Shown here: in pieces, positions 1 through 64,000 of the stretch
Layout: the number at the start of each line of letters is the position of its first letter
Position numbering within the stretch: position 1 is the first letter of the stretch
Assembly: GCA_032622095.1 (NCBI GenBank)
Contig: CP136063.1
Coordinates: 267,337,426 to 267,401,425, forward strand
Length of the DNA stretch: 64,000 nt
Direction: 5' to 3'
Origin: Siphonodentalium dalli
Taxonomy: Eukaryota; Mollusca; Scaphopoda; Gadilida; Siphonodentaliidae
Notes under the pieces: model-generated
The model's input: only the letters and a program-made list of their open reading frames with translations
Database searches by the model: none
What the model was told of the DNA's origin: nothing
Translations under genes and position numbers: made by a program

Positions 1-1968
1 GAATGGAATGTTCTTCCTTGACTGCAATTCAGATTTTTTTAAATGGGGTCACCTGGTCAAATAGGGGCCAAGCGAAGGACAGTTTCCCTCTTAATATACC
101 AGGTTAAATAGGGTGGGACCAGGGACATAACTATATGTCTTTATAGTAATTCTTAAAATGTCTTCTCAAGAGAGTTTGGACTATTTAGCTTACATATAGT
201 ATGGAGGTATCAGGAGGATTCTTTAGTGACTAGATTCAGATTTGTTAAAATGAGGTCAACCTGTCAAGAAATTGCAGGCTATGGGGAGTTAACACTTTTG
301 TGTCTAATAAAATCATCGAAATACCAAATTCATTAAAACATCTACCTTGGAACCACCTGACTGATTGGTCTGACATACATGTACATGTATTGTATTTTGG
401 GTCCATGGATAATTGGGCTTCAAACATATCTAAATGGTTTTAGAAAAAGGCGCTTGTGAGATTGGAAATTTCCAACAATTGAGAAAGTTTGAGGTGTCAG
501 TTGTGAAATTCCAACCTAAGACTTGGGAGTCTGGAGCCCGGTCGGGAGGGGACTTGTTGAGCTGGAGGAAGGGGGTGATCAGTAGTGTACAGTTGGCAAT
601 TTCAAGGTGGATTTTCACCAATCTACATACTTGAAGTCTCTCTAGCCACATATCCTGTTTAAATCTACTTCTTTTAAAGTTATTATGAAAAGTGCTGACT
701 GTTTTGGTCTCCAGAGTCCCAGTCTTATCAGTCTTTGCAGTCTGGTGTGCGACCCCACAGTCATTGACTGTCTTGTTTATAGACTTTTTGCGTTTATCAG
801 TTCATTAGTTTGGGAAAGATTAACCCCATTCTATCCGATTTCATAACTCAAATATTTCCATTGATTATGTTTATAGTTCTTGGCATAGTTTATGATAACA
901 CACCCCTAACCTGCATATATAGTGAGGGTCATTTGCTTAAAATTTTTAACATCCTCCACCAATCCTGTTGACACAATGTGATAACTAAATATTTTTCACA
1001 CAATCACTATGTTAATGATGACACATTCTTCACCTGTATAGATTTTGGTATTGATTGAATGGTTTTGAAAATATTAACCATTACTTTAATTGTATTTCCA
1101 CTGTTTACATGAACATATATTATATCTTTCCAATGATCAGCTTAGAAGAAAATTAACCCACCCCATTCCATAGTCATACAGTATGCTATCCAATGTAATG
1201 AATCTAATATTTTCAATCTGACCAATCTCATATCCTTCCTCTAGCTATCTGAAAATTCTGCGTTAAAACATTTTATATCCAATCATTATCAATCATTTTA
1301 TATCCAGGTCTATACATCCCTCACTTGTATAGTTGTTCAGGTATTGATTGGTTTTTGAATGGGAAATATTAACCTTTTTCTCCCATCTAAATGATCCCAT
1401 GAATTTTTAATATGCAGCTAACACAAAACATAATAAAAAAATAACAATAATAAAAAACATAGTATGTTATGTCTCACATTCCAATGTAATAAGCAAATGA
1501 ACAGAGTTGCTATGATGTTTATGAAAATGAGACAATGACTCGAGTCATAAACTCATTTTATTATAATTACCATGTTTTTTGCATCGTTCATAGAGCAGAT
1601 GGGTGTATTTTGCACTAATCCATGGCACAAATTAATTCATTTGTTGCATATATTCTGTTGAGTATAAAAGGAGATGGTCCCATAAATGGCCGGATTTAGT
1701 GTACAACCCCCTTTCAACAGATGATTGCATTCCAAGCAACTGCTCTGCTACTCCCACTATGATTGACTGGATCTATTCATATAAAAATGTACCGTATCTA
1801 AATAAGGCCAGTATTCCTAATCATGTGCTAAATTCTTATATTCCAATAAAAAATGATTGATTCTAATCCTAGAAATAACTGGCCTGTTATAGTCATTGAC
1901 CCACAAAAAGTTTAAATAATTATGACAAGCTGAAAGCTTTTCAATGACCCAGTTTTGTAATACATGTA
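1..1968. other. non-coding stretch, no gene seen
   Basis: AT-rich sequence with stops in all frames. I see no exon with convincing splice signals, no RNA gene and no terminal-repeat element. The 5' exon(s) of the TTC39-like gene should lie here or left of the window, but I could not pick one out. Confidence 0.5.
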
Positions 1969-2349
1969 CCCTGCTGGACAAAACAAGTGTTCACTTAACT
2001 GTGGTGCGGTTAGCGTTGCCACCGCGCCCGAAATGCAACTACACCACGGTTCCACCGGCTAACTACAGTTGGGCTGTGGTGTAATTGCCATTCGGCATGG
2101 TGTAGTTGCCACGGTCTACTTTCATCAAACTGAAAAAAAGACAATACAAACCAGAAATCTAACCACGGTGTACATGTACATGCCATTCGACCGCGAAGGT
2201 AGTTGCCTTTTGGCCGCAGTTAAATTGCCGTTTGGCCGCAGTGTACTTGCCGTTCGGCCGCGGTGCTCAACTGCAGTTACAAAATCTGACACTGCGGCCG
2301 AACGGCAAATACACCACAGTGCCATGGACACTTGTTTTGTTCAGCGTGG
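1969..2349. mobile_element. GC-rich TA-flanked MITE, copy 1
   Basis: A 381 bp element bounded by an imperfect terminal inverted repeat of about 25 bp starting CCCTGCTGGACAAAACAAGT, with TA on both sides (1967-1968 and 2350-2351). The interior is built from degenerate copies of a roughly 20 bp motif (gccgttcggccgcggtgta), in both orientations, which makes it much more GC-rich than its surroundings. It has no coding capacity. A second copy is at 40298-40677. The TA duplication suggests a Tc1/mariner-type mobiliser, by inference only. Confidence 0.8.
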
Positions 2350-2449
2350 TATACAGGAATGAGTTTCTTTGAAGAATGATGACACTTTGTAGTACCGGTA
2401 TATTGGGCATTTACTGTGATATTTTGTTGACAGTCAGTAGATTTTAAAA

Positions 2450-2765
2450 TGTTTTAAAGTCATATTATGGTAATGTTCGGGTGCATGAAATTGATATGTT
2501 AACACGCAGAGTGACATCGCCGAAAATTTGAAAGAAATAGACCATGCCACTCCATAGAAGACATCGTCTGAACTATGCTCAGATGCAACAATGGGCAATA
2601 AACTACATGTAACACAAATGATCTTCATTGCCACCAAGAGTTATTGCAATTAATTTATAAGAATGACAGTGTGTGTTTGATCAATTTGGATTAATATTCT
2701 TACAAAATAATTACTTTGAGCAAAATTATTCTCAATTTCTATTTGATCACCCTGCCGGTGTATTG
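2450..2765. repeat. dispersed repeat, copy 1
   Basis: About 315 bp that align in the same orientation with 5697-6055. Shared blocks include catcgccgaaaattt, actccatagaa and tttctatttgatcaccct. The second copy carries extra internal bases. The family is not recognised. Confidence 0.75.
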
Positions 2766-3277
2766 AGATGAAGTATGGGATATACAATTTGTGAAAACTC
2801 TAGATTGGCTACATGTACGTACAGTTATAAGGGATGTTCAAACCTTTGATGTTCTTCTTAATGCTAGACATACCAGTATGGCTATCATAACAGAAAACGT
2901 CACAAGTTAGTTTGCAATTGTTGAGGAAACAACTTACTGTTGACAAGTGACCATTTTGTCATAACTCCAGAATGAATACATACTGGTACTGAAATTGACT
3001 TGGAGGCAACGTTACATGACCATGAAGAAAGTCTAGAAGCCGCTATTTCTCACAGTTTTAAATAGTATTCAGGCACACCAAGTCGTCACCAAGATACGCC
3101 ATATTTTATGGCCTGTTACGATGTACATGTATCTCAGCATTCTATATCTTGATTCACTGATGTAGCAGTTATATCTCCCATCCCTATTACTCAGTCTGTA
3201 TCTCAGGTGTTTATCTACATGTATATAGAGCAATGTTTGACATTGATTACTAATCCCCTTATTGTTCTTCATTTCAG

Positions 3278-3309
3278 AAGTTTGAAGATGCTGCTTTGAA
3301 CATCCCAAG
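3278..3309 (+). CDS. TTC39: TTC39-like exon 1 of window (32 nt)
   Basis: A polypyrimidine tract and acceptor (tgttcttcatttcag) precede 32 nt encoding KFEDAALNIP plus AG, followed by the donor AAG|GTATGG. TTC39 proteins carry a similar FEDALxKIP block just before the ALxLFL helix. The exon ends in phase 2, and the next recognised exon needs exactly two preceding bases (AG plus C gives Ser). A mini-exon this short can arise by chance, so confidence is lower than for the other exons. The 5' neighbour is unknown. Confidence 0.68.
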
Positions 3310-6300
3310 GTATGGCTATTTCTTTAATTTTCCATCTTAAAACCCTTTCGAATCTCAAAATTATGTATACATAATTTGGTAAGAGCTATCTCAAAACTAC
3401 CGGTGCCTACGGTACATGGAAGATTTCTGAACAAATTTGTTGATAAAATGCTGAAAATAAATGTTTTGTTCTTTATATCAGTGGATGTGTAAAAATTGCA
3501 TCTGTAAACCATGGTGAGAAAATCTAGAGCTGTCGTCGCTCTGAAAGTTTTATTGGCTCCACTTGACAAGTTTGAACTATTGTTATGGGTTGGCGTCTGT
3601 CTCCCATGCATGCAGGAGTCTGTGATCTGTCAACAATTTCCTTTAGCACACCCTACAGGTCACATATGTCAGCCAATGGTTACCAAACTTCATATATATC
3701 TTTGGGGTGGTCTTGTTTAAAAAAACATGACTACCAGCAGCCATCTTGGATTTTACTATTTGCATGAATAAATACTTTGGCTCACTACTCTGCAGACCAC
3801 TTGTCTCTAATTCCGATCGTCACAAAACTTTATATGGATCTCCTGAGTGAAGTCCAGATGGGAGCCAGAACTACCGGTATGACTAAATCTTTTGGATCAC
3901 CCTACAGACCATGTTCTTCATCCGATCGCCACCAAATTTCATTTGGATCATCTGGGTGATCACTAGATGGAGCCATCATATTTTTCTGAATTTCGTTCAT
4001 AAAACATGGCTGCCAGTGGCCATCTTGGATTTCACTCTTTACATGACTAAATATTTTGGCATAACCTTACAGACCGCATTCTTCATCTGATCGCCACCAG
4101 ATATGGATCTTCTGGGTGACTACTAGATGGGAGCCATAAAAAATTTCCAAATTAAAAAAAAAACATGGCTGCTAGTGGCCATCTTGGATTTCACATTTGA
4201 ATCCATTGGCACACCCTGCAGCCCACATTTATTGGAGAATTTGTTTTTGAAAATTTACAGGCATGTTCAGGAACTTCTCTAGATGGGAGCTATCAAATTT
4301 GTACAATATTTGATAAAAAATGTGAAATTCATCTCGTAAGTGACCATGTTGAAGCACGTCTAATTTGCACGTCTGAACTGCAGACAAATTTCTGGAAGTC
4401 GCCCACAAGTAAATGGACGACAATTCCTGGCTACATACTCATTAATGAGAACCTGTCAGAACACTGTGTTAGTTGAGATTGTAATTGCGATGTAACCAGG
4501 TAGAATCAACCATATGGCTTTTAGCGATGTCTGCTTCAATTTCTTTCAGAATAATGCAATAATAAGCATTCTTTTCCCGTCAAACGGTTCACTAGTGATC
4601 AGCGTTAACCCTTTACCCAACAAACCGGCCAAAACCGGCCAAATAAAGCTTCAACAGCCTAAAATATCTTCGGTCTGTCTCAATAGAACCATACAAATAT
4701 GGATATCATTGGGAACCGGCTCATTGACCACATTGTGATGGTTACAGTTATGCCCTGTGCCAATGCATTCTCTTATATATGCGAGTCGACCATAGGTTGC
4801 CTCGCATATATAAGAGAATGCATTGGCCTAAAAAAATCTTTTTTTAACACTTTTTACCATTTTATCTTACATTCTTTAACAATTTTATAATTTTTAATGT
4901 GTTAAGCCAATGCATTCTCTTATATATGCGAGGCGACCTATGGTCGACTCGCATATATAAGAGAATGCATTGGCACAGGGCCCTTCTGTTGGGTAAAGGG
5001 TTAAAAGGGACCCACTGCCCCTATAGCGGAAACCCTGCATAATGGATTTCCCTCCAATTGTTCAGATTAGCCAAAGACCACAACAATGGCACATTTAGAA
5101 AAGGTACATTTTCTTAATAGCATCATTGTGCCCCACCAGCATCATAACCATATAGCAGGACTACTTAAACAGGGTGATTACATATGTATTTATCTTTACT
5201 GAATACTCATTGAGTTGTATTTCCCGCAGGTCCCCTGGCATTACAACTCCACCATGAGTACAGTAATGCCCTAATTAATCGACTCCTTTAACCACAGCAG
5301 AATTATGGGTAACTTTTCAGGATATAGTCGGAAATATGGCTTGTTGCCATTCATGAATGGCAACAAGCCATATTTCCGACTAAATCCTGAAAAGTTACCC
5401 ATAATTCTGCTGTGGTTAAAGGAGTCGATTAATTAGGGCATTACTGTATACACCTTAGTGTGTATACTCATGGTGGGGTTGTCACGCCAGGGGACCTGTG
5501 GTAGTTCCCTGAGAAAATGTTCAGATAATAAATTCAACATTTGTTGAACTTATTATCTGAACATTTCCCACCAAAGAATATGAATCCTTCTATACATGTA
5601 TTATCATTTGGTCTGTTCGTCGTCTGCTCATTTTTCCTGAAATCCCTCCAGCTGAAGAATTGACTATTCCAATGTATAGAAATAAATGAACGACTTTAAA
5701 GACATATTATGGACTTGTCGGGTGCGTGAAATTGATAAGTTAGTACTCAGGCGCTATGCCAACCAGTGGAATGTAGCATTCTACTAACATCGCCGAAAAT
5801 TTCAAAGAAATCGACCATACCACTCCATAGAAAACATCGTCTGAACTACGCCCAATTGTAAATATTTACATCTCGATTCGGGATGCAACTATCGGCGATA
5901 ATCTAACACAAATGATTTCGCCATCGAGAGTCGTTGCATTTAATTAATATATAAGAATGACCATGTGTATTGTCAATTTGGATTAAAATTCATATCAAAT
6001 GACTAATTTGAGCAAGATTATTCTTAATTTCTATTTGATCACCCTACCGGAGTGCTTCACATCACTTTAATATTATACAGGTATATAGTAATCAACTTGT
6101 CTGTCTGTCCCTTTGTCTGTCGGTCTGTAGATGCAACGTTGTCTTTTTCTTTTAAACTTGGCATAGGCATTTACCTTTATGTCAACCTGTGCCCCTGCAA
6201 TTATGAGCTAGATCCGACTTTTTCAGTGGAATTATCCCCCTTTTTTTACTTAGAATGTTTGCAACATGCATATTAAAACACAGTCGTTTATTTTTTTCAA

Positions 6301-9300
6301 AAGACAAATAAGTGAATATGCCTAATTTAATGTAGCCAAATTGCACTGGGGGAGGGGTGGTGGTATTCTTAGTGGGGGAGGGGTGGTTGTATTCTTAGTG
6401 TGGGGAGGGGTGGTGGTTTTCTTAGTGGGGGAGGGGCAGTGGTATTCTTAGTGGGGGATGGTGGTGGTATTATTGCAGGGAGGGGTGGTAGTATTCTTAG
6501 TGGGGGAGGGGCCATGACATTCTTAATGGGGAGGGGCAGTGGTATTCTTAGTGGGGGAGGGGTGGTGGTATTATTACTGCAGGTAGGGGCAGTAGTATTC
6601 TTCGTGGGGGAGGGGCCATGGCATTCTTAATGGGGAGTGGTAGTGGGGGAGGGGTGGTGGTATTATTAGAGGGGAGAGCTGGAGGTATTCTTAGTGGGGG
6701 AAGGGAGTCGTATTCTTAGTGGGAGAGGGGCAGTGGTATTCTTAATTCTTAGTGGGGGAGGGGCAGTGGTATTCTTAGTGGGGGAGGGGTGGTTGTAGGA
6801 TATTTTTTTTTATTTCAATATACACATATTAATGCATGATATATTGGTATTATTAGAGGAGAGGGCTGGAGGTATTCTTATTGGGGGAGGGGTCGTATTC
6901 TTAGTTGGGGAGGGGCAGTGGTATTCTTAGTGGGGAGGGGCGGTGGTATTCTTAGTGGGAGAGGGGTAGTGGTATTCTTAGTGGGAGAAGGGTAGTGGTA
7001 TTCTTAGTGGGAGAAGGGCAGTGGTATTCTTAGTGGGGAGGGGCAGTGGTATTCTTAGTGGGGAGGGGCAGTGGTATTCTTAGTGGGGAGGGGCAGTGGT
7101 ATTCTTAGTGGGGAGGGGCAGTGGTATTCTTAGTTGGGGAAGGGTAGTGGTATTCTTAGTGGGGAGGGGCAGTGGTATTCTTAGTGGGGAGGGGCAGTGG
7201 TATTCTTAGTGGGGAGGGGCAGTGGTATTCTTAGTGGGGGAGGGTAGGTGGTATTCTTAGTGGGGAGGGGCAGTTGTATTCTTAGTGGGGAGGGGCAGTG
7301 GTATTCTTAGTATTCTAAGAATACCACTGCCCCTCCCCACTAAGAATACCACTGCCCCTCCCCACTAAGAATACCACTACCCTTCCCCAACTAAGATTTC
7401 CTCTTGGTATATAGACGGCACAGGTCTAGAGCCACTGCGGACAGACTGCTTGAGATCTGCGACGAAGGCATCAACCATAACCTGTTAAAAATAAATAAAA
7501 TTAGATTTGATGTCTATTTTTTGTATATAGATATATCAGTTAAATATTATTATAAATTAGAACGCTCTTTATTGTCTGGCGTTTTGTTTAGAGAAGAATG
7601 GATGCTCTTTATAAGAATTTGAAATAAGGAAATGCATGTGTCGTACCTGGTCAGAATCGGCTAGATGGTTGTGTTGACTCATTGAAGAACTAACTATCTC
7701 GTTCTTTGTGTTGATGGTGGCACCACAGCCATTCTTACAACACACCCAGTGGACATTCTCGGATCGACGTGATTTGATGCGGAATTTGAAGTCGTTGAAG
7801 ACCAGGTGTTTGTCTCCTCGATCGTTGGCGATGAAGAATACATTTACTTGAGAACTTGCCATGATGAAGATAGAACATTGAATATGATCAACTTTGGAGA
7901 GACATGGGGTTTTTATAGCTCAATACGATCGCTCAATACGAATAACAGTTTACTACTATTTCACTGAGTGAACATGAAAATCGCTCATCTGATGACGACT
8001 CATGTGAAATGTGTTTAGCGGCATGCTAAAACAACATTGCAAACGGGAGCCGAAAAAACGGTTATTTAATTAATACAGACTATAGGCGCGACGATCACAC
8101 CTTGCCGGCGATCTTTTTGCAGGCTCGTCGGCAAAGTGAGAATAAGCCGGGTGGTGGTATTATTAGTGGGGGAGGGCAGTCGTATTCTTAGTGGGAGAGG
8201 GGCAGTGGTATTCTTAGTGGGGGAGGGGTGGTTGTATTATTAGTGGGGAGGGCTGGAGGTATTCTTAGTGGGGGAAGGGAGTCGTATTCTTAGTGGGAGA
8301 GGGGCAGTGGTATTCTTAGTGGGGGAGGGGTGGTTGTATTATTAGTGGGGAGGGCTGGAGGTATTCTTAGTGGGGGAAGGGAGTCGTATTCTTAGTGGGA
8401 GAGGGGCAGTGGTATTATTAGCGTGGAGGGGCAGTGGTATTCTTAGTGGGGGAGGGTTGGTGGTTTTCTTAGTGGGAGAGGGGCAGTGGTATTCTTAGTG
8501 GGGGAGGGGTGGTGGTATTATTAGAGGAGAGGGCTGGAGGTACATGTATTCTTATTGGGGGTGGGGAGTCGTATTCTTAGTGGGAGAGGGGCAGTGGTAT
8601 TCTTAGTGGGGAGGGGTGGTGGTATTCTTAGTGGGGAGGGGCAGTGGTATTCTTAGTGGGGAGGGGCGGTGGTATTCTTAGTGGGGGAGGGTTGGTGGTT
8701 TTCTTAGTGGGAGAAGGGCGGTGGTAATCTTAGTGGGGAGGGGCAGTGGTGTTCTTAGTGGGAGAAGGGCAGTGGTAATCTTAGTGGGAGAGGTGCAGTG
8801 GTATTCTTAGTGGGGAGGGGTTGTGGTATTCTTAGTGGGAGAGTGGCAGTGGTATTCTTAGTGGGGAGGGGTGGTGGTATTCTTAGTGGGGAGGGGCAGT
8901 GGTATTCTTAGTGGGGAGGGGCGGTGGTATTCTTAGTGGGGGAGGGTTGGTGGTTTTCTTAGTGGGAGAAGGGCGGTGGTAATCTTAGTGGGGAGGGGCA
9001 GTGGTGTTCTTAGTGGGAGAAGGGCAGTGGTAATCTTAGTGGGAGAGGGGCAGTGGTATTCTTAGTGGGGAGGGGTTGTGGTATTCTTAGTGGGAGAGGG
9101 GCAGTGGTATTCTAACTATTCTTAGTGGGGTGATGGGTGGTGGTATTCTTAGTGGGGGGGGTTGGTGGTTTTCTTAGTGGGAGACGGCAGTGGTATTCTT
9201 AGTGGGGAGGGGCAGTGGTGTTCTTAGTGGGGAGGGGCAGTGGTATTCTTAGTGGGAGAAGGGCGGTGGTATTCTTAGTGGGAGACGGCAGTGGTGTTCT

Positions 9301-11884
9301 TAGTGGGGAGGGGCAGTGGTATTCTTAGTGGGGAGGGGCAGTGGTGTTCTTAGTGGGGAGGGGCAGTGGTATTCTTAGTGGGGAGGGGCAGTGGTATTCT
9401 TAGTAGGAGAAGGGCGGTGGTATTCTTAGTGGGGAGGGGCAGTGGTATTCTTAGTGGGGAAGGGTTGGTGGTATTCTTAGTTGGGGAGGGGCAGTGGTAT
9501 TCTTAGTGGGGAAGGGCAGTGGTATTCTTAGTGGGGAAGGGTTGGTGGTATTCTTAGTTGGGGAGGGGCAGTGGTATTCTTAGTGGGGGAGGGTTGGTGG
9601 TATTCTTAGTTGGGGAGGGGCAGTGGTATTCTTAGTGGGGGAGGGGCAGTGGTATTCTTAGTGGGGGAGGGGCGGTGGTATTCTTAGTGGAGGAGGGGCA
9701 GTGGTATTCTTAGTGGGGAGGGGTAGTGGTATTCTTAGTGCCATATAGTGGGGGAGGGGCAGTGGTATTCTTAGTGGGGAAGGGGCAATGGTATTCTTAG
9801 TGGGGGAGGGTCAGTGGTATTCTTATTCGCATTGGGACAGTCTCATTTCTAGTTTCCAGTTTCTAGTTTCCACAATAAAATGGTGTCTAATAAACATTGA
9901 GTGTAACAATAAGAAGATAAAGAAATGTTTTGTAAGGTTGAGATGACAGCATTCTGTATAACGTACAGTAATGCCATAAGTAATCGACTCCTTAACCACA
10001 GCAGAATTATGGGTAACTTTTCAGGATTTAGTTGGAAATATGGCTCGTTGCCATTCATTGGAAAGCTCTCAGGGAGAGCTTTCCGATGAATGGCAACAAG
10101 CCATATTTCCGACTAATTCCTGAAAAGTTACCCATAATTCTGCTGTGGTTAAGGAGTCGATTACTTAGGGCATTACTATATGTAATGTATGTACTACTAA
10201 AGTTGTTGTGGAGGATCAATTACTACTAAGGTTGTTGTGACATCATGGAGGATCGACTACATGTAACCATGATGTAGGTAGTGAGAATACAAATTCACAT
10301 ATCAGTTTAGTCTCATGTATTAACCTTGCCATGACTGGAGCTTCCTGAAATTTTTCTAAAACCCTACAGGTGTCAATGCAATCTCTTATATATGTGACTC
10401 TCCCATAGGGAGCCTCGCACACAAAAGAGAATACATTAGCCTAACAATATTTAACTTGACCTTGTAAGCCAGTGAATTCTCTTATATATGCGAGGCTCCC
10501 TATGGGAGACTCATATATATAAGAGAATGTGCTGGCACAGGATCTTAATGCTTCACCAACTCAGCTCCCACCATGAAAGGGTTTAACATCCTTTTCAGTT
10601 TTCTTGCAGATTGTGCAGAGTTTTTAGGGATCTGATTAATATCTACATGTACTATTATAACTGAATGGCAGTTTACATTTAGTATAGAAAGGGTTAAAGT
10701 TTTAACCATTTAATGACGGGAGCTGCACTGTTGCAGCATTAAAGATCCTGTGCCAGTGCATTCTCTTATATATACAAGTCTCCTATAGGGAGCCTCGCAA
10801 TATCAAGATAAATATAGTTAGGCCAATGTATTCCCTTATATATGCAATGCTGCCTATGCAAGACTCGCATATATAAGAGAATGCATTGGCACAGGGTTTT
10901 CGCAAAATTTTAGGAAGCTCCAATAATGGAAGGGTTAAAAAGCCATTTGTATTTGAATTCCTATGCACACTGACTCTGCGGGTGATGTAAATTTGTTATT
11001 CACAAATAATGTGTGCATTCCATATAAAACAAATGAGATCTTGGGCATCATTACTTATTTACATGTTAGCATGTTGTTGATGCTGCATATTACATAAGAT
11101 AAGGGAGGCAAATAATACCAGTATTGCAAAATTGTATAGTTGTAGACTAATGTCATTAATTATTGGTATTGCCAGACTTTCTTTGGATACTTCATGTTTT
11201 GTAGGGACCAGGGACATGACTAGGGGGTCACCATTGTGGGGGGGGGGTGCCCCCTTGGAATTTACCACTGCCCCCCTCCCCCACTCCTTGAACAGACCAA
11301 GATTTCCAAGTCCAAGAAACTCCATTTCTTCCTTGAGTTGGAGTTTTCCAACTGGTACTTTAAACCTTTCTAACTGTTAGAAATTTACAACCTAACACAC
11401 CCCCTATGCACACCCCCTATGGATGCAAATATCCAACTCATTGACATCTTGCCATCATGTAGAACTTGCTTTTTAAGGAACCAACAATGTATTATTTTAT
11501 AACTGAGTGGGAGAAACCATTTCGAAAAAAAGGGTGAAGGCTTCACCATCCATTTTTAGTCCAAGTGCACATACCAGGATAGATAATGCTATAAATCTCT
11601 ATTCTGGCTACGCCCGTAAAGAATAGAGATCATATTCCACAAGTTCAAAACCTGGGAACTTTTTGATGTTCTGACCTGTTCTGACAGGGAACTTTATAAC
11701 TTTGAAAAGACAACTCAGAACAACTTTGTTAATATTTGTTCTTCTATAATCTACTTCAGAAAAGAGGTACCAAATCTATTTTGCGATATCGACTTAATTT
11801 CACAATTTGCCCAGAAGAAATTCCATGATTGGCAAAGCAAAATCAGCTCATGGAACATGTAATAATTAAGGTAAATCATTCAAA

Positions 11885-11915
<31 letters not shown>

Positions 11916-14900
11916 CGGGGACATGTGTTCTAGCAGCCTGGTGAAATATTATATCATCATACCTGTTGTGGTTACTGTTTTCATTAATAGCATTAAGCTG
12001 ATGCAGTTAATGCCAGTCACGTATTATTGATTTTAGATTCACAGGTTTCGGGGAATTATACCATTGATGTAGATATCCAATTTGGTATATTGATCACAGG
12101 TGCAACTACCACCCCTAGTTAAGTGGTCCTGCTAATTTGCTGTGATGCTGATGGTCCTGCTGATTTCTACAATGCGGGTAGTCCAAATTTTCAGGGCCTT
12201 TGTCTAATCTGAACAAATGGAGGAAAAGCTATTATGTTTATAAAACATTAAAACACATATACATATACTAGTACATGTGTAACATATTTTAATATTGACA
12301 CTTTTGGTTGTTGCAAACACATGAGAATCCATGATTAAAATAATTTAAAATATATGTTCAAGAATGTTTCATGCAGATGCTTATCTGTTTTCAAATCGCT
12401 CGTATTAGCCAAACAAAGCAATATGACAACTTTATAAAAAATATGGTATATTTCTTAACATCATCAGTTTGCCCTACCAGGATCAAATTAGCAGTATCAT
12501 TTAACCAGGGAGAACTACTGCTAAATATAAATAATAGAGACAGTACAGTTATGTAACATAAACATATAACCCTTTCTTTATTAAAATACTTATTGACCTG
12601 TATTGACGAGTAGGAAATGTTCAGTTCAACAATAGGTCATTAATAGTTAAACTTATTATCTGAACATTTCCTATCAATTAATAGAAAATCATTTGCACCT
12701 GTATTATCTTTTTGTCTGCCTGTTGTCTGCTTTTATTACATGAACATCCTTCAAAATGAATAATAAACCATTCCAATGGATGCTTTAAAAAGTGCATGGG
12801 AGAATCCATTCAGTATAGAAATGATTTACTCAAAGAAACCAAAACAGTTATTCAATTCTACAGTAATGCCCTAAGTAATCGACTCCTTAAACCCCGAGAG
12901 CTTTCCGATGAATGGCAACAAGCCATATTTCCGACTAAATCCTGAAAAGTTACCCATAATTCTGCTGTGTTTAACCCTTTACCCAACAAACCGGCCAAAA
13001 CCAGCCAAATAAAGCTTCAACAGCCTAAAATATCTTCGGTCTGTCTCAATAAAACCATACAAATATGGATATCATTGGAACCGGCTCCTTGACAACATTG
13101 TGATAGTTACAGTTATGCCCTGTGCCAATGCATTCTCTTATATATGCGAGTCGACCATAGGTCGCCTCGCATATATAAGAGAATGCATTGGCCTAAAAAA
13201 AATCTTTTTTTAACACTTTTTACCATTTTTTCTCTTACATTCTTTAACAATTTTATAATTTTTAATGTGTTAAGCCAATGCATTCTCTTATATATGCGAG
13301 GCGACCTATGGTCGACTCGCATATATAAGAGAATGCATTGGCACAGGGCCCTTCTGTTGGGTAAAGGGTTAAGTCGATTACTTAGGGCATTACTGTATGT
13401 CTCTTGAGACTGACACATGGTTTAGCATTTTTGCCAAAACTGAATGTGATTCCATATCGAGATATGTCTGTGGTTATGTTTTATGTTGACGCTTTCTTGG
13501 ATTAGGAATTGGCCCCGGGGACATTGATCCAATAATAATGTGCTCCATCTCTGCCCCGCGCTACACGACTCGTCATTGATTTCGATTGATTCGTGCAGAA
13601 GTTTTCACCGAGTTTGTTATTCTGCTGCCTTCTATTCCTTCCCATGTAATTTTCGCATTGAGCCGGATTGAGGCGATAAAAATAATTTGTGTCTCATACT
13701 GTCATATTCTCACATTGTTTCAACTAATTGTTTCAACGGAATTTAACAGCATTTACAAATTGATTGTATGAGAAGGAACTCTCCGATTCTGATTAGGGAA
13801 ACTGATGGATTTATAAGTTTCTTATTCCACTGTGACTACTCATCAATTCTTGCGATATTTCATGTGATAGTTGTCAGATTCTCTCTATGAATGCCAAGTG
13901 TGGAGATAGCAATAAGCGGTAAGACTTTCGTAAAAGTAGTGACTATTCCCAATATTTATGTTGGCAGTGAAATTTGGTTCCTTTTTGAAGTGAAAAAGCT
14001 GTATCTTATAATACGAAATTGAGAAACCAAAAACTAACTAGAAATTTTGAACTTCCAATTGGAAGTTTGATACTTCCATATAATTATCATATATATTCCT
14101 ATCCAAATCCCCTCTCAATCATTACCTTTCCTATAACACAAACCTTGATCATAACCATACCTATCGGCAACCCGTACCATGTCCCAATACTAAATGTTTC
14201 TATAAGCATAACCATGCTCTAGCCGTAACCATAACCACAATAATTTTAACTATATCTATAACTTTAAAAAGTCATGAAATATAAGTAGTGGCCCACCTTT
14301 TCGATTGTAATTTTGTTTATCTCGATTAATCCGTTCCACAACTAATGAAGTATTTATTTAGTTACAACCATGTATACATGTACTTCAGACCTTATATTAT
14401 GACACATGAACATCATAAACACATCAGTTCGCAAAATAAAAGATGAAGAATGAGGCTACTTTTGAAATTATATTTCTCGTAAAAAGTGACCCCTAGTAGA
14501 CCCCTTTGGTATCATCTAGATGGTCTCCTGTAATTTTATAGAAGACAGACAGAAATTTGCAAATAGACAGTAATGCCCTATGTAATCGACCCCTTAAACA
14601 CTGCAGAATTATGGGTAACTTTTCGGGAGTCAGGAGAGCTTTCGGATGAATGTCAGCAGGCTATATTTCCCACTAAATCTTGAAATGTAACCCATAATTC
14701 TGCTATGTTTAAGGAGTCGATTACTTAGGGCATACTGTATATATAGATGTAAAAATGTTATTAAATTATTCATGAATTCCAAATTAAATCATATGACGTC
14801 AGATGTACCTATCCCATGACGCTCCACGTGACAATTGACTGTGTGTTCCAATTTTTGTTTGTCATGATCCAACCGGTTAGTCACGAATAGCAGGTCAGAC

Positions 14901-17900
14901 CGACAAACAAATGAACACACACACACAGTTCGGTTTTATTAGTATACATACACACATATGTACAATATATATATTTAATTGGCAACGGGAATAAAGAACA
15001 TGCAGGGGTTCCACATACACGCATATGTCTACCTCTTGTGCCTATATTCCAAATTAAGGACTTGAGATGTTAAAAATTATAACTGCAATGGGATGGTATA
15101 TTCTCGTGAAAGTTACAGATAGTTATAGTCTGTCCACAATGAAGTGCGAAGTTTTAAATCAATGCCGATCTGTAATTTGCCAAGACTGTTAAGTCTTGGT
15201 TTATCAGTTTGTCGGGTCAGTGATTTCAACGGCCAGTAATATTAGTGACAGTTATATCTACGTGCAGCAGATATATTTATTTATGAAATAATTATGCGCT
15301 AATGGCAATCACTCACACAACTGATAACACATGTCTTGATTACATCTTATTATAAAATTAGTAACATGCTAAAAAAGAGCCCATATCACCAGAATGGGAC
15401 AAAGGCGAATATGTTTTATTTGAAGTTCTATCATGCTCGGGAACGTTCTAGAAAGATCACTGAAATGTCACTATATATGTGTATCAGGAATCAAGCATTA
15501 AATATAATTCAGAAGCATATCAATATAGCTTAACAGGTAATGCTGTCAAGACACGTTATGTCATTACAAACGTTTATACCGATTGTACTGACTGTCCAAG
15601 ATCGCGAACATTTCCCCAGCTTGTGCGAATTTTGTATACATTTTGGGTTCAAAGTGACTTAGTCGGACAGGTGCGTAACACACTGTGCCATCAGAAATAG
15701 GCCAGCCATGCAGCCAATTCTATTTTAAAGAGCGCGGATTTGGGATAACTGCATTGTGTGAGAACGTAGTATGATTCGCGTACATCTATATGCATTTCAG
15801 TAGGTTGCTTTCCCGAGTAATGGTGCCCTTTTCTGTGCATATAAATAGCACCAAAGTGAACATATGCTTTCTCACCAGCAAAATGATAAATAGCCGATGT
15901 GTTGGAACTGTAGTATACCATAAACAAACATGGCATGTTGAGCTTGTAAAATAGACGGATATTCTTGTAAATATACGGATATGAACGCGCGTATTTTACC
16001 ATTTAATATGTTATCGCAAGTCTTCAAAAGTTAACAATCGTTATTCACACACAAACATAATTAAATACGTCGTTCAATGTGATTATGCTACATAAAACGA
16101 TCACCCATTTCACAATAACGAAATAGCGTATGATGACATTAAACTCTCTTTGCTTGCTTACATACATGTATATCGCGATGTTCCTAACAGTTGAAGGTGT
16201 TTTATTTTAACTAATAGATTGTCATGATATGGTAGCATTCTGGGAATGATATATACATGGCAGCTTATACCTACTCATTCCATATACAATTTGCTTAATT
16301 TTGGTGTGATTCATATTCTTGAATACACGCAGGTGGTGAATTAGTCCGCGCTTTAAGACATATTTGTGTTTATTTTCCGATTAACGGACGAATGTTCGAC
16401 GTCGTTGTCGAACTCTTCCTAAGTTATAACACTTTACATTACGTCTCGTCCTATTAATGCGAAATATGCAATCAGCGATCTTAGCAAACGGGCAATAAAG
16501 TCATACAATTTCACTCGTGCCACATACAGATGATAAAGAGACAGTTTTTAAATGGTCAGATCTAAATTCAACAAACGTATGCTATATACTAGTACCAGAT
16601 GGGAATTTAATACCAAACCTTAGATAGTTACGTTCGGAAATTATGATACCAAAATTAGCGACTTAGGGGCGGCAAGGTTGGGGTGTCGGGCGGGATATGC
16701 TGACTCCCATTCATTCAATTTAAATATATCATATAGAAAATAGTTTCAATTCAATTGAGAACTGCAAGCGAAAGTCCGCGCATAAGACGGATTGTGCTTT
16801 ATGAAAACGTGGTCCATGCGGAGAAGTGTTATAACATTATACGACGGACACCACAGTTTTGTTAATTCTCAAGTGTCAAAGTCGAGAATTATTTTTGTAA
16901 AAAATGGGCGTTTTAAAAAAAGTGAAACAAAAATGAACTACTATTCTAAAACTAATGAATTTTGAGCGTTTTTGGACTCAAAATATGTCAATTTTAAGCC
17001 GCATTGTGATAAAACCGCAGAATCACGGCCGGCTGACAAGACAGACAGCCGACATAGAGTGATTACCCGTTAGCCAATATAACAATTAACGCAGTGCGCC
17101 GAACAGGAATGGAATATATCGCCAGTGGTCATTGGAGTAATTTTTTTTACATTGGCAGTTCCTGGTTTGGTCTTCTGTCTATGTTTAAGATGCTCACATA
17201 GACCAAATCCAGCTGTTGCGCTTCGTCTAGGAGAAGATCTGGGCACAAGCACTTTCTACACATGGACTTTATTAGTACATTTTTCGATGTGTTATAACTT
17301 GGCCATTTATCAACCGATTTACAAAATTCTTTCACGAGTAGCATCAGTACGGCGTATAGATACATGACAGTAAAAATGGTTGGAATCGGTGACAAGAAAA
17401 AAATTAAACAAATTCTGCACCCCTCCCCATGTCAACAAAGTGTATTCGGACCTTGATGAAAATTTTCTGGATTCGTGCCCTTTCGTTAGTTAACACGGTT
17501 ACATAAACCGAATTCAGCTGCTTGGCTTCTTATAAGAGAAGATCTGGGCACAAACTTTTTCCAAAATGTTTTATTAAGGGCCATAACTCTGGAAAGTAAG
17601 TTAGGACGTAAACCTAAATGTTTCATTCAGTTGTAACTTGGCAAGGTGCATATACCTACCAAATTTCAATGATTTATCTTTTTAACTTTCTGAGATATAA
17701 GGGTTACAAAATATATTAAGAAGAAGCATAAATAATAATAGTGAAAACTAAAAAATTGAATAACAATATACTTCCATATTAAAATATGGAAGTATAATTA
17801 TCTCAAAAGTTGTTAAGAGTTAGATTTAAAGGATTAGGGATTGCTGTAGCTTAATTCTATGTTTTATGAGTCGTGCAAAACTGATCCCATATTAACACCA

Positions 17901-20900
17901 TTGTCTAAACTGAATGTGATCCTATTTCTAGATACATGTATGTCTGTGGTTATGTTTTATATTGACGCTCTCTCGGATTAGGAATTGGCCCCGGGGACAT
18001 TGATCCAATAATAATGTGCTCCATCTCTGCATGCTGCCCCTCGCTACACGACTCGTCATTGATTTCGATTGATTCGTGCAGAAGTTTTCACTGAGTTTGT
18101 TATTCTGCTGTTTTCTCCTCCTTCCCGCGTAATTTTCATGTTGAGAGGATAAAAATAATTTGTGTCTCATACTGTCACATTGTTTCAACTTATCAACTAA
18201 TTGTTTCAACTGAATTTAACAGTATTTACAAATTGATTGTATGAGAAGGAACTCTCCGATTCTGATTAGGGAAACTGATGGATTTATAAGTTTCTTATTC
18301 CACTAGCTGTGACTACTCATCAATTCTTGCGATATTTCATGTAATAGTTGTCGCATGTGAGAAGTCAGATTCTCTCTATGAATGCCAAGTGTGGAGATAA
18401 CAATAAGCAGTAAGACTTTCGTAAAAGTAGTGACTTTTCACAATATTTATGTTGTCAGTGAAATTTGGTTATTTTTTAAAGTGAATTAGCTGTATCTGAA
18501 AATAAATAATCGAGAAACCAAAAACTATTTATCTCAAAAGTTGGTAACAGTTAGATTTAAATGATTAGGAATTGCTGTAACTTTTAATTCTATGTTTTAT
18601 GAGTCATGCAAAACTGATCCCATATTAACACCATTGCCTGAACTAAATACGATCCTATTTCTAGATGTGTCTGTGGTTATGTTTTATATGGACACTTTCT
18701 TGGATTAGAATTGGCCCCAGGGATGTTGGTCCGATAATAACTGCAAAACATTGAGTAGTTGGTTCAGTTTTTATGAATTTTCTGACTATTTTGTCACATA
18801 AAATAAAACAAATATGATGAGTAACTGGAAATGATTTTTAGCATTCTGGAAGAAGTACATATCCCTCATACATGTTTAAAATATCATGCAAAAACTACTA
18901 GTATGAAAGATAACAAAGTTATAATTAGTTTTAAAGACCCACTCTAAATCTCCCACAGTAAATGCATGCGATTTCCAACACGTGGCAATGATACTTTCGT
19001 TCAACAACAGTCAAAAGTGTTATCTGTAAATTGATCTACGGCTCCATTGACTGTAGTGTATGACATTATTCCTCTACAAGTTGAGCTACTGTGTCATTGA
19101 CACATTCATAAGTGATAATTTCAAATGTTGCTAGTGTCAAGAGAAAATATTCTTGTTATACAAACTTTTTCTGAAAATTCTGGAAAAAAAACCCAATCAA
19201 ATTTTACAATTATAATTGGGTACATTTCTACTTCTCTGTGTTCAAAAGTAGTCTTATTCCTTCCGTATCACATGTGTCTTTTCCTCAATATAAAGGCTAT
19301 CCCATAGATAGAATAGTTTGAAAATTTCGAACTAAGCAAAGCTATTTTTTTAGGTTCGGAAATGAAATGCTTGAAAATAGAAGTTTTTCCCCTAAAATGG
19401 ATTTTAGAGGGTAATAGAGGAAGTATTATACATATTATGTGTTCGTGGACGATATCAACTTCGTCAGAACGGCTCACATGCTGCTCCAAAATAATGAGAT
19501 TATGTAATATACATGTATGTTATACTAATCTCTAGTGAAGTTGCCACCACCAATATATGCTGTGTCCATAGCATTTGTGGCATATTCCCTAAATTGAAAA
19601 ACTCAAAATAGTGAACTTGGGATTATATTTGTACTCAAATGCTATGTATAGTACAGAGACATGAAGAGAGTTAGCCTAAATATAACCACTTAAATTGCAT
19701 TTATGATATACCTCATGTATTTGTTTACAATAACTGAGAGCTTTCCGATGAATGGCAAAAAGCCATATCTACGACTAAATCCTGAAAAATTACCCATAAT
19801 TCTGCTGTGGTTAAGGAGTCAATTATTTAGGGCATTACTGTAGTTGGCACTCAACGTGTTAAAGTGCGGTAGTGGGTGTCTCATATGTCTTCATGCTCTA
19901 TCCTTATGAGACACTTGTCACACTTGTCATTGTAGTGGACATGAATTGTTGTTTTGTTAGGTGTATACAGAAACTTCCTGTTACGAATATGCGGAATATG
20001 CCGTGGCTGTTTTATACTGGGTCTCCACAAGTGTTGGACACACAGATAGCTAGGAAAGAGCTATATTTTAGTTCATTTATACCAATCTATTATTATTTGT
20101 ATACCCTGTAGACTGCAAGAGGCTAATACTAACACAAGTACATGTAGTGGACCCTGGATATATTTTGAATATTCCTTGATTTATATCTCCAAAGATAAAG
20201 ATATTCAGGCATAGGAAGTTACATATATATTTATATGGATCACTCTGCTGATGCAAGTCTTTCAGGGTAAGACTGTATTAACTCTTTCTACACTGAATGG
20301 ATTCTCCCACTCAGTTATAAAAGTATACATTTGAATGGTCTATTATTCATCTGGAAGGGTGTTCAGGGAAATCAAGCAGACGACAGAAAATAAAAGTACA
20401 GAAGAGTCATATTTATTGGAGGGAAATGGTCAGATAATAAGTTCAATATACTATGGTCATTTTGTTGAGCTTATTATCTGAACATTTCCTAAGGGATAAC
20501 TACTCATCAATGAGTACCTACTAGTATAGGGTTAAAGATGGTTGATCTGTTCCCCAAACGTTTAATATAGATTTCTAGGTATAAAATATTTACATTGCAT
20601 TTTCATTGCAACATGTTTTTTTTTACTATAAAATCTAACTTTAAAAAAACTTTAAATTGATATATGTGCAACACTATATATTTCTCATGTGTGTTTTGGT
20701 AATAATTAATTCATTGAAATGTGTATGGAAAGGGAGTTTCAATGAAATTTTGTTGTTATTGGAAGTTCAGCCTTGAAGAGATAGATACTATATTATAATA
20801 TAAATGAGCTTGTTCAGGTATTTCAAATTATACCTTACAATGTTATGTTCCCATGAATTACATTGATGCATGTTACATGTACATGATGCAAATTCCATTT

Positions 20901-23900
20901 GACTTGACAATCTTTTGATCATGGAAGGATAACAATAATTTGGCCTCCGGTGTAATTCTTTCGTCATTGCACTATTGTGCCATAAACCATGGCCAACTTT
21001 AACATAACACTCAAGTGCAGTTTGGTGACTGTTTAAAACCTATCCAGTGACTAATGCACACATGGTCATGCTATGTACATAAGATATCTCCTATTTATAT
21101 ATTCAGATGAGTACTTTAATACTGTATTTAAGTACTCATCTGAATATGTAAAAGGAAATATCTTATAAAAAATATCTTGTAAACCATACAGATATACATG
21201 TATATTTACTATTTAAAGCTCATATGAATATATAACAGGAAATATCCCATTAAGGGGTTTCCATGCCTGAGCTATGTCAGGAGGTGGAAAGTTTAGATGG
21301 ACCTACACAAAATACTACTTACAGTAATGCCCTAAATAATCGACTCCTTAACTGGTTCAGTGCTGAAAGCCCATATTTGGACCTAGTCCAAGTCTTCTCG
21401 TACTAAAGCCGGCTAAGATATCGGGATGGAGGTGCCGGTCTTTAGTCCGAGTTCCAGGCCCATGCATTCCTTTGACAGGACTTAAGCGTTAGTGATCCGC
21501 TCAAATAAAACCACAATTATATGAAATAAAATATCACAATTGCTACAATAAACGGATAGTTTCCGCAGAAGACATGCTATTTTATCTGAAACCCACATCG
21601 GTTGTGAATTGAAAGCGGTAATTTAATGTGAAAAGAAACATTTGCCGCAGTGTTTACATATTTTTTAAAGTATGCGAACTCAGTTGACCTTGCGAACTGC
21701 GTTCGGCATTTTCCGTTGAAAATATTCCGTAGATTTTGGACAACAACGCAAATTACGATGAATTCTCCATTGTAATCGTAAGTATGTGTGTCAATAAATA
21801 AAATAATAAATAGATTAATTAAACATTGGAGATATAAATGTAATACACTAAATAAATGAACCTTAAGTTTGAAAAGTCCCACTAAAACGGAAGAACTATA
21901 TTTCGAAACTGTGTGATTCGGTTCTCCGATTATTTTATCAACACAGATGTCAAATGCACATCACGCATGGCAAGTCAGACACAAGAGTTCTAATTTGCTC
22001 CAATTTTGACAAGTTGCTTGCGAAAATTGTCAACAAAACTACCGTTCTGATCCTCCATTATGTCATTAAGTTTTTAGTGCGGGAATTGTTCTGAAAGCAC
22101 ATAGAAAACTGGACTTTCGGGCGATCGGTTTTCGCTATTTTTGTTCGGAAAACCCGCGCTATATATAGAAACGGAAAGTAGAATTAGTAGAACAAACAGC
22201 GGATTATGCCGAACTTATTCGGACCACTTCGGCTTTCGGTTAAAATGTAAACAAACAGAGAAACAAATCGATGTGTGTGGCAATCAACCGGAATATTCTA
22301 TGTGTAATTTAACATTAAAGTTAGATTATTATACACCATTATGACCATAAGATGTAAGCCTTTCCGATGCATATAGCATCATGTATTGATTTGCTAGGTA
22401 AATCCAGTAAAATACACCACAAATTCCCGCCACAGATCGTGGGCGTAAGTCGTGTCAAAGGATTGGTATACAAGCGGTCTTGGACTAAAGACCAGCATCG
22501 CCATCCCAATATCTTAGCTGGTTTTAGTACAAGAAGACTTGGACTAATTTGGACCCTATGTCAGAGTGCTGGAAGCCCATATCTGGGCTTTGGCGATGAC
22601 ACTGTATTGCTTGTTTGTCAGGTAATAGTTTTTTAAATATTGCTACATATATAATTACATTGGGACATTGTAAAGTTTGAATGGATGCCGACCGATAAAA
22701 TTGTCAGAAAATGTACTTATATTACGAAAAATTGTTTTTCACAACGGCGTCCGACAACCAAGCTCATAACCATAACCTAAATAATAGACAATTCCAACAG
22801 TTACCTTTATAACTGATGGGAGAATCAATTTAGTAAAGGAAAGGGTTAAACACTGCCACGTGGGCTTTAATTTCTTGAGATGTCTCCAATAATGACTGTC
22901 GAGGAGAAATTAGTGCTTCCAGCTACCTATATACTAAGGCCTACTGACTCTTGGCAGTTGCAACGAATCATAATTAGCAATTGAATCATCATTAGTATTT
23001 GTCTGGCATTCCTTGGTGAGGGGGCATGACGAGGGGGATAGGGGACTAATTAGGATGACAGGAGAGTTATTAGGTTTCATTCCTTGGTGAGGGGGCATGA
23101 CGAGGGGGACAGGGGACTAATTGGGATGACAGGAGAATTATTAGGTTTCATTCCTTGGTGAGGGGGCATGACGAGGGGGACAGGGGACTAATTAGGATGA
23201 CAGGAGAGTTATTAGGTTTCATTCCTTGGTGAGGGGGCATGACGAGGGGGATAGGGGACTAATTAGGATGACAGGAGAGTTATTAGGTTTCATTCCTTGG
23301 TGAGGGGGCATGACGAGGGGGATAGGGGACTAATTAGGATGACAGGAGAGTTATTAGGTTTCATTCCTTGGTGAGGGGGCATGACGAGGGGGATAGGGGA
23401 CTAATTAGGATGACAGGAGAGTTATTAGGTTTCATTCCTTGGTGAGGGGGCATGACGATGGGGATAGGGGACTAATTAGGATGACAGGAGAGTTATTAGG
23501 TTTCATTCCTTGGTGAGGGGGCATGACGAGGGGGATAGGGGACTAATTAGGATGACAGGAGAGTTATTAGGTTTCATTCCTTGGTGAGGGGGCATGACGA
23601 GGGGGATAGGGGACTAATTAGGATGACAGGAGAGTTATTAGGTTTCATTCCTTGGTGAGGGGGCATGACGAGGGGGACAGGGGACTAATTAGGATGACAG
23701 GAGAGTTATTAGGTTTCATTCCTTGGTGAGGGGGCATGACGAGGGGGATAGGGGACTAATTAGGATGACAGGAGAGTTATTAGGTTTCATTCCTTGGTGA
23801 GGGGGCATGACGAGGGGGATACGGGACTAATTAGGATGACAGGAGAGTTATTAGGTTTCATTCCTTGGTGAGGGGGCATGACGAGGGGGATAGGGGACTA

Positions 23901-26900
23901 ATTAGGATGATAGGAGAGTTATTAGGTTTCATTCCTTGGTGAGGGGGCATGACGAGGGGGATAGGGGACTAATTAGGATGACAGGAGAGTTATTAGGTTT
24001 CATTCCTTGGTGAGGGGGCATGACGAGGGGGATAGGGGACTAATTAGGATGACAGGAGAGTTATTAGGTTTCATTCCTTGGTGAGGGGGCATGACGAGGG
24101 GGATAGGGGACTAATTAGGATGACAGGAGAGTTATTAGGTTTCATTCCTTGGTGAGGGGGCATGACGAGGGGGATAGGGGACTAATTAGGATGACAGGAG
24201 AGTTATTAGGTTTCATTCCTTGGTGAGGGGGTATGACGAGGGGGATAGGGGACTAATTAGGATGACAGGAGAGTTATTAGGTTTCATTCCTTGGTGAGGG
24301 GGCATGACGAGGGGGATAGGGGACTAATTAGGATGACAGGAGAGTTATTAGGTTTCATTCCTTGGTGAGGGGGCATGACGAGGGGGATAGGGGACTAATT
24401 AGGATGACAGGAGAGTTATTAGGTTTCATTCCTTGGTGAGGGGGCATGACGAGGGGGATAGGGGACTAATTAGGATGACAGGAGAGTTATTAGGTTTCAT
24501 TCCTTGGTGAGGGGGCATGACGAGGGGGATAGGGGACTAATTAGGATGACAGGAGAGTTATTAGGTTTCATTCCTTGGTGAGGGGGCGTGACGAGGGGGA
24601 TAGGGGACTAATTAGGATCACAGGAGAGTTATTAGGTTTCATTCCTTGGTGAGGGGGCATGACGAGGGGGATAGGGGACTAATTAGGATGACAGGAGAGT
24701 TATTAGGTTTCATTCCTTGGTGAGGGGGCATGACGAGGGGGATAGGGGACTAATTAGTATGACAGGAGAGTTATTAGGTTTCATTCCTTGGTGAGGGGGC
24801 GTGACGAGGGGGATAGGGGACTAATTAGGATGACAGGAGAGTTATTAGGTTTCATTCCTTGGTGAGGGGGCGTGACGAGGGGGATAGGGGACTAATTAGG
24901 ATGACAGGAGAGTTATTAGGTTTCATTCCTTGGTGAGGGGGCATGACGAGGGGGACAGGGGACTAATTAGGATGACAGGAGAGTTATTAGGTTTCATTCC
25001 TTGGTGAGGGGGCATGACGAGGGGGATAGGGGACTAATTAGGATGACAGGAGAGTTATTAGGTTTCATTCCTTGGTGAGGGGGCGTGACGAGGGGGATAG
25101 GGGACTAATTAGGATGACACGAGAGTTATTAGGTTTCATTCCTTGGTGAGGGGGCGTGACGAGGGGGATAGGGGACTAATTAGGATGACACGAGAGTTAT
25201 TAGGTTTCATTCCATGGTGAGGGGGCATAACGAGGGGGATAGGGGACTAATTAGGATGACAGGAGAGTTATTAGGTTTCATTCCTTGGTGAGGGGGCATG
25301 ACGAGGGGGGATAGGGGACTAATTAGGATGACAGGAGAGTTATTAGGTTTCATTCCTTGGTGAGGGGGCATGACGAGGGGGATAGGGGACTAATTAGGAT
25401 GACAGGAGAGTTATTAGGTTTCATTCCTTGGTGAGGGGGCATGACGAGGGGGATAGGGGACTAATTGGGATGACAGGAGAGTTATTAGGTTTCATTCCTT
25501 GGTGAGGGGGCATGACGATGGGGATAGGGGACTAATTAGGATGACAGGAGAGATATTAGGTTTCATTCCTTGGTGAGGGGGCATGACGAGGGGGATAGGG
25601 GACTAATTAGGATGACAGGAGAGTTATTAGGTTTCATTCCTTGGTGAGGGGGCATGACGAGGGGGATAGGGGACTAATTAGGATGACAGGAGAGTTATTA
25701 GGTTTCATTCCTTGGTGAGGGGGCATGACGAGGGGGATAGGGGACTAATTAGGATGACAGGAGAGTTATTAGGTTTCATTCCTTGGTGAGGGGGCATGAC
25801 GAGGGGGATAGGGGACTAATTAGGATGACAGGAGAGTTATTAGGTTTCATTCCTTGGTGAGGGGGCATGACGAGGGGGATAGGGGACTAATTAGGATGAC
25901 AGGAGAGTTATTAGGTTTCATTCCTTGGTGAGGGGGCATGATGAGGGGGACAGGGGACTAATTAGGATGACAGGAGAGTTATTAGGTTTCATTCCTTGGT
26001 GAGGGGGCATGACGAGGGGGACAGGGGACTAATTAGGATGACAGGAGAGTTATTAGGTTTCATTCCTTGGTGAGGGGGCATGACGAGGGGGATAGGGGAC
26101 TAATTAGGATGACAGGAGAGTTATTAGGTTTCATTCCTTGGTGAGGGGGCATGACGATGGGGATAGGGGACTAATTAGGATGACAGGAGAGTTATTAGGT
26201 TTCATTCCTTGGTGAGGGGGCATGACGAGGGGGATAGGGGACTAATTAGGATGACAGGAGAGTTATTAGGTTTCATTCCTTGGTGAGGGGGCATGACGAG
26301 GGGGATAGGGGACTAATTAGGATGACAGGAGAGTTATTAGGTTTCATTCCTTGGTGAGGGGGCATGACGATGGGGATAGGGGACTAATTAGGATGACAGG
26401 AGAGTTATTAGGTTTCATTCCTTGGTGAGGGGGCATGACGAGGGGGATAGGGGACTAATTAGGATGACAGGAGAGTTATTAGGTTTCATTCCTTGGTGAG
26501 GGGGCATGACGATGGGGATAGGGGACTAATTAGGATGACAGGAGAGTTATTAGGTTTCATTCCTTGGTGAGGGGGCATGACGAGGGGGACAGGGGACTAA
26601 GTAGGATGACAGGAGAGTTATTAGGTTTCATTCCTTGGTGAGGGGGCATGACGAGGGGGACAGGGGACTAATTAGGATGACAGGAGAGTTATTAGGTTTC
26701 ATTCCTTGGTGAGGGGGCATGACGATGGGGATAGGGGACTAATTAGGATGACAGGAGAGTTATTAGGTTTCATTCCTTGGTGAGGGGGCATGACGAGGGG
26801 GATAGGGGACTAATTAGGATGACAGGAGAGTTTTTAGGTTTCATTCCTTGGTGAGGGGGCATGACGAGGGGGATAGGGGACTAATTAGGATGACAGGAGA

Positions 26901-29900
26901 GTTATTAGGTTTCATTCCTTGGTGAGGGGGCATGACGAGGGGGATAGGGGACTAATTAGGATGACAGGAGAGTTATTAGGTTTCATTCCTTGGTGAGGGG
27001 GCATGACGAGGGGGATAGGGGACTAATTAGGATGACAGGAGAGTTATTAGGTTTCATTCCTTGGTGAGGGGGCATGACGATGGGGATAGGGGACTAATTT
27101 GGATGACAGGAGAGTTATTAGGTTTCATTCCTTGGTGAGGGGGCATGACGAGGGGGATAGGGGACTAATTAGGATGACAGGAGAGTTATTAGGTTTCATT
27201 CCTTGGTGAGGGGGCATGACGATGGGGATAGGGGACTAATTTGGATGACAGGAGAGTTATTAGGTTTCATTCCTTGGTGAGGGGGCATGACGAGGGGGAT
27301 AGGGGACTAATTAGGATGACAGGAGAGTTATTAGGTTTCATTCCTTGGTGAGGGGGCATGACGAGGGGGATAGTGGACTAATTAGGATGACAGGAGAGTT
27401 ATTAGGTTTCATTCCTTGTTGAGGGGGCATGACGAGGGGGATAGGGGACTAATTAGGATGACAGGAGAGTTATTAGGTTTCATTCCTTGGTGAGGGGGCA
27501 TGACGAGGGGGATAGGGGACTAATTAGGATGACAGGAGAGTTATTAGGTTTCATTCCTTGGTGAGGGGGCATGACGAGGGGGACAGGGGACTAATTAGGA
27601 TGACAGGAGAGTTATTATGTTTCATTCCTTTGTGAGGGGGCATGACGAGGGGGATAGGGGACTAATTGGGATGACAGGAGAGTTATTAGGTTTTATTCCT
27701 TGGTGAGGGGGCATGACGAGGGGGATAGGGGACTAATTAGGATGACAGGAGAGTTATTAGGTTTCATTCCTTGGTGAGGGGGCATGACGAGGGGGACAGG
27801 GGTCTAATTAGGATGACAGGAGAGTTATTAGGTTTCATTCCTTGGTGAGGGGGAATGACGATGGGGGTAGGGGACTAATTAGGATGACAGGAGAGTTATT
27901 AGGTTTCATTCCTTGTGAGGGGGCATGACGAGGGGGATAGGGGACTAATTAGGATGACAGGAGAGTTATTAGGTTTCATTCCTTGGTGAGGGGGCATGAC
28001 GATGGGGGTAGGGGACTAATTAGGATGACAGGAGAGTTATTAGGTTTCATTCCTTGGTGAGAGGGCATGATGAGGGGGATAGGGGACTAATTAGGATGAC
28101 AGGAGAGTTATTAGGTTTCATTCCTTGGTGAGGGGGCATGACGAGGGGGATAGGTGACTAATTAGGATGACAGGAGAGTTATTAGGTTTCATTCCTTGGT
28201 GAGGGGGCATGATGAGGGGGATAGGGGACTAATTAGGATGACAGGAGAGTTATTAGGTTTCATTCCTTGGTGAGGGGGCATGACGAGGGGGATAGGGGAC
28301 TAATTAGGATGACAGGAGAGTTATTAGGTTTCATTCCTTGGTGAGGGGGCATGACAAGGGGATAGGGGACTAATTAGGATGACAGGAGAGTTATTAGGTT
28401 TCATTCCTTGGTGACGGGGCATGATGAGGGGGATAGGGGACTAATTAGGATGACAGGAGAGTTATTAGGTTTCATTCCTTGGTGAGGGGGCATGATGAGG
28501 GGGATAGGGGACTAATTAGGATGACAGGAGAGTTATTAGGTTTCATTCCTTGGTGAGGGGGCATGAAGAGGGGGATAGGGGACTAATTAGGATGACAGGA
28601 GAGTTATTAGGTTTCATTCCTTGGTGAGGGGGCATGACGAGGGGGATAGGGGACTAATTAGGATGACAGGAGAGTTATTAGGTTTCATTCCTTGGTGAGG
28701 GGGCGTGACGAGGGGGATAGGGGACTAATGAGGATGACAGGAGAGTTATTAGGTTTCATTCCTTGGTGAGGGGGCATGACGAGGGGGGTAGGGGACTAAT
28801 TAGAATGACAAGAGAGTTATTAGGTTTCATTCCTTGGTGAGGGGGCATGACGATGGGGATAGGGGACTAATTAGGATGACAGGAGAGTTATTAGGTTTCA
28901 TTCCTTGGTGAGGGGGCATGACGAGGGGGATAGGGGACTAATTAGGATGACAGGAGAGTTATTAGGTTTCATTCCTTGGTGAGGGGGATGACGAGGGGGA
29001 CAGGGGACTAATTAGGATGACAGGAGAGTTATTAGGTTTCATTCCTTGGTGAGGGGGCATGACGAGGGGGACAGGGGACTAATTAGGATGACAGGAGAGT
29101 TATTAGGTTTCATTCCTTGGTGAGGGGGCATGATAATGGGGACAGGGGACTAATTAGGATGACAGGAGAGTTATTAGGTTTCATTCCTTGGTGAGGGGGG
29201 CATGACGAGGGGGACAGGGGACTAATTAGGATGACAGGAGAGTTATTAGGTTTCATTCCTTGGTGAGGGGGCGTGACGAGGGGGGTAGGGGACTAATTAG
29301 GATGACAGGAGAGTTATTAGGTTTCATTCCTTGGTGAGGGGGCATGACGAGGGGGATAGGGGACTAATTAGGATGACAGGAGAGTTATTAGGTTTCATTC
29401 CTTGGTGAGGGGGCATGACGAGGGGGACAGGGGACTAATTAGGATGACAGGAGAGTTATTAGGTTTCATTCCTTGGTGAGGGGGCATGATGATGGGGATA
29501 GGGGACTAATTAGGATGACAGGAGAGTTATTAGGTTTCATTCCTTGGTGAGGGGGCATGACGAGGGGGATAGGGGACTAATTAGGATGACAGGAGAGTTA
29601 TTAGGTTTCATTCCTTGGTGAGGGGGCATGACGAGGGGGACAGGGGACTAATTAGGATGACAGGAGAGTTATTAGGTTTCATTCCTTGGTGAGGGGGCAT
29701 GATGAGGGGGATAGGGGACTAATTAGGATGACAGGAGAGTTATTAGGTTTCATTCCTTGGTGAGGGGGCATGACGAGGGGGATAGGGGACTAATTTGGAT
29801 GACAGGAGAGTTATTAGGTTTCATTCCTTGGTGAGGGGGCATGACGAGGGGGATAGGGGACTAATTAGGATGACAGGAGAGTTATTAGGTTTCATTCCTT

Positions 29901-32900
29901 GGTGAGGGGGCATGACGAGGGGGATAGGGGACTAATTTGGATGACAGGAGAGTTATTAGGTTTCATTCCTTGGTGAGGGGGCATGACGAGGGGGACAGGG
30001 GACTAATTAGGATGACAGGAGAGTTATTAGGTTTCATTCCTTGGTGAGGGGGCATGACGAGGGGGGTAGGGGACTAATTAGGATGACAGGAGAGTTATTA
30101 GGTTTCATTCCTTGGTGAGGGGGCATGACGAGGGGGATAGGGGACTAATTAGGATGACAGGAGAGTTATTAGGTTTCATTCCTTGGTGAGGGGGCATGAC
30201 GAGGGGGATAGGGGACTAATTTGGATGACAGGAGAGTTATTAGGTTTCATTCCTTGGTGAGGGGGCATGACGAGGGGGATAGGGGACTAATTAGGATGAC
30301 AGGCGAGTTATTAGGTTTCATTCCTTGGTGAGGGGGCGTGACGAGGGGGATAGGGGACTAATTAGGATGACAGGATAGTTATTAGGTTTCATTCCTTAGT
30401 GAGGGGGATAGGGGACTAATTAGGATGACAGGAGAGTTATTAGGTTTCATTCCTTGGTGAGGGGGCATGACGAGGGGGATAGGGGACTAATTAGGATGAC
30501 AGGAGAGTTATTAGGTTTCATTCCTTGGTGAGGGGGCATGACGAGGGGGATAGGGGACTAATTAGGATGACAGGAGAGTTATTAGGTTTCATTCCTTGGT
30601 GAGGGGGATAGGGGACTAATTAGGATGACAGGAGAGTTATTAGGTTTCATTCCTTGGTGAGGGGGCATGACGATGGGGATAGGGGACTAATCAGGATGAC
30701 AGGAGAGTTATTAGGTTTCATTCCTTGGTGAGGGGGCATGACGATGGGGATAGGGGACTAATTAGGATGACAGGAGAGTTATTAGGTTTCATTCCTTGGT
30801 GAGGGGGCATGACGAGGGGGATAGGGGACTAATTAGGATGACAGGAGAGTTATGAGGTTTCATTCCTTGGTGAGGGGGCATGACGGGGGGGATAGGGGAC
30901 TAATTAGGATGACAGGAGAGTTATTAGGTTTCATTCCTTGGTGAGGGGGCATGACGAGGGGGATAGGGGACTAATTAGGATGACAGGAGAGTTATTAGGT
31001 TTCATTCCTTGGTGAGGGGGCATGACGAGGGGGATATGGGACTAATTAGGATGACAGGAGAGTTATTAGGTTTCATTCCTTGGTGAGGGGGCATGACGAG
31101 GGGGATAGGGGACTAATTAGGATGACAGGAGAGTTATTAGGTTTCATTCCTTGGTGAGGGGGCATGACGAGGGGGATAGGGGACTAATTAGGATGACAGG
31201 AGAGATATCAGGTTTCATTCCTTGGTGAGGGGGCATGACGAGGGGGATAGGGGACTAATTAGGATGACAGAGTTATTAGGTTTCATTCCTTGGTGAGGGG
31301 GCATGACGAGGGGGATAGGGGACTAATTAGGATGACAGGAGAGTTATTAGGTTTCATTCCTTGGTGAGGGGGCATGACGAGGGGGATAGGGGACTAATTA
31401 GGATGACAGGAGAGTTATTAGGTTTCATTCCTTGGTGAGGGGGCATGACGATGGGGATAGGGGACTAATTAGGATGACAGGAGAGTTATTAGGTTTCATT
31501 CCTTGGTGAGGGGGCATGACGAGGGGGATAGGGACTAATTAGGATGACAGGAGAGTTATTAGGTTTCATTCCTTGGTGAGGGGGCATGACGAGGGGGATA
31601 GGGACTAATTAGGATGACAGGAGAGTTATTAGGTTTCATTCCTTGGTGAGGGGGCATGACGAGGGGGATAGGGGACTAATTAGGATGACAGGAGAGTTAT
31701 TAGGTTTCATTCCTTGGTGAGGGGGCATGACGAGGGGATAGGGGACTAATTATGATGACAGGAGAGTTATTAGCTTTCATTCCTTGGTGAGGGGGCATGA
31801 CGGGGGGGATAGGGGACTAATTAGGATGACAGGAGAGTTATTAGGTTTCATTCCTTGGTGAGGGGGCATGACGAGGGGGATAGGGGACTAATTAGGATGA
31901 CAGGAGAGTTATCAGGTTTCATTCCTTGGTGAGGGGGCATGACGAGGGGGATAGGGGACTAATTGGGATGACAGGAGAGTTATCAGGTTTCATTCCTTGG
32001 TGAGGGGGCATGACGAGGGGGATAGGGGACTAATTGGGATGACAGGAGAGTTATTAGGTTTCATTCCTTGGTGAGGGGGCATGACGATGGGGATAGGGGA
32101 CTAATTAGGATGACAGGAGAGTTATTAGGTTTCATTCCTTGGTGAGGGGGCATGACGAGGGGGATAGGGGACTAATTAGGATGACAGGAGAGTTATTAGG
32201 TTTCATTCCTTGGTGAGGGGGCGTGACGAGGGGGATAGGGGACTAATTAGGATGACAGGAGAGTTATTAGGTTTCATTCCTTGGTGAGGGGGCATGACGG
32301 GGGGGATAGGGGACTAATTAGGATGACAGGAGAGTTATTAGGTTTCATTCCTTGGTGAGGGGGCATGACGATGGGGATAGGGGACTAATTAGGATGACAG
32401 GAGAGTTATTAGGTTTCATTCCTTGGTGAGGGGGCATGACGAGGGGGATAGGGGACTAATTAGGATGACAGGAGAGTTATTAGGTTTCATTCCTTGGTGA
32501 GGGGGCATGAAGAGGGGGATAGGGGACTAATTAGGATGACAGGAGAGTTATTAGGTTTCATTCCTTGGTGAGGGGGCATGACGAGGGGGATAGGGGACTA
32601 ATTAGGATGACAGGAGAGTTATTAGGTTTCATTCCTTGGTGAGGGGGCATGACGAGGGGGACAGGGGACTAATTAGGATGACAGGAGAGTTATTAGGTTT
32701 CATTCCTTGGTGAGTGGGCATGACGAGGGGGATAGGGGACTAATTAGGATGACAGGAGAGTTATTAGGTTTCATTCCTTGGTGAGGGGGCATGACGAGGG
32801 GGATAGGGGACTAATTAGGATGACAGGAGAGTTATTAGGTTTCATTCCTTGGTGAGGGGGGCATGACGAGGGGGATAGGGGACTAATTAGGATGACAGGA

Positions 32901-35900
32901 GAGTTATTAGGTTTCATTCCTTGGTGAGGGGGCATGACGAGGGGGATAGGGGACTAATTAGGATGACAGGAGAGTTATTAGGTTTCATTCCTTGGTGAGG
33001 GGGGCATGACGAGGGGGATAGGGGACTAATTAGGATGACAGGAGAGTTATTAGGTTCCATTCCTTGGTGAGGGGGCATGACGAGGGGGATAGGGGACTAA
33101 TTAGGATGACAGGAGAGTTATTAGGTTTCATTCCTTGGTGAGGGGGCATGACGATGGGGATAGGGGACTAATTAGGATGACAGGAGAGTTATTAGGTTTC
33201 ATTCCTTGGTGAGGGGGCATGACGATGGGGATAGGGGACTAATTAGGATGACAGGAGAGTTATTAGGTTCCATTCCTTGGTGAGGGGGCATGACGAGGGG
33301 GATAGGGGACTAATTAGGATGACAGGAGAGTTATTAGGTTTCATTCCTTGGTGAGGGGGCATGACGAGGGGGATAGGGGACTAATTAGGATGACCGGAGA
33401 GTTATTAGGTTTCATTCCTTGGTGAGGGGGCATGACGATGGGGATAGGGGACTAATTAGGATGACAGGAGAGTTATTAGGTTTCATTCCTTGGTGAGGGG
33501 GCATGATGATGGGGATAGGGGACTAATTAGGATGACAGGTGAGTTATTAGGTTTCATTCCTTGGTGAGGGGGCATGACGAGGGGGATAGGGGACTAATTA
33601 AGATGACAGGAGAGTTATTAGGTTTCATTCCTTGGTGAGGGGGCATGACGAGGGGGATAGGGGACTAATTAGGATGACAGGAGAGTTATTAGGTTCCATT
33701 CCTTGGTGAGGGGGCATGACGAGGGGGATAGGGGACTAATTAGGATGACAGGAGAGTTATTAGGTTTCATTCCTTGGTGAGGGGGCATGACGAGGGGGAT
33801 ACGGGACTAATTAGGATGACTGGAGAGTTATTAGGTTTTATTCCTTGGTGAGGGGGCATGACGAGGGGGATAGGGGACTAATTAGGATGACAGGAGAGTT
33901 ATTAGGTTTCATTCCTTGGTGAGGGGGCATGACGAGGGGGATAGGGGACTAATTAGGATGACAGGAGAGTTATTAGGTTTCATTCCTTGGTGAGGGGGCA
34001 TGACGATGGGGATAGGGGACTAATTAGGATGACAGGAGAGTTATTAGGTTTCATTCCTTGGTGAGGGGGCATGACGAGGGGGATAGGGGACTAATTGGGA
34101 TGACAGGAGAGTTATTAGGTTTCATTCCTTGGTGAGGGGGCATGACGAGGGGGATAGGGGACTAATTAGGATGACTGGAGAGTTATTAGGTTTCATTCCT
34201 TGGTGAGGGGGCATGACGAGGGGGATAGGGGACTAATTAGGATGACAGGAGAGTTATTAGGTTTCATTCCTTGGTGAGGGGGCATGACGAGGGGGATAGG
34301 AGACTAATTAGGATGACAGGAGAGTTATTAGGTTTCATTCCTTGGTGAGGGGGCATGACGAGGGGGATAGGGGACTAATTAGGATGACAGGAGAGTTATT
34401 AGGTTTTATTCCTTGGTGAGGGGGCATGACGAGGGGGATAGGGGACTAATTAGGATGACAGGAGAGTTATTAGGTTTCATTCCTTGGTGAGGGGGCATGA
34501 CGAGGGGGATAGGGGACTAATTAGGATGACAGGAGAGTTATTAGGTTTCATTCCTTGGTGAGGGGGCATGACGAGGGGGATAGGGGACTAATTAGGATGA
34601 CAGGAGAGTTATTAGGTTTCATTCCTTGGTGAGGGGGCATGACTAGGGGGATAGGGGACTAATTAGGATGACAGGAGAGTTATTAGGTTTCATTCCTTGG
34701 TGAGGGGGCATGACGATGGGGATAGGGGACTAATTAGGATGACAGGAGAGTTATTAGGTTTCATTCCTTGGTGAGGGGGCATGACGAGGGGGATAGGGGA
34801 CTAATTAGGATGACAGGAGAGTTATTAGGTTTCATTCCTTGGTGAGGGGGCATGACGATGGGGATAGGGGACTAATTAGGATGGCAGGAGAGTTATTAGG
34901 TTTCATTCATTGGTGAGGGGGCATGACGAGGGGGGTAGGGGACTAATTGGGATGACAGGAGAGTTATTAGGTTTCATTCCTTGGTGAGGGGGCATGACGA
35001 GGGGGATAGGGGACTAATTAGGATGACAGGAGAGTTATTAGGTTTCATTCCTTGGTGAGGGGGCATGACGAGGGGGATAGGGGACTAATTGGGATGACAG
35101 GAGAGTTATTAGGTTTCATTCCTTGGTGAGGGGGCATGACGAGGGGGATAGGGGACTAATTGGGATGACAGGAGAGTTATTAGGTTTCATTCCTTGGTGA
35201 GGGGGCATGACGAGGGGGATAGGGGACTAATTAGGATGACAGGAGAGTTATTAGGTTTCATTCCTTGGTGAGGGGGCATGACGAGGGGGGTAGGGGACTA
35301 ATTGGGATGACAGGAGAGTTATTAGGTTTCATTCCTTGGTGAGGGGGCATGACGAGGGGGATAGGGGACTAATTAGGATGACAGGAGAGTTATTAGGTTT
35401 CATTCCTTGGTGAGGGGGCATGACGATGGGGATAGGGGACTAATTTGGATGACAGGAGAGTTATTAGGTTTCATTCCTTGGTGAGGGGGCATGACGAGGG
35501 GGGTAGGGGACTAATTAGGATGACAGGAGAGTTATTAGGTTTCATTCCTTGGTGAGGGGGCATGACGAGGGGGATAGGGGACTAATTCGGATGACAGGAG
35601 AGTTATTAGGTTTCATTCCTTGGTGAGGGGGCATGACGAGGGGGATAGGGGACTAATTAGGATGACAGGAGAGTTATTAGGTTTCATTCCTTGAGGCACT
35701 TGGGATCTGCTGCAGACCAAGCCTGCAAATAGCGTGTCTGTCATTTGCAGAATGAGGTCCCCAGAGGGTGAATTTAGTGACGCTATCCCGCATAGCGGGC
35801 TAGCATCACTAAATTCACCATCTGGGGACCTCATTCTGCTTAGGCCCTCAATTGCTATGGTAGATCTAGGATCAGATTGAAGTTCCCCAGTTGAAGTTGG

Positions 35901-38900
35901 GCACCTCGATTATGGATTTTACTTTCTGCAAATTAGGGGATATAGAAACTTCCCAGATGGGAAAACGTAACTATAAACAATGTTAATTTAATACTATAGA
36001 TACTTCCCAGAAGATGAGGCCTAAGCAGAATGAGGTCTCCAGAGGGTGAATTTGGTGATGCTAGCCCGCTGTGCGGGATAGCATCACTAAATTCACCCTC
36101 TGGGGACCTCATTCTGCAAATGACAGACACGCTATTTGCAGGCCTGCTGCAGACAGCCATATCTGGGCAGGTGTATTGTGAGGGGGTCCATGGGGGCATT
36201 GTGACAGTGACACAGCATTGATCAGATCTGCACCAAGCTTTATAAACCAGTCACAAGTCTAACCAGCTTTTCACCAGTGATCATATTTGTATGCAGCTTT
36301 TCATATTTTGGTGTGGTGCAGAACTACTTGTACATGTAGTTGGGCATGCAACTATAATTTTTGTTTAAACAGTTTTACGAGCTGCACCTGTTTTCAATAT
36401 TGCAGGTGCATTTTATAGCTCTCGTGGTATTTTGTTCCTGGGAAGGACTGCTTAGAGCATTACTGTAAATCACATGCAGCTCTTGGTATAGAATACTATA
36501 TTTTTCATTTTGCTGAACATTATTTCCAAAGGATATTCCTTTTCTTGGCATAAATATGGTGGAGCCTTGAGGCGACAAAGTTCCGAGAGTTGGCAAGATG
36601 GTGTCCATCGACCCCACATTGAAGCATTATGCTGGCCTGCCTAGATATTGCTGTCTGCAGCACTTAATTCCCATGTGCCTCCAGGACGGAAACCGAATAA
36701 ATCTTCCTAATTAGGCTCTTATTCTGGCCTACTAGATTGACCAATGAGAATAGAGATCTTCTGACAGGAGATGAGGGGATATTAGATTCATTTTGATTGA
36801 ACTGTGCTGCCTCAGGGATATTTTCAGTGTATTTTGGCATAAAGACTGGGCGCCGGAAGCATCCAAGGGCAGGGGGGGCAGAGCCTACAAAAAGGGCACT
36901 TTTTCGCAAAAAAGGGCATTTTCTCCGCAAACTCGGGAAAATAACCATAAATTCATTGTGGCAAAAATCCCTATTTTAAAGGAATTTGTCGGTTTTTATG
37001 GCCGTTTTGTGATAAAATTGACAACAACTTAATATTCCTTGTGAAATTGGTGGTATTTGGACCAAAAAAGTCACATTTTGCTATAAAAACACGAAATTAA
37101 ACACACAAAAAGCATTTTCTGTCTCCAGAAAAAGGGCAAGTCCTGCCCCCGCTCGCCCCCCTTGGTCAAGGGCAGGGGGGTCAGCTGCCCCCTCTGCCCC
37201 CCCTCTTCCAGCGCCCCTGTTTATGTATCACAAGTTCACAACTACATGTATCTATACATGCATCTTGTTATCCTACATGTATGTTATTCCATATAGATTA
37301 TTTTAACCCTTTGTGTTCTAAATGGATTCTCCCATTTATAAAATTATACATTGGAATGATCTATTATTCATTTGGAGGGATGTTAACACTTTGAGTGCCA
37401 GGTCGATTTTTGTATCAACCCATATACCCTGTGCCAATGCATTCTCTTATATATGCGAGTCGACCATAGGTCGCCTCGCATATATAAGAGAATGCATTGG
37501 CCTAACAATTTTTTTATTTAAAATTTTTTTTTTTTTACAATTTTTTACAATTTTAATAATTTGTTCTTATATTCTTTAACAGACTTATTTTGTAGGTTTA
37601 GGGCCGATAAGATCGGCCCCTGGCACTCAAAGGGTTAAGGTGATAAAAGCAGATAAATAGAAGTGCTGAAGGAGTCCTATTTATTAAGGGAAATGTTCAG
37701 ATAATAAGTTCAACAAACTTACTCATCAATGAAGCTTTAGTATAAAAAGGGTTAAATATATATATCTATTCTTGGTTGGGGTCAGTGACAGTGTTGTCCC
37801 TATCTTGAGTCAACTTTGGTGGCCCCTTTTCCCTTGATCCATGCAGACAAGTATTTTACTTTGAAATTGCTGATATAATGTAACTTAGAGAATTGCCACA
37901 ACATTCACTACAAGAGAATGAATGTCGACCATACATGTACAGTAATGCTATAAGTAATCGACTGCTTAACCACAGCAGAATTATGGGTAATTTTTCAGGA
38001 TTTAGTCGGAAATATGGCTTGTTGCCATTCATTGGAAAGCTCTTGCCGATGAATGGCAACAAGCCATATTTCCGACTAAATCCTGAAAAATTACCAATAA
38101 TTCTGCTGTGGTTAAGCAGTCAATTACTTAGAGTATTGCTGTATATTTTCAATCATAATCTGTACCTCTATTATCAAGACTCGCCTCCAAATTAATAATA
38201 GACCATTCCAGGCTATAATTTCATTACTGATCGGGATAATCCATTCAGTAATGAAAGGGTGAAATTGTATAACCAATCAAGCTGTTGGTCCAATCAGTGG
38301 TAATTGCAGAGACAGCATGTATTGTTTTTTTTCTGTAAATGTAAATTTATTCTCCATCCCAGTGGAGATATTATTCTAATAACGAATCGCAATTCCTATA
38401 ATCAGACAGAACAATATGATGGCATAACAAATGTTTTATTCTTGACACTATCCACATATGACATGCAGGCCTGAGAACAAGGCGGCTGTCATTTGCAGAA
38501 TGAGGTCCCCAGAGGGTGAATTTAGTGATGCCATCCCGCACAGTGGGCTATCATCACCGAATTCGCCCTCTTGAGACCTCATCTGCTACGGGAGACATAG
38601 ACTCAGATTGAAGTTCCCAAAATGGTGAATATTGTAATGTACACCAATTTCGAACCTCGATTATGCAATGTGTTGTCTGCCAATTTGGGGATAGAGGAAC
38701 TAAACTAAAAAATAAAATATAATCTATGTGAAGAAGTTTATATATAAATTTGATAATAAAAAACTTTCCAGAGAAGATGAGGTCTAAGCAGAATGAGGTC
38801 CCCAGAGGGTGAATTTAGTGATGCTAGCCCGCTATGTGGGACAGCGTCACTAAGTTCACCATCTGGGGACCTCATTCTGCAAACGACAGTCAACTTAGTC

Positions 38901-41900
38901 TCAGGCCTGAAGACGTGAGACAAGAAGATCAATTGGCCCTGAATGAGACTAATCAGTGATTGCCAAGGTTTACCATAATTATATCTTAAGAATCTTGTCG
39001 TCTGTCAACATGTGACATGCACAAGCTATTACAGTTAATTATTCATATGCTTTTGCTGACAACAAAATAAGGCGAACATTCAGAAATGGTGAAGCTGGTT
39101 CGAATCCCGATAAGTGCATATTTCTGATCCACGGCCAAGGAAGGTACAGTAATGCCCTAATTAATCGACTCCTTAACCACAGCATAATTATGGGTAACTT
39201 TTCAGGATTTAGTCGGAAATATGGCTTGTTGCCATTCATCGGAAAGCTCTTGAAAAGTTACCCATAATTCTGCTGTGGTTAAGGAGTTGATTACTTAGGG
39301 CATTACTGTAACTTGGTTCATGTATCTGGGCAAGTTTGTCAGCTGATTTCCTGGAGATTGTGATTTCTACTTGCAGTAGAGTGATTTCCCACTGACATAA
39401 ACAATCTGTGCAGTCTTTCCTCCCCCAACAAAACTGATAATGTCTTTATATGGCATAGTGACTGAAATGTCCTTAAACCACAATATTTACCAGAATAGCA
39501 GAACCCACAACGTTGATAGCATATTTTTTCTACACATGTGTATTTATTATGAACAAGATATGAAACAAAATATATCAGTCTTGGGTAGAGGGGAAGATAC
39601 CCAGGGTGGATGGAAAGATACCCCAAATGTGAAGAGAAAGATACCCGCGGGCGGGGGGGGGGGGGGGGGGGTGGGATGGGATCCTGGTACATCAATTTAA
39701 TAATCAAGCCATGCTCCTGGGCAACTGGTTCCTACCTGTTAGTCCAAGTTTTCTTGTACATAAACCAGCTAGGAAATATGATAGCAAGATTGATGCTGTT
39801 TTTACCCTGTGCCAATGCATATATAAGAGACCATAGGTCGCCTCGCATATATAAGAGACCATAGGTCGCCTCGCATATATAAGAGACCATAGGTCGCCTC
39901 GCATATATAAGAGACCATAGGTCGCCTCGCATATATAAGAGACCATAGGTCGCCTCGCATATATAAGAGACCATAGGTCGCCTCGCATATATAAGAGACC
40001 ATAGGTCGCCTCGCATATATAAGAGACCATAGGTCGCCTCGCATATATAAGAGACCATAGGTCGCCTCGCATATATAAAAGACCATAGGTCGCCTCGCAT
40101 ATATAAGAGACCATAGGTCGCCTCGCATATATAAGATACCATAGGTCGCCTCGCATATATAAGAGACCATAGGTCGCCTCGCATATATAAGAGACCATAG
40201 GTCGCCTCGCATATATAAGAGACCATAGGTCGCCTCGCATATATAAGAGACCATAGGTCGCCTCGCATATATAAGAGACCATAGGTCGCCTTGCATACCC
40301 TGCTGGACAAAACAAGTGTCCATTGGCACCGCGGTGTATTTGCCGTTCGGCCGCGGTGTCAGAGTTTGTAACTGCAGTTGAGCACCGCGGCCGAACGGCA
40401 AGTACACCGTGGCCCAACAGCAAGTACACTGCGGCCGAAAGGCAACTACACCGCAGCCGAACGGCATGTACAGTACACCGTGGTTAGATTTCTGGTTTGT
40501 ATCGTCTTTTTTCAGTTTAATGAACGTACACCGCGGCAACTACACCATGGCCGAACGGCAAGTACACCGCGGCCCAACTGTAGTTAGCCGGTGGAGCCGC
40601 AGTGTAGTTGCATTTCAGCCGCGGTGGCAACGCTAACTGCACCGCGGTTAGGTGGACACTTGTTTTGTCAAGCAGGGTATATAAGAGAATGCATTGGCCT
40701 AACAATTTTTTATCATTTTTTTAAAATAAATGTTTCTTACAATTTTTAGGACATAATATAAAAAAACACCCATTACCCTGCAGGGAGCCCCACACATATA
40801 TAGAAGCATATAGAAGAGTGTCGTCTGCTCATGTTTGTCTGGGGCTCTGTATGGGTGAAATTATTAAATTGTTAAAGAATACAAGAAAAAATATTAAAAT
40901 TGTAAAAAATTGTTAGGCCAATGCATTCTCTTATATATGCGAGGCGACCTATGGTCGACCACGTTATAAAACAGCATCTCGCTATCCCAATATCCGAGCT
41001 GGTATACGTATGAGCAGACTTGGACTACCTACCGGTATACTAGAATGACATTTGCTCTTGAGATATGCAAGGAAATCTCTGTTCAAAATTGGTCACTAGA
41101 ACCACCCCTTAATGTTACTTTATCATATTTATTTCCCAGATTGAATAATGTGCTACCAATAAAAGAGAAATACTATGCTATTGATTTGCCTTGGAGTAAT
41201 ATGTCTCCCATTCTCTTGAGGATAACTAACACATGTAAAATTTCTCGGAATCGAATGCAGAGAGAGGGAGTCTGATCGTCAAAATGGAAAATTGGCCTGG
41301 TCTTGCCAGCAGCAGATCAATTGATTATTCTTGTTGGATATTTAGCACACACAGCTGCTTCTCTTAATGTAATCATCTCATAGCCAGATCAGCAATGCTG
41401 CTCTCAATCTAGCATTATTACTATTATAATTAATATAACAAGTACATTGCATCCTATATCATCTGCAAAGATGGCTTTATGCTGAGGTTTATATACCCCA
41501 AAACAATCCCCCCCCCCCCCCCCCCCCCCCCCCCCCGCAACACAGTTGTGGGGCTTATACTGAAATCAGCTTGTTCGTCGTCTGTCCTTGGACACAAATT
41601 TGTCCAGAGTTGTTTTTCTCAGTTGTTTTTTTATCATTTTCCATGAAACTTGGCACAGACATCAACCACCATGGATAGGAACCTGTGCACCTGCGATTAT
41701 GAGGTCTGTCTGACTTTTCTTTTTTCGGGGAGTTATCCCCCTTTTTCGACTTAGAAAATGTTCAATACAGGGGTTAACCTTTGTCCAAGCTTTTATTCCT
41801 ACATTTTTTATTCAAGTTTTTAAAAACTTGGCACAGATATTTATAGTACCATGGAAACCTATGCACCTGCGATTATGAAGTCTGTGTGAATTTTTTTGTG

Positions 41901-44900
41901 GAGTTATTCCCCTTTTTCGACTTAGAACATTTTCATTTAACTTAATGTTTACTGACATGTGAAACATCTTAGTGTTTTAAAAACATGGGGGGTATCATAT
42001 GTCTCTCATAGGGAGCCTTGCATACATACATCGCTATAGAATGCACTGGCTTACAATGTCATGGTAAATATATATTGTTAGACCAAGCCATCCTCTCATA
42101 TATGCGAGGCTCCCAATCTAACAAAACTCAGACCGTGTTTCATTTCAATCAACTTATGGTCTGAAGACTCTCATGGTTAAAATTATTTCAAACGAGAGAA
42201 ATCTAGCCAATACTCAGCGAGCGATGCCTTGATTGACCTATGAATAGCTTCTTGCAAATGCAATTAATATTAACTTACTCATACAAGCCACACCCGCAGC
42301 ATTTGACTGCAATCTCATGAAGTCATCATATAAACTACACGTTAGTGTCGCGTATCTTAACTGAATAAATGTCGTATGTTCAAAATCAAAACTAACGTAC
42401 GTTTATTCATAATTGGGAAATGTTCAGACAGAACTGTATTTGCAAAGATATTCAAAAAAATACTATTTTCTCCTAACATACGGATATTACGTCACGTGCC
42501 AAATAAGGATAATTACAACTTTGTGGTAAATTCCAAGTCCGTATTGTAAACAAGGAGATGACGCAACATGACCGCCGTAGAGCTCAATAAAATTTATATA
42601 GCCTGCTTATCGCTATATTTTCATTACATTGTTCTTTATTATATAGCATCTGCATTGCTAAATTTGTATTCTGCATGTACAGTGAAGCAATTAACCTTGA
42701 GAGCATTTTATTGCACGCAAGAAGAGTGACAACTCTTAAATGTTTACATGACCTCGGGCGCACGTGTGTAGATCTATTTGTGTATCGCAATGATAAACAC
42801 TGCCTTATGAATATTAATAAGATTTCACAAACAATGGAATTTCCCCTTCATCTCTGAAATCAGATTCCATGCGAGTGTCATCAGATGTAGATGAAAGTAA
42901 TGAGATGGGAGCTGCACTGGTGCAGCATTAAAGACTCTGTGCCAGTGCATTCTCTCATATAGGCGAGTCTCTCATAGGGAGCCTCGCATATATACATGCT
43001 ATAGAATGCATTGGCTTACAATGTCAAGGTAAATATATATTGTTAGACCAAGGCATCCTCTCATATATGCGAGGCTCCCTATGGGAGACTCGCCTATATG
43101 AGAGATGATCGAGAGAATGCCCTGGCACAGAGTCTTTAATGCTGCAGCAGTGCAGCTCCCATCATGAAAGGGTTAAAAATTAACTAGAGGTGTGACTGTC
43201 CCAATGGGACTGAGGATTACAAAATATAAAATTATTTTTATACGCCCTTAATTAGCAGATATTTTGTAATATGTCTCTGTTACGCATTGGCGCAGGGTTT
43301 TCGCAAAATTTCATGAAGCTCCAGTCATGAAAGGGTTAATGGCCATCAACTTCAAAAGAGATGAACGGACAAAACCTGTTGTACACATGAATGTGGATAT
43401 TGACAGTAAATTAATTCCCCCCCTCCCAATGATATCTCAATTGTTTGAACAAATTGTCATCAGACTGAACACAATAGACCTTTCCACAGCTGTCAATAGA
43501 ATAATTTTTAGCAGATATTTTCTACCAATCAGCACCTGAGCTGGTCGCTTGCTGCATTGAAAATTCTTTGTTCACCCTAAATTTGTAAGCTGTAAATACT
43601 TTCAGTGTTAATTTGCCTGTGTTCAAACAATTTTTCTGTTTTCAAATCATAATGTACTGAAATTTTTATCCATGATTGTAATACTGTTTTTATTTTGCAT
43701 CATATTTTTTACAAATTCACAAACAAGATTAAAAGAAGGTGTGTTCTGGGTGTGTATTATAGCATATAGCCAGGTGCTGTACAGCTATTTAATTTTTTTC
43801 TGCAGACCCTTTAACTCCTAACAACTGTAAGCTCATGCCACTGATGAATATGTGTGGAAACATCTATTGGAAGAAGGCTTACCCAAGCCGTTTTGGTGCC
43901 ATCCTGGCCCTTGAGGCAACTCTATCACTCCCCCCTCCCCCCCCCACACACACAATTACAGTAATGCTCTAAATAATCGACTCCTTAACCACAGCAGAAT
44001 TATGGGTAACTTTTCAGGATTTAGTCGGAAATATGGCTTGTTGCCATTCATCGGAAAGCTCTCACTGATGTGGTTAAGGAGTCGATTATTTAGAGCATTA
44101 CTGTATGTATGCTTACACTGAAAACTGTGACAGGGGAGTCACAAATCAATTGCATAATTTCCTAGACAAATTAGTGTCATCAGATTTAATTGGATTGAAG
44201 CCTTCCCAGAGTCGTCAGACTTAATGGGAGTAGAGCATTCCCGGTGTCATCCCGGGCCTTTCATGTGGCTGATTATTCTTGCCCACACATACAATCACAC
44301 ATGAATTCTAGACAGCAGGCATAGTGAGCTGAGTATATATTGGCGACCATAGCAGACTGGAAAGATCCAATTACACCTCCGCATGCCAGAAAAAAGACTA
44401 GATAACTCAATACTCGATCCTGTTTGGATCATTCACCGATGAGCGATTTTAATGAAAAGAACGAATCTGATCTTTGTAATGTGGGATATCATTGTGACAC
44501 TTGTTAGCACCAAGGGCAATATAACTTTGCTATTTAACAACTTTTTGGCCTGTCCTCCTGCATCTCTTATCTTTTCAAAAGTGGGAGGCAACAAATGCAA
44601 TTATATAACTTGGGTTAGTGCCTGCAAATAGTGTGTATGTCATTTGCAGAATGAGGTCCCCAGAGGGTGAATTTAGTGATGCTATCCCTCACAGTGGGCT
44701 AGCATCACCAAATTCACCCCTGGGGACCTCATTCTGTTTGGGTCGAGATCTCATCTTCGGGGAAGTCTCTCAAAGTCTCAAATACACATTGTTTTTAGTT
44801 ACTTTTTCCCTTGTGGGAAGACACACTCTTCATCAAGGGAACTTCAATCTGATCCTAGGTCTCACATTGCAGTTAACCCTTTGAGTGCCAGGGGCCGATC

Positions 44901-47900
44901 TCATCGGCCCTAAACCTACAAAATAAGTCTGTTAAAGAATATAAGAATAAATTATTAAATTGTAAAAAAAAAAACTCGCATTGGACCTGGCACTCAAAGG
45001 GTTAAGGCCTAAGCAGAATGAGGTTCCCAGAGGGTGAATTTGGTGATGCTAGCCTATGGGGACCTCACTCAGTGAACGACAGACACACTATTTGCAGTGG
45101 GAGCTTTCCGATGAATGGCAACAAGCCATATTTCCGACTAAATCCTGAAAAATTATCCATAATTCTGCTGTAGTTAAGGAGTCGATTATTTAGGGTTTAG
45201 CTTTATTTAGTTTCTGGGGTATAAAATAATAAGTATGAATCGTAGACACCTGTCTGGAAATGCTTCTATCAATTAATATTGATCTTATTTCGATTTTTCT
45301 GATATAATACATACATCCTTTCGGGAGAGTTTTATTGGCTGTTTTTACTACAGAAACTTCAGGCAAACTTGCATAAACCGTCGGAGAATACCTGGAGTGT
45401 AGAGGGAGGTGGAGAAATCAATATTAGCACCCTCAATTAAGGCAAATTTCATTTCAACTAAAAGATTTAACCATGATTTATGCTCGGTTTATAGCAACCA
45501 CCAAGGGTGCTTATACTTAAGGCAGGTGAATGACGTCATATAATTATTTCTATATTCATCAGTGATTTTTCAAGATCACGTGACTTCCGGTTAGCAACTG
45601 TGTGGAGATTGCAAAAAACGCGGAATAGGAAATGAAGCATCGCGATAAAAATGAAAGTAACTACTTCACAACTTATGAAGAATTCACATGTGATTTAAGT
45701 CTATTAATTTCATTTAGACCAAATTCGTTGGTCAGCTTAATGAAAACGAAAAATAAAGAAGTCATGACGATAATCCAGACAAGATTTTACAATCCATGAC
45801 ACGTCTTGTCAATTTGGTATGTCGTCTCCGTTGTGACCACTGCATGATGATACATAAATTATTCTTAGCGAAAAATTGCAAATTTGAAGCACATCATGTG
45901 TGGTTGCTCCACTACGTGTCACATACGATTCATATTAGCCTAATACTATACATAATCTTCAGTTTTGTCTGTATGTTATTCATAAGAAAATAGAAAATTG
46001 AGTTTTATAAAAATTATTTTGTTGTTGTAAATGTGGCCCAGAAGAGATATACTATCATTGACCCTTTGATAATGGGAGCTGCATTGGTACAGCATTAAAG
46101 ATCCTGTGCCAGTGCATTCTCTTATATATGCAAGTCGCCCATAAGGAGCCTCACATATATAAGAAAATGCACTGGCTTACAAGGTCAGGGTAAATATTGT
46201 TAGACCAATGCATTCTCTTATATATGTGAAGCTCCCATGGGAGACCTGCATATATAAGAGAATGCATTGGCACAGGGTTTTCACAAAATTTCAGGAAGCT
46301 CCAGTCATGGAAGGGTTAACCCTTTACCCAACAAACCGGCCAAAAACGGCCAAATAAAGCTGCAACAGCCTAAATTATCTTGGGTCTCTCTCAATAAAAC
46401 CATACAAATATGGATATCATTGGAACCGGCTCATTGACCACATTGTGATGGTTACAGTTATGCCCTGTGCCAATGCATTATCTTATATATGCGAGTCGAC
46501 CATAGGTCGCCTCGCATATATAAGAGAATGCATTGGCCTAAAAAAGATCTTTTTTTAACACTTTTTACCATTTTTAGCTCAACTTTACTTTGTAAAGTTT
46601 GAGCTATTGCCATGGCTTTGTCGTCCGTCGTCCGTGTGTGCGTGTGTGCGTGTGTACGTAAGGCGTCAACAATGCAGTCTACAGGTCGTACCTTTGGTCG
46701 GATCATTATGAAATTTGTCATAGCTGTTGACATCAACATTTAGACCAGAATGATTAATTTTGGGGTCATTCGGTAAAAAAACATGGCCGCCAGTGGCCAT
46801 CTTGCATTTCAAAATTCAATCCATTAGCACGGGCTACAGGGCGTACTGTTTGTCTGATCGTCATGAAATTTGTCATGGATGTTAATATTGACATGTAGAT
46901 GGGAACGAGTAATTTTGGGGTCATTTGGCCCAAAAACATGGCGGCCAGCAGCCATCTTGGATTTTACTCTTTGTATGACTAAATTCTTTAGCACGGGCTA
47001 CAGGTCGTACCTTTAGTCTGATCATCATAAAATTTGTCATGGATGTTAATATTGACATGTAGATGGGAACGAGTAATTTTGGGGTCATTTGGCCCAAAAA
47101 CATGGCCGCCAGCAGCCATCTTGGATTTTACTCTTTGTATGACTAAATCCTTTAGCACGGGCTACAGGTCGTGCTTTTAGTCTGATCATCATAAAATTTG
47201 TCATGAATGTTGATTATAACATGTAGATGGGAACGAGTCATTTTGGGGTCGTTCGGCCAAAAAACATGGCCGCCAGCAGGCATCTTTGATTTTACTCTTT
47301 GTATGACTAAATCCTTTAGCACGGGCTACAGGTCGTACCTTTAGTCCGATCATCATAAAATTTGTCATGGCTGTTGAAATTGGAATGTAGATGGGAACGA
47401 GTCATTTTGGGGTCATTCGGACAAAAAACAATGGCCGCCAGCGGCCATCTTGGATTTCAAAATTCAATCCATTAGCACGGGCCACAGGTCGTACTGTTCG
47501 TCTGATCATCATGAAATTTGTCATGGATGTTAATATTGACATGTAGATGGGAACGAGTAATTTTGGGGTCATTTGGCCCAAAAACATGCCCGCCAGCAGC
47601 CATCTTGCATTTTACTCTTTGTATGACTAAATCCTTTAGCATGGGCTGCAGGTCGTACCTTTAGTCTGATCATCATCAAATTTGTCATGGATGTTAATAT
47701 TGACATGTAGATGGGAACGAGTAATTTTGGGGTCATTTGGCCCAAAAACATGCCCGCCAGCAGCCATCTTGCATTTTACTCTTTGTATGACTAAATCCTT
47801 TAGCATGGGCTGCAGGTCGTACCTTTAGTCTGATCATCATAAAATTTGTCATGAATGTTAATAATGACATGTAGATGGGAACGAGTCATTTTGGGGTCAT

Positions 47901-50900
47901 TCGGCCAAAAAACATGGCCCCCAGCAGGCATCTTTGATTTTACTCTTTGTATGACTAAATCCTTTAGCACGGGCTACAGGTCGTACCTTTAGTCTGATCA
48001 TCATAAAATTTGTCATGGCTGTTGAAATTGGAATGTAGATGGGAACGAGTCATTTTGGGGTCATTCGGACAAAAAACATGGCCGCCAGCGGCCATCTTGG
48101 ATTTCAAAATATAATCCATTAGCACGGGCCACAGGTCGTACTGTTTGTCTGATCATCATGAAATTTGTCATGGATGATAATATTGACATGTAGATGGGAA
48201 CGAGTAATTTTGGGGTCATTCGGCCAAAAAACATGGCCGCCAGCAGCCATCTTGGATTTTACTCTTTGTGTGACTAAATCCTTTAGCACGGGCTACAGGT
48301 TGTACCTTTAGTCTGATCATCATAAAATTTGTCGTGAATGTTAATAATGACATGTAGATGGGAACGAGTCATTTTAGGGTCATTCGGCCAAAAAACATGG
48401 CCGCCAGCAGCCATCTTGGATTTTACTCTTTGTATGACTAAATTCTTTAGCATGGACTACAGGTCGTACCTTTAGTCTGATCGTCCTAAACATTTTCATG
48501 GATGTTAACGATGACATGTAGATGGGAACGACTCATTTTGGGGTCATTCGGCCGAAAACATGGCCGCCAGCAGCCATCTTGGATTTTACTTTTCTCTTCA
48601 TGTATAGTATTAGACATTCAACTTTCCACATTCCTAATCGCTCCATTGACTGTAATACATTAAATTATTCCCTTTCCAAGTTGAGCTATAGTGTCATTGA
48701 CACTTTCATTTCTTACATTCTTTTAACAATTTTATAATTTTTAATGTGTTAAGCCAATGCATTCTCTTATATATGCGAGGCGACCTATGGTTGACTCGCA
48801 TATATAAGAGAATGCATTGGCACAGGGCCGTTCTGTTGGGTAAAGGATTAAAGACAGATCGATTTACTCTTGGTGTTCAACCCTTTGATTACTGAATAGA
48901 TGCTCCCATTCTGTTCTAAAAGTGTACATTGGAATAGTCTATTATTTATTTTCAGGAATGTTCAGATTCTCTATATGTAGATGGCAGACAGAGAAACATG
49001 CTACAGATTTTCATTCATAATTTAATAAGTTTAAAACAGCATAAGGTTTGTTGAAATGAATTTAGCTGAATTATTTGTGTTTCTCTATTGAGTTACATAT
49101 ATATCTGAATGACGGCCATATTCATGATCTTTTATTTCTTTCACAGCCATAATGTTGAAGATGGGGTGGAGTTACCAGATGCAATTCAAGAAGCGTCTCA
49201 AGCTCTTAAACTTTTCCTCAGCAACAACTTCAGTGAGGCACGGCAAAGGATGGAACCCTGGTGAGATTTAAAACATTATAATCTATCATCTAATTAATAC
49301 CACCACAAATTATAAATTGTATGTTACAATAATGCCCTAAATAATCGAGTCCTTAACCACAACAGAATTATGGGTAATTTTTCAGGATTTAGTCGGAAAT
49401 ATGGCTTGTTGCCATTCATCGAAAAGCTCTCAGTCAGAGCTTTCCGGTGAATGGCAACAAGGCATATTTCCGACTAAATCCTGAAAAATTACCCATAATT
49501 CTGCTGTGGTTATGGAGTCGATTATTTAACCCTTTGAGTGCCAGGTCCGATTTTTGTATCAACCCATATACCCTGTGCCAATGCATTCTCTTATATATGC
49601 GAGTCGACCATAGGTTGCCTCGCATATATAAGAGAATGCATTGGTTTAAGAATTTTTTTTTTTACAATTTTTTTTTTTACAATTTTTTACAATTTTAATA
49701 TATTTTATTATATTCTTTAACAGACTTATTGTGTAGGTTTAGGGCCGATAATATCGGCCCCTGGCACTCAAAGGGTTAAGGGCATTAATGTATGTATTCG
49801 TCTTGTACATACCGGTACCTTATAATATGGTGCTGGACATTTGCAAAATGAGGTACCCAGGGTCTAACCCTAGTTTTTTTCGAATTTATTCGGAAAATTT
49901 GGCCACCAGCAGCCATCTTGGATTTCATATTTGAATCCATTGACACACACAACAGTCCACATTTATTGGAAAAATGCTTGAAATGAGAACAGTTTCATCT
50001 ACACAATGCAATCCCTTCACTTAAACTTTTTGACTTTCCTTGTTCTAATTTTAGCATTGCATTGACTGCTCAGCATAACGTTAAGGCGTCTCCAAGTTGA
50101 GCTACAGTGTCATTGACACTTTCATTTATTTTCACTAAGAGCTACAATAATGTGAACTGATTGAAAGTAAATCATAAATATAAACCACAATAATCACTGA
50201 TTATCATTTCAGTGCTGACTGGAGCATGTACCATGCCTTAGGTTACGGAACCATCCTATATATCCAAGCTGTAATGACATTTGATATGGTAAGTTCATGA
50301 AAACAATTCATCTGAACTGATCTAAAATTGACTCGGTTCAGTGCTTATCTGAGCTAATTTGACAGGAGCAATTTTGATCAGACTGGTGTATTTTACACCT
50401 GTGAGTTAGACATATGACATGTAGAATAATACATTGCAATGCAATTCATGAGTTTATTTAAAGGTACTCAATTCGATCAGATGCTCCTATATTACTATTT
50501 CTTTGGCTTCGGGGGGAGCTTTCCGATGAATGGCAACAAGCCATATTTCCGACTAAATTCTGAAAAGTTACCCATAATTCTGCTGTGGTTAAGGAGTCGA
50601 TTACTTAGAGCATTACTGTAGTTACCTTGTAGAACAGTAAATATCATACACTGTTCTTTCCCAATTATTGCCATAGTGCTACAATTACTACTATTCTAGA
50701 TAATTTTGTCAAGAATGACGGGAGCTAATTTTAGCACATGTTTATTGATGATCTGCCCGTCTGTGCGTATGTTTGTCCTGCTTATAACAACTTTGGAGTT
50801 CTCTATCTAAGTCATCATTGGTCAGATTTGCTCATAAACCAGCATGGGGAAAAAAGCCTGATTATAGTTAGCCTGTCATTTGCAGAATGAGGTCCCCAGA

Positions 50901-53900
50901 GGGTGAATTTAGTGATGCTATCCCGCATAGCTGGCTAGCATCACCAAATTCACCTTCTGAGGACCTCATTCTGCATGACCTTATCTACTTTGGGAGACAC
51001 AGACTCAGATTGAAGTTCCCAAATGGTGAATATTGTGATGTGAACTCATTGGGAACCTCGATTAATCAATGTGTCGTCTGCCAATTTGGAGATATAGAGA
51101 AACTAAACTAAAAAAGAAATAGAATCTATGTGAAGAAGTTTCCATAGAAATTTGAGGCCTAAGCAGAATGAGGTCCCCAGATGGTGAATTTAGTGATGCT
51201 AGCCCGCTATGCAGGAAAGCATCACTAATTTCATCCTCTGGGGACATCATTCTGCAAATGACAGACACACTAAACTCAGGCTTGATGGGGAAAAGGATAT
51301 CCACCTGTAACAGGTTTCTACCTTCATTTATTGCAAATTTATGACCCTTAGAGTGAAAAGATGCATCCATGCCAACTTTTGATCACTGTATCTGTATTAT
51401 TTAACACTCCCCATGTATACTAATGTAGATAAGGACCACAATGGAAATAAGTCCCTTCTGGGACTTTTTGTGTCATCCTTGATAGCCCTCAGCATTTATC
51501 TTCCTATTTTCGATTAGTCTGCCCACCTACTCTCTTCTCTAACATCTCTATTTTTACATCCTCTTATAAGCCAACATAAATACCTTCTCATTGAAATTTT
51601 CAGCTCTGTCAATTTTATTTATTACTTTTATCAATGCATGTGATCTGTAAATTTTATATAGTGTAAAATGCTGAATTAAATTATCTAAATAAAAATCAAT
51701 CAATCAATAATGTAGAGATTCTTGTTTCGCCTGGGCGCTGGGCAGTGTTCGCGCTGTCGGTAGCCAAATTAGCCAATGGCTAATCTTTTTCGAATTTGGC
51801 TAATAAAAATTTCATTTGGCTAAACTTTTGGCTAAACTTTTTTTGGACCCCAAATGGAGAATGCAAGCATGAATTTTTGGCAAGTGGGTTTTCAATTCTG
51901 TGATGTGAACGATCTAGTCCAAAAACATCGTAAGTGGGAATATATCGACGACTGTACAAAGGGAAACCCGATCGCGGACAGTACAAAGGGAAACCACTAA
52001 CTCTGCACGAAACAGCAAAAGTCTTTGTTTTAAATTTAATCCGCTAATCCCCCATTGTCTGTCTGGTCACTCACGGGGCTCCTGCACAATGCATGTTTAT
52101 GATGACGTTGTATTTATGACGGTCAAGGTTTATGAGCACCAAGTGTAAGACAATAGCTTAATCAGCCAAATGTGAATCACGACAGATATTTTGTGGCTAT
52201 TTGTCAAAACCGAATCATTCAAAATAATATGCATGCTTTTATGACAGATTGTAATTTGATAATGGCGTAACAATATTAACTTATTAGTTTCCAGATGTCA
52301 CTTAGATATTTTCGCAAGGATAATTAATATTTCATGATTTAATCAATTAAAAGATATTGATATAAAACAAAAACATAATGACATTAAGAAGGACAATCCC
52401 GGGTCACCCACCCCCCCAAATCACTCTTTCACATAGAGATTAATATTTTTTAAATAAATGATATATATATACAAATATTTCTAGTTCATCAAAATTAGTT
52501 AAATTAATGTGTATTTTACCTGTGTCTGTTAGATTTGACGTTTTAGTCATTAATTGTGAACCGACCAGAAAACGATGATTTAATTTGGCCATAGTTTTTT
52601 TTAATTTGGCCAAAACAAATTTGGCTAAAGTTTTTTTCATTTGGCTAATAAAATTTTCATTTGGCTAAACTTTTGGCTAAAGTTTTTTTCGGTCCAGCGC
52701 GAACACTGGCGCTGGGGTTTTTATTTTGGGGATTTTTGGGACGGATTTAAAAGTTGAACCGCGACACAAAGGCCGAGCCCGGTGCAGTTGGGGAATTTCA
52801 ATTTTGTTTATTGTCCTTTCCATTATTATGTGAATAATGTTGATTTTTGGTTTGTGACAAGCTATGTCAATTACAAATAAAAGAAAAGAAAAAGATAATT
52901 TGTAAGTCTTATATTTCAACTTTTATAGACATTGTGGTTGTGGTTGGAGACGGCCGAGCGGCCGCCGGTTCGTTAATTAGGTGCTGGTTGTTATTTTAAC
53001 GGAATTCTGAGTTGGTCATTCGCGAAACCAATATATTTTATATTCTATAATTACAATCATGGGTATATAATCTTGAGTGTGTTACCATTTCTGACATTGG
53101 TTTTCTTGTTTTAATTGACAGGCGGACATCGATGCTGCCATACATTCCATAAAGAGAGCTGTGATAGTGTGTAATAAACACAGGAAAAAGGTTGGCTTAT
53201 TTGGATCGCTCACAAAGCGAGGTTCTAAACATGATTACAGTGAACTTACAGAGGGTAAGTGAACAAAGAATAAGTTTATAGTCACACCATCTGGTTGGAT
53301 GTCTCAACAAAACTTGTCAGATGACAATGGAAATTTATTTTCAAAACAGTTTCAGATGTGGCACATCCTGACTTTCACCCCTGTCAAGCCTTCAAATAGT
53401 GTGTCTGTCACTTACAGAATGAGGTCCCCAGAGGGTGAATTTAGTTACGCCATCCTGTGGGCTCGCATCACCAAATTCACCCTTTCACATTCTGCTTAGG
53501 CCTCAACTGCAATGTGAGACCTAGGATCAGATTGAAGTTCCCTAGTTGAAGTTGGTGATGTTCACCCATTAATCACCTCGATATGCATGTTATCTTCTGC
53601 AAATTAGGGGATATAGAAAGCTCCCAGAAGGGAAAAAGTAACTAAAAACAATGTTAATTTGAGACTATCTATAGTCTCAAATTAACATTGATTTTAGTTA
53701 ATTTTCCCCTTCTGTTCAGTTTCTATATCCCCTAATTAACTTATGGGTGATCATCACCAACTTCAACTGGGGAACTTCAATCTGATCCTAGGTCTCCCAC
53801 AGCAGTTGAGGCCTCAGCAGAACGAGGTCCCCAGAGGGTGAAGTTGGTGACACTAGCCCACTGTGCGGGATAGCATAATTAAATTCACCCTCTGGGGACC

Positions 53901-56900
53901 TCATTCTTCAAATGACAGACACATTATTTCAAGGTTTGACTGTTGTAGTTATATTCATCTAATTAGTCGTATGTGGATATTTGAAAGTGATAGAAAAAGG
54001 AGCTGCAAAATCAGAGTAATCGGATGGTTATAGATACAATTTAATTTGAGAAGAAGTACATTGTGCGGTTCCAATATAATGGTGGAGCTGTCCTGTGTCA
54101 ATATTCCAACCCATGTTCAGACTGATACGCTGTTCAACTCTCACACTGTTCAACTCTCGGTGAAAGGGCTTCCTTTTAAGGATGTCCCTGTAGCTGAAGT
54201 GGATAGGTGGTGGATACCATCATCACAGTCTGGGCTAGACAAGATTATCGTAGGTTCTAACCCGACAGGGGTGAAAATCAGGAGTGATTTTCAAGGTTGA
54301 TCTGAGTTGAGGGTTATCACAATGTTCCATTATGGTCGATACATGGCCATTTTGATTAGAAATGAGATTTTGTTCACGCTCACTGAAGCAAGCACATTTG
54401 AAGCAATGTGAACACTCTTCTTTTCTTTTCTTTTTTGTGGTGCCCATATTCAGAATGAGCAATGGGTGATGCCACAGTGTCCTGGGCGCACAAACAAGGT
54501 ACCCTGCCTTGCTCACCGGAAGCTTATATTCTGCTAATGATGAACAGACAGTCTGCCGTCAGAGCAGTTTTAGCCGGTCAAAAATAAAAATAGTATAAAT
54601 AAAATTGTAGAGAACCCTGAATCTCATGAATTGCTTACACTGAGGCCGTGCCTCCATAAATATGATATTTAAATACCATAAAGGATATATATTGGTCAAA
54701 CCTAGATTATGAGTCCACCCTAAACATATGCTCTGCTCAAATAAGTTCCATATTTGGGCTTTATTTTTAGCCCCACTTTTCAAAGAAAAATCAAGGGGGG
54801 GGGGGTGGGGGGGGGGGTGGTATACTGGATTGACTTTGTCTGTACTATATGTCTCTGTCTAGCCATCTGTTTGTCCATCCGGCTGTCCAGGCACATATCT
54901 CAGCCATGGTTCAACTGATCTCAATTAAATTTGGTATGGAGGTTCACCATCATGACTGCTTTCAAAAGGGGCAAATGATGTTCCCGTTTTACATTCTAGA
55001 GTTATCCTTCATTGTTTATCTAGAAATCTTTGGGTTTTTTTTGTCCGTCCACACATATATCTCAGCTGTGGGTTATCGGGTTCGATATTTGGTCTGGATG
55101 TCGGCAACATGACTGCTTTCAAAAGAGTACCCATTGACATAGTTAGCATTTTCTGTTCCTCAGTCATTCTGCTGTGTTTATTTTTAATTTGGGTTCCGTC
55201 CTGCCTATGTCACAATTTGGCACTGTGGTGGTACTAGTATGCCATCACCCGAGGCGCTATTTATTGTATTATGTTTGTTGTACTTTTGTCGAATTTGTTG
55301 TTTGTCTGTTTTCAGTTGAGATCCATGCTGAGCTGTGTTACGCGGAGTGCCTTTTAATCCGAGCTTTACTCACCTTCATTCAGGATGAAAACCTTGTTAG
55401 TTTCGTCAAAGGAGGTCTCAAGATCAGAGAGTGCCATAAAGTGTACAAGTAAGAAATATCTACCAAGCATGTTTGTAAAAGAATACAACTGTCTCAAGAT
55501 CATTTTATACTGAGTATTATTGCTGGGGAATGTAATTAAAATTAGGCCAATATACCATCGCCCAAATATCTTAACCCTTTCATGATGGGAGCTGCGCTGG
55601 TGCAGCTTTAAAGACCCTGTGTCTATGCATTCTCTTATCTATGCGAGTTGACCATAGGTTGCCTTGCATATATTATAAGAGAATCCATTGGCCTAACAAT
55701 TTGTTATAATTGTTTTTATCAATTTTTCTTTCATTCTTTAACAATTTTTTAAAAAAATTACAAAAAAATTCTTACATTCTTTAACAATTTTTATAATTTG
55801 TTCTTACATTTCAATTTTTTTTTTTAAATTTTCTTATATTCTTTAACAATTATATCATTTTGATCATTTTTTTTACATTCTATTACAATTGTATCATTTT
55901 TTTTTATCATTTTTTCTTTAATACATTCTTTATAAATTTTTATCATTTGTTCTTACATTCTTCAACAATTTTTATCATTTTTTTTTATCTTAATTACCCT
56001 TTCATGATGGGAGCTGCGCTGGTGCAGCATTTAAGATCATGTGCCAGTGCATTTTCTTATATATGCTATTCTCCCACATATACTGGAGTGACCTGGTACT
56101 GTAAAACCACATCCAGTCTACCCGTATTAGCATGGAGAGACCAGCTAAGACAATGGGCAGTCTCGTAACCACTCAATGCGTGAATTACCTGACTGGGGAT
56201 TAAAGTAGAATCCATTGTGTCCAGTCAGGCATTACAAATAAAATCACGGTTACTCAACGGCTTAGCGCTGAACGCTAAGTGTGACTGTCCCATTAAGTGA
56301 CCGGAGCAAGAATGAGAAAAAATGAATATGACACAATCACACTATCCATGCATGTAGGTTTTATATGGTATGTGCATAGTGACATCTATCACAACATAAT
56401 GGTGTCACCCGATTTTCTATTGCCCCTTGATTGCCCTGGTGTTTTACGATGGGCTTTTATTAACCCTTTCTGTACTAAATGGATTCTCCCACCGAGTTAA
56501 ACAAGTGTACATCGGAATGGTCTCTTATTGATTTGGAGGGATATACAGCTAATATAAACAGACAGCAGATAATAAAAGTTCTGAAGGATTCCTATTACTT
56601 GTTGTGAAATGTTCAGACAATAAGTTTCACGAATGACCAATCTGAACATTTCATAAGGGATAACTACTCATCAATGAGTATTTAGTTTAGAAAGGGTTAA
56701 ACTTATTTACCTGAACATTTCCTAAGGGATAACTACTCATCAATGAGTATTTAGTATAGAAAGGGTTAAACTTATTTACCTGAACATTTCCTAAGGGATA
56801 ACTACTCATCAATGAGTATTTAGTATAGAAAGGGTTAAACTTATTTACCTGAACATTTCATAAGGGATAACTACTCATCAATGAGTATTTAGTATAGAAA

Positions 56901-59900
56901 GGGTTAAACTTATTTACCTGAACATTTCATAAGGGATAACTACTCATCAATGAGTATTTAGTATAGAAAGGGTTAAACTTATTTACCTGAACATTTCCTA
57001 AGGGATAACTACTCATCAATGAGTATTTAGTATAGAAAGGGTAAAACTTATTTACCTGAACATTTCCTAAGGGATAACTACCGGTACTCATCAATGAGTA
57101 TTTAGTATAGAAAGGGTTAAACTTATTTACCTGAACATTTCCTAAGGGATAACTACTCATCAATGAGTATTTAGTATAGAAAGGGTTAATCCACCTGTAT
57201 AATGATACAATTATTTTCAGAGAGTGTCGTAAAATTTTGCAACACAGAGAGTGGATTGATGAGGACCAAAAGCAGCACTTTGACAGCGGCGTCAAGATGG
57301 GTCTCGGCTCATTTAACTTAGTATGTAATATGCTCTCTATTTATTTTCTTGTTTTTAATATTTTGTCTTGACAGCTGTGTCACTCAAAAAAAAATTTCAC
57401 ATGATCCAACTTAGACTTAATGATTGTTTGGATTTTTGCAACTTATTTATCCAATCTAACTAAATAGTTTTGTACATATATCACCAGTCCCATTATTCTG
57501 GCACTTCACCGAAATACTTAATATATTAAAATTTCTCCAAACTGGGCCCTCTATAAACTAATCTCTCATCAAACCAAACACAACTACTCAGTCCCGATTT
57601 AACCCTTTACCCAACAGAACGGCCCTATGCCAATGCATTCTCTTATATATGCGAGTCGACCATAGGTCGCCTCGCATATATAAGAGAATGCATTGGCTTA
57701 ACACATATTAAAAATGATAAAATTGTCAAAGAATGTAGAAAAATATTATAAAAATTAAAAAAAATGTAAGAAAAAATTATAAAATTGTTAAAGAATATAA
57801 GAAAAATGGTAAAAAGTGTTAAAAAAAGATTTTTTTAGGCCAACGCATTCTCTTATATATGCGAGGCGACCTATGGTCGACTCACATATATAAGAGAATG
57901 CATTGGCAAAGGCACAGGGCATAACTGTAACCATCACAATGTGGTCAATGAACCGGTTCCAATGATATCCATATTTGTATGGTGTTATTGAGACAGACCG
58001 AAGATATTTTAGGCTGTTGAAGCTTTATTTGGGCGTTTTTGGCCATTTTGTTGGGTAAATGGTTATTAACCCAACTGCATTCTTAATAAAGATTATTTCT
58101 GCAACTTGAAACCATTTCATTGCGAACAGCATTTTTAATCCATAAGTTGCCGAAAATGTGCATTTTTACCTCTGTGAACATCGCATTGGTGTTTCCTTAT
58201 CATTGTCAAACGTACCGGCCTATTTAGGTGTCTTTTGTTCGAAGAATGCTTTGAGCTAGATCATGCCATGAATCTCTACTCTGGCTGGAGATCATTTCCA
58301 CCAGTACAAAATCTGGAAAATTTATAAAGGGAAACTTATAAAGTCGAAAAAAATAATGCGGGAAGATATTTCTTAGTTATTATCTGTTACTTAATAATGT
58401 AATTCACTGTAGGTGAATGTCCAAACTCAAAATTGTTCAATTTAAGTGACATAGTGAGCGATTTTGCTTTGCGTTGCCCGGACAAGGGGTAATCATATTC
58501 TGGCCATCAAGATAAATTAAAACAATATTACGAAAATACTTGAAAATTGAACTATAATAAAGTCACAATTTGCTATTTCTGGTAATGTCATGGAAATGCA
58601 TGCCTCAAGATGAGGTAAAATTCCAGGAAAATCCTTGAACAGTTTTGGAAAAGGCATAGAATTTCACATATGATCAACTTTTTCTTTTACAGATGATCTC
58701 CCTTCTTCCAGGAAAAATTCTCAGATTACTAGAATTTATAGGATTCTCTGGGGACAAGGTATTATTTAAATTCAGATTAGCAACATTCATAGGATATTCT
58801 GAGAGGAGGGTGTTATTTAAATTCAGAATATTAGCATTAACCCTTTACCCAACAGAAGGGCCCTGTGCCAATGCATTCTCTTATATATGCAAGTCGACCA
58901 TAGGTCGCCTCGCATATATAAGAGAATGCATTGGCTTAACACATTAAAAATTATAAAATTGTTAAAGAATGTAAGAAAAAATGGTAAAAAGTGTTAAAAA
59001 AAGTTTTTTTTTAGGCCAATGCATTCTCTTATATATGCGAGGCGACCTATGGTCGACTCGCATATATAAGAGAATGCATTGGCACAGGGCATAACTGTAA
59101 CTATCACAATGTGGTCAAGGAGCCGGTTCCAATGATATCCATATTTGCATGGTTCTATTGAGACAGACCGAAGATATTTTAGGCTGTTGAAGCTTTATTT
59201 GGCCGGTTTTGGCCGTTTTGTTGGGTAAAGGGTTAACAGCTGAGCATACTCTTGAGAGGAGGAATTATTTTATTTCTCAGATTACTATCTTACATAGGAT
59301 TCTCTGGATGCAAGGTATTATTTAATTAATATATTACATGTACCAGCCTAATCTTTGAACAGGATTTTATAGAGTGAGGAATAGTGTTTATATTATTATA
59401 TTATCATATTTTATTGCAGTGTATGGCAGCACACATTGTTAGCGTAAGGGTACTCAATTCGATTTGACGGTCCCCATATAATCAGATTCCAACAACAACA
59501 ACATTTTTAGAAATCGATTAAAATTGCCCAAAAATAATGCTAACCACTGTCAGCTATAGTATAAAATTGCCTGAAACATGTTATTTATCAACATGTTGTT
59601 CGACGAAATTTGGCCTTATTATCAACACAAAGCCTCCTGATTTTAGAGTTATCCATCTTCATCCATAATTTTACTGGGCCACTAATAAATCTCGATTGTG
59701 AAAAATGATAGATTTCAAAAATTGATATCTAATAACTCTGAGCTTTGATGGGTGGGTAGGTTCCTCGATTAGAATCAAATAATTTTTACCCCCGAATAGT
59801 AATTGAGGGGTGCTTAATCGGATTATGCATCTTTTACCCTTTCTATATTAAATACTCATTAACGACTAGTTCCATTAGGAAATGTTCAGATAATAAGTTC

Positions 59901-61158
59901 AACAAACGACCAACTTATTATCTAAACATTTCCCACTAAACAATTTAAATACATCAATCTCTCTCAGTGAAAGCTTTCTGATGAATGGCAACAAGCCATA
60001 TTTCCGACTAAATCCTGAAAAATTTCCCATAATTCTGCTGTGGTTAAAGGATCATAAAATTATACTTCGAGCATTACTGTACCAAATGTACAAAAAAGCT
60101 TAATAGTTTACTTAAATTATTTGCATGAGTAAAAGCTTTATGCAATGAAGCAACAATATTTCAAACCATACCTGCTCAAAAGCAGTACACTAAAGTTGTT
60201 CTTAGTATCCCGGAAAACTAAATTTATAATCTAACATGCATGTTTGGGCATTGCTTACGAAAGCTTGAGAAATCAGTTTTAAATTTGTGTATATTAAATT
60301 CTCCACTCAGTTAAATGTTCGGAATATATATAAACTCATCATGACATACTCTTAATTTCCTTGTGCATGTTCTGGGACTAGAGTAGCTTCTCTGGTGACT
60401 CTAGGAAGGAAGGCAGCCTCCGCTTTTCCCTCTGATGTGGCGCCCTCTTATGCCGCCTCCATAGGTCCTGAGGTTTGAAGGTCTTGCCTCCTCTATGCTC
60501 GTAGTCACGGTCTGCACATCCATTGCAGAGAGGGGCAGCATATGGAAATTCAGTTTTGAATTTGCGCATGGATGCGTGCACAAAATATGTTCTGCGTCAA
60601 TTTATTAACCCTTTACCCAACAAACCGGCCAAAACCGGCCAAATAAAGCTTTAACAGCCTAAAATATCTTCGGTCTGTCTCAATAGAACCATACAAATAT
60701 GGATATCATTGGAATCGGCTCCTTGACCACATTGTGATAGTTACAGTTATGCCCTGTGCCAATGCATTCTCTTATATATGCGAGTCGACCATAGGTCGCC
60801 TCGCATATATAAGAGAATGCATTGGCCTAAAAAAAAACTTGTTTTAACACTTTTTAGTAATTTTACCATTTTTTCTTACATTCTTTAACAATTTTATAAT
60901 TTTTAATGTGTTAAGCCAATGCATTCTCTTATATATGCGAGGCGACCTATGGTCGACTCGCATATATAAGAGAATGCATTGGCACAGGGCCCTTCTGTTG
61001 GGTAAAGGGTTAATGTACTCAGTCGCTTGTTTTTATTTATTTTTAGAAACTTGGACTGATAGATCTCAAGAAAGGCAGTGACTTGGGAAACAGTCTACGC
61101 GGACCACTTTGTTCCATAATTCTGATCTCTTACCACACCGTTGTTTGTTATATACTAG
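3278..61158 (+). CDS. TTC39: TTC39-like gene, partial, eight exons
   Basis: Joined exons 3278-3309, 49147-49260, 50213-50288, 53122-53254, 55316-55448, 57221-57320, 58693-58758 and 61047-61158 give 766 nt, about 255 residues, open in one frame with every junction in phase and every intron GT-AG. The product matches the N-terminal half of TTC39A/B (IML2/DUF3808 family with TPR-like helices). Diagnostic blocks in order are FEDAALNIP (2-10), ALKLFLSNNFSEA (about 28-40), MYHALGYGTILYIQ (about 53-66), HAELCYAECLL (about 122-132), FIQDENLVSFVKGGLKIR (about 138-155), GVKMGLGSFNL (about 186-196), ILRLLEFIGFSGD (about 205-217), and LISYHTVVCYILG at the end. Vertebrate TTC39B (T39) is linked to LXR turnover; function here is inferred. 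The C-terminal TPR half lies right of the window and the start codon was not found. Closest to A/B rather than TTC39C by the YHALGY and CYAECLL blocks. Confidence 0.93.
3580..4240 (+). repeat. degenerate tandem repeat, Helitron-like core
   Basis: Three to four diverged monomers of roughly 170-190 bp. Each carries a block like acatggctgccagtggccat followed by cttggattt, a 'cacacc/taacc-tacag' block and 'ctagatggag'. These are the same building blocks as the 164 bp monomers at 46576-48709. The ORFs here are by-products. Confidence 0.7.
4609..5000 (+). mobile_element. piggyBac-like MITE, family pbM1
   Basis: 392 bp between perfect TTAA duplications (4605-4608, 5001-5004), with TIR CCCTTTACCCAACA. 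The order is left TIR, about 140 bp unique arm, an 80 bp near-perfect hairpin (ccaatgcattctcttatata with its complement), an AT-rich spacer, a second hairpin in opposite order, and the right TIR. There is no coding capacity. TTAA target and a CCCTTT terminus are piggyBac hallmarks; the assignment is inference. Confidence 0.88.
5229..5513. mobile_element. foldback element split by a MITE
   Basis: Inverted arms gcaggtcccctggcattaca (left) and its imperfect complement ending ccaggggacctg (right, near 5490-5503) surround the MITE at 5261-5446, which sits at their symmetry centre. The host element is therefore an older palindrome of about 100 bp. Confidence 0.6.
5261..5446. mobile_element. TA-flanked foldback MITE, family B
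   Basis: 186 bp, almost one perfect hairpin, beginning CAGTAATGCCCTAATTAATC and ending with its complement, between TA dinucleotides (5259-5260, 5447-5448). The apex is gttgccattcatgaatggcaac. TIR and TA target suggest a Tc1/mariner-type source (inference). About a dozen full, half or nested copies occur in this window. Confidence 0.88.
5515..5570. repeat. isolated pbM4 palindrome core
   Basis: Near-perfect palindrome aatgttcagataataa ... ttattatctgaacatt. The same core occurs inside the pbM4 MITEs (for example 20428-20490). Here it stands alone, without recognisable CCCTTT ends. Confidence 0.6.
5697..6055. repeat. dispersed repeat, copy 2
   Basis: About 360 bp aligning with 2450-2765, same orientation. 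It has two internal insertions relative to that copy, one around 5745-5795 and one around 5855-5885. The family is not recognised. Confidence 0.75.
6085..6265. repeat. dispersed mollusc-type repeat
   Basis: Contains tgtctgt-rich sequence, aaacttggcataggcat, cctgtgcccctgcaattatg and attatccccctttttt. The same ordered blocks recur at 41570-41765 and 41790-41945. Confidence 0.65.
6345..7310 (+). repeat. G-rich minisatellite, left block
   Basis: About 35 tandem units of a 25-26 bp motif, consensus ggggaggggcagtgg + tattcttagt. Unit length and the middle positions vary (gtggtgg, gctggag, gcagtgg). One AT-rich interruption lies at about 6800-6850. Two G-runs of four per unit make adjacent units candidates for G-quadruplex folding. 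The 76 aa ORF here is repeat-derived. Confidence 0.95.
7312..7395 (-). repeat. inverted units of the G-rich minisatellite
   Basis: Three units of the same minisatellite in reverse orientation, joined to the left block by a perfect small palindrome centred near 7312 (ttcttagtattctaagaa). The last unit overlaps the 3' end of the FLYWCH gene and supplies its stop codon. Confidence 0.93.
7377..7862 (-). CDS. FLYWCH zinc-finger protein, two exons, truncated
   Basis: Exon 1 is 7862-7647 (72 codons) and exon 2 is 7481-7377 (34 codons plus TAG). The donor is CAG|GTACGA, the acceptor is tttatttttaacag, and the junction is phase 0. Residues 5-66 form a FLYWCH finger: FFIANDRGDKHLVF, then W39, Cys41/42, Cys46 and the His64-x-His66 pair. 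Exon 2 (AFVADLKQSVRSGSRPVPSI then YQEE) resembles the helix after the finger in FLYWCH/MULE-transposase proteins of molluscs. The last residues (ILVGEG) and the stop lie in the minisatellite, so the rest of a longer protein has probably been lost. Start chosen at the first ATG, 48 nt below a TATA box. It may be a domesticated DNA-binding protein or a broken transposase. It is nested in intron 1 of the TTC39-like gene on the opposite strand. Confidence 0.85.
7910..7917 (-). promoter_or_regulatory. TATA box of the FLYWCH gene
   Basis: TATAAAAA on the - strand, 48 nt upstream of the chosen ATG. This leaves room for a start site near 7880 and a short leader. Confidence 0.55.
8149..9825 (+). repeat. 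G-rich minisatellite, right block
   Basis: About 65 units of the same 25-26 bp motif as 6345-7310, + orientation. Multi-unit segments recur (for example 8600-8830 and 8865-9095), a sign of block duplication. It starts right after the upstream flank of the FLYWCH gene and ends at unique sequence near 9826. Confidence 0.95.
9966..10178. mobile_element. family B foldback MITE
   Basis: 213 bp with the CAGTAATGCC terminus on the left and a one-base variant on the right, both next to TA. Apex sequences gaaagctctc and gagagctttc are still paired. The small ORFs on both strands are arms of the hairpin. Confidence 0.85.
10324..10582. mobile_element. piggyBac-like MITE, family pbM3 (diverged)
   Basis: Flanked by TTAA (10320-10323 and 10583-10586). 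Left end CCTTGCCATGACTGGAGC, right end agctcccaccatgaaaggg. It contains two diverged copies of the caatgcattctcttatata hairpin module shared with pbM1. Confidence 0.72.
10706..10934. mobile_element. piggyBac-like MITE, family pbM3
   Basis: 229 bp between TTAA at 10702-10705 and 10935-10938. Left end CCATTTAATGACGGGAGC, right end complementing CCCTTCCATTATTGGAGC. It contains the ccagtgcattctcttatata module on the left and its partner on the right. Confidence 0.78.
11885..11914 (+). repeat. poly-G tract
   Basis: Thirty consecutive G. Its length may be unreliable because homopolymers are hard to sequence. Confidence 0.9.
12569..12833. mobile_element. piggyBac-like MITE, family pbM4
   Basis: Left end aaccctttctttattaaaat, central inverted aaatgttcag ... 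ctgaacatttcc blocks, right end gggagaatccattcagtata. The right TTAA is degraded. Confidence 0.65.
12861..13395. mobile_element. family B MITE interrupted by pbM1
   Basis: TA-flanked CAGTAATGCC ... cattactg element whose right arm is broken by a pbM1 copy at 12975-13368. Part of the left arm is missing: it jumps from the terminal 35 bp to the apex. Confidence 0.85.
12975..13368 (+). mobile_element. pbM1 MITE nested in family B
   Basis: 394 bp, TIR CCCTTTACCCAACA, with TTAA at 12971-12974 and 13369-13372. The host arm normally reads ctgtggTTAAgg at this spot, so the target TTAA is visible in intact copies. Nearly identical to 4609-5000. Confidence 0.9.
13430..14041. repeat. dispersed 0.6 kb duplicate, copy 1
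   Basis: Aligns with 17909-18529 over its whole length (for example attggccccggggacattga and cgactcgtcattgatttcga). No shared long ORF is conserved, so this is duplicated non-coding DNA or an unclassified repeat. Confidence 0.8.
14568..14737. mobile_element. family B foldback MITE, diverged
   Basis: 170 bp with CAGTAATGCCCT on the left and catactg on the right. The arms are more diverged than in other copies and the left TA is lost. Confidence 0.75.
14738..17798. other. non-coding intronic stretch
   Basis: No gene could be supported. A CA microsatellite lies near 14914-14928. Around 17200-17260 and 17505-17550 a block containing gagaagatctgggcacaa is repeated in direct orientation, followed by gggccataactctgg. 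ORFs of 60-103 codons here (including 15691-16002 on the - strand) show no recognisable domain. Confidence 0.5.
17799..18529. repeat. 0.7 kb duplicate, copy 2
   Basis: Its last 620 bp match 13430-14041. Its first part (gttagatttaaaggattagg onward) is repeated immediately afterwards at 18530-18740. Confidence 0.8.
18530..18740. repeat. partial tandem copy of the 0.7 kb repeat
   Basis: Matches about the first 210 bp of 17799-18529 with scattered substitutions, in direct tandem. It breaks off just after attggccccaggga. Confidence 0.78.
19045..19113 (+). mobile_element. 3' end of Helitron-like family
   Basis: Contains gctccattgactgta, aagttgagcta and the small hairpin GTGTCATTGACAC. The same ordered end closes the element at 46576-48709 and recurs at about 50090-50128. 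A short 3' hairpin near the end is Helitron-like; the class assignment is inference. Confidence 0.55.
19735..19840. mobile_element. half copy of family B MITE
   Basis: Right arm only, from the apex gagagctttccgatgaatgg to the terminal ggcattactg followed by TA. Identical half copies occur at 45100-45197, 50514-50618 and 59966-60079, so the breakpoint at the hairpin apex recurs. Confidence 0.8.
20282..20531. mobile_element. piggyBac-like MITE, family pbM4
   Basis: 250 bp between TTAA at 20278-20281 and 20532-20535. Left end CTCTTTCTACACTGAATGG, right end tgagtacctactagtatagg. The centre holds the aatggtcagataataagttc palindrome. Confidence 0.8.
21358..22604. mobile_element. 1.25 kb element with long inverted repeats
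   Basis: Ends CAGTG...CACTG. Inverted arms of about 120 bp: left 21358-21480 (tagtccaagtcttctcgtac, agccggctaagatatcggga), complemented at right 22435-22604. A family B terminus (21322-21351) abuts the left end with no matching right half. The interior has ORFs of 101 codons (-, 21577-21882) and 67 codons (+, 22141-22344) with no recognised domain. Single-arm relics lie near 39735-39800 and 40975-41035. No target duplication was found. Confidence 0.65.
22786..22848. mobile_element. pbM4 right-end remnant
   Basis: Reads tgatgggagaatcaatttag to aaagggttaa, the inverted end of a pbM4 MITE without its left half. Confidence 0.55.
23007..35693 (+). repeat. giant 71 bp minisatellite, about 179 copies
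   Basis: 12,687 bp of head-to-tail 71 bp units beginning ggtttcattccttggtgagg. Units differ mainly at a few positions: gag/gatgggg, ggata/ggaca/gggta, gcatgac/gcgtgac, aattagg/aattggg/aatttgg. Two units (deletion points near 30401 and 30601) lack 13 bp. Every unit has stops in all frames and three G-runs of at least four on the + strand. Edges are abrupt: it starts mid-unit at cattccttgg and ends mid-unit at tttcattccttg. No copy of the unit was found elsewhere in the window. Confidence 0.98.
35718..36143. mobile_element. compound foldback element, family C, intact
   Basis: About 426 bp with long inverted ends (gcctgcaaatagcgtgtctg, then tcatttgcagaatgaggtcc), each arm carrying its own hairpin (ccccagagggtgaatttagt with its complement). 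The 11 bp ctgctgcagac flanks both sides (35707-35717 and 36144-36154), a possible target duplication. No transposase. Other copies: 38465-38912, 44620-45096, 50872-51280, 53384-53939 and 63202-63430. Confidence 0.8.
36375..36840. other. non-coding stretch
   Basis: Open frames of 80 and 94 codons on the - strand have no recognisable domain and no splice context. Nothing further is supported. Confidence 0.4.
36846..37219. mobile_element. MITE with GGGGCGC-type inverted ends
   Basis: 374 bp. Left end ctgggcgccggaag, right end complementing caggggcgctggaaga. Inside both ends are G/C-rich blocks (gggcagggggg and its complement), flanking an AT-rich centre. CAGGGGCGC ends are common in hAT elements, but I saw no 8 bp duplication. 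Confidence 0.5.
37307..37751. mobile_element. pbM4 MITE interrupted by pbM2
   Basis: Flanked by TTAA (37303-37306, 37752-37755). Left end CCCTTTGTGTTCTAAATGG, right end tttagtataaaaaggg. The pbM2 copy 37387-37634 sits inside it. Confidence 0.8.
37387..37634. mobile_element. piggyBac-like MITE, family pbM2, nested
   Basis: 248 bp between TTAA copies (37383-37386, 37635-37638). TIR CaCTTTGAGTGCCAGG on the left, complement of CCCTTTGAGTGCCAGG on the right. It holds one copy of the caatgcattctcttatata hairpin module. Human MER75/Looper-type piggyBac ends are similar by recollection. Confidence 0.85.
37940..38141. mobile_element. family B foldback MITE
   Basis: 202 bp, TA-flanked, CAGTAATGC at left and a variant tattgctg at right. 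The long arms still pair almost completely. Confidence 0.85.
38465..38912. mobile_element. family C compound foldback element
   Basis: Inverted caggcctgaga ends outside the two gaggtccccagagggtg hairpins. The middle carries gattgaagttcccaa and a spacer related to the other family C copies. Confidence 0.75.
39147..39308. mobile_element. family B foldback MITE
   Basis: 162 bp, TA-flanked, CAGTAATGCC ... ggcattactg. The right arm lacks the segment near the apex. Confidence 0.85.
39815..40295 (+). repeat. 28 bp tandem array grown from a MITE hairpin
   Basis: About 17 units of 28 bp, consensus gcctcgcatatataagagac + cataggtc, with only a few substitutions. The unit is one arm plus loop of the hairpin module found in pbM1/pbM2, and the flanks (ccctgtgccaatgcat at left, gagaatgcattggcctaac at 40683 onward) are the rest of that module. 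Since 28 is not a multiple of 3 and no frame has a stop, three overlapping - strand ORFs of 192-245 codons result; these are artefacts. Confidence 0.95.
40298..40677. mobile_element. GC-rich TA-flanked MITE, copy 2
   Basis: 380 bp with TIR CCCTGCTGGACAAAACAAGT and TA on both sides (40296-40297, 40678-40679). It sits inside the hairpin module: the flanks rejoin as gcatatataag after removing it with one TA. It is inverted relative to copy 1 at 1969-2349 and richer in accgcggccgaacggcaa motifs. Confidence 0.87.
40680..40960. mobile_element. right part of a hairpin-module MITE
   Basis: Continues the module split by 40298-40677: gagaatgcattggcctaac, AT-rich spacer, then gttaggccaatgcattctct and gcgaggcgacctatggtcga. 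No CCCTTT end is visible on the right. Confidence 0.6.
41508..41536 (+). repeat. poly-C tract
   Basis: Twenty-nine consecutive C, similar in length to the poly-G tract at 11885-11914. Confidence 0.9.
41570..41945. repeat. two copies of a dispersed mollusc-type repeat
   Basis: Two tandem diverged copies, each with aacttggcacaga, cacctgcgattatga, gagttat-cccccttttt and cgacttagaa. Related to 6085-6265. Confidence 0.7.
41946..42898. other. non-coding stretch with hairpin remnants
   Basis: Decayed pbM3-like hairpin pieces lie at about 42000-42115. The rest, including a 68-codon - strand frame at 42584-42790, shows no recognisable gene. Confidence 0.45.
42899..43172. mobile_element. piggyBac-like MITE, family pbM3
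   Basis: Left gatgggagctgcactggtgc, right gcagctcccatcatgaaagg before TTAA (43173-43176). Two hairpin modules (ctctcatataggcgagtctc and partners) fill the centre. A second right-end remnant follows at 43284-43337 (ggaagctccagtcatgaaaggg type). Confidence 0.75.
43340..43958. other. non-coding stretch
   Basis: A 70-codon frame (43327-43539) has no recognised domain. A C-rich, CA-rich low-complexity tract lies at 43930-43955. Confidence 0.4.
43959..44103. mobile_element. family B foldback MITE, short
   Basis: 145 bp with CAGTAATGCTC and gagcattactg ends next to TA. Most of the right arm is deleted from the apex outward. Confidence 0.83.
44620..45096. mobile_element. family C element interrupted by pbM2
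   Basis: Ends gcctgcaaatagtgtgtatg and gacagacacactatttgcag. Carries pbM2 at 44877-45001 within the region that reads cagttgaggcc in other copies, here cagTTAA. Confidence 0.8.
44877..45001. mobile_element. short pbM2 MITE, nested
   Basis: 125 bp between TTAA (44873-44876, 45002-45005). TIR CCCTTTGAGTGCCAGG. It has lost the hairpin module and keeps ggggccgatctcatcggccc. Confidence 0.88.
45100..45197. mobile_element. half copy of family B MITE
   Basis: Right arm only, from ggagctttccgatgaatggc to gattatttaggg, directly after a family C end. Confidence 0.75.
45577..45590 (+). promoter_or_regulatory. E-box plus ETS-type motif, possible promoter
   Basis: CACGTG is followed at once by ACTTCCGG, a pairing common in CpG-type animal promoters. 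A 55-codon ORF opens at 45632, but it is unrecognised and offers no donor in phase 2 to join the exon at 49147. This could be an alternative promoter for the TTC39-like gene, or chance. Confidence 0.25.
46062..46315. mobile_element. piggyBac-like MITE, family pbM3
   Basis: Left CCCTTTGATAATGGGAGCTG, right agctccagtcatggaaggg. It shares the TTAA at 46316-46319 with the next element, so two MITEs stand back to back. Contains two gcattctcttatata modules. Confidence 0.78.
46320..48847 (+). mobile_element. pbM1 MITE split by a Helitron-like insert
   Basis: Left end CCCTTTACCCAACA after TTAA (46316-46319), right end tgttgggtaaagga before TTAA (48848-48851). The normal AT-rich spacer between its two hairpins is broken at 46575/48710 by about 2.1 kb of other sequence. 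Confidence 0.85.
46576..48709 (+). mobile_element. Helitron-like element with 164 bp satellite core
   Basis: Starts with the hairpin agctcaactttactttgtaa ... tttgagct and ends with the hairpin GTGTCATTGACAC followed by tttcat; no clear terminal inverted repeat. The core is about 11 tandem monomers of 164 bp (gtagatggga landmarks at 46895, 47059, 47223, 47387, 47543, 47707, 47871, 48035, 48190, 48354 and 48518). Every fourth interval is 155-156 bp, giving a higher-order repeat of about 648 bp. The layout recalls bivalve pearl/HINE elements with about 160 bp repeats (inference). The 60-codon - strand ORFs are repeat artefacts. Confidence 0.75.
48878..48965. mobile_element. pbM4 left-end fragment
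   Basis: Reads aaccctttgattactgaata ... gaatgttcag, matching the first 85 bp of pbM4 copies; the rest is absent. Confidence 0.55.
49147..49260 (+). CDS. TTC39: TTC39-like exon 2 of window
   Basis: 114 nt between ctttcacag and G|GTGAGA. Encodes HNVEDGVELPDAIQEASQAL followed by KLFLSNNFSEARQRMEP, the first helical pair of the TTC39 family. Enters in phase 2 and leaves in phase 2. Confidence 0.95.
49327..49790. mobile_element. family B MITE interrupted by pbM2
   Basis: Ends caataatgcc and ggcattaatg, each one base off the family consensus. Intact pairing arms at 49340-49525. The terminal right arm is separated by pbM2 at 49530-49775. Confidence 0.83.
49530..49775. mobile_element. pbM2 MITE nested in family B
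   Basis: 246 bp between TTAA (49526-49529, 49776-49779). TIR CCCTTTGAGTGCCAGG and one hairpin module. Nearly identical to 37387-37634. Confidence 0.88.
49871..50128 (+). mobile_element. short copy of the Helitron-like family
   Basis: Contains gccaccagcagccatcttgg near the start and ends ttgagctacagtgtcattga + cactttcat, as in 46576-48709, with less than two core monomers. Confidence 0.6.
50213..50288 (+). CDS. TTC39: TTC39-like exon 3 of window
   Basis: 76 nt between tatcatttcag and ATG|GTAAGT. Encodes C-ADWSMYHALGYGTILYIQ-AVMTFDM with the TTC39A/B signature YHALGY. Phase 2 in, phase 0 out. Confidence 0.96.
50514..50618. mobile_element. half copy of family B MITE
   Basis: Right arm only, ggggagctttccgatgaatg to gcattactg followed by TA. 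Confidence 0.8.
50872..51280. mobile_element. family C compound foldback element
   Basis: Two gaggtccccagagggtg-type hairpins (50888-50974 and 51168-51254) around gattgaagttcccaa and tgtcgtctgccaatttgg. Ends cctgtcatttgcag and ctgcaaatgacagacacact. Confidence 0.75.
51743..52708. mobile_element. hAT-type non-autonomous transposon, 966 bp
   Basis: Perfect 14 bp TIR CAGTGTTCGCGCTG and a perfect 8 bp target duplication GCGCTGGG (51735-51742 and 52709-52716), both hallmarks of the hAT superfamily. Subterminal regions on both sides carry several copies of tttggctaa. No transposase ORF: frames of 66-68 codons inside are not recognisable. Lies in the intron between exons 3 and 4. Confidence 0.92.
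53122..53254 (+). CDS. TTC39: TTC39-like exon 4 of window
   Basis: 133 nt between ttaattgacag and GAGG|GTAAGT. Encodes ADIDAAIHSIKRAVIVCNKH followed by RKKVGLFGSLTKRGSK and HDYSELTE. It corresponds to the helix and basic linker before the CYAECLL block in TTC39A/B. Phase 0 in, phase 1 out. Confidence 0.94.
53384..53939. mobile_element. family C element, long form
   Basis: About 556 bp, the longest copy. Ends tcaagccttcaaatagtgtg and its complement. The interior is a near-perfect inverted repeat about an axis near 53665-53690 (gagactatctatagtctc), with attgaagttcccta/ggggaacttcaat mirrored. It shows the full symmetric structure from which the shorter copies can be derived. Confidence 0.8.
54182..54275 (+). 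repeat. tRNA-like segment, possible SINE head
   Basis: tgtagctgaagtgg resembles a pol III A box and gtaggttctaaccc a B box, 60 bp apart. The outer bases gtccctgt and acaggggt can pair. The T-stem pairs 4 of 5 and no clean anticodon arm is seen. It is more likely a tRNA-derived SINE relic than a working tRNA. It lies inside an 84-codon ORF that has no other support. Confidence 0.35.
55316..55448 (+). CDS. TTC39: TTC39-like exon 5 of window
   Basis: 133 nt between tctgttttcag and AA|GTAAGA. Encodes EIHAELCYAECLLIRALLTF and then IQDENLVSFVKGGLKIRECH, the best-conserved block of the family. Phase 1 in, phase 2 out. Confidence 0.97.
55575..56090. mobile_element. pbM3 MITE, two partial copies with AT-rich core
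   Basis: CCCTTTCATGATGGGAGCTG after TTAA (55571-55574) recurs in the same direction at about 55998. Between them lie one hairpin module and about 300 bp of drifting attctttaacaattttt repeats. No right-hand TTAA. Confidence 0.6.
56464..56696. mobile_element. piggyBac-like MITE, family pbM4
   Basis: 233 bp between TTAA at 56460-56463 and 56697-56700. Left CCCTTTCTGTACTAAATGG, right tgagtatttagtttagaaag + gg. Its right end is the seed of the following array. Confidence 0.83.
56701..57189 (+). repeat. 69 bp tandem array of a MITE end
   Basis: Seven units of 69 bp, each acttatttacctgaacattt ... atagaaagggttaa, i.e. the last 69 bp of the adjacent pbM4 repeated. One unit has an extra 4-5 bp near 57080. 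It ends about 30 bp before the 3' splice site of the exon at 57221. The 122-codon - strand ORF exists because 69 is a multiple of 3. Confidence 0.95.
57221..57320 (+). CDS. TTC39: TTC39-like exon 6 of window
   Basis: 100 nt between caattattttcag and TTA|GTATGT. Encodes ECRKILQHREWIDEDQKQHF then DSGVKMGLGSFNL, the family's H-F-x-G-G-V-K-x-G-x-G-x-F-N-L block. Phase 2 in, phase 0 out. Confidence 0.96.
57603..58065 (-). mobile_element. pbM1 MITE, reversed
   Basis: Begins CCCTTTACCCAACAGAACGG after TTAA (57599-57602). The long arm (cggttccaatgatatccata) is on the right, so orientation is opposite to 4609-5000. The right end is decayed (gggtaaatggttatta). The AT-rich spacer is lengthened by internal duplication. 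Confidence 0.82.
58693..58758 (+). CDS. TTC39: TTC39-like exon 7 of window
   Basis: 66 nt between tttcttttacag and AAG|GTATTA. Encodes MISLLPGKILRLLEFIGFSG then DK, the family's S-L-L-P-x-x-I-L-R-L-L-E-F-x-G-F-S-G motif. Phase 0 on both sides. Its 3' end is duplicated in the following intron. Confidence 0.97.
58759..59320 (+). repeat. 51 bp tandem copies of exon 7 end plus donor
   Basis: The last 42 bp of exon 7 and its donor recur at 58768-58819 (ttcagattagcaacattcat, aggatattctgagagg, then GG|GTGTTA) at a period of 51 bp. A third unit is split by the pbM1 at 58841-59232. A fourth lies at 59270-59320 (cagattactatcttacatag, gattctctggatgcaag|gtatta). The first copy stays open in the TTC39 frame and mirrors FIGFSGDK as FIGYSERR. 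Confidence 0.85.
58841..59232 (-). mobile_element. pbM1 MITE inside the exon-end repeat
   Basis: 392 bp, TTAA at 58837-58840 and 59233-59236, reversed orientation. Both hairpin modules are intact. It interrupts the third 51 bp unit, so it inserted after that array formed. Confidence 0.9.
59838..60079. mobile_element. pbM4 fragment followed by half family B
   Basis: 59838-59941 carries ccctttctatattaaatact and the aatgttcagataataagttc palindrome with no right TIR. 59966-60079 is the right half of family B from the apex to gcattactg. A tandem pair of relics. Confidence 0.65.
60609..61009 (+). mobile_element. pbM1 MITE just upstream of exon 8
   Basis: About 401 bp between TTAA at 60605-60608 and 61010-61013, same orientation as 4609-5000. 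It ends 37 bp before the exon at 61047, so it occupies the branch-point neighbourhood of that intron. Confidence 0.9.
61047..61158 (+). CDS. TTC39: TTC39-like exon 8 of window
   Basis: 112 nt between tatttatttttag and CTAG|GTGAGC. Encodes KLGLIDLKKGSDLGNSLRGP then LCSIILISYHTVVCYIL, ending in phase 1 of a Gly codon, as expected for the family's YHT...ILG boundary. Its last 30 bp are the source of the array that follows. Confidence 0.95.
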
Positions 61159-63191
61159 GTGAGCCATCAGTTATTATTCAAGTAGACCTCGGTGAGCCTG
61201 CTCTTACCATACTGTTGTTTGTTATATACTCGGTGAGCCTGCTCTTACCATACTGTTGTTTGTTATATACTCGGTGAGCCTGCTCTTACCATACTGTTGT
61301 TTGTTATATACTCGGTGAGCCATCTCTTACCATACCGTTGTTTGTTATATACTCGGTGAGCCATCTCTTACCATACCGTTGTTTGTTATATACTCGGTGA
61401 GCCATCTCTTACCATACCGTTGTTTGTTATATACTCGGTGAGCCATCTCTTACCATACCGTTGTTTGTTATATACTCGGTGAGCCATCTCTTACCATACC
61501 GTTGTTTGTTATATACTCGGTGAGCCATCTCTTACCATACCGTTGTTTGTTATATACTCGGTGAGCCATCTCTTACCATACCGTTGTTTGTTATATACTC
61601 GGTGAGCCATCTCTTACCATACCGTTGTTTGTTATATACTCGGTGAGCCATCTCTTACCATACCGTTGTTTGTTATATACTCGGTGAGCCATCTCTTACC
61701 ATACTGTTGTTTGTTATATACTCGGTGAGCCATCTCTTACCATACTGTTGTTTGTTATATACTTGGTGAGCCATCTCTTACCATACTGTTGTTTGTTATA
61801 TACTCGGTGAGCCATCTCTTACCATACCGTTGTTTGTTATATACTCGGTGAGCCATCTCTTACCATACCGTTGTTTGTTATATACTCGGTGAGCCATCTC
61901 TTACCATACCGTTGTTTGTTATATACTCGGTGAGCCATCTCTTACCATACCGTTGTTTGTTATATACTCGGTGAGCCATCTCTTACCATACCGTTGTTTG
62001 TTATATACTCGGTGAGCCATCTCTTACCATACCGTTGTTTGTTATATACTCGGTGAGCCATCTCTTACCATACCGTTGTTTGTTATATACTCGGTGAGCC
62101 ATCTCTTACCATACCGTTGTTTGTTATATACTCGGTGAGCCATCTCTTACCATACCGTTGTTTGTTATATACTCGGTGAGCCATCTCTTACCATACCGTT
62201 GTTTGTTATATACTCGGTGAGCCATCTCTTACCATACCGTTGTTTGTTATATACTCGGTGAGCCATCTCTTACCATACCGTTGTTTGTTATATACTCGGT
62301 GAGCCATCTCTTACCATACCGTTGTTTGTTATATACACGGTGAGCCATCTCTTACCATACCGTTGTTTGTTATATACTCGGTGAGCCATCTCTTACCATA
62401 CCGTTGTTTGTTATATACTCGGTGAGCCATCTCTTACCATACCGTTGTTTGTTATATACTCGGTGAGCCATCTCTTACCATACCGTTGTTTGTTATATAC
62501 TCGGTGAGCCATCTCTTACCATACCGTTGTTTGTTATATACTCGGTGAGCCATCTCTTACCATACCGTTGTTTGTTATATACTCGGTGAGCCATCTCTTA
62601 CCATACCGTTGTTTGTTATATACTCGGTGAGCCATCTCTTACCATACCGTTGTTTGTTATATACTCGGTGAGCCATCTCTTACCATACCGTTGTTTGTTA
62701 TATACACGGTGAGCCATCTCTTACCATACCGTTGTTTGTTATATACTCGGTGAGCCATCTCTTACCATACCGTTGTTTGTTATATACTCGGTGAGCCATC
62801 TCTTACCATACCGTTGTTTGTTATATACTCGGTGAGCCATCTCTTACCATACCGTTGTTTGTTATATACTCGGTGAGCCATCTCTTACCATACCGTTGTT
62901 TGTTATATACTCGGTGAGCCATCTCTTACCATACCGTTGTTTGTTATATACTCGGTGAGCCATCTCTTACCATACCGTTGTTTGTTATATACTCGGTGAG
63001 CCATCTCTTACCATACCGTTGTTTGTTATATACTCGGTGAGCCATCTCTTACCATACCGTTGTTTGTTATATACTCGGTGAGCCATCTCTTACCATACCG
63101 TTGTTTGTTATATACTCGGTGAGCCATCTCTTACCATACCGTTGTTTGTTATATACTCGGTGAGCCATCAGTTATTATTCAAGTAGACCTC
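61159..63191 (+). repeat. 41 bp array carrying the exon 8 donor site
   Basis: After the true donor, 32 bp of intron (gtgagccatcagttattatt + caagtagacctc) lead into 48 intervals of exactly 41 bp. Each unit holds atctcttaccataccgttgt + ttgttatatactcg, a near-copy of the exon 3' end, then the donor G|GTGAGC. Donors run from 61191 to 63159, 49 in all. The array closes with the same 32 bp intron start at 63160-63191, so duplication boundaries are visible on both sides. Variation is slight (tact/tacc, a few cac/ctc). Confidence 0.97.
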
Positions 63192-63201
63192 TGTGCACCA
63201 T

Positions 63202-63430
63202 GCCTGCAAATAGTCTGTCTGTCATTTGCAGAATGAGGTCCCCAGAGGGTGAATTTAGTGATGAGGTCCCCAGAGGGTGAATTTAGTGATGAGGTCCCCA
63301 GAGGGTGAATTTAGTGATGAGGTCCCCAGAGGGTGAATTGAGTGATGAGGTCCCCAGAGGGTGAATTTAGTGATGAGGTCCCCAGAGGGTGAATTTAGTG
63401 ATGAGGTCCCCAGAGGGTGAATTTAGTGAT
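63202..63430 (+). repeat. family C end with 28 bp tandem expansion
   Basis: Begins like a family C terminus (gcctgcaaatagtctgtctg), then seven head-to-tail 28 bp units of gaggtccccagagggtgaat + ttagtgat (63234-63429). The remainder of the family C element is absent. Confidence 0.92.
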
Positions 63431-64000
63431 GCTCTCCTCCAGACCTGTTTAATTTCCCGATATCGGTGGGAGACTCCCGATTTCGGTGGGAGACTCCCGA
63501 TTTTGTGTTATTTCTCCTGTGCTCCCGATCGGGAAACGAAATCTTCCAATTTAAAAGATAAAACCAAAAATTAGCCAACGGCTGTAGCAAGCAATAAGCC
63601 AGCATGCTATAGTGTTACAAATCAATTAGGAATATATCGCCTGCAAGTCAAAATGTTGACACTACGCGATTAACATCTTTCTTTTGTTTAACAGAGTTGA
63701 GTAAGTAAATGCGGTCTTCAATTTCCAGACAAGGATTATAATATATCAAACAAGAAGCCTTCCTTTAAAGTGCTGGTTTCTGCTCGTCCCGACCGACTGC
63801 TTTAAAACTGCCGACTCAATTTATTATATTGCCGATTTAAACTTTTTTTTTTTTCTGTGGGTGAAAAGTTCTGTTTCCGTCTTTGCGGTATTCCGTGTTT
63901 TGTATACGCAATAACAGAACGCGAATCGAGCAGACCTCAAACAATTCTGTCAATGTGAACTCCCTTTAAATTCAGCGATGTTACATGACGTTACTCAATA
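63431..64000. other. non-coding intronic end of window
   Basis: A short inverted/direct cluster of cccgatatcggtgggagact at 63457-63500 is the only structure seen. No TTC39 exon was found; the gene continues to the right. Confidence 0.45.

Follow-up and report, generated by a model that had tools for sequence, protein, structure and literature searches.

The 64,000-nucleotide window of the Siphonodentalium dalli genome analyzed here contains a TTC39-family gene in which the end of an exon and its splice signal recur as 49 successive copies inside the next intron. This raises the questions of how such an array was born, whether its extra donors play a role in splicing and whether it is unique as a structure.

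Copies of an exon–intron junction

The presence of 49 extra junction copies, proposed in the first-pass annotation, is confirmed by both the count of GTGAG sites and the period returned by TRF (Table 1). Indeed, positions 61101-63250 contain 50 GTGAG sites, one being the native donor and 49 being extra; the first donor-to-donor interval is 33 and the remaining 48 are exactly 41 each. The donor coordinates of the first-pass annotation designate the base preceding each GT.

Table 1. Positions of the array and of the adjacent exon within the window
Feature	Position	Description
TTC39-family exon	61047-61158	native donor GT at 61159
Extra GTGAGC donor-like sites (n=49)	GT at 61192 to 63160	exact 41-bp spacing; intron 3' of the TTC39-family exon
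Tandem repeat (TRF)	61188-63169	period 41, 48.3 copies, 99% matches, 0% indels

A blastn alignment of the common unit with the exon end spans 44 bp with 95.5% identity (E 1.46e-17), far exceeding chance; the two sequences differ at only two of these 44 places, -23 and -2, both changes being synonymous in the exon frame. At the native donor, the junction reads TAG/GTGAGC, while the copies have TCG (46), ACG (2) or TTG (1) before GTGAGC, and hence none of the 49 retains the A found at -2 in the native donor.

Origin of the array

Regarding the host gene, seven exons spliced at their native sites give an open frame that matches PF10300 (4.3e-78), and the TTC39-family gene looks intact at this locus as judged from its sequence. 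It had been proposed that the array was born by tandem duplication across the splice junction, and this scenario is supported by four features taken together: the exact 41-bp unit, the 3-bp ATC repeat at the breakpoint of the array, the first 32 intron bases, present downstream of the native donor and again downstream of the last unit, and the intact, conserved frame around them.

Possible roles of the extra donors

From the sequence, the array might be viewed as a decoy field, a length modulator or a source of isoforms; however, none of these roles found support in our sequence-based tests. Position-matrix scores are lower for the copies than for the native donor, despite a U1 pairing that is still good, the five copies tested are predicted to be about as accessible as the native donor, and antisense matches are limited to short ones. 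As for isoforms, apart from the native donor the frame is kept solely by extra donor 1, which adds 33 nt (+11 aa) free of stops, while the other 48 extra donors lead to a stop. As had been anticipated, donors 2 and 3 shift the frame, a stop being met past the junction, and the remaining 46 of the 49 copies have a stop within the extension itself, at 61275-61277. It is most likely that the array is a near-neutral passenger, splicing being kept at the exon-proximal donor.

An unusually long case of a known kind

Splice-junction minisatellites have already been published in amphioxus as "mirages", and the human IFI6 minisatellite is another published example of the same kind. Further examples were also found in the same genome. 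Given these and the published cases, the TTC39-family array is not unique as a structure; its unusual aspect is its copy number, which makes it exceptionally long for a minisatellite of this type. It is useful as a naturally occurring system for testing which splice site cells choose when the correct one lies among many near-identical ones.

Among 88 sampled exons of other genes, local duplications span 6 of 146 testable junctions, as compared with 91 of 962 intron positions; junction duplications are therefore by-products of general tandem duplication in this genome, without targeting of junctions. Within the TTC39-family gene itself, the preceding exon carries an older, decayed version of such an array.

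Host gene and structure of the array

The exon next to the array, e5 in the series of TTC39-family exons, reaches on its own E 7.5e-4 and 18.8 bits against PF10300 (Iml2/TTC39), below the cut-off of 22.2. A search of the genome (2,226,750,531 bases in 9 contigs) revealed additional PF10300 exons, arranged in order upstream and downstream of e5, as well as a paralogue on contig C9. With the 15 kb beyond the window included for downstream exons, seven exons were placed, namely e4 and e5 followed by 66104-66171, 67508-67567, 68500-68591, 71773-71931 and 74433-74550 (coordinates above 64,000 continue the window scale into the downstream C3 DNA). All are bounded by AG and GT and continuous in phase and, joined at their native sites, they form one open frame of 225 residues that matches PF10300, the sole Pfam family found in the host gene, at 4.3e-78 and 263.6 bits (cut-off 22.2; profile positions 180-400 of 467). 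The exon after e5 begins at TTTCAG|GGCTGGCTGATGG and completes a split glycine codon (...CYILG-LADGDIDL). The joined model covers the exons from 58693 to 74550.

Features of the TTC39-family locus around e4, e5 and the junction array
Feature	Position	Strand	Description
Preceding TTC39 exon e4	58693..58758	+	AG/GT bounds, open frame, PF10300 match
Decayed copy of e4 end and donor, at +51	58772..58827	+	76.8% identity in 56 bp; E between 9.8e-6 and 3e-4, depending on the search
Dispersed repeat, ~400 bp, abundant	58837..59241	+	between the two e4 copies
Decayed copy of e4 end and donor, at +556	59274..59325	+	84.6% over 52 bp, E 1.4e-10
TTC39-family coding exon e5	61047..61158	+	112 nt, phase 1 end, flanked by AG and GT
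Native 5' splice site TAG|GTGAGC	61159..61164	+	in-phase join to the acceptor before 66104 (C3:267403529, beyond the window)
Initial 32 bases of the intron, copy 1	61159..61190	+	identical to 63160-63191
41-bp minisatellite	61188..63169	+	unit of ~34 exon-end bases and GTGAGCC; 49 extra donor-like sites
Donor 1	61192..61197	+	in frame; would add 33 nt, 11 residues
Earliest in-frame stop (TGA)	61275..61277	+	overlaps the third extra donor; included in the extension of donors 4-49
Initial 32 bases of the intron, copy 2	63160..63191	+	after the final unit; the intron continues beyond

The first-pass annotation had described 49 extra donor sites at an exact spacing of 41 bp downstream of e5, and both TRF and a direct count bear this out. 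Indeed, TRF reports a period of 41 with 48.3 copies, 99% matches and no indels, and 61101-63250 contains 50 GTGAG sites, i.e., the native one (GT at 61159) and 49 others (GT at 61192 to 63160, numbered here as donors 1 to 49), with a spacing of 41 in 48 of 48 intervals between consecutive copies. When the array is cut at each GTGAG, 40 of the 50 stretches are of a common type, variants account for 3, 2, 2 and 1, and the two remaining are one of 33 bases that follows the native donor and the final one, which continues into the intron. Unit variation is confined to positions 8, 9, 22, 39 and 40 of 41 and spares GTGAGC, which is kept in 49/49 copies; selection on this motif within the array was considered and set aside, the unit variants amounting by our own count to about five events, too few for a test. 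The structure of the array is thus real and had been well described. That its copy number is wrong, or the array itself spurious, is very improbable: near-identical units are hard to assemble, but the variant units have an ordered distribution among the others, the array is flanked by unique sequence and lies at one place in the genome, and the assembly contains many other tandem arrays. In the same intron, just downstream of the array, 63233-63431 is occupied by a 28-bp minisatellite of 7.1 copies, whose motif (RMRSPEGEFSDA in translation) occurs singly at several sites of the window.

The native junction and the array units are 95.5% identical over 44 bp (-34 to +10), and the junction differs from the common unit at two positions, -23 (C/T) and -2 (A/C, the second-last base before the GT), both synonymous in the exon frame (CAC/CAT and CTA/CTC). 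The repeated 41-bp stretch runs from the exon (ATCTCTTACC...) via the donor to GTGAGCC, with ATC at both source breakpoints (exon ...CTG-ATC-TCTTACC, intron GTGAGCC-ATC-AGTT); as the two ATC lie 41 bases apart, one tandem duplication at this 3-base repeat gives the unit. As had been noted earlier, the initial 32 bases of the intron follow both the native donor and the last unit. The first copy borders on a unit at CTC|GGTGAGCC, and the second continues into TGTGCACC. The founding event would hence have been a single tandem duplication between the two ATC trinucleotides, expansion to 49 copies may have proceeded by slippage or unequal exchange, and the 32 intron bases before the array could stem from a second join at the CTC common to intron and unit. 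This order of events is tentative. The proposal of a tandem duplication across a splice junction is in turn supported by the exact, exon-derived 41-bp unit, the ATC at both breakpoints and the intact frame at the native donor. A mobile origin was rejected, a 354-base exon-plus-array query having matched this locus only in a genome search that skipped very common words and in which one candidate was scored. At the presumed corresponding donor of the C9 paralogue, no tandem repeat was found. One might also suppose that e5 belongs to a dead gene and that its donors are irrelevant; this is extremely improbable in view of seven stop-free exons with AG/GT bounds, continuous phase and a PF10300 match of 4.3e-78, and of exon-unit differences that are both synonymous.

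The native donor, its copies and their predicted coding outcome

The native donor has A at -2, a base shared by 51/64 control donors of other genes and by none of the 49 copies; C at -2, as in the common unit, occurs in one control. With a matrix built on the 64 controls, the native donor scores 6.39 (8/64 controls lower) and the 46 common copies 1.69 (0/64 lower), a comparison that is biased since the controls were picked with a consensus favoring A at -2. Predicted U1 pairing is -9.5 kcal/mol for the native donor (35/41 control donors weaker) and -8.3 for the common copies (29/41 weaker), with a range of -8.1 to -8.3 kcal/mol across the 49, and by this predicted measure the copies are respectable donors. 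Outside the array, 394 of the 1,159 GT sites in 50300-74000 reach the score of the copies in a 41-donor matrix, and 41 that of the native donor; the row of the first TTC39 donor, which was misplaced, is left out of the site-strength comparison. Structural hiding of the copies was rejected as an explanation, the mean unpaired probability of the donor 9-mer being 0.35 for the native site and 0.24-0.33 in the five copies tested.

Regarding the coding outcome, the native donor and donor 1 are the only ones to give an open frame into the exon at 66104 and the later exons. Joined translation agrees with the first-pass annotation, according to which donor 1, 33 nt downstream, would add 11 residues in frame and stop-free, and later donors would shift the frame or lie past the in-frame stop: donor 1 adds GEPSVIIQVDL, donors 2 and 3 shift the frame and meet a stop after the junction, the 46 others have a stop inside the extension, and 48/49 copies would therefore yield a stop. 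The longer form using donor 1 scores 258.4 bits against PF10300, versus 263.6 with the native donor.

Taken together, the array is probably a long mirage, as splice-junction minisatellites are called in amphioxus, which was formed from an exon-intron junction and persists as a near-neutral passenger, splicing taking place mainly at the exon-proximal native donor. The choice of this donor would be helped by its A at -2 and by the short exon that it defines. Leakage to later sites would mostly produce transcripts with early stops, and leakage to donor 1 an 11-residue insertion, and the array would be tolerated as a near-neutral passenger in its intron of 4,945 bp. Exact periodicity, the exon-derived unit, the intact frame with a strong PF10300 match through the native donor, the stops expected from 48/49 copies, the A at -2 and higher matrix score of the native donor, and the account of amphioxus mirages (PMC3087553) all point to such a passenger; counting against it are the good predicted U1 pairing of the copies, the copies of a kinesin junction array that lack the -2 difference, and the repeat-unit donors of human IFI6.

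The IFI6 case (6-16, G1P3), whose minisatellite has a unit of 12 nt, bears directly on the idea that the array is a source of isoforms. This minisatellite provides multiple splice donors, according to the title of Turri 1995 as cited in PMC4526556, and downstream repeat units are described as donors used in its mRNA (PMC4526556). The TTC39 array likewise offers many donors, candidate sites by sequence, but with a unit of 41 bp rather than a short one and in an unrelated gene, with its match to PF10300. Appreciable use of donor 1, and perhaps of others, with a protein extended by 11 residues, is unlikely. In its favor, the site is in frame, open, 33 nt from the native one and, like the other copies, well paired with U1 by prediction, and the IFI6 units provide a precedent (PMC4526556), while its C at -2 and low matrix score, together with an insertion that breaks a conserved stretch and slightly lowers the profile score, argue the other way.

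It appears improbable that the array has a regulatory role, its U1 sites serving as decoys or, depending on array length, modulating splicing, the amount of transcript (by way of early stops) or premature polyadenylation. Such a role would be in keeping with the 49 sites, all predicted to pair with U1 at -8.1 to -8.3 kcal/mol, and with the 38-bp repeat of human TERT intron 6, an intronic minisatellite like the present one, whose copy number is described as affecting splicing (PMC3948165). However, the unit variants are too few to reveal selection, unrelated genes contain similar arrays, though shorter, at a frequency that does not exceed the background of introns, and antisense matches are short. 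Indeed, when two units were compared with 27.5 kb for pairing of the TERT type, the best matches were of 10-13 bp, with E 1.5 or worse, and the array thus differs from a TERT-type repeat in having no marked antisense complementarity.

Relation to known junction minisatellites

The kind of structure described here is already known, and the copy number is its unusual part. Amphioxus mirages have been described in Adh3 and in the globins BflGb6 and BflGb9 (PMC3087553) and later in PGBD5 and troponin C (PMC3902484), at both kinds of boundary and with haplotype variation, BflGb6 having 6 and 3 units (PMC3087553, PMC3902484), and they reportedly leave regular splicing undisturbed (PMC3087553). As in mirages, the units of the TTC39 array span an exon-intron boundary and carry a splice signal, but with 49 extra copies instead of the 6 and 3 units of the BflGb6 haplotypes. 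The hosts differ as well (Adh3 and globins versus TTC39) and, whereas splicing and polymorphism were reported in amphioxus, the present array is known from one assembly; the intact frame at its native donor is compatible with regular splicing as in mirages. At 2.2 Gb in 9 contigs, the present genome is also unlike that of amphioxus in size and contig number; a search for the GFP family returned no match, nor did its controls. Tandem repeats at exon-intron boundaries are also reported to alter splicing in human paralogues (PMC2812944), and in potato RdRp a duplication across a boundary is reported to have given a new intron (PMC4974935). These cases share with ours a tandem duplication across a splice junction, but they yield new introns or altered exons, whereas the TTC39 copies are known from genomic sequence alone. 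No other animal case was recognized in the titles and abstract openings among the matches listed from one open literature collection.

Junction duplications elsewhere in the gene and genome

Downstream of e4 lie two decayed copies of its end and donor, which represent an older junction array in the same gene. The dispersed repeat between them has copies of ~98-99% identity at 39 other places among the 40 scored of 445 candidates, or ~98-100% over all 40 places. This repeat and, by eye, also 60740-60990 contain long near-palindromes (CCAATGCATTCTCTTATATATGCGAG...), and a 28-bp tandem repeat of 17.2 copies at 39817-40297 looks like an internal expansion of its palindromic part.

Junction duplications were surveyed at hand-picked exons, without single-exon matches and some near-identical paralogues: 48 of adaptin and myosin in batch one (28/30 and 20/85 profile matches) and 40 of kinesin and tRNA-synthetase in batch two (32/114 and 8/31). 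A duplication was counted when a same-strand duplicate lay at most 650 bp away and reached at least 6 bp beyond the junction in both directions, at E 1e-3; junctions were placed by script and dropped if not found or with a score of 0 or below, which kept 64/88 donors and 82/88 acceptors. Batch one gave duplications at 1/41 donors, 3/45 acceptors, 52/602 intron positions and 2/48 mid-exons, and batch two at 1/23, 1/37, 39/360 and 0/40, respectively. In the pooled data, duplications affect 6/146 junctions, as compared with 91/962 intron positions (Fisher p 0.04 in the direction of depletion, positions within a locus being non-independent) and with 2/88 mid-exons (p 0.71), and one of the six, in sampled stretch L032, is a 20-bp match that may be due to chance. 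Enrichment at junctions is therefore rejected, the junction rate not exceeding that of introns. For TTC39 itself, the test returned 2/8 donors, 0/8 acceptors and 30/148 intron positions, some of the latter inside the array, with input positions that were wrong by 2 bases for the first donor and by 1 for the last acceptor; the comparison of duplicated donors with other genes (2/8 versus 2/64) gives p 0.058. At -31 from the TTC39 acceptor at 68499 lies a 27-bp duplicate of the acceptor and the initial exon bases, which is absent from the filtered output of this test; in the corresponding sampled stretch (L001:4440-4559, or 68440-68559 on the window scale), GGCTATTTATAGGTTT is present twice, each time after AG.

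The clearest junction-spanning minisatellites of the survey were found at a kinesin gene donor (L055; 60-bp unit, 3.1 copies), at a tRNA-synthetase gene acceptor (L076; 50-bp unit, 5.9 copies, plus a 57-bp unit of 2.0) and at an adaptin gene acceptor (L017; 72-bp unit, 4.2 copies), the 49-copy TTC39 array being the longest seen in this analysis. The kinesin copies keep the native AAG|GTATAA, so that a deviation at -2, as in the TTC39 array, is no general rule. Junction-born repeats hence recur in this genome as by-products of widespread tandem duplication, and the decayed e4 array, along with junction repeats elsewhere that are no more frequent than those of introns, argues for the TTC39 array being such a mutational by-product. 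A broader proposal, in which junction minisatellites are a standing feature throughout the genome in this lineage (6/146 sampled junctions), the exon-proximal member of each field is reliably taken, even among 50 near-identical donors, and the number and spacing of U1 sites in the TTC39 array, as the extreme case, measurably tune splicing or isoform choice, is unlikely.

Artificial duplication of splice sites has been used to study which of several competing donors the spliceosome selects. With the native site and its 49 copies, TTC39 offers a natural series of 50 donors whose surroundings are almost the same and whose main differences are the base at -2 and the distance to the exon; for comparison, the same genome also has smaller arrays, of donors as well as of acceptors. 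These observations suggest that mirages, which were reported in amphioxus, may be a widely recurring feature of another large animal genome; if so, this would matter for gene annotation and for the gain of introns via tandem duplication.

Several other features were observed in passing. A 12.7-kb satellite of 71-bp units occupies 23007-35693 of the window, with 104.3 copies in one stretch and 71.8 in another. Myosin-head exons form a dense cluster at G000:C4:274219458-275508405, which suggests many tandem myosin genes, and CCCTAA repeats are present at one of five sampled contig ends.
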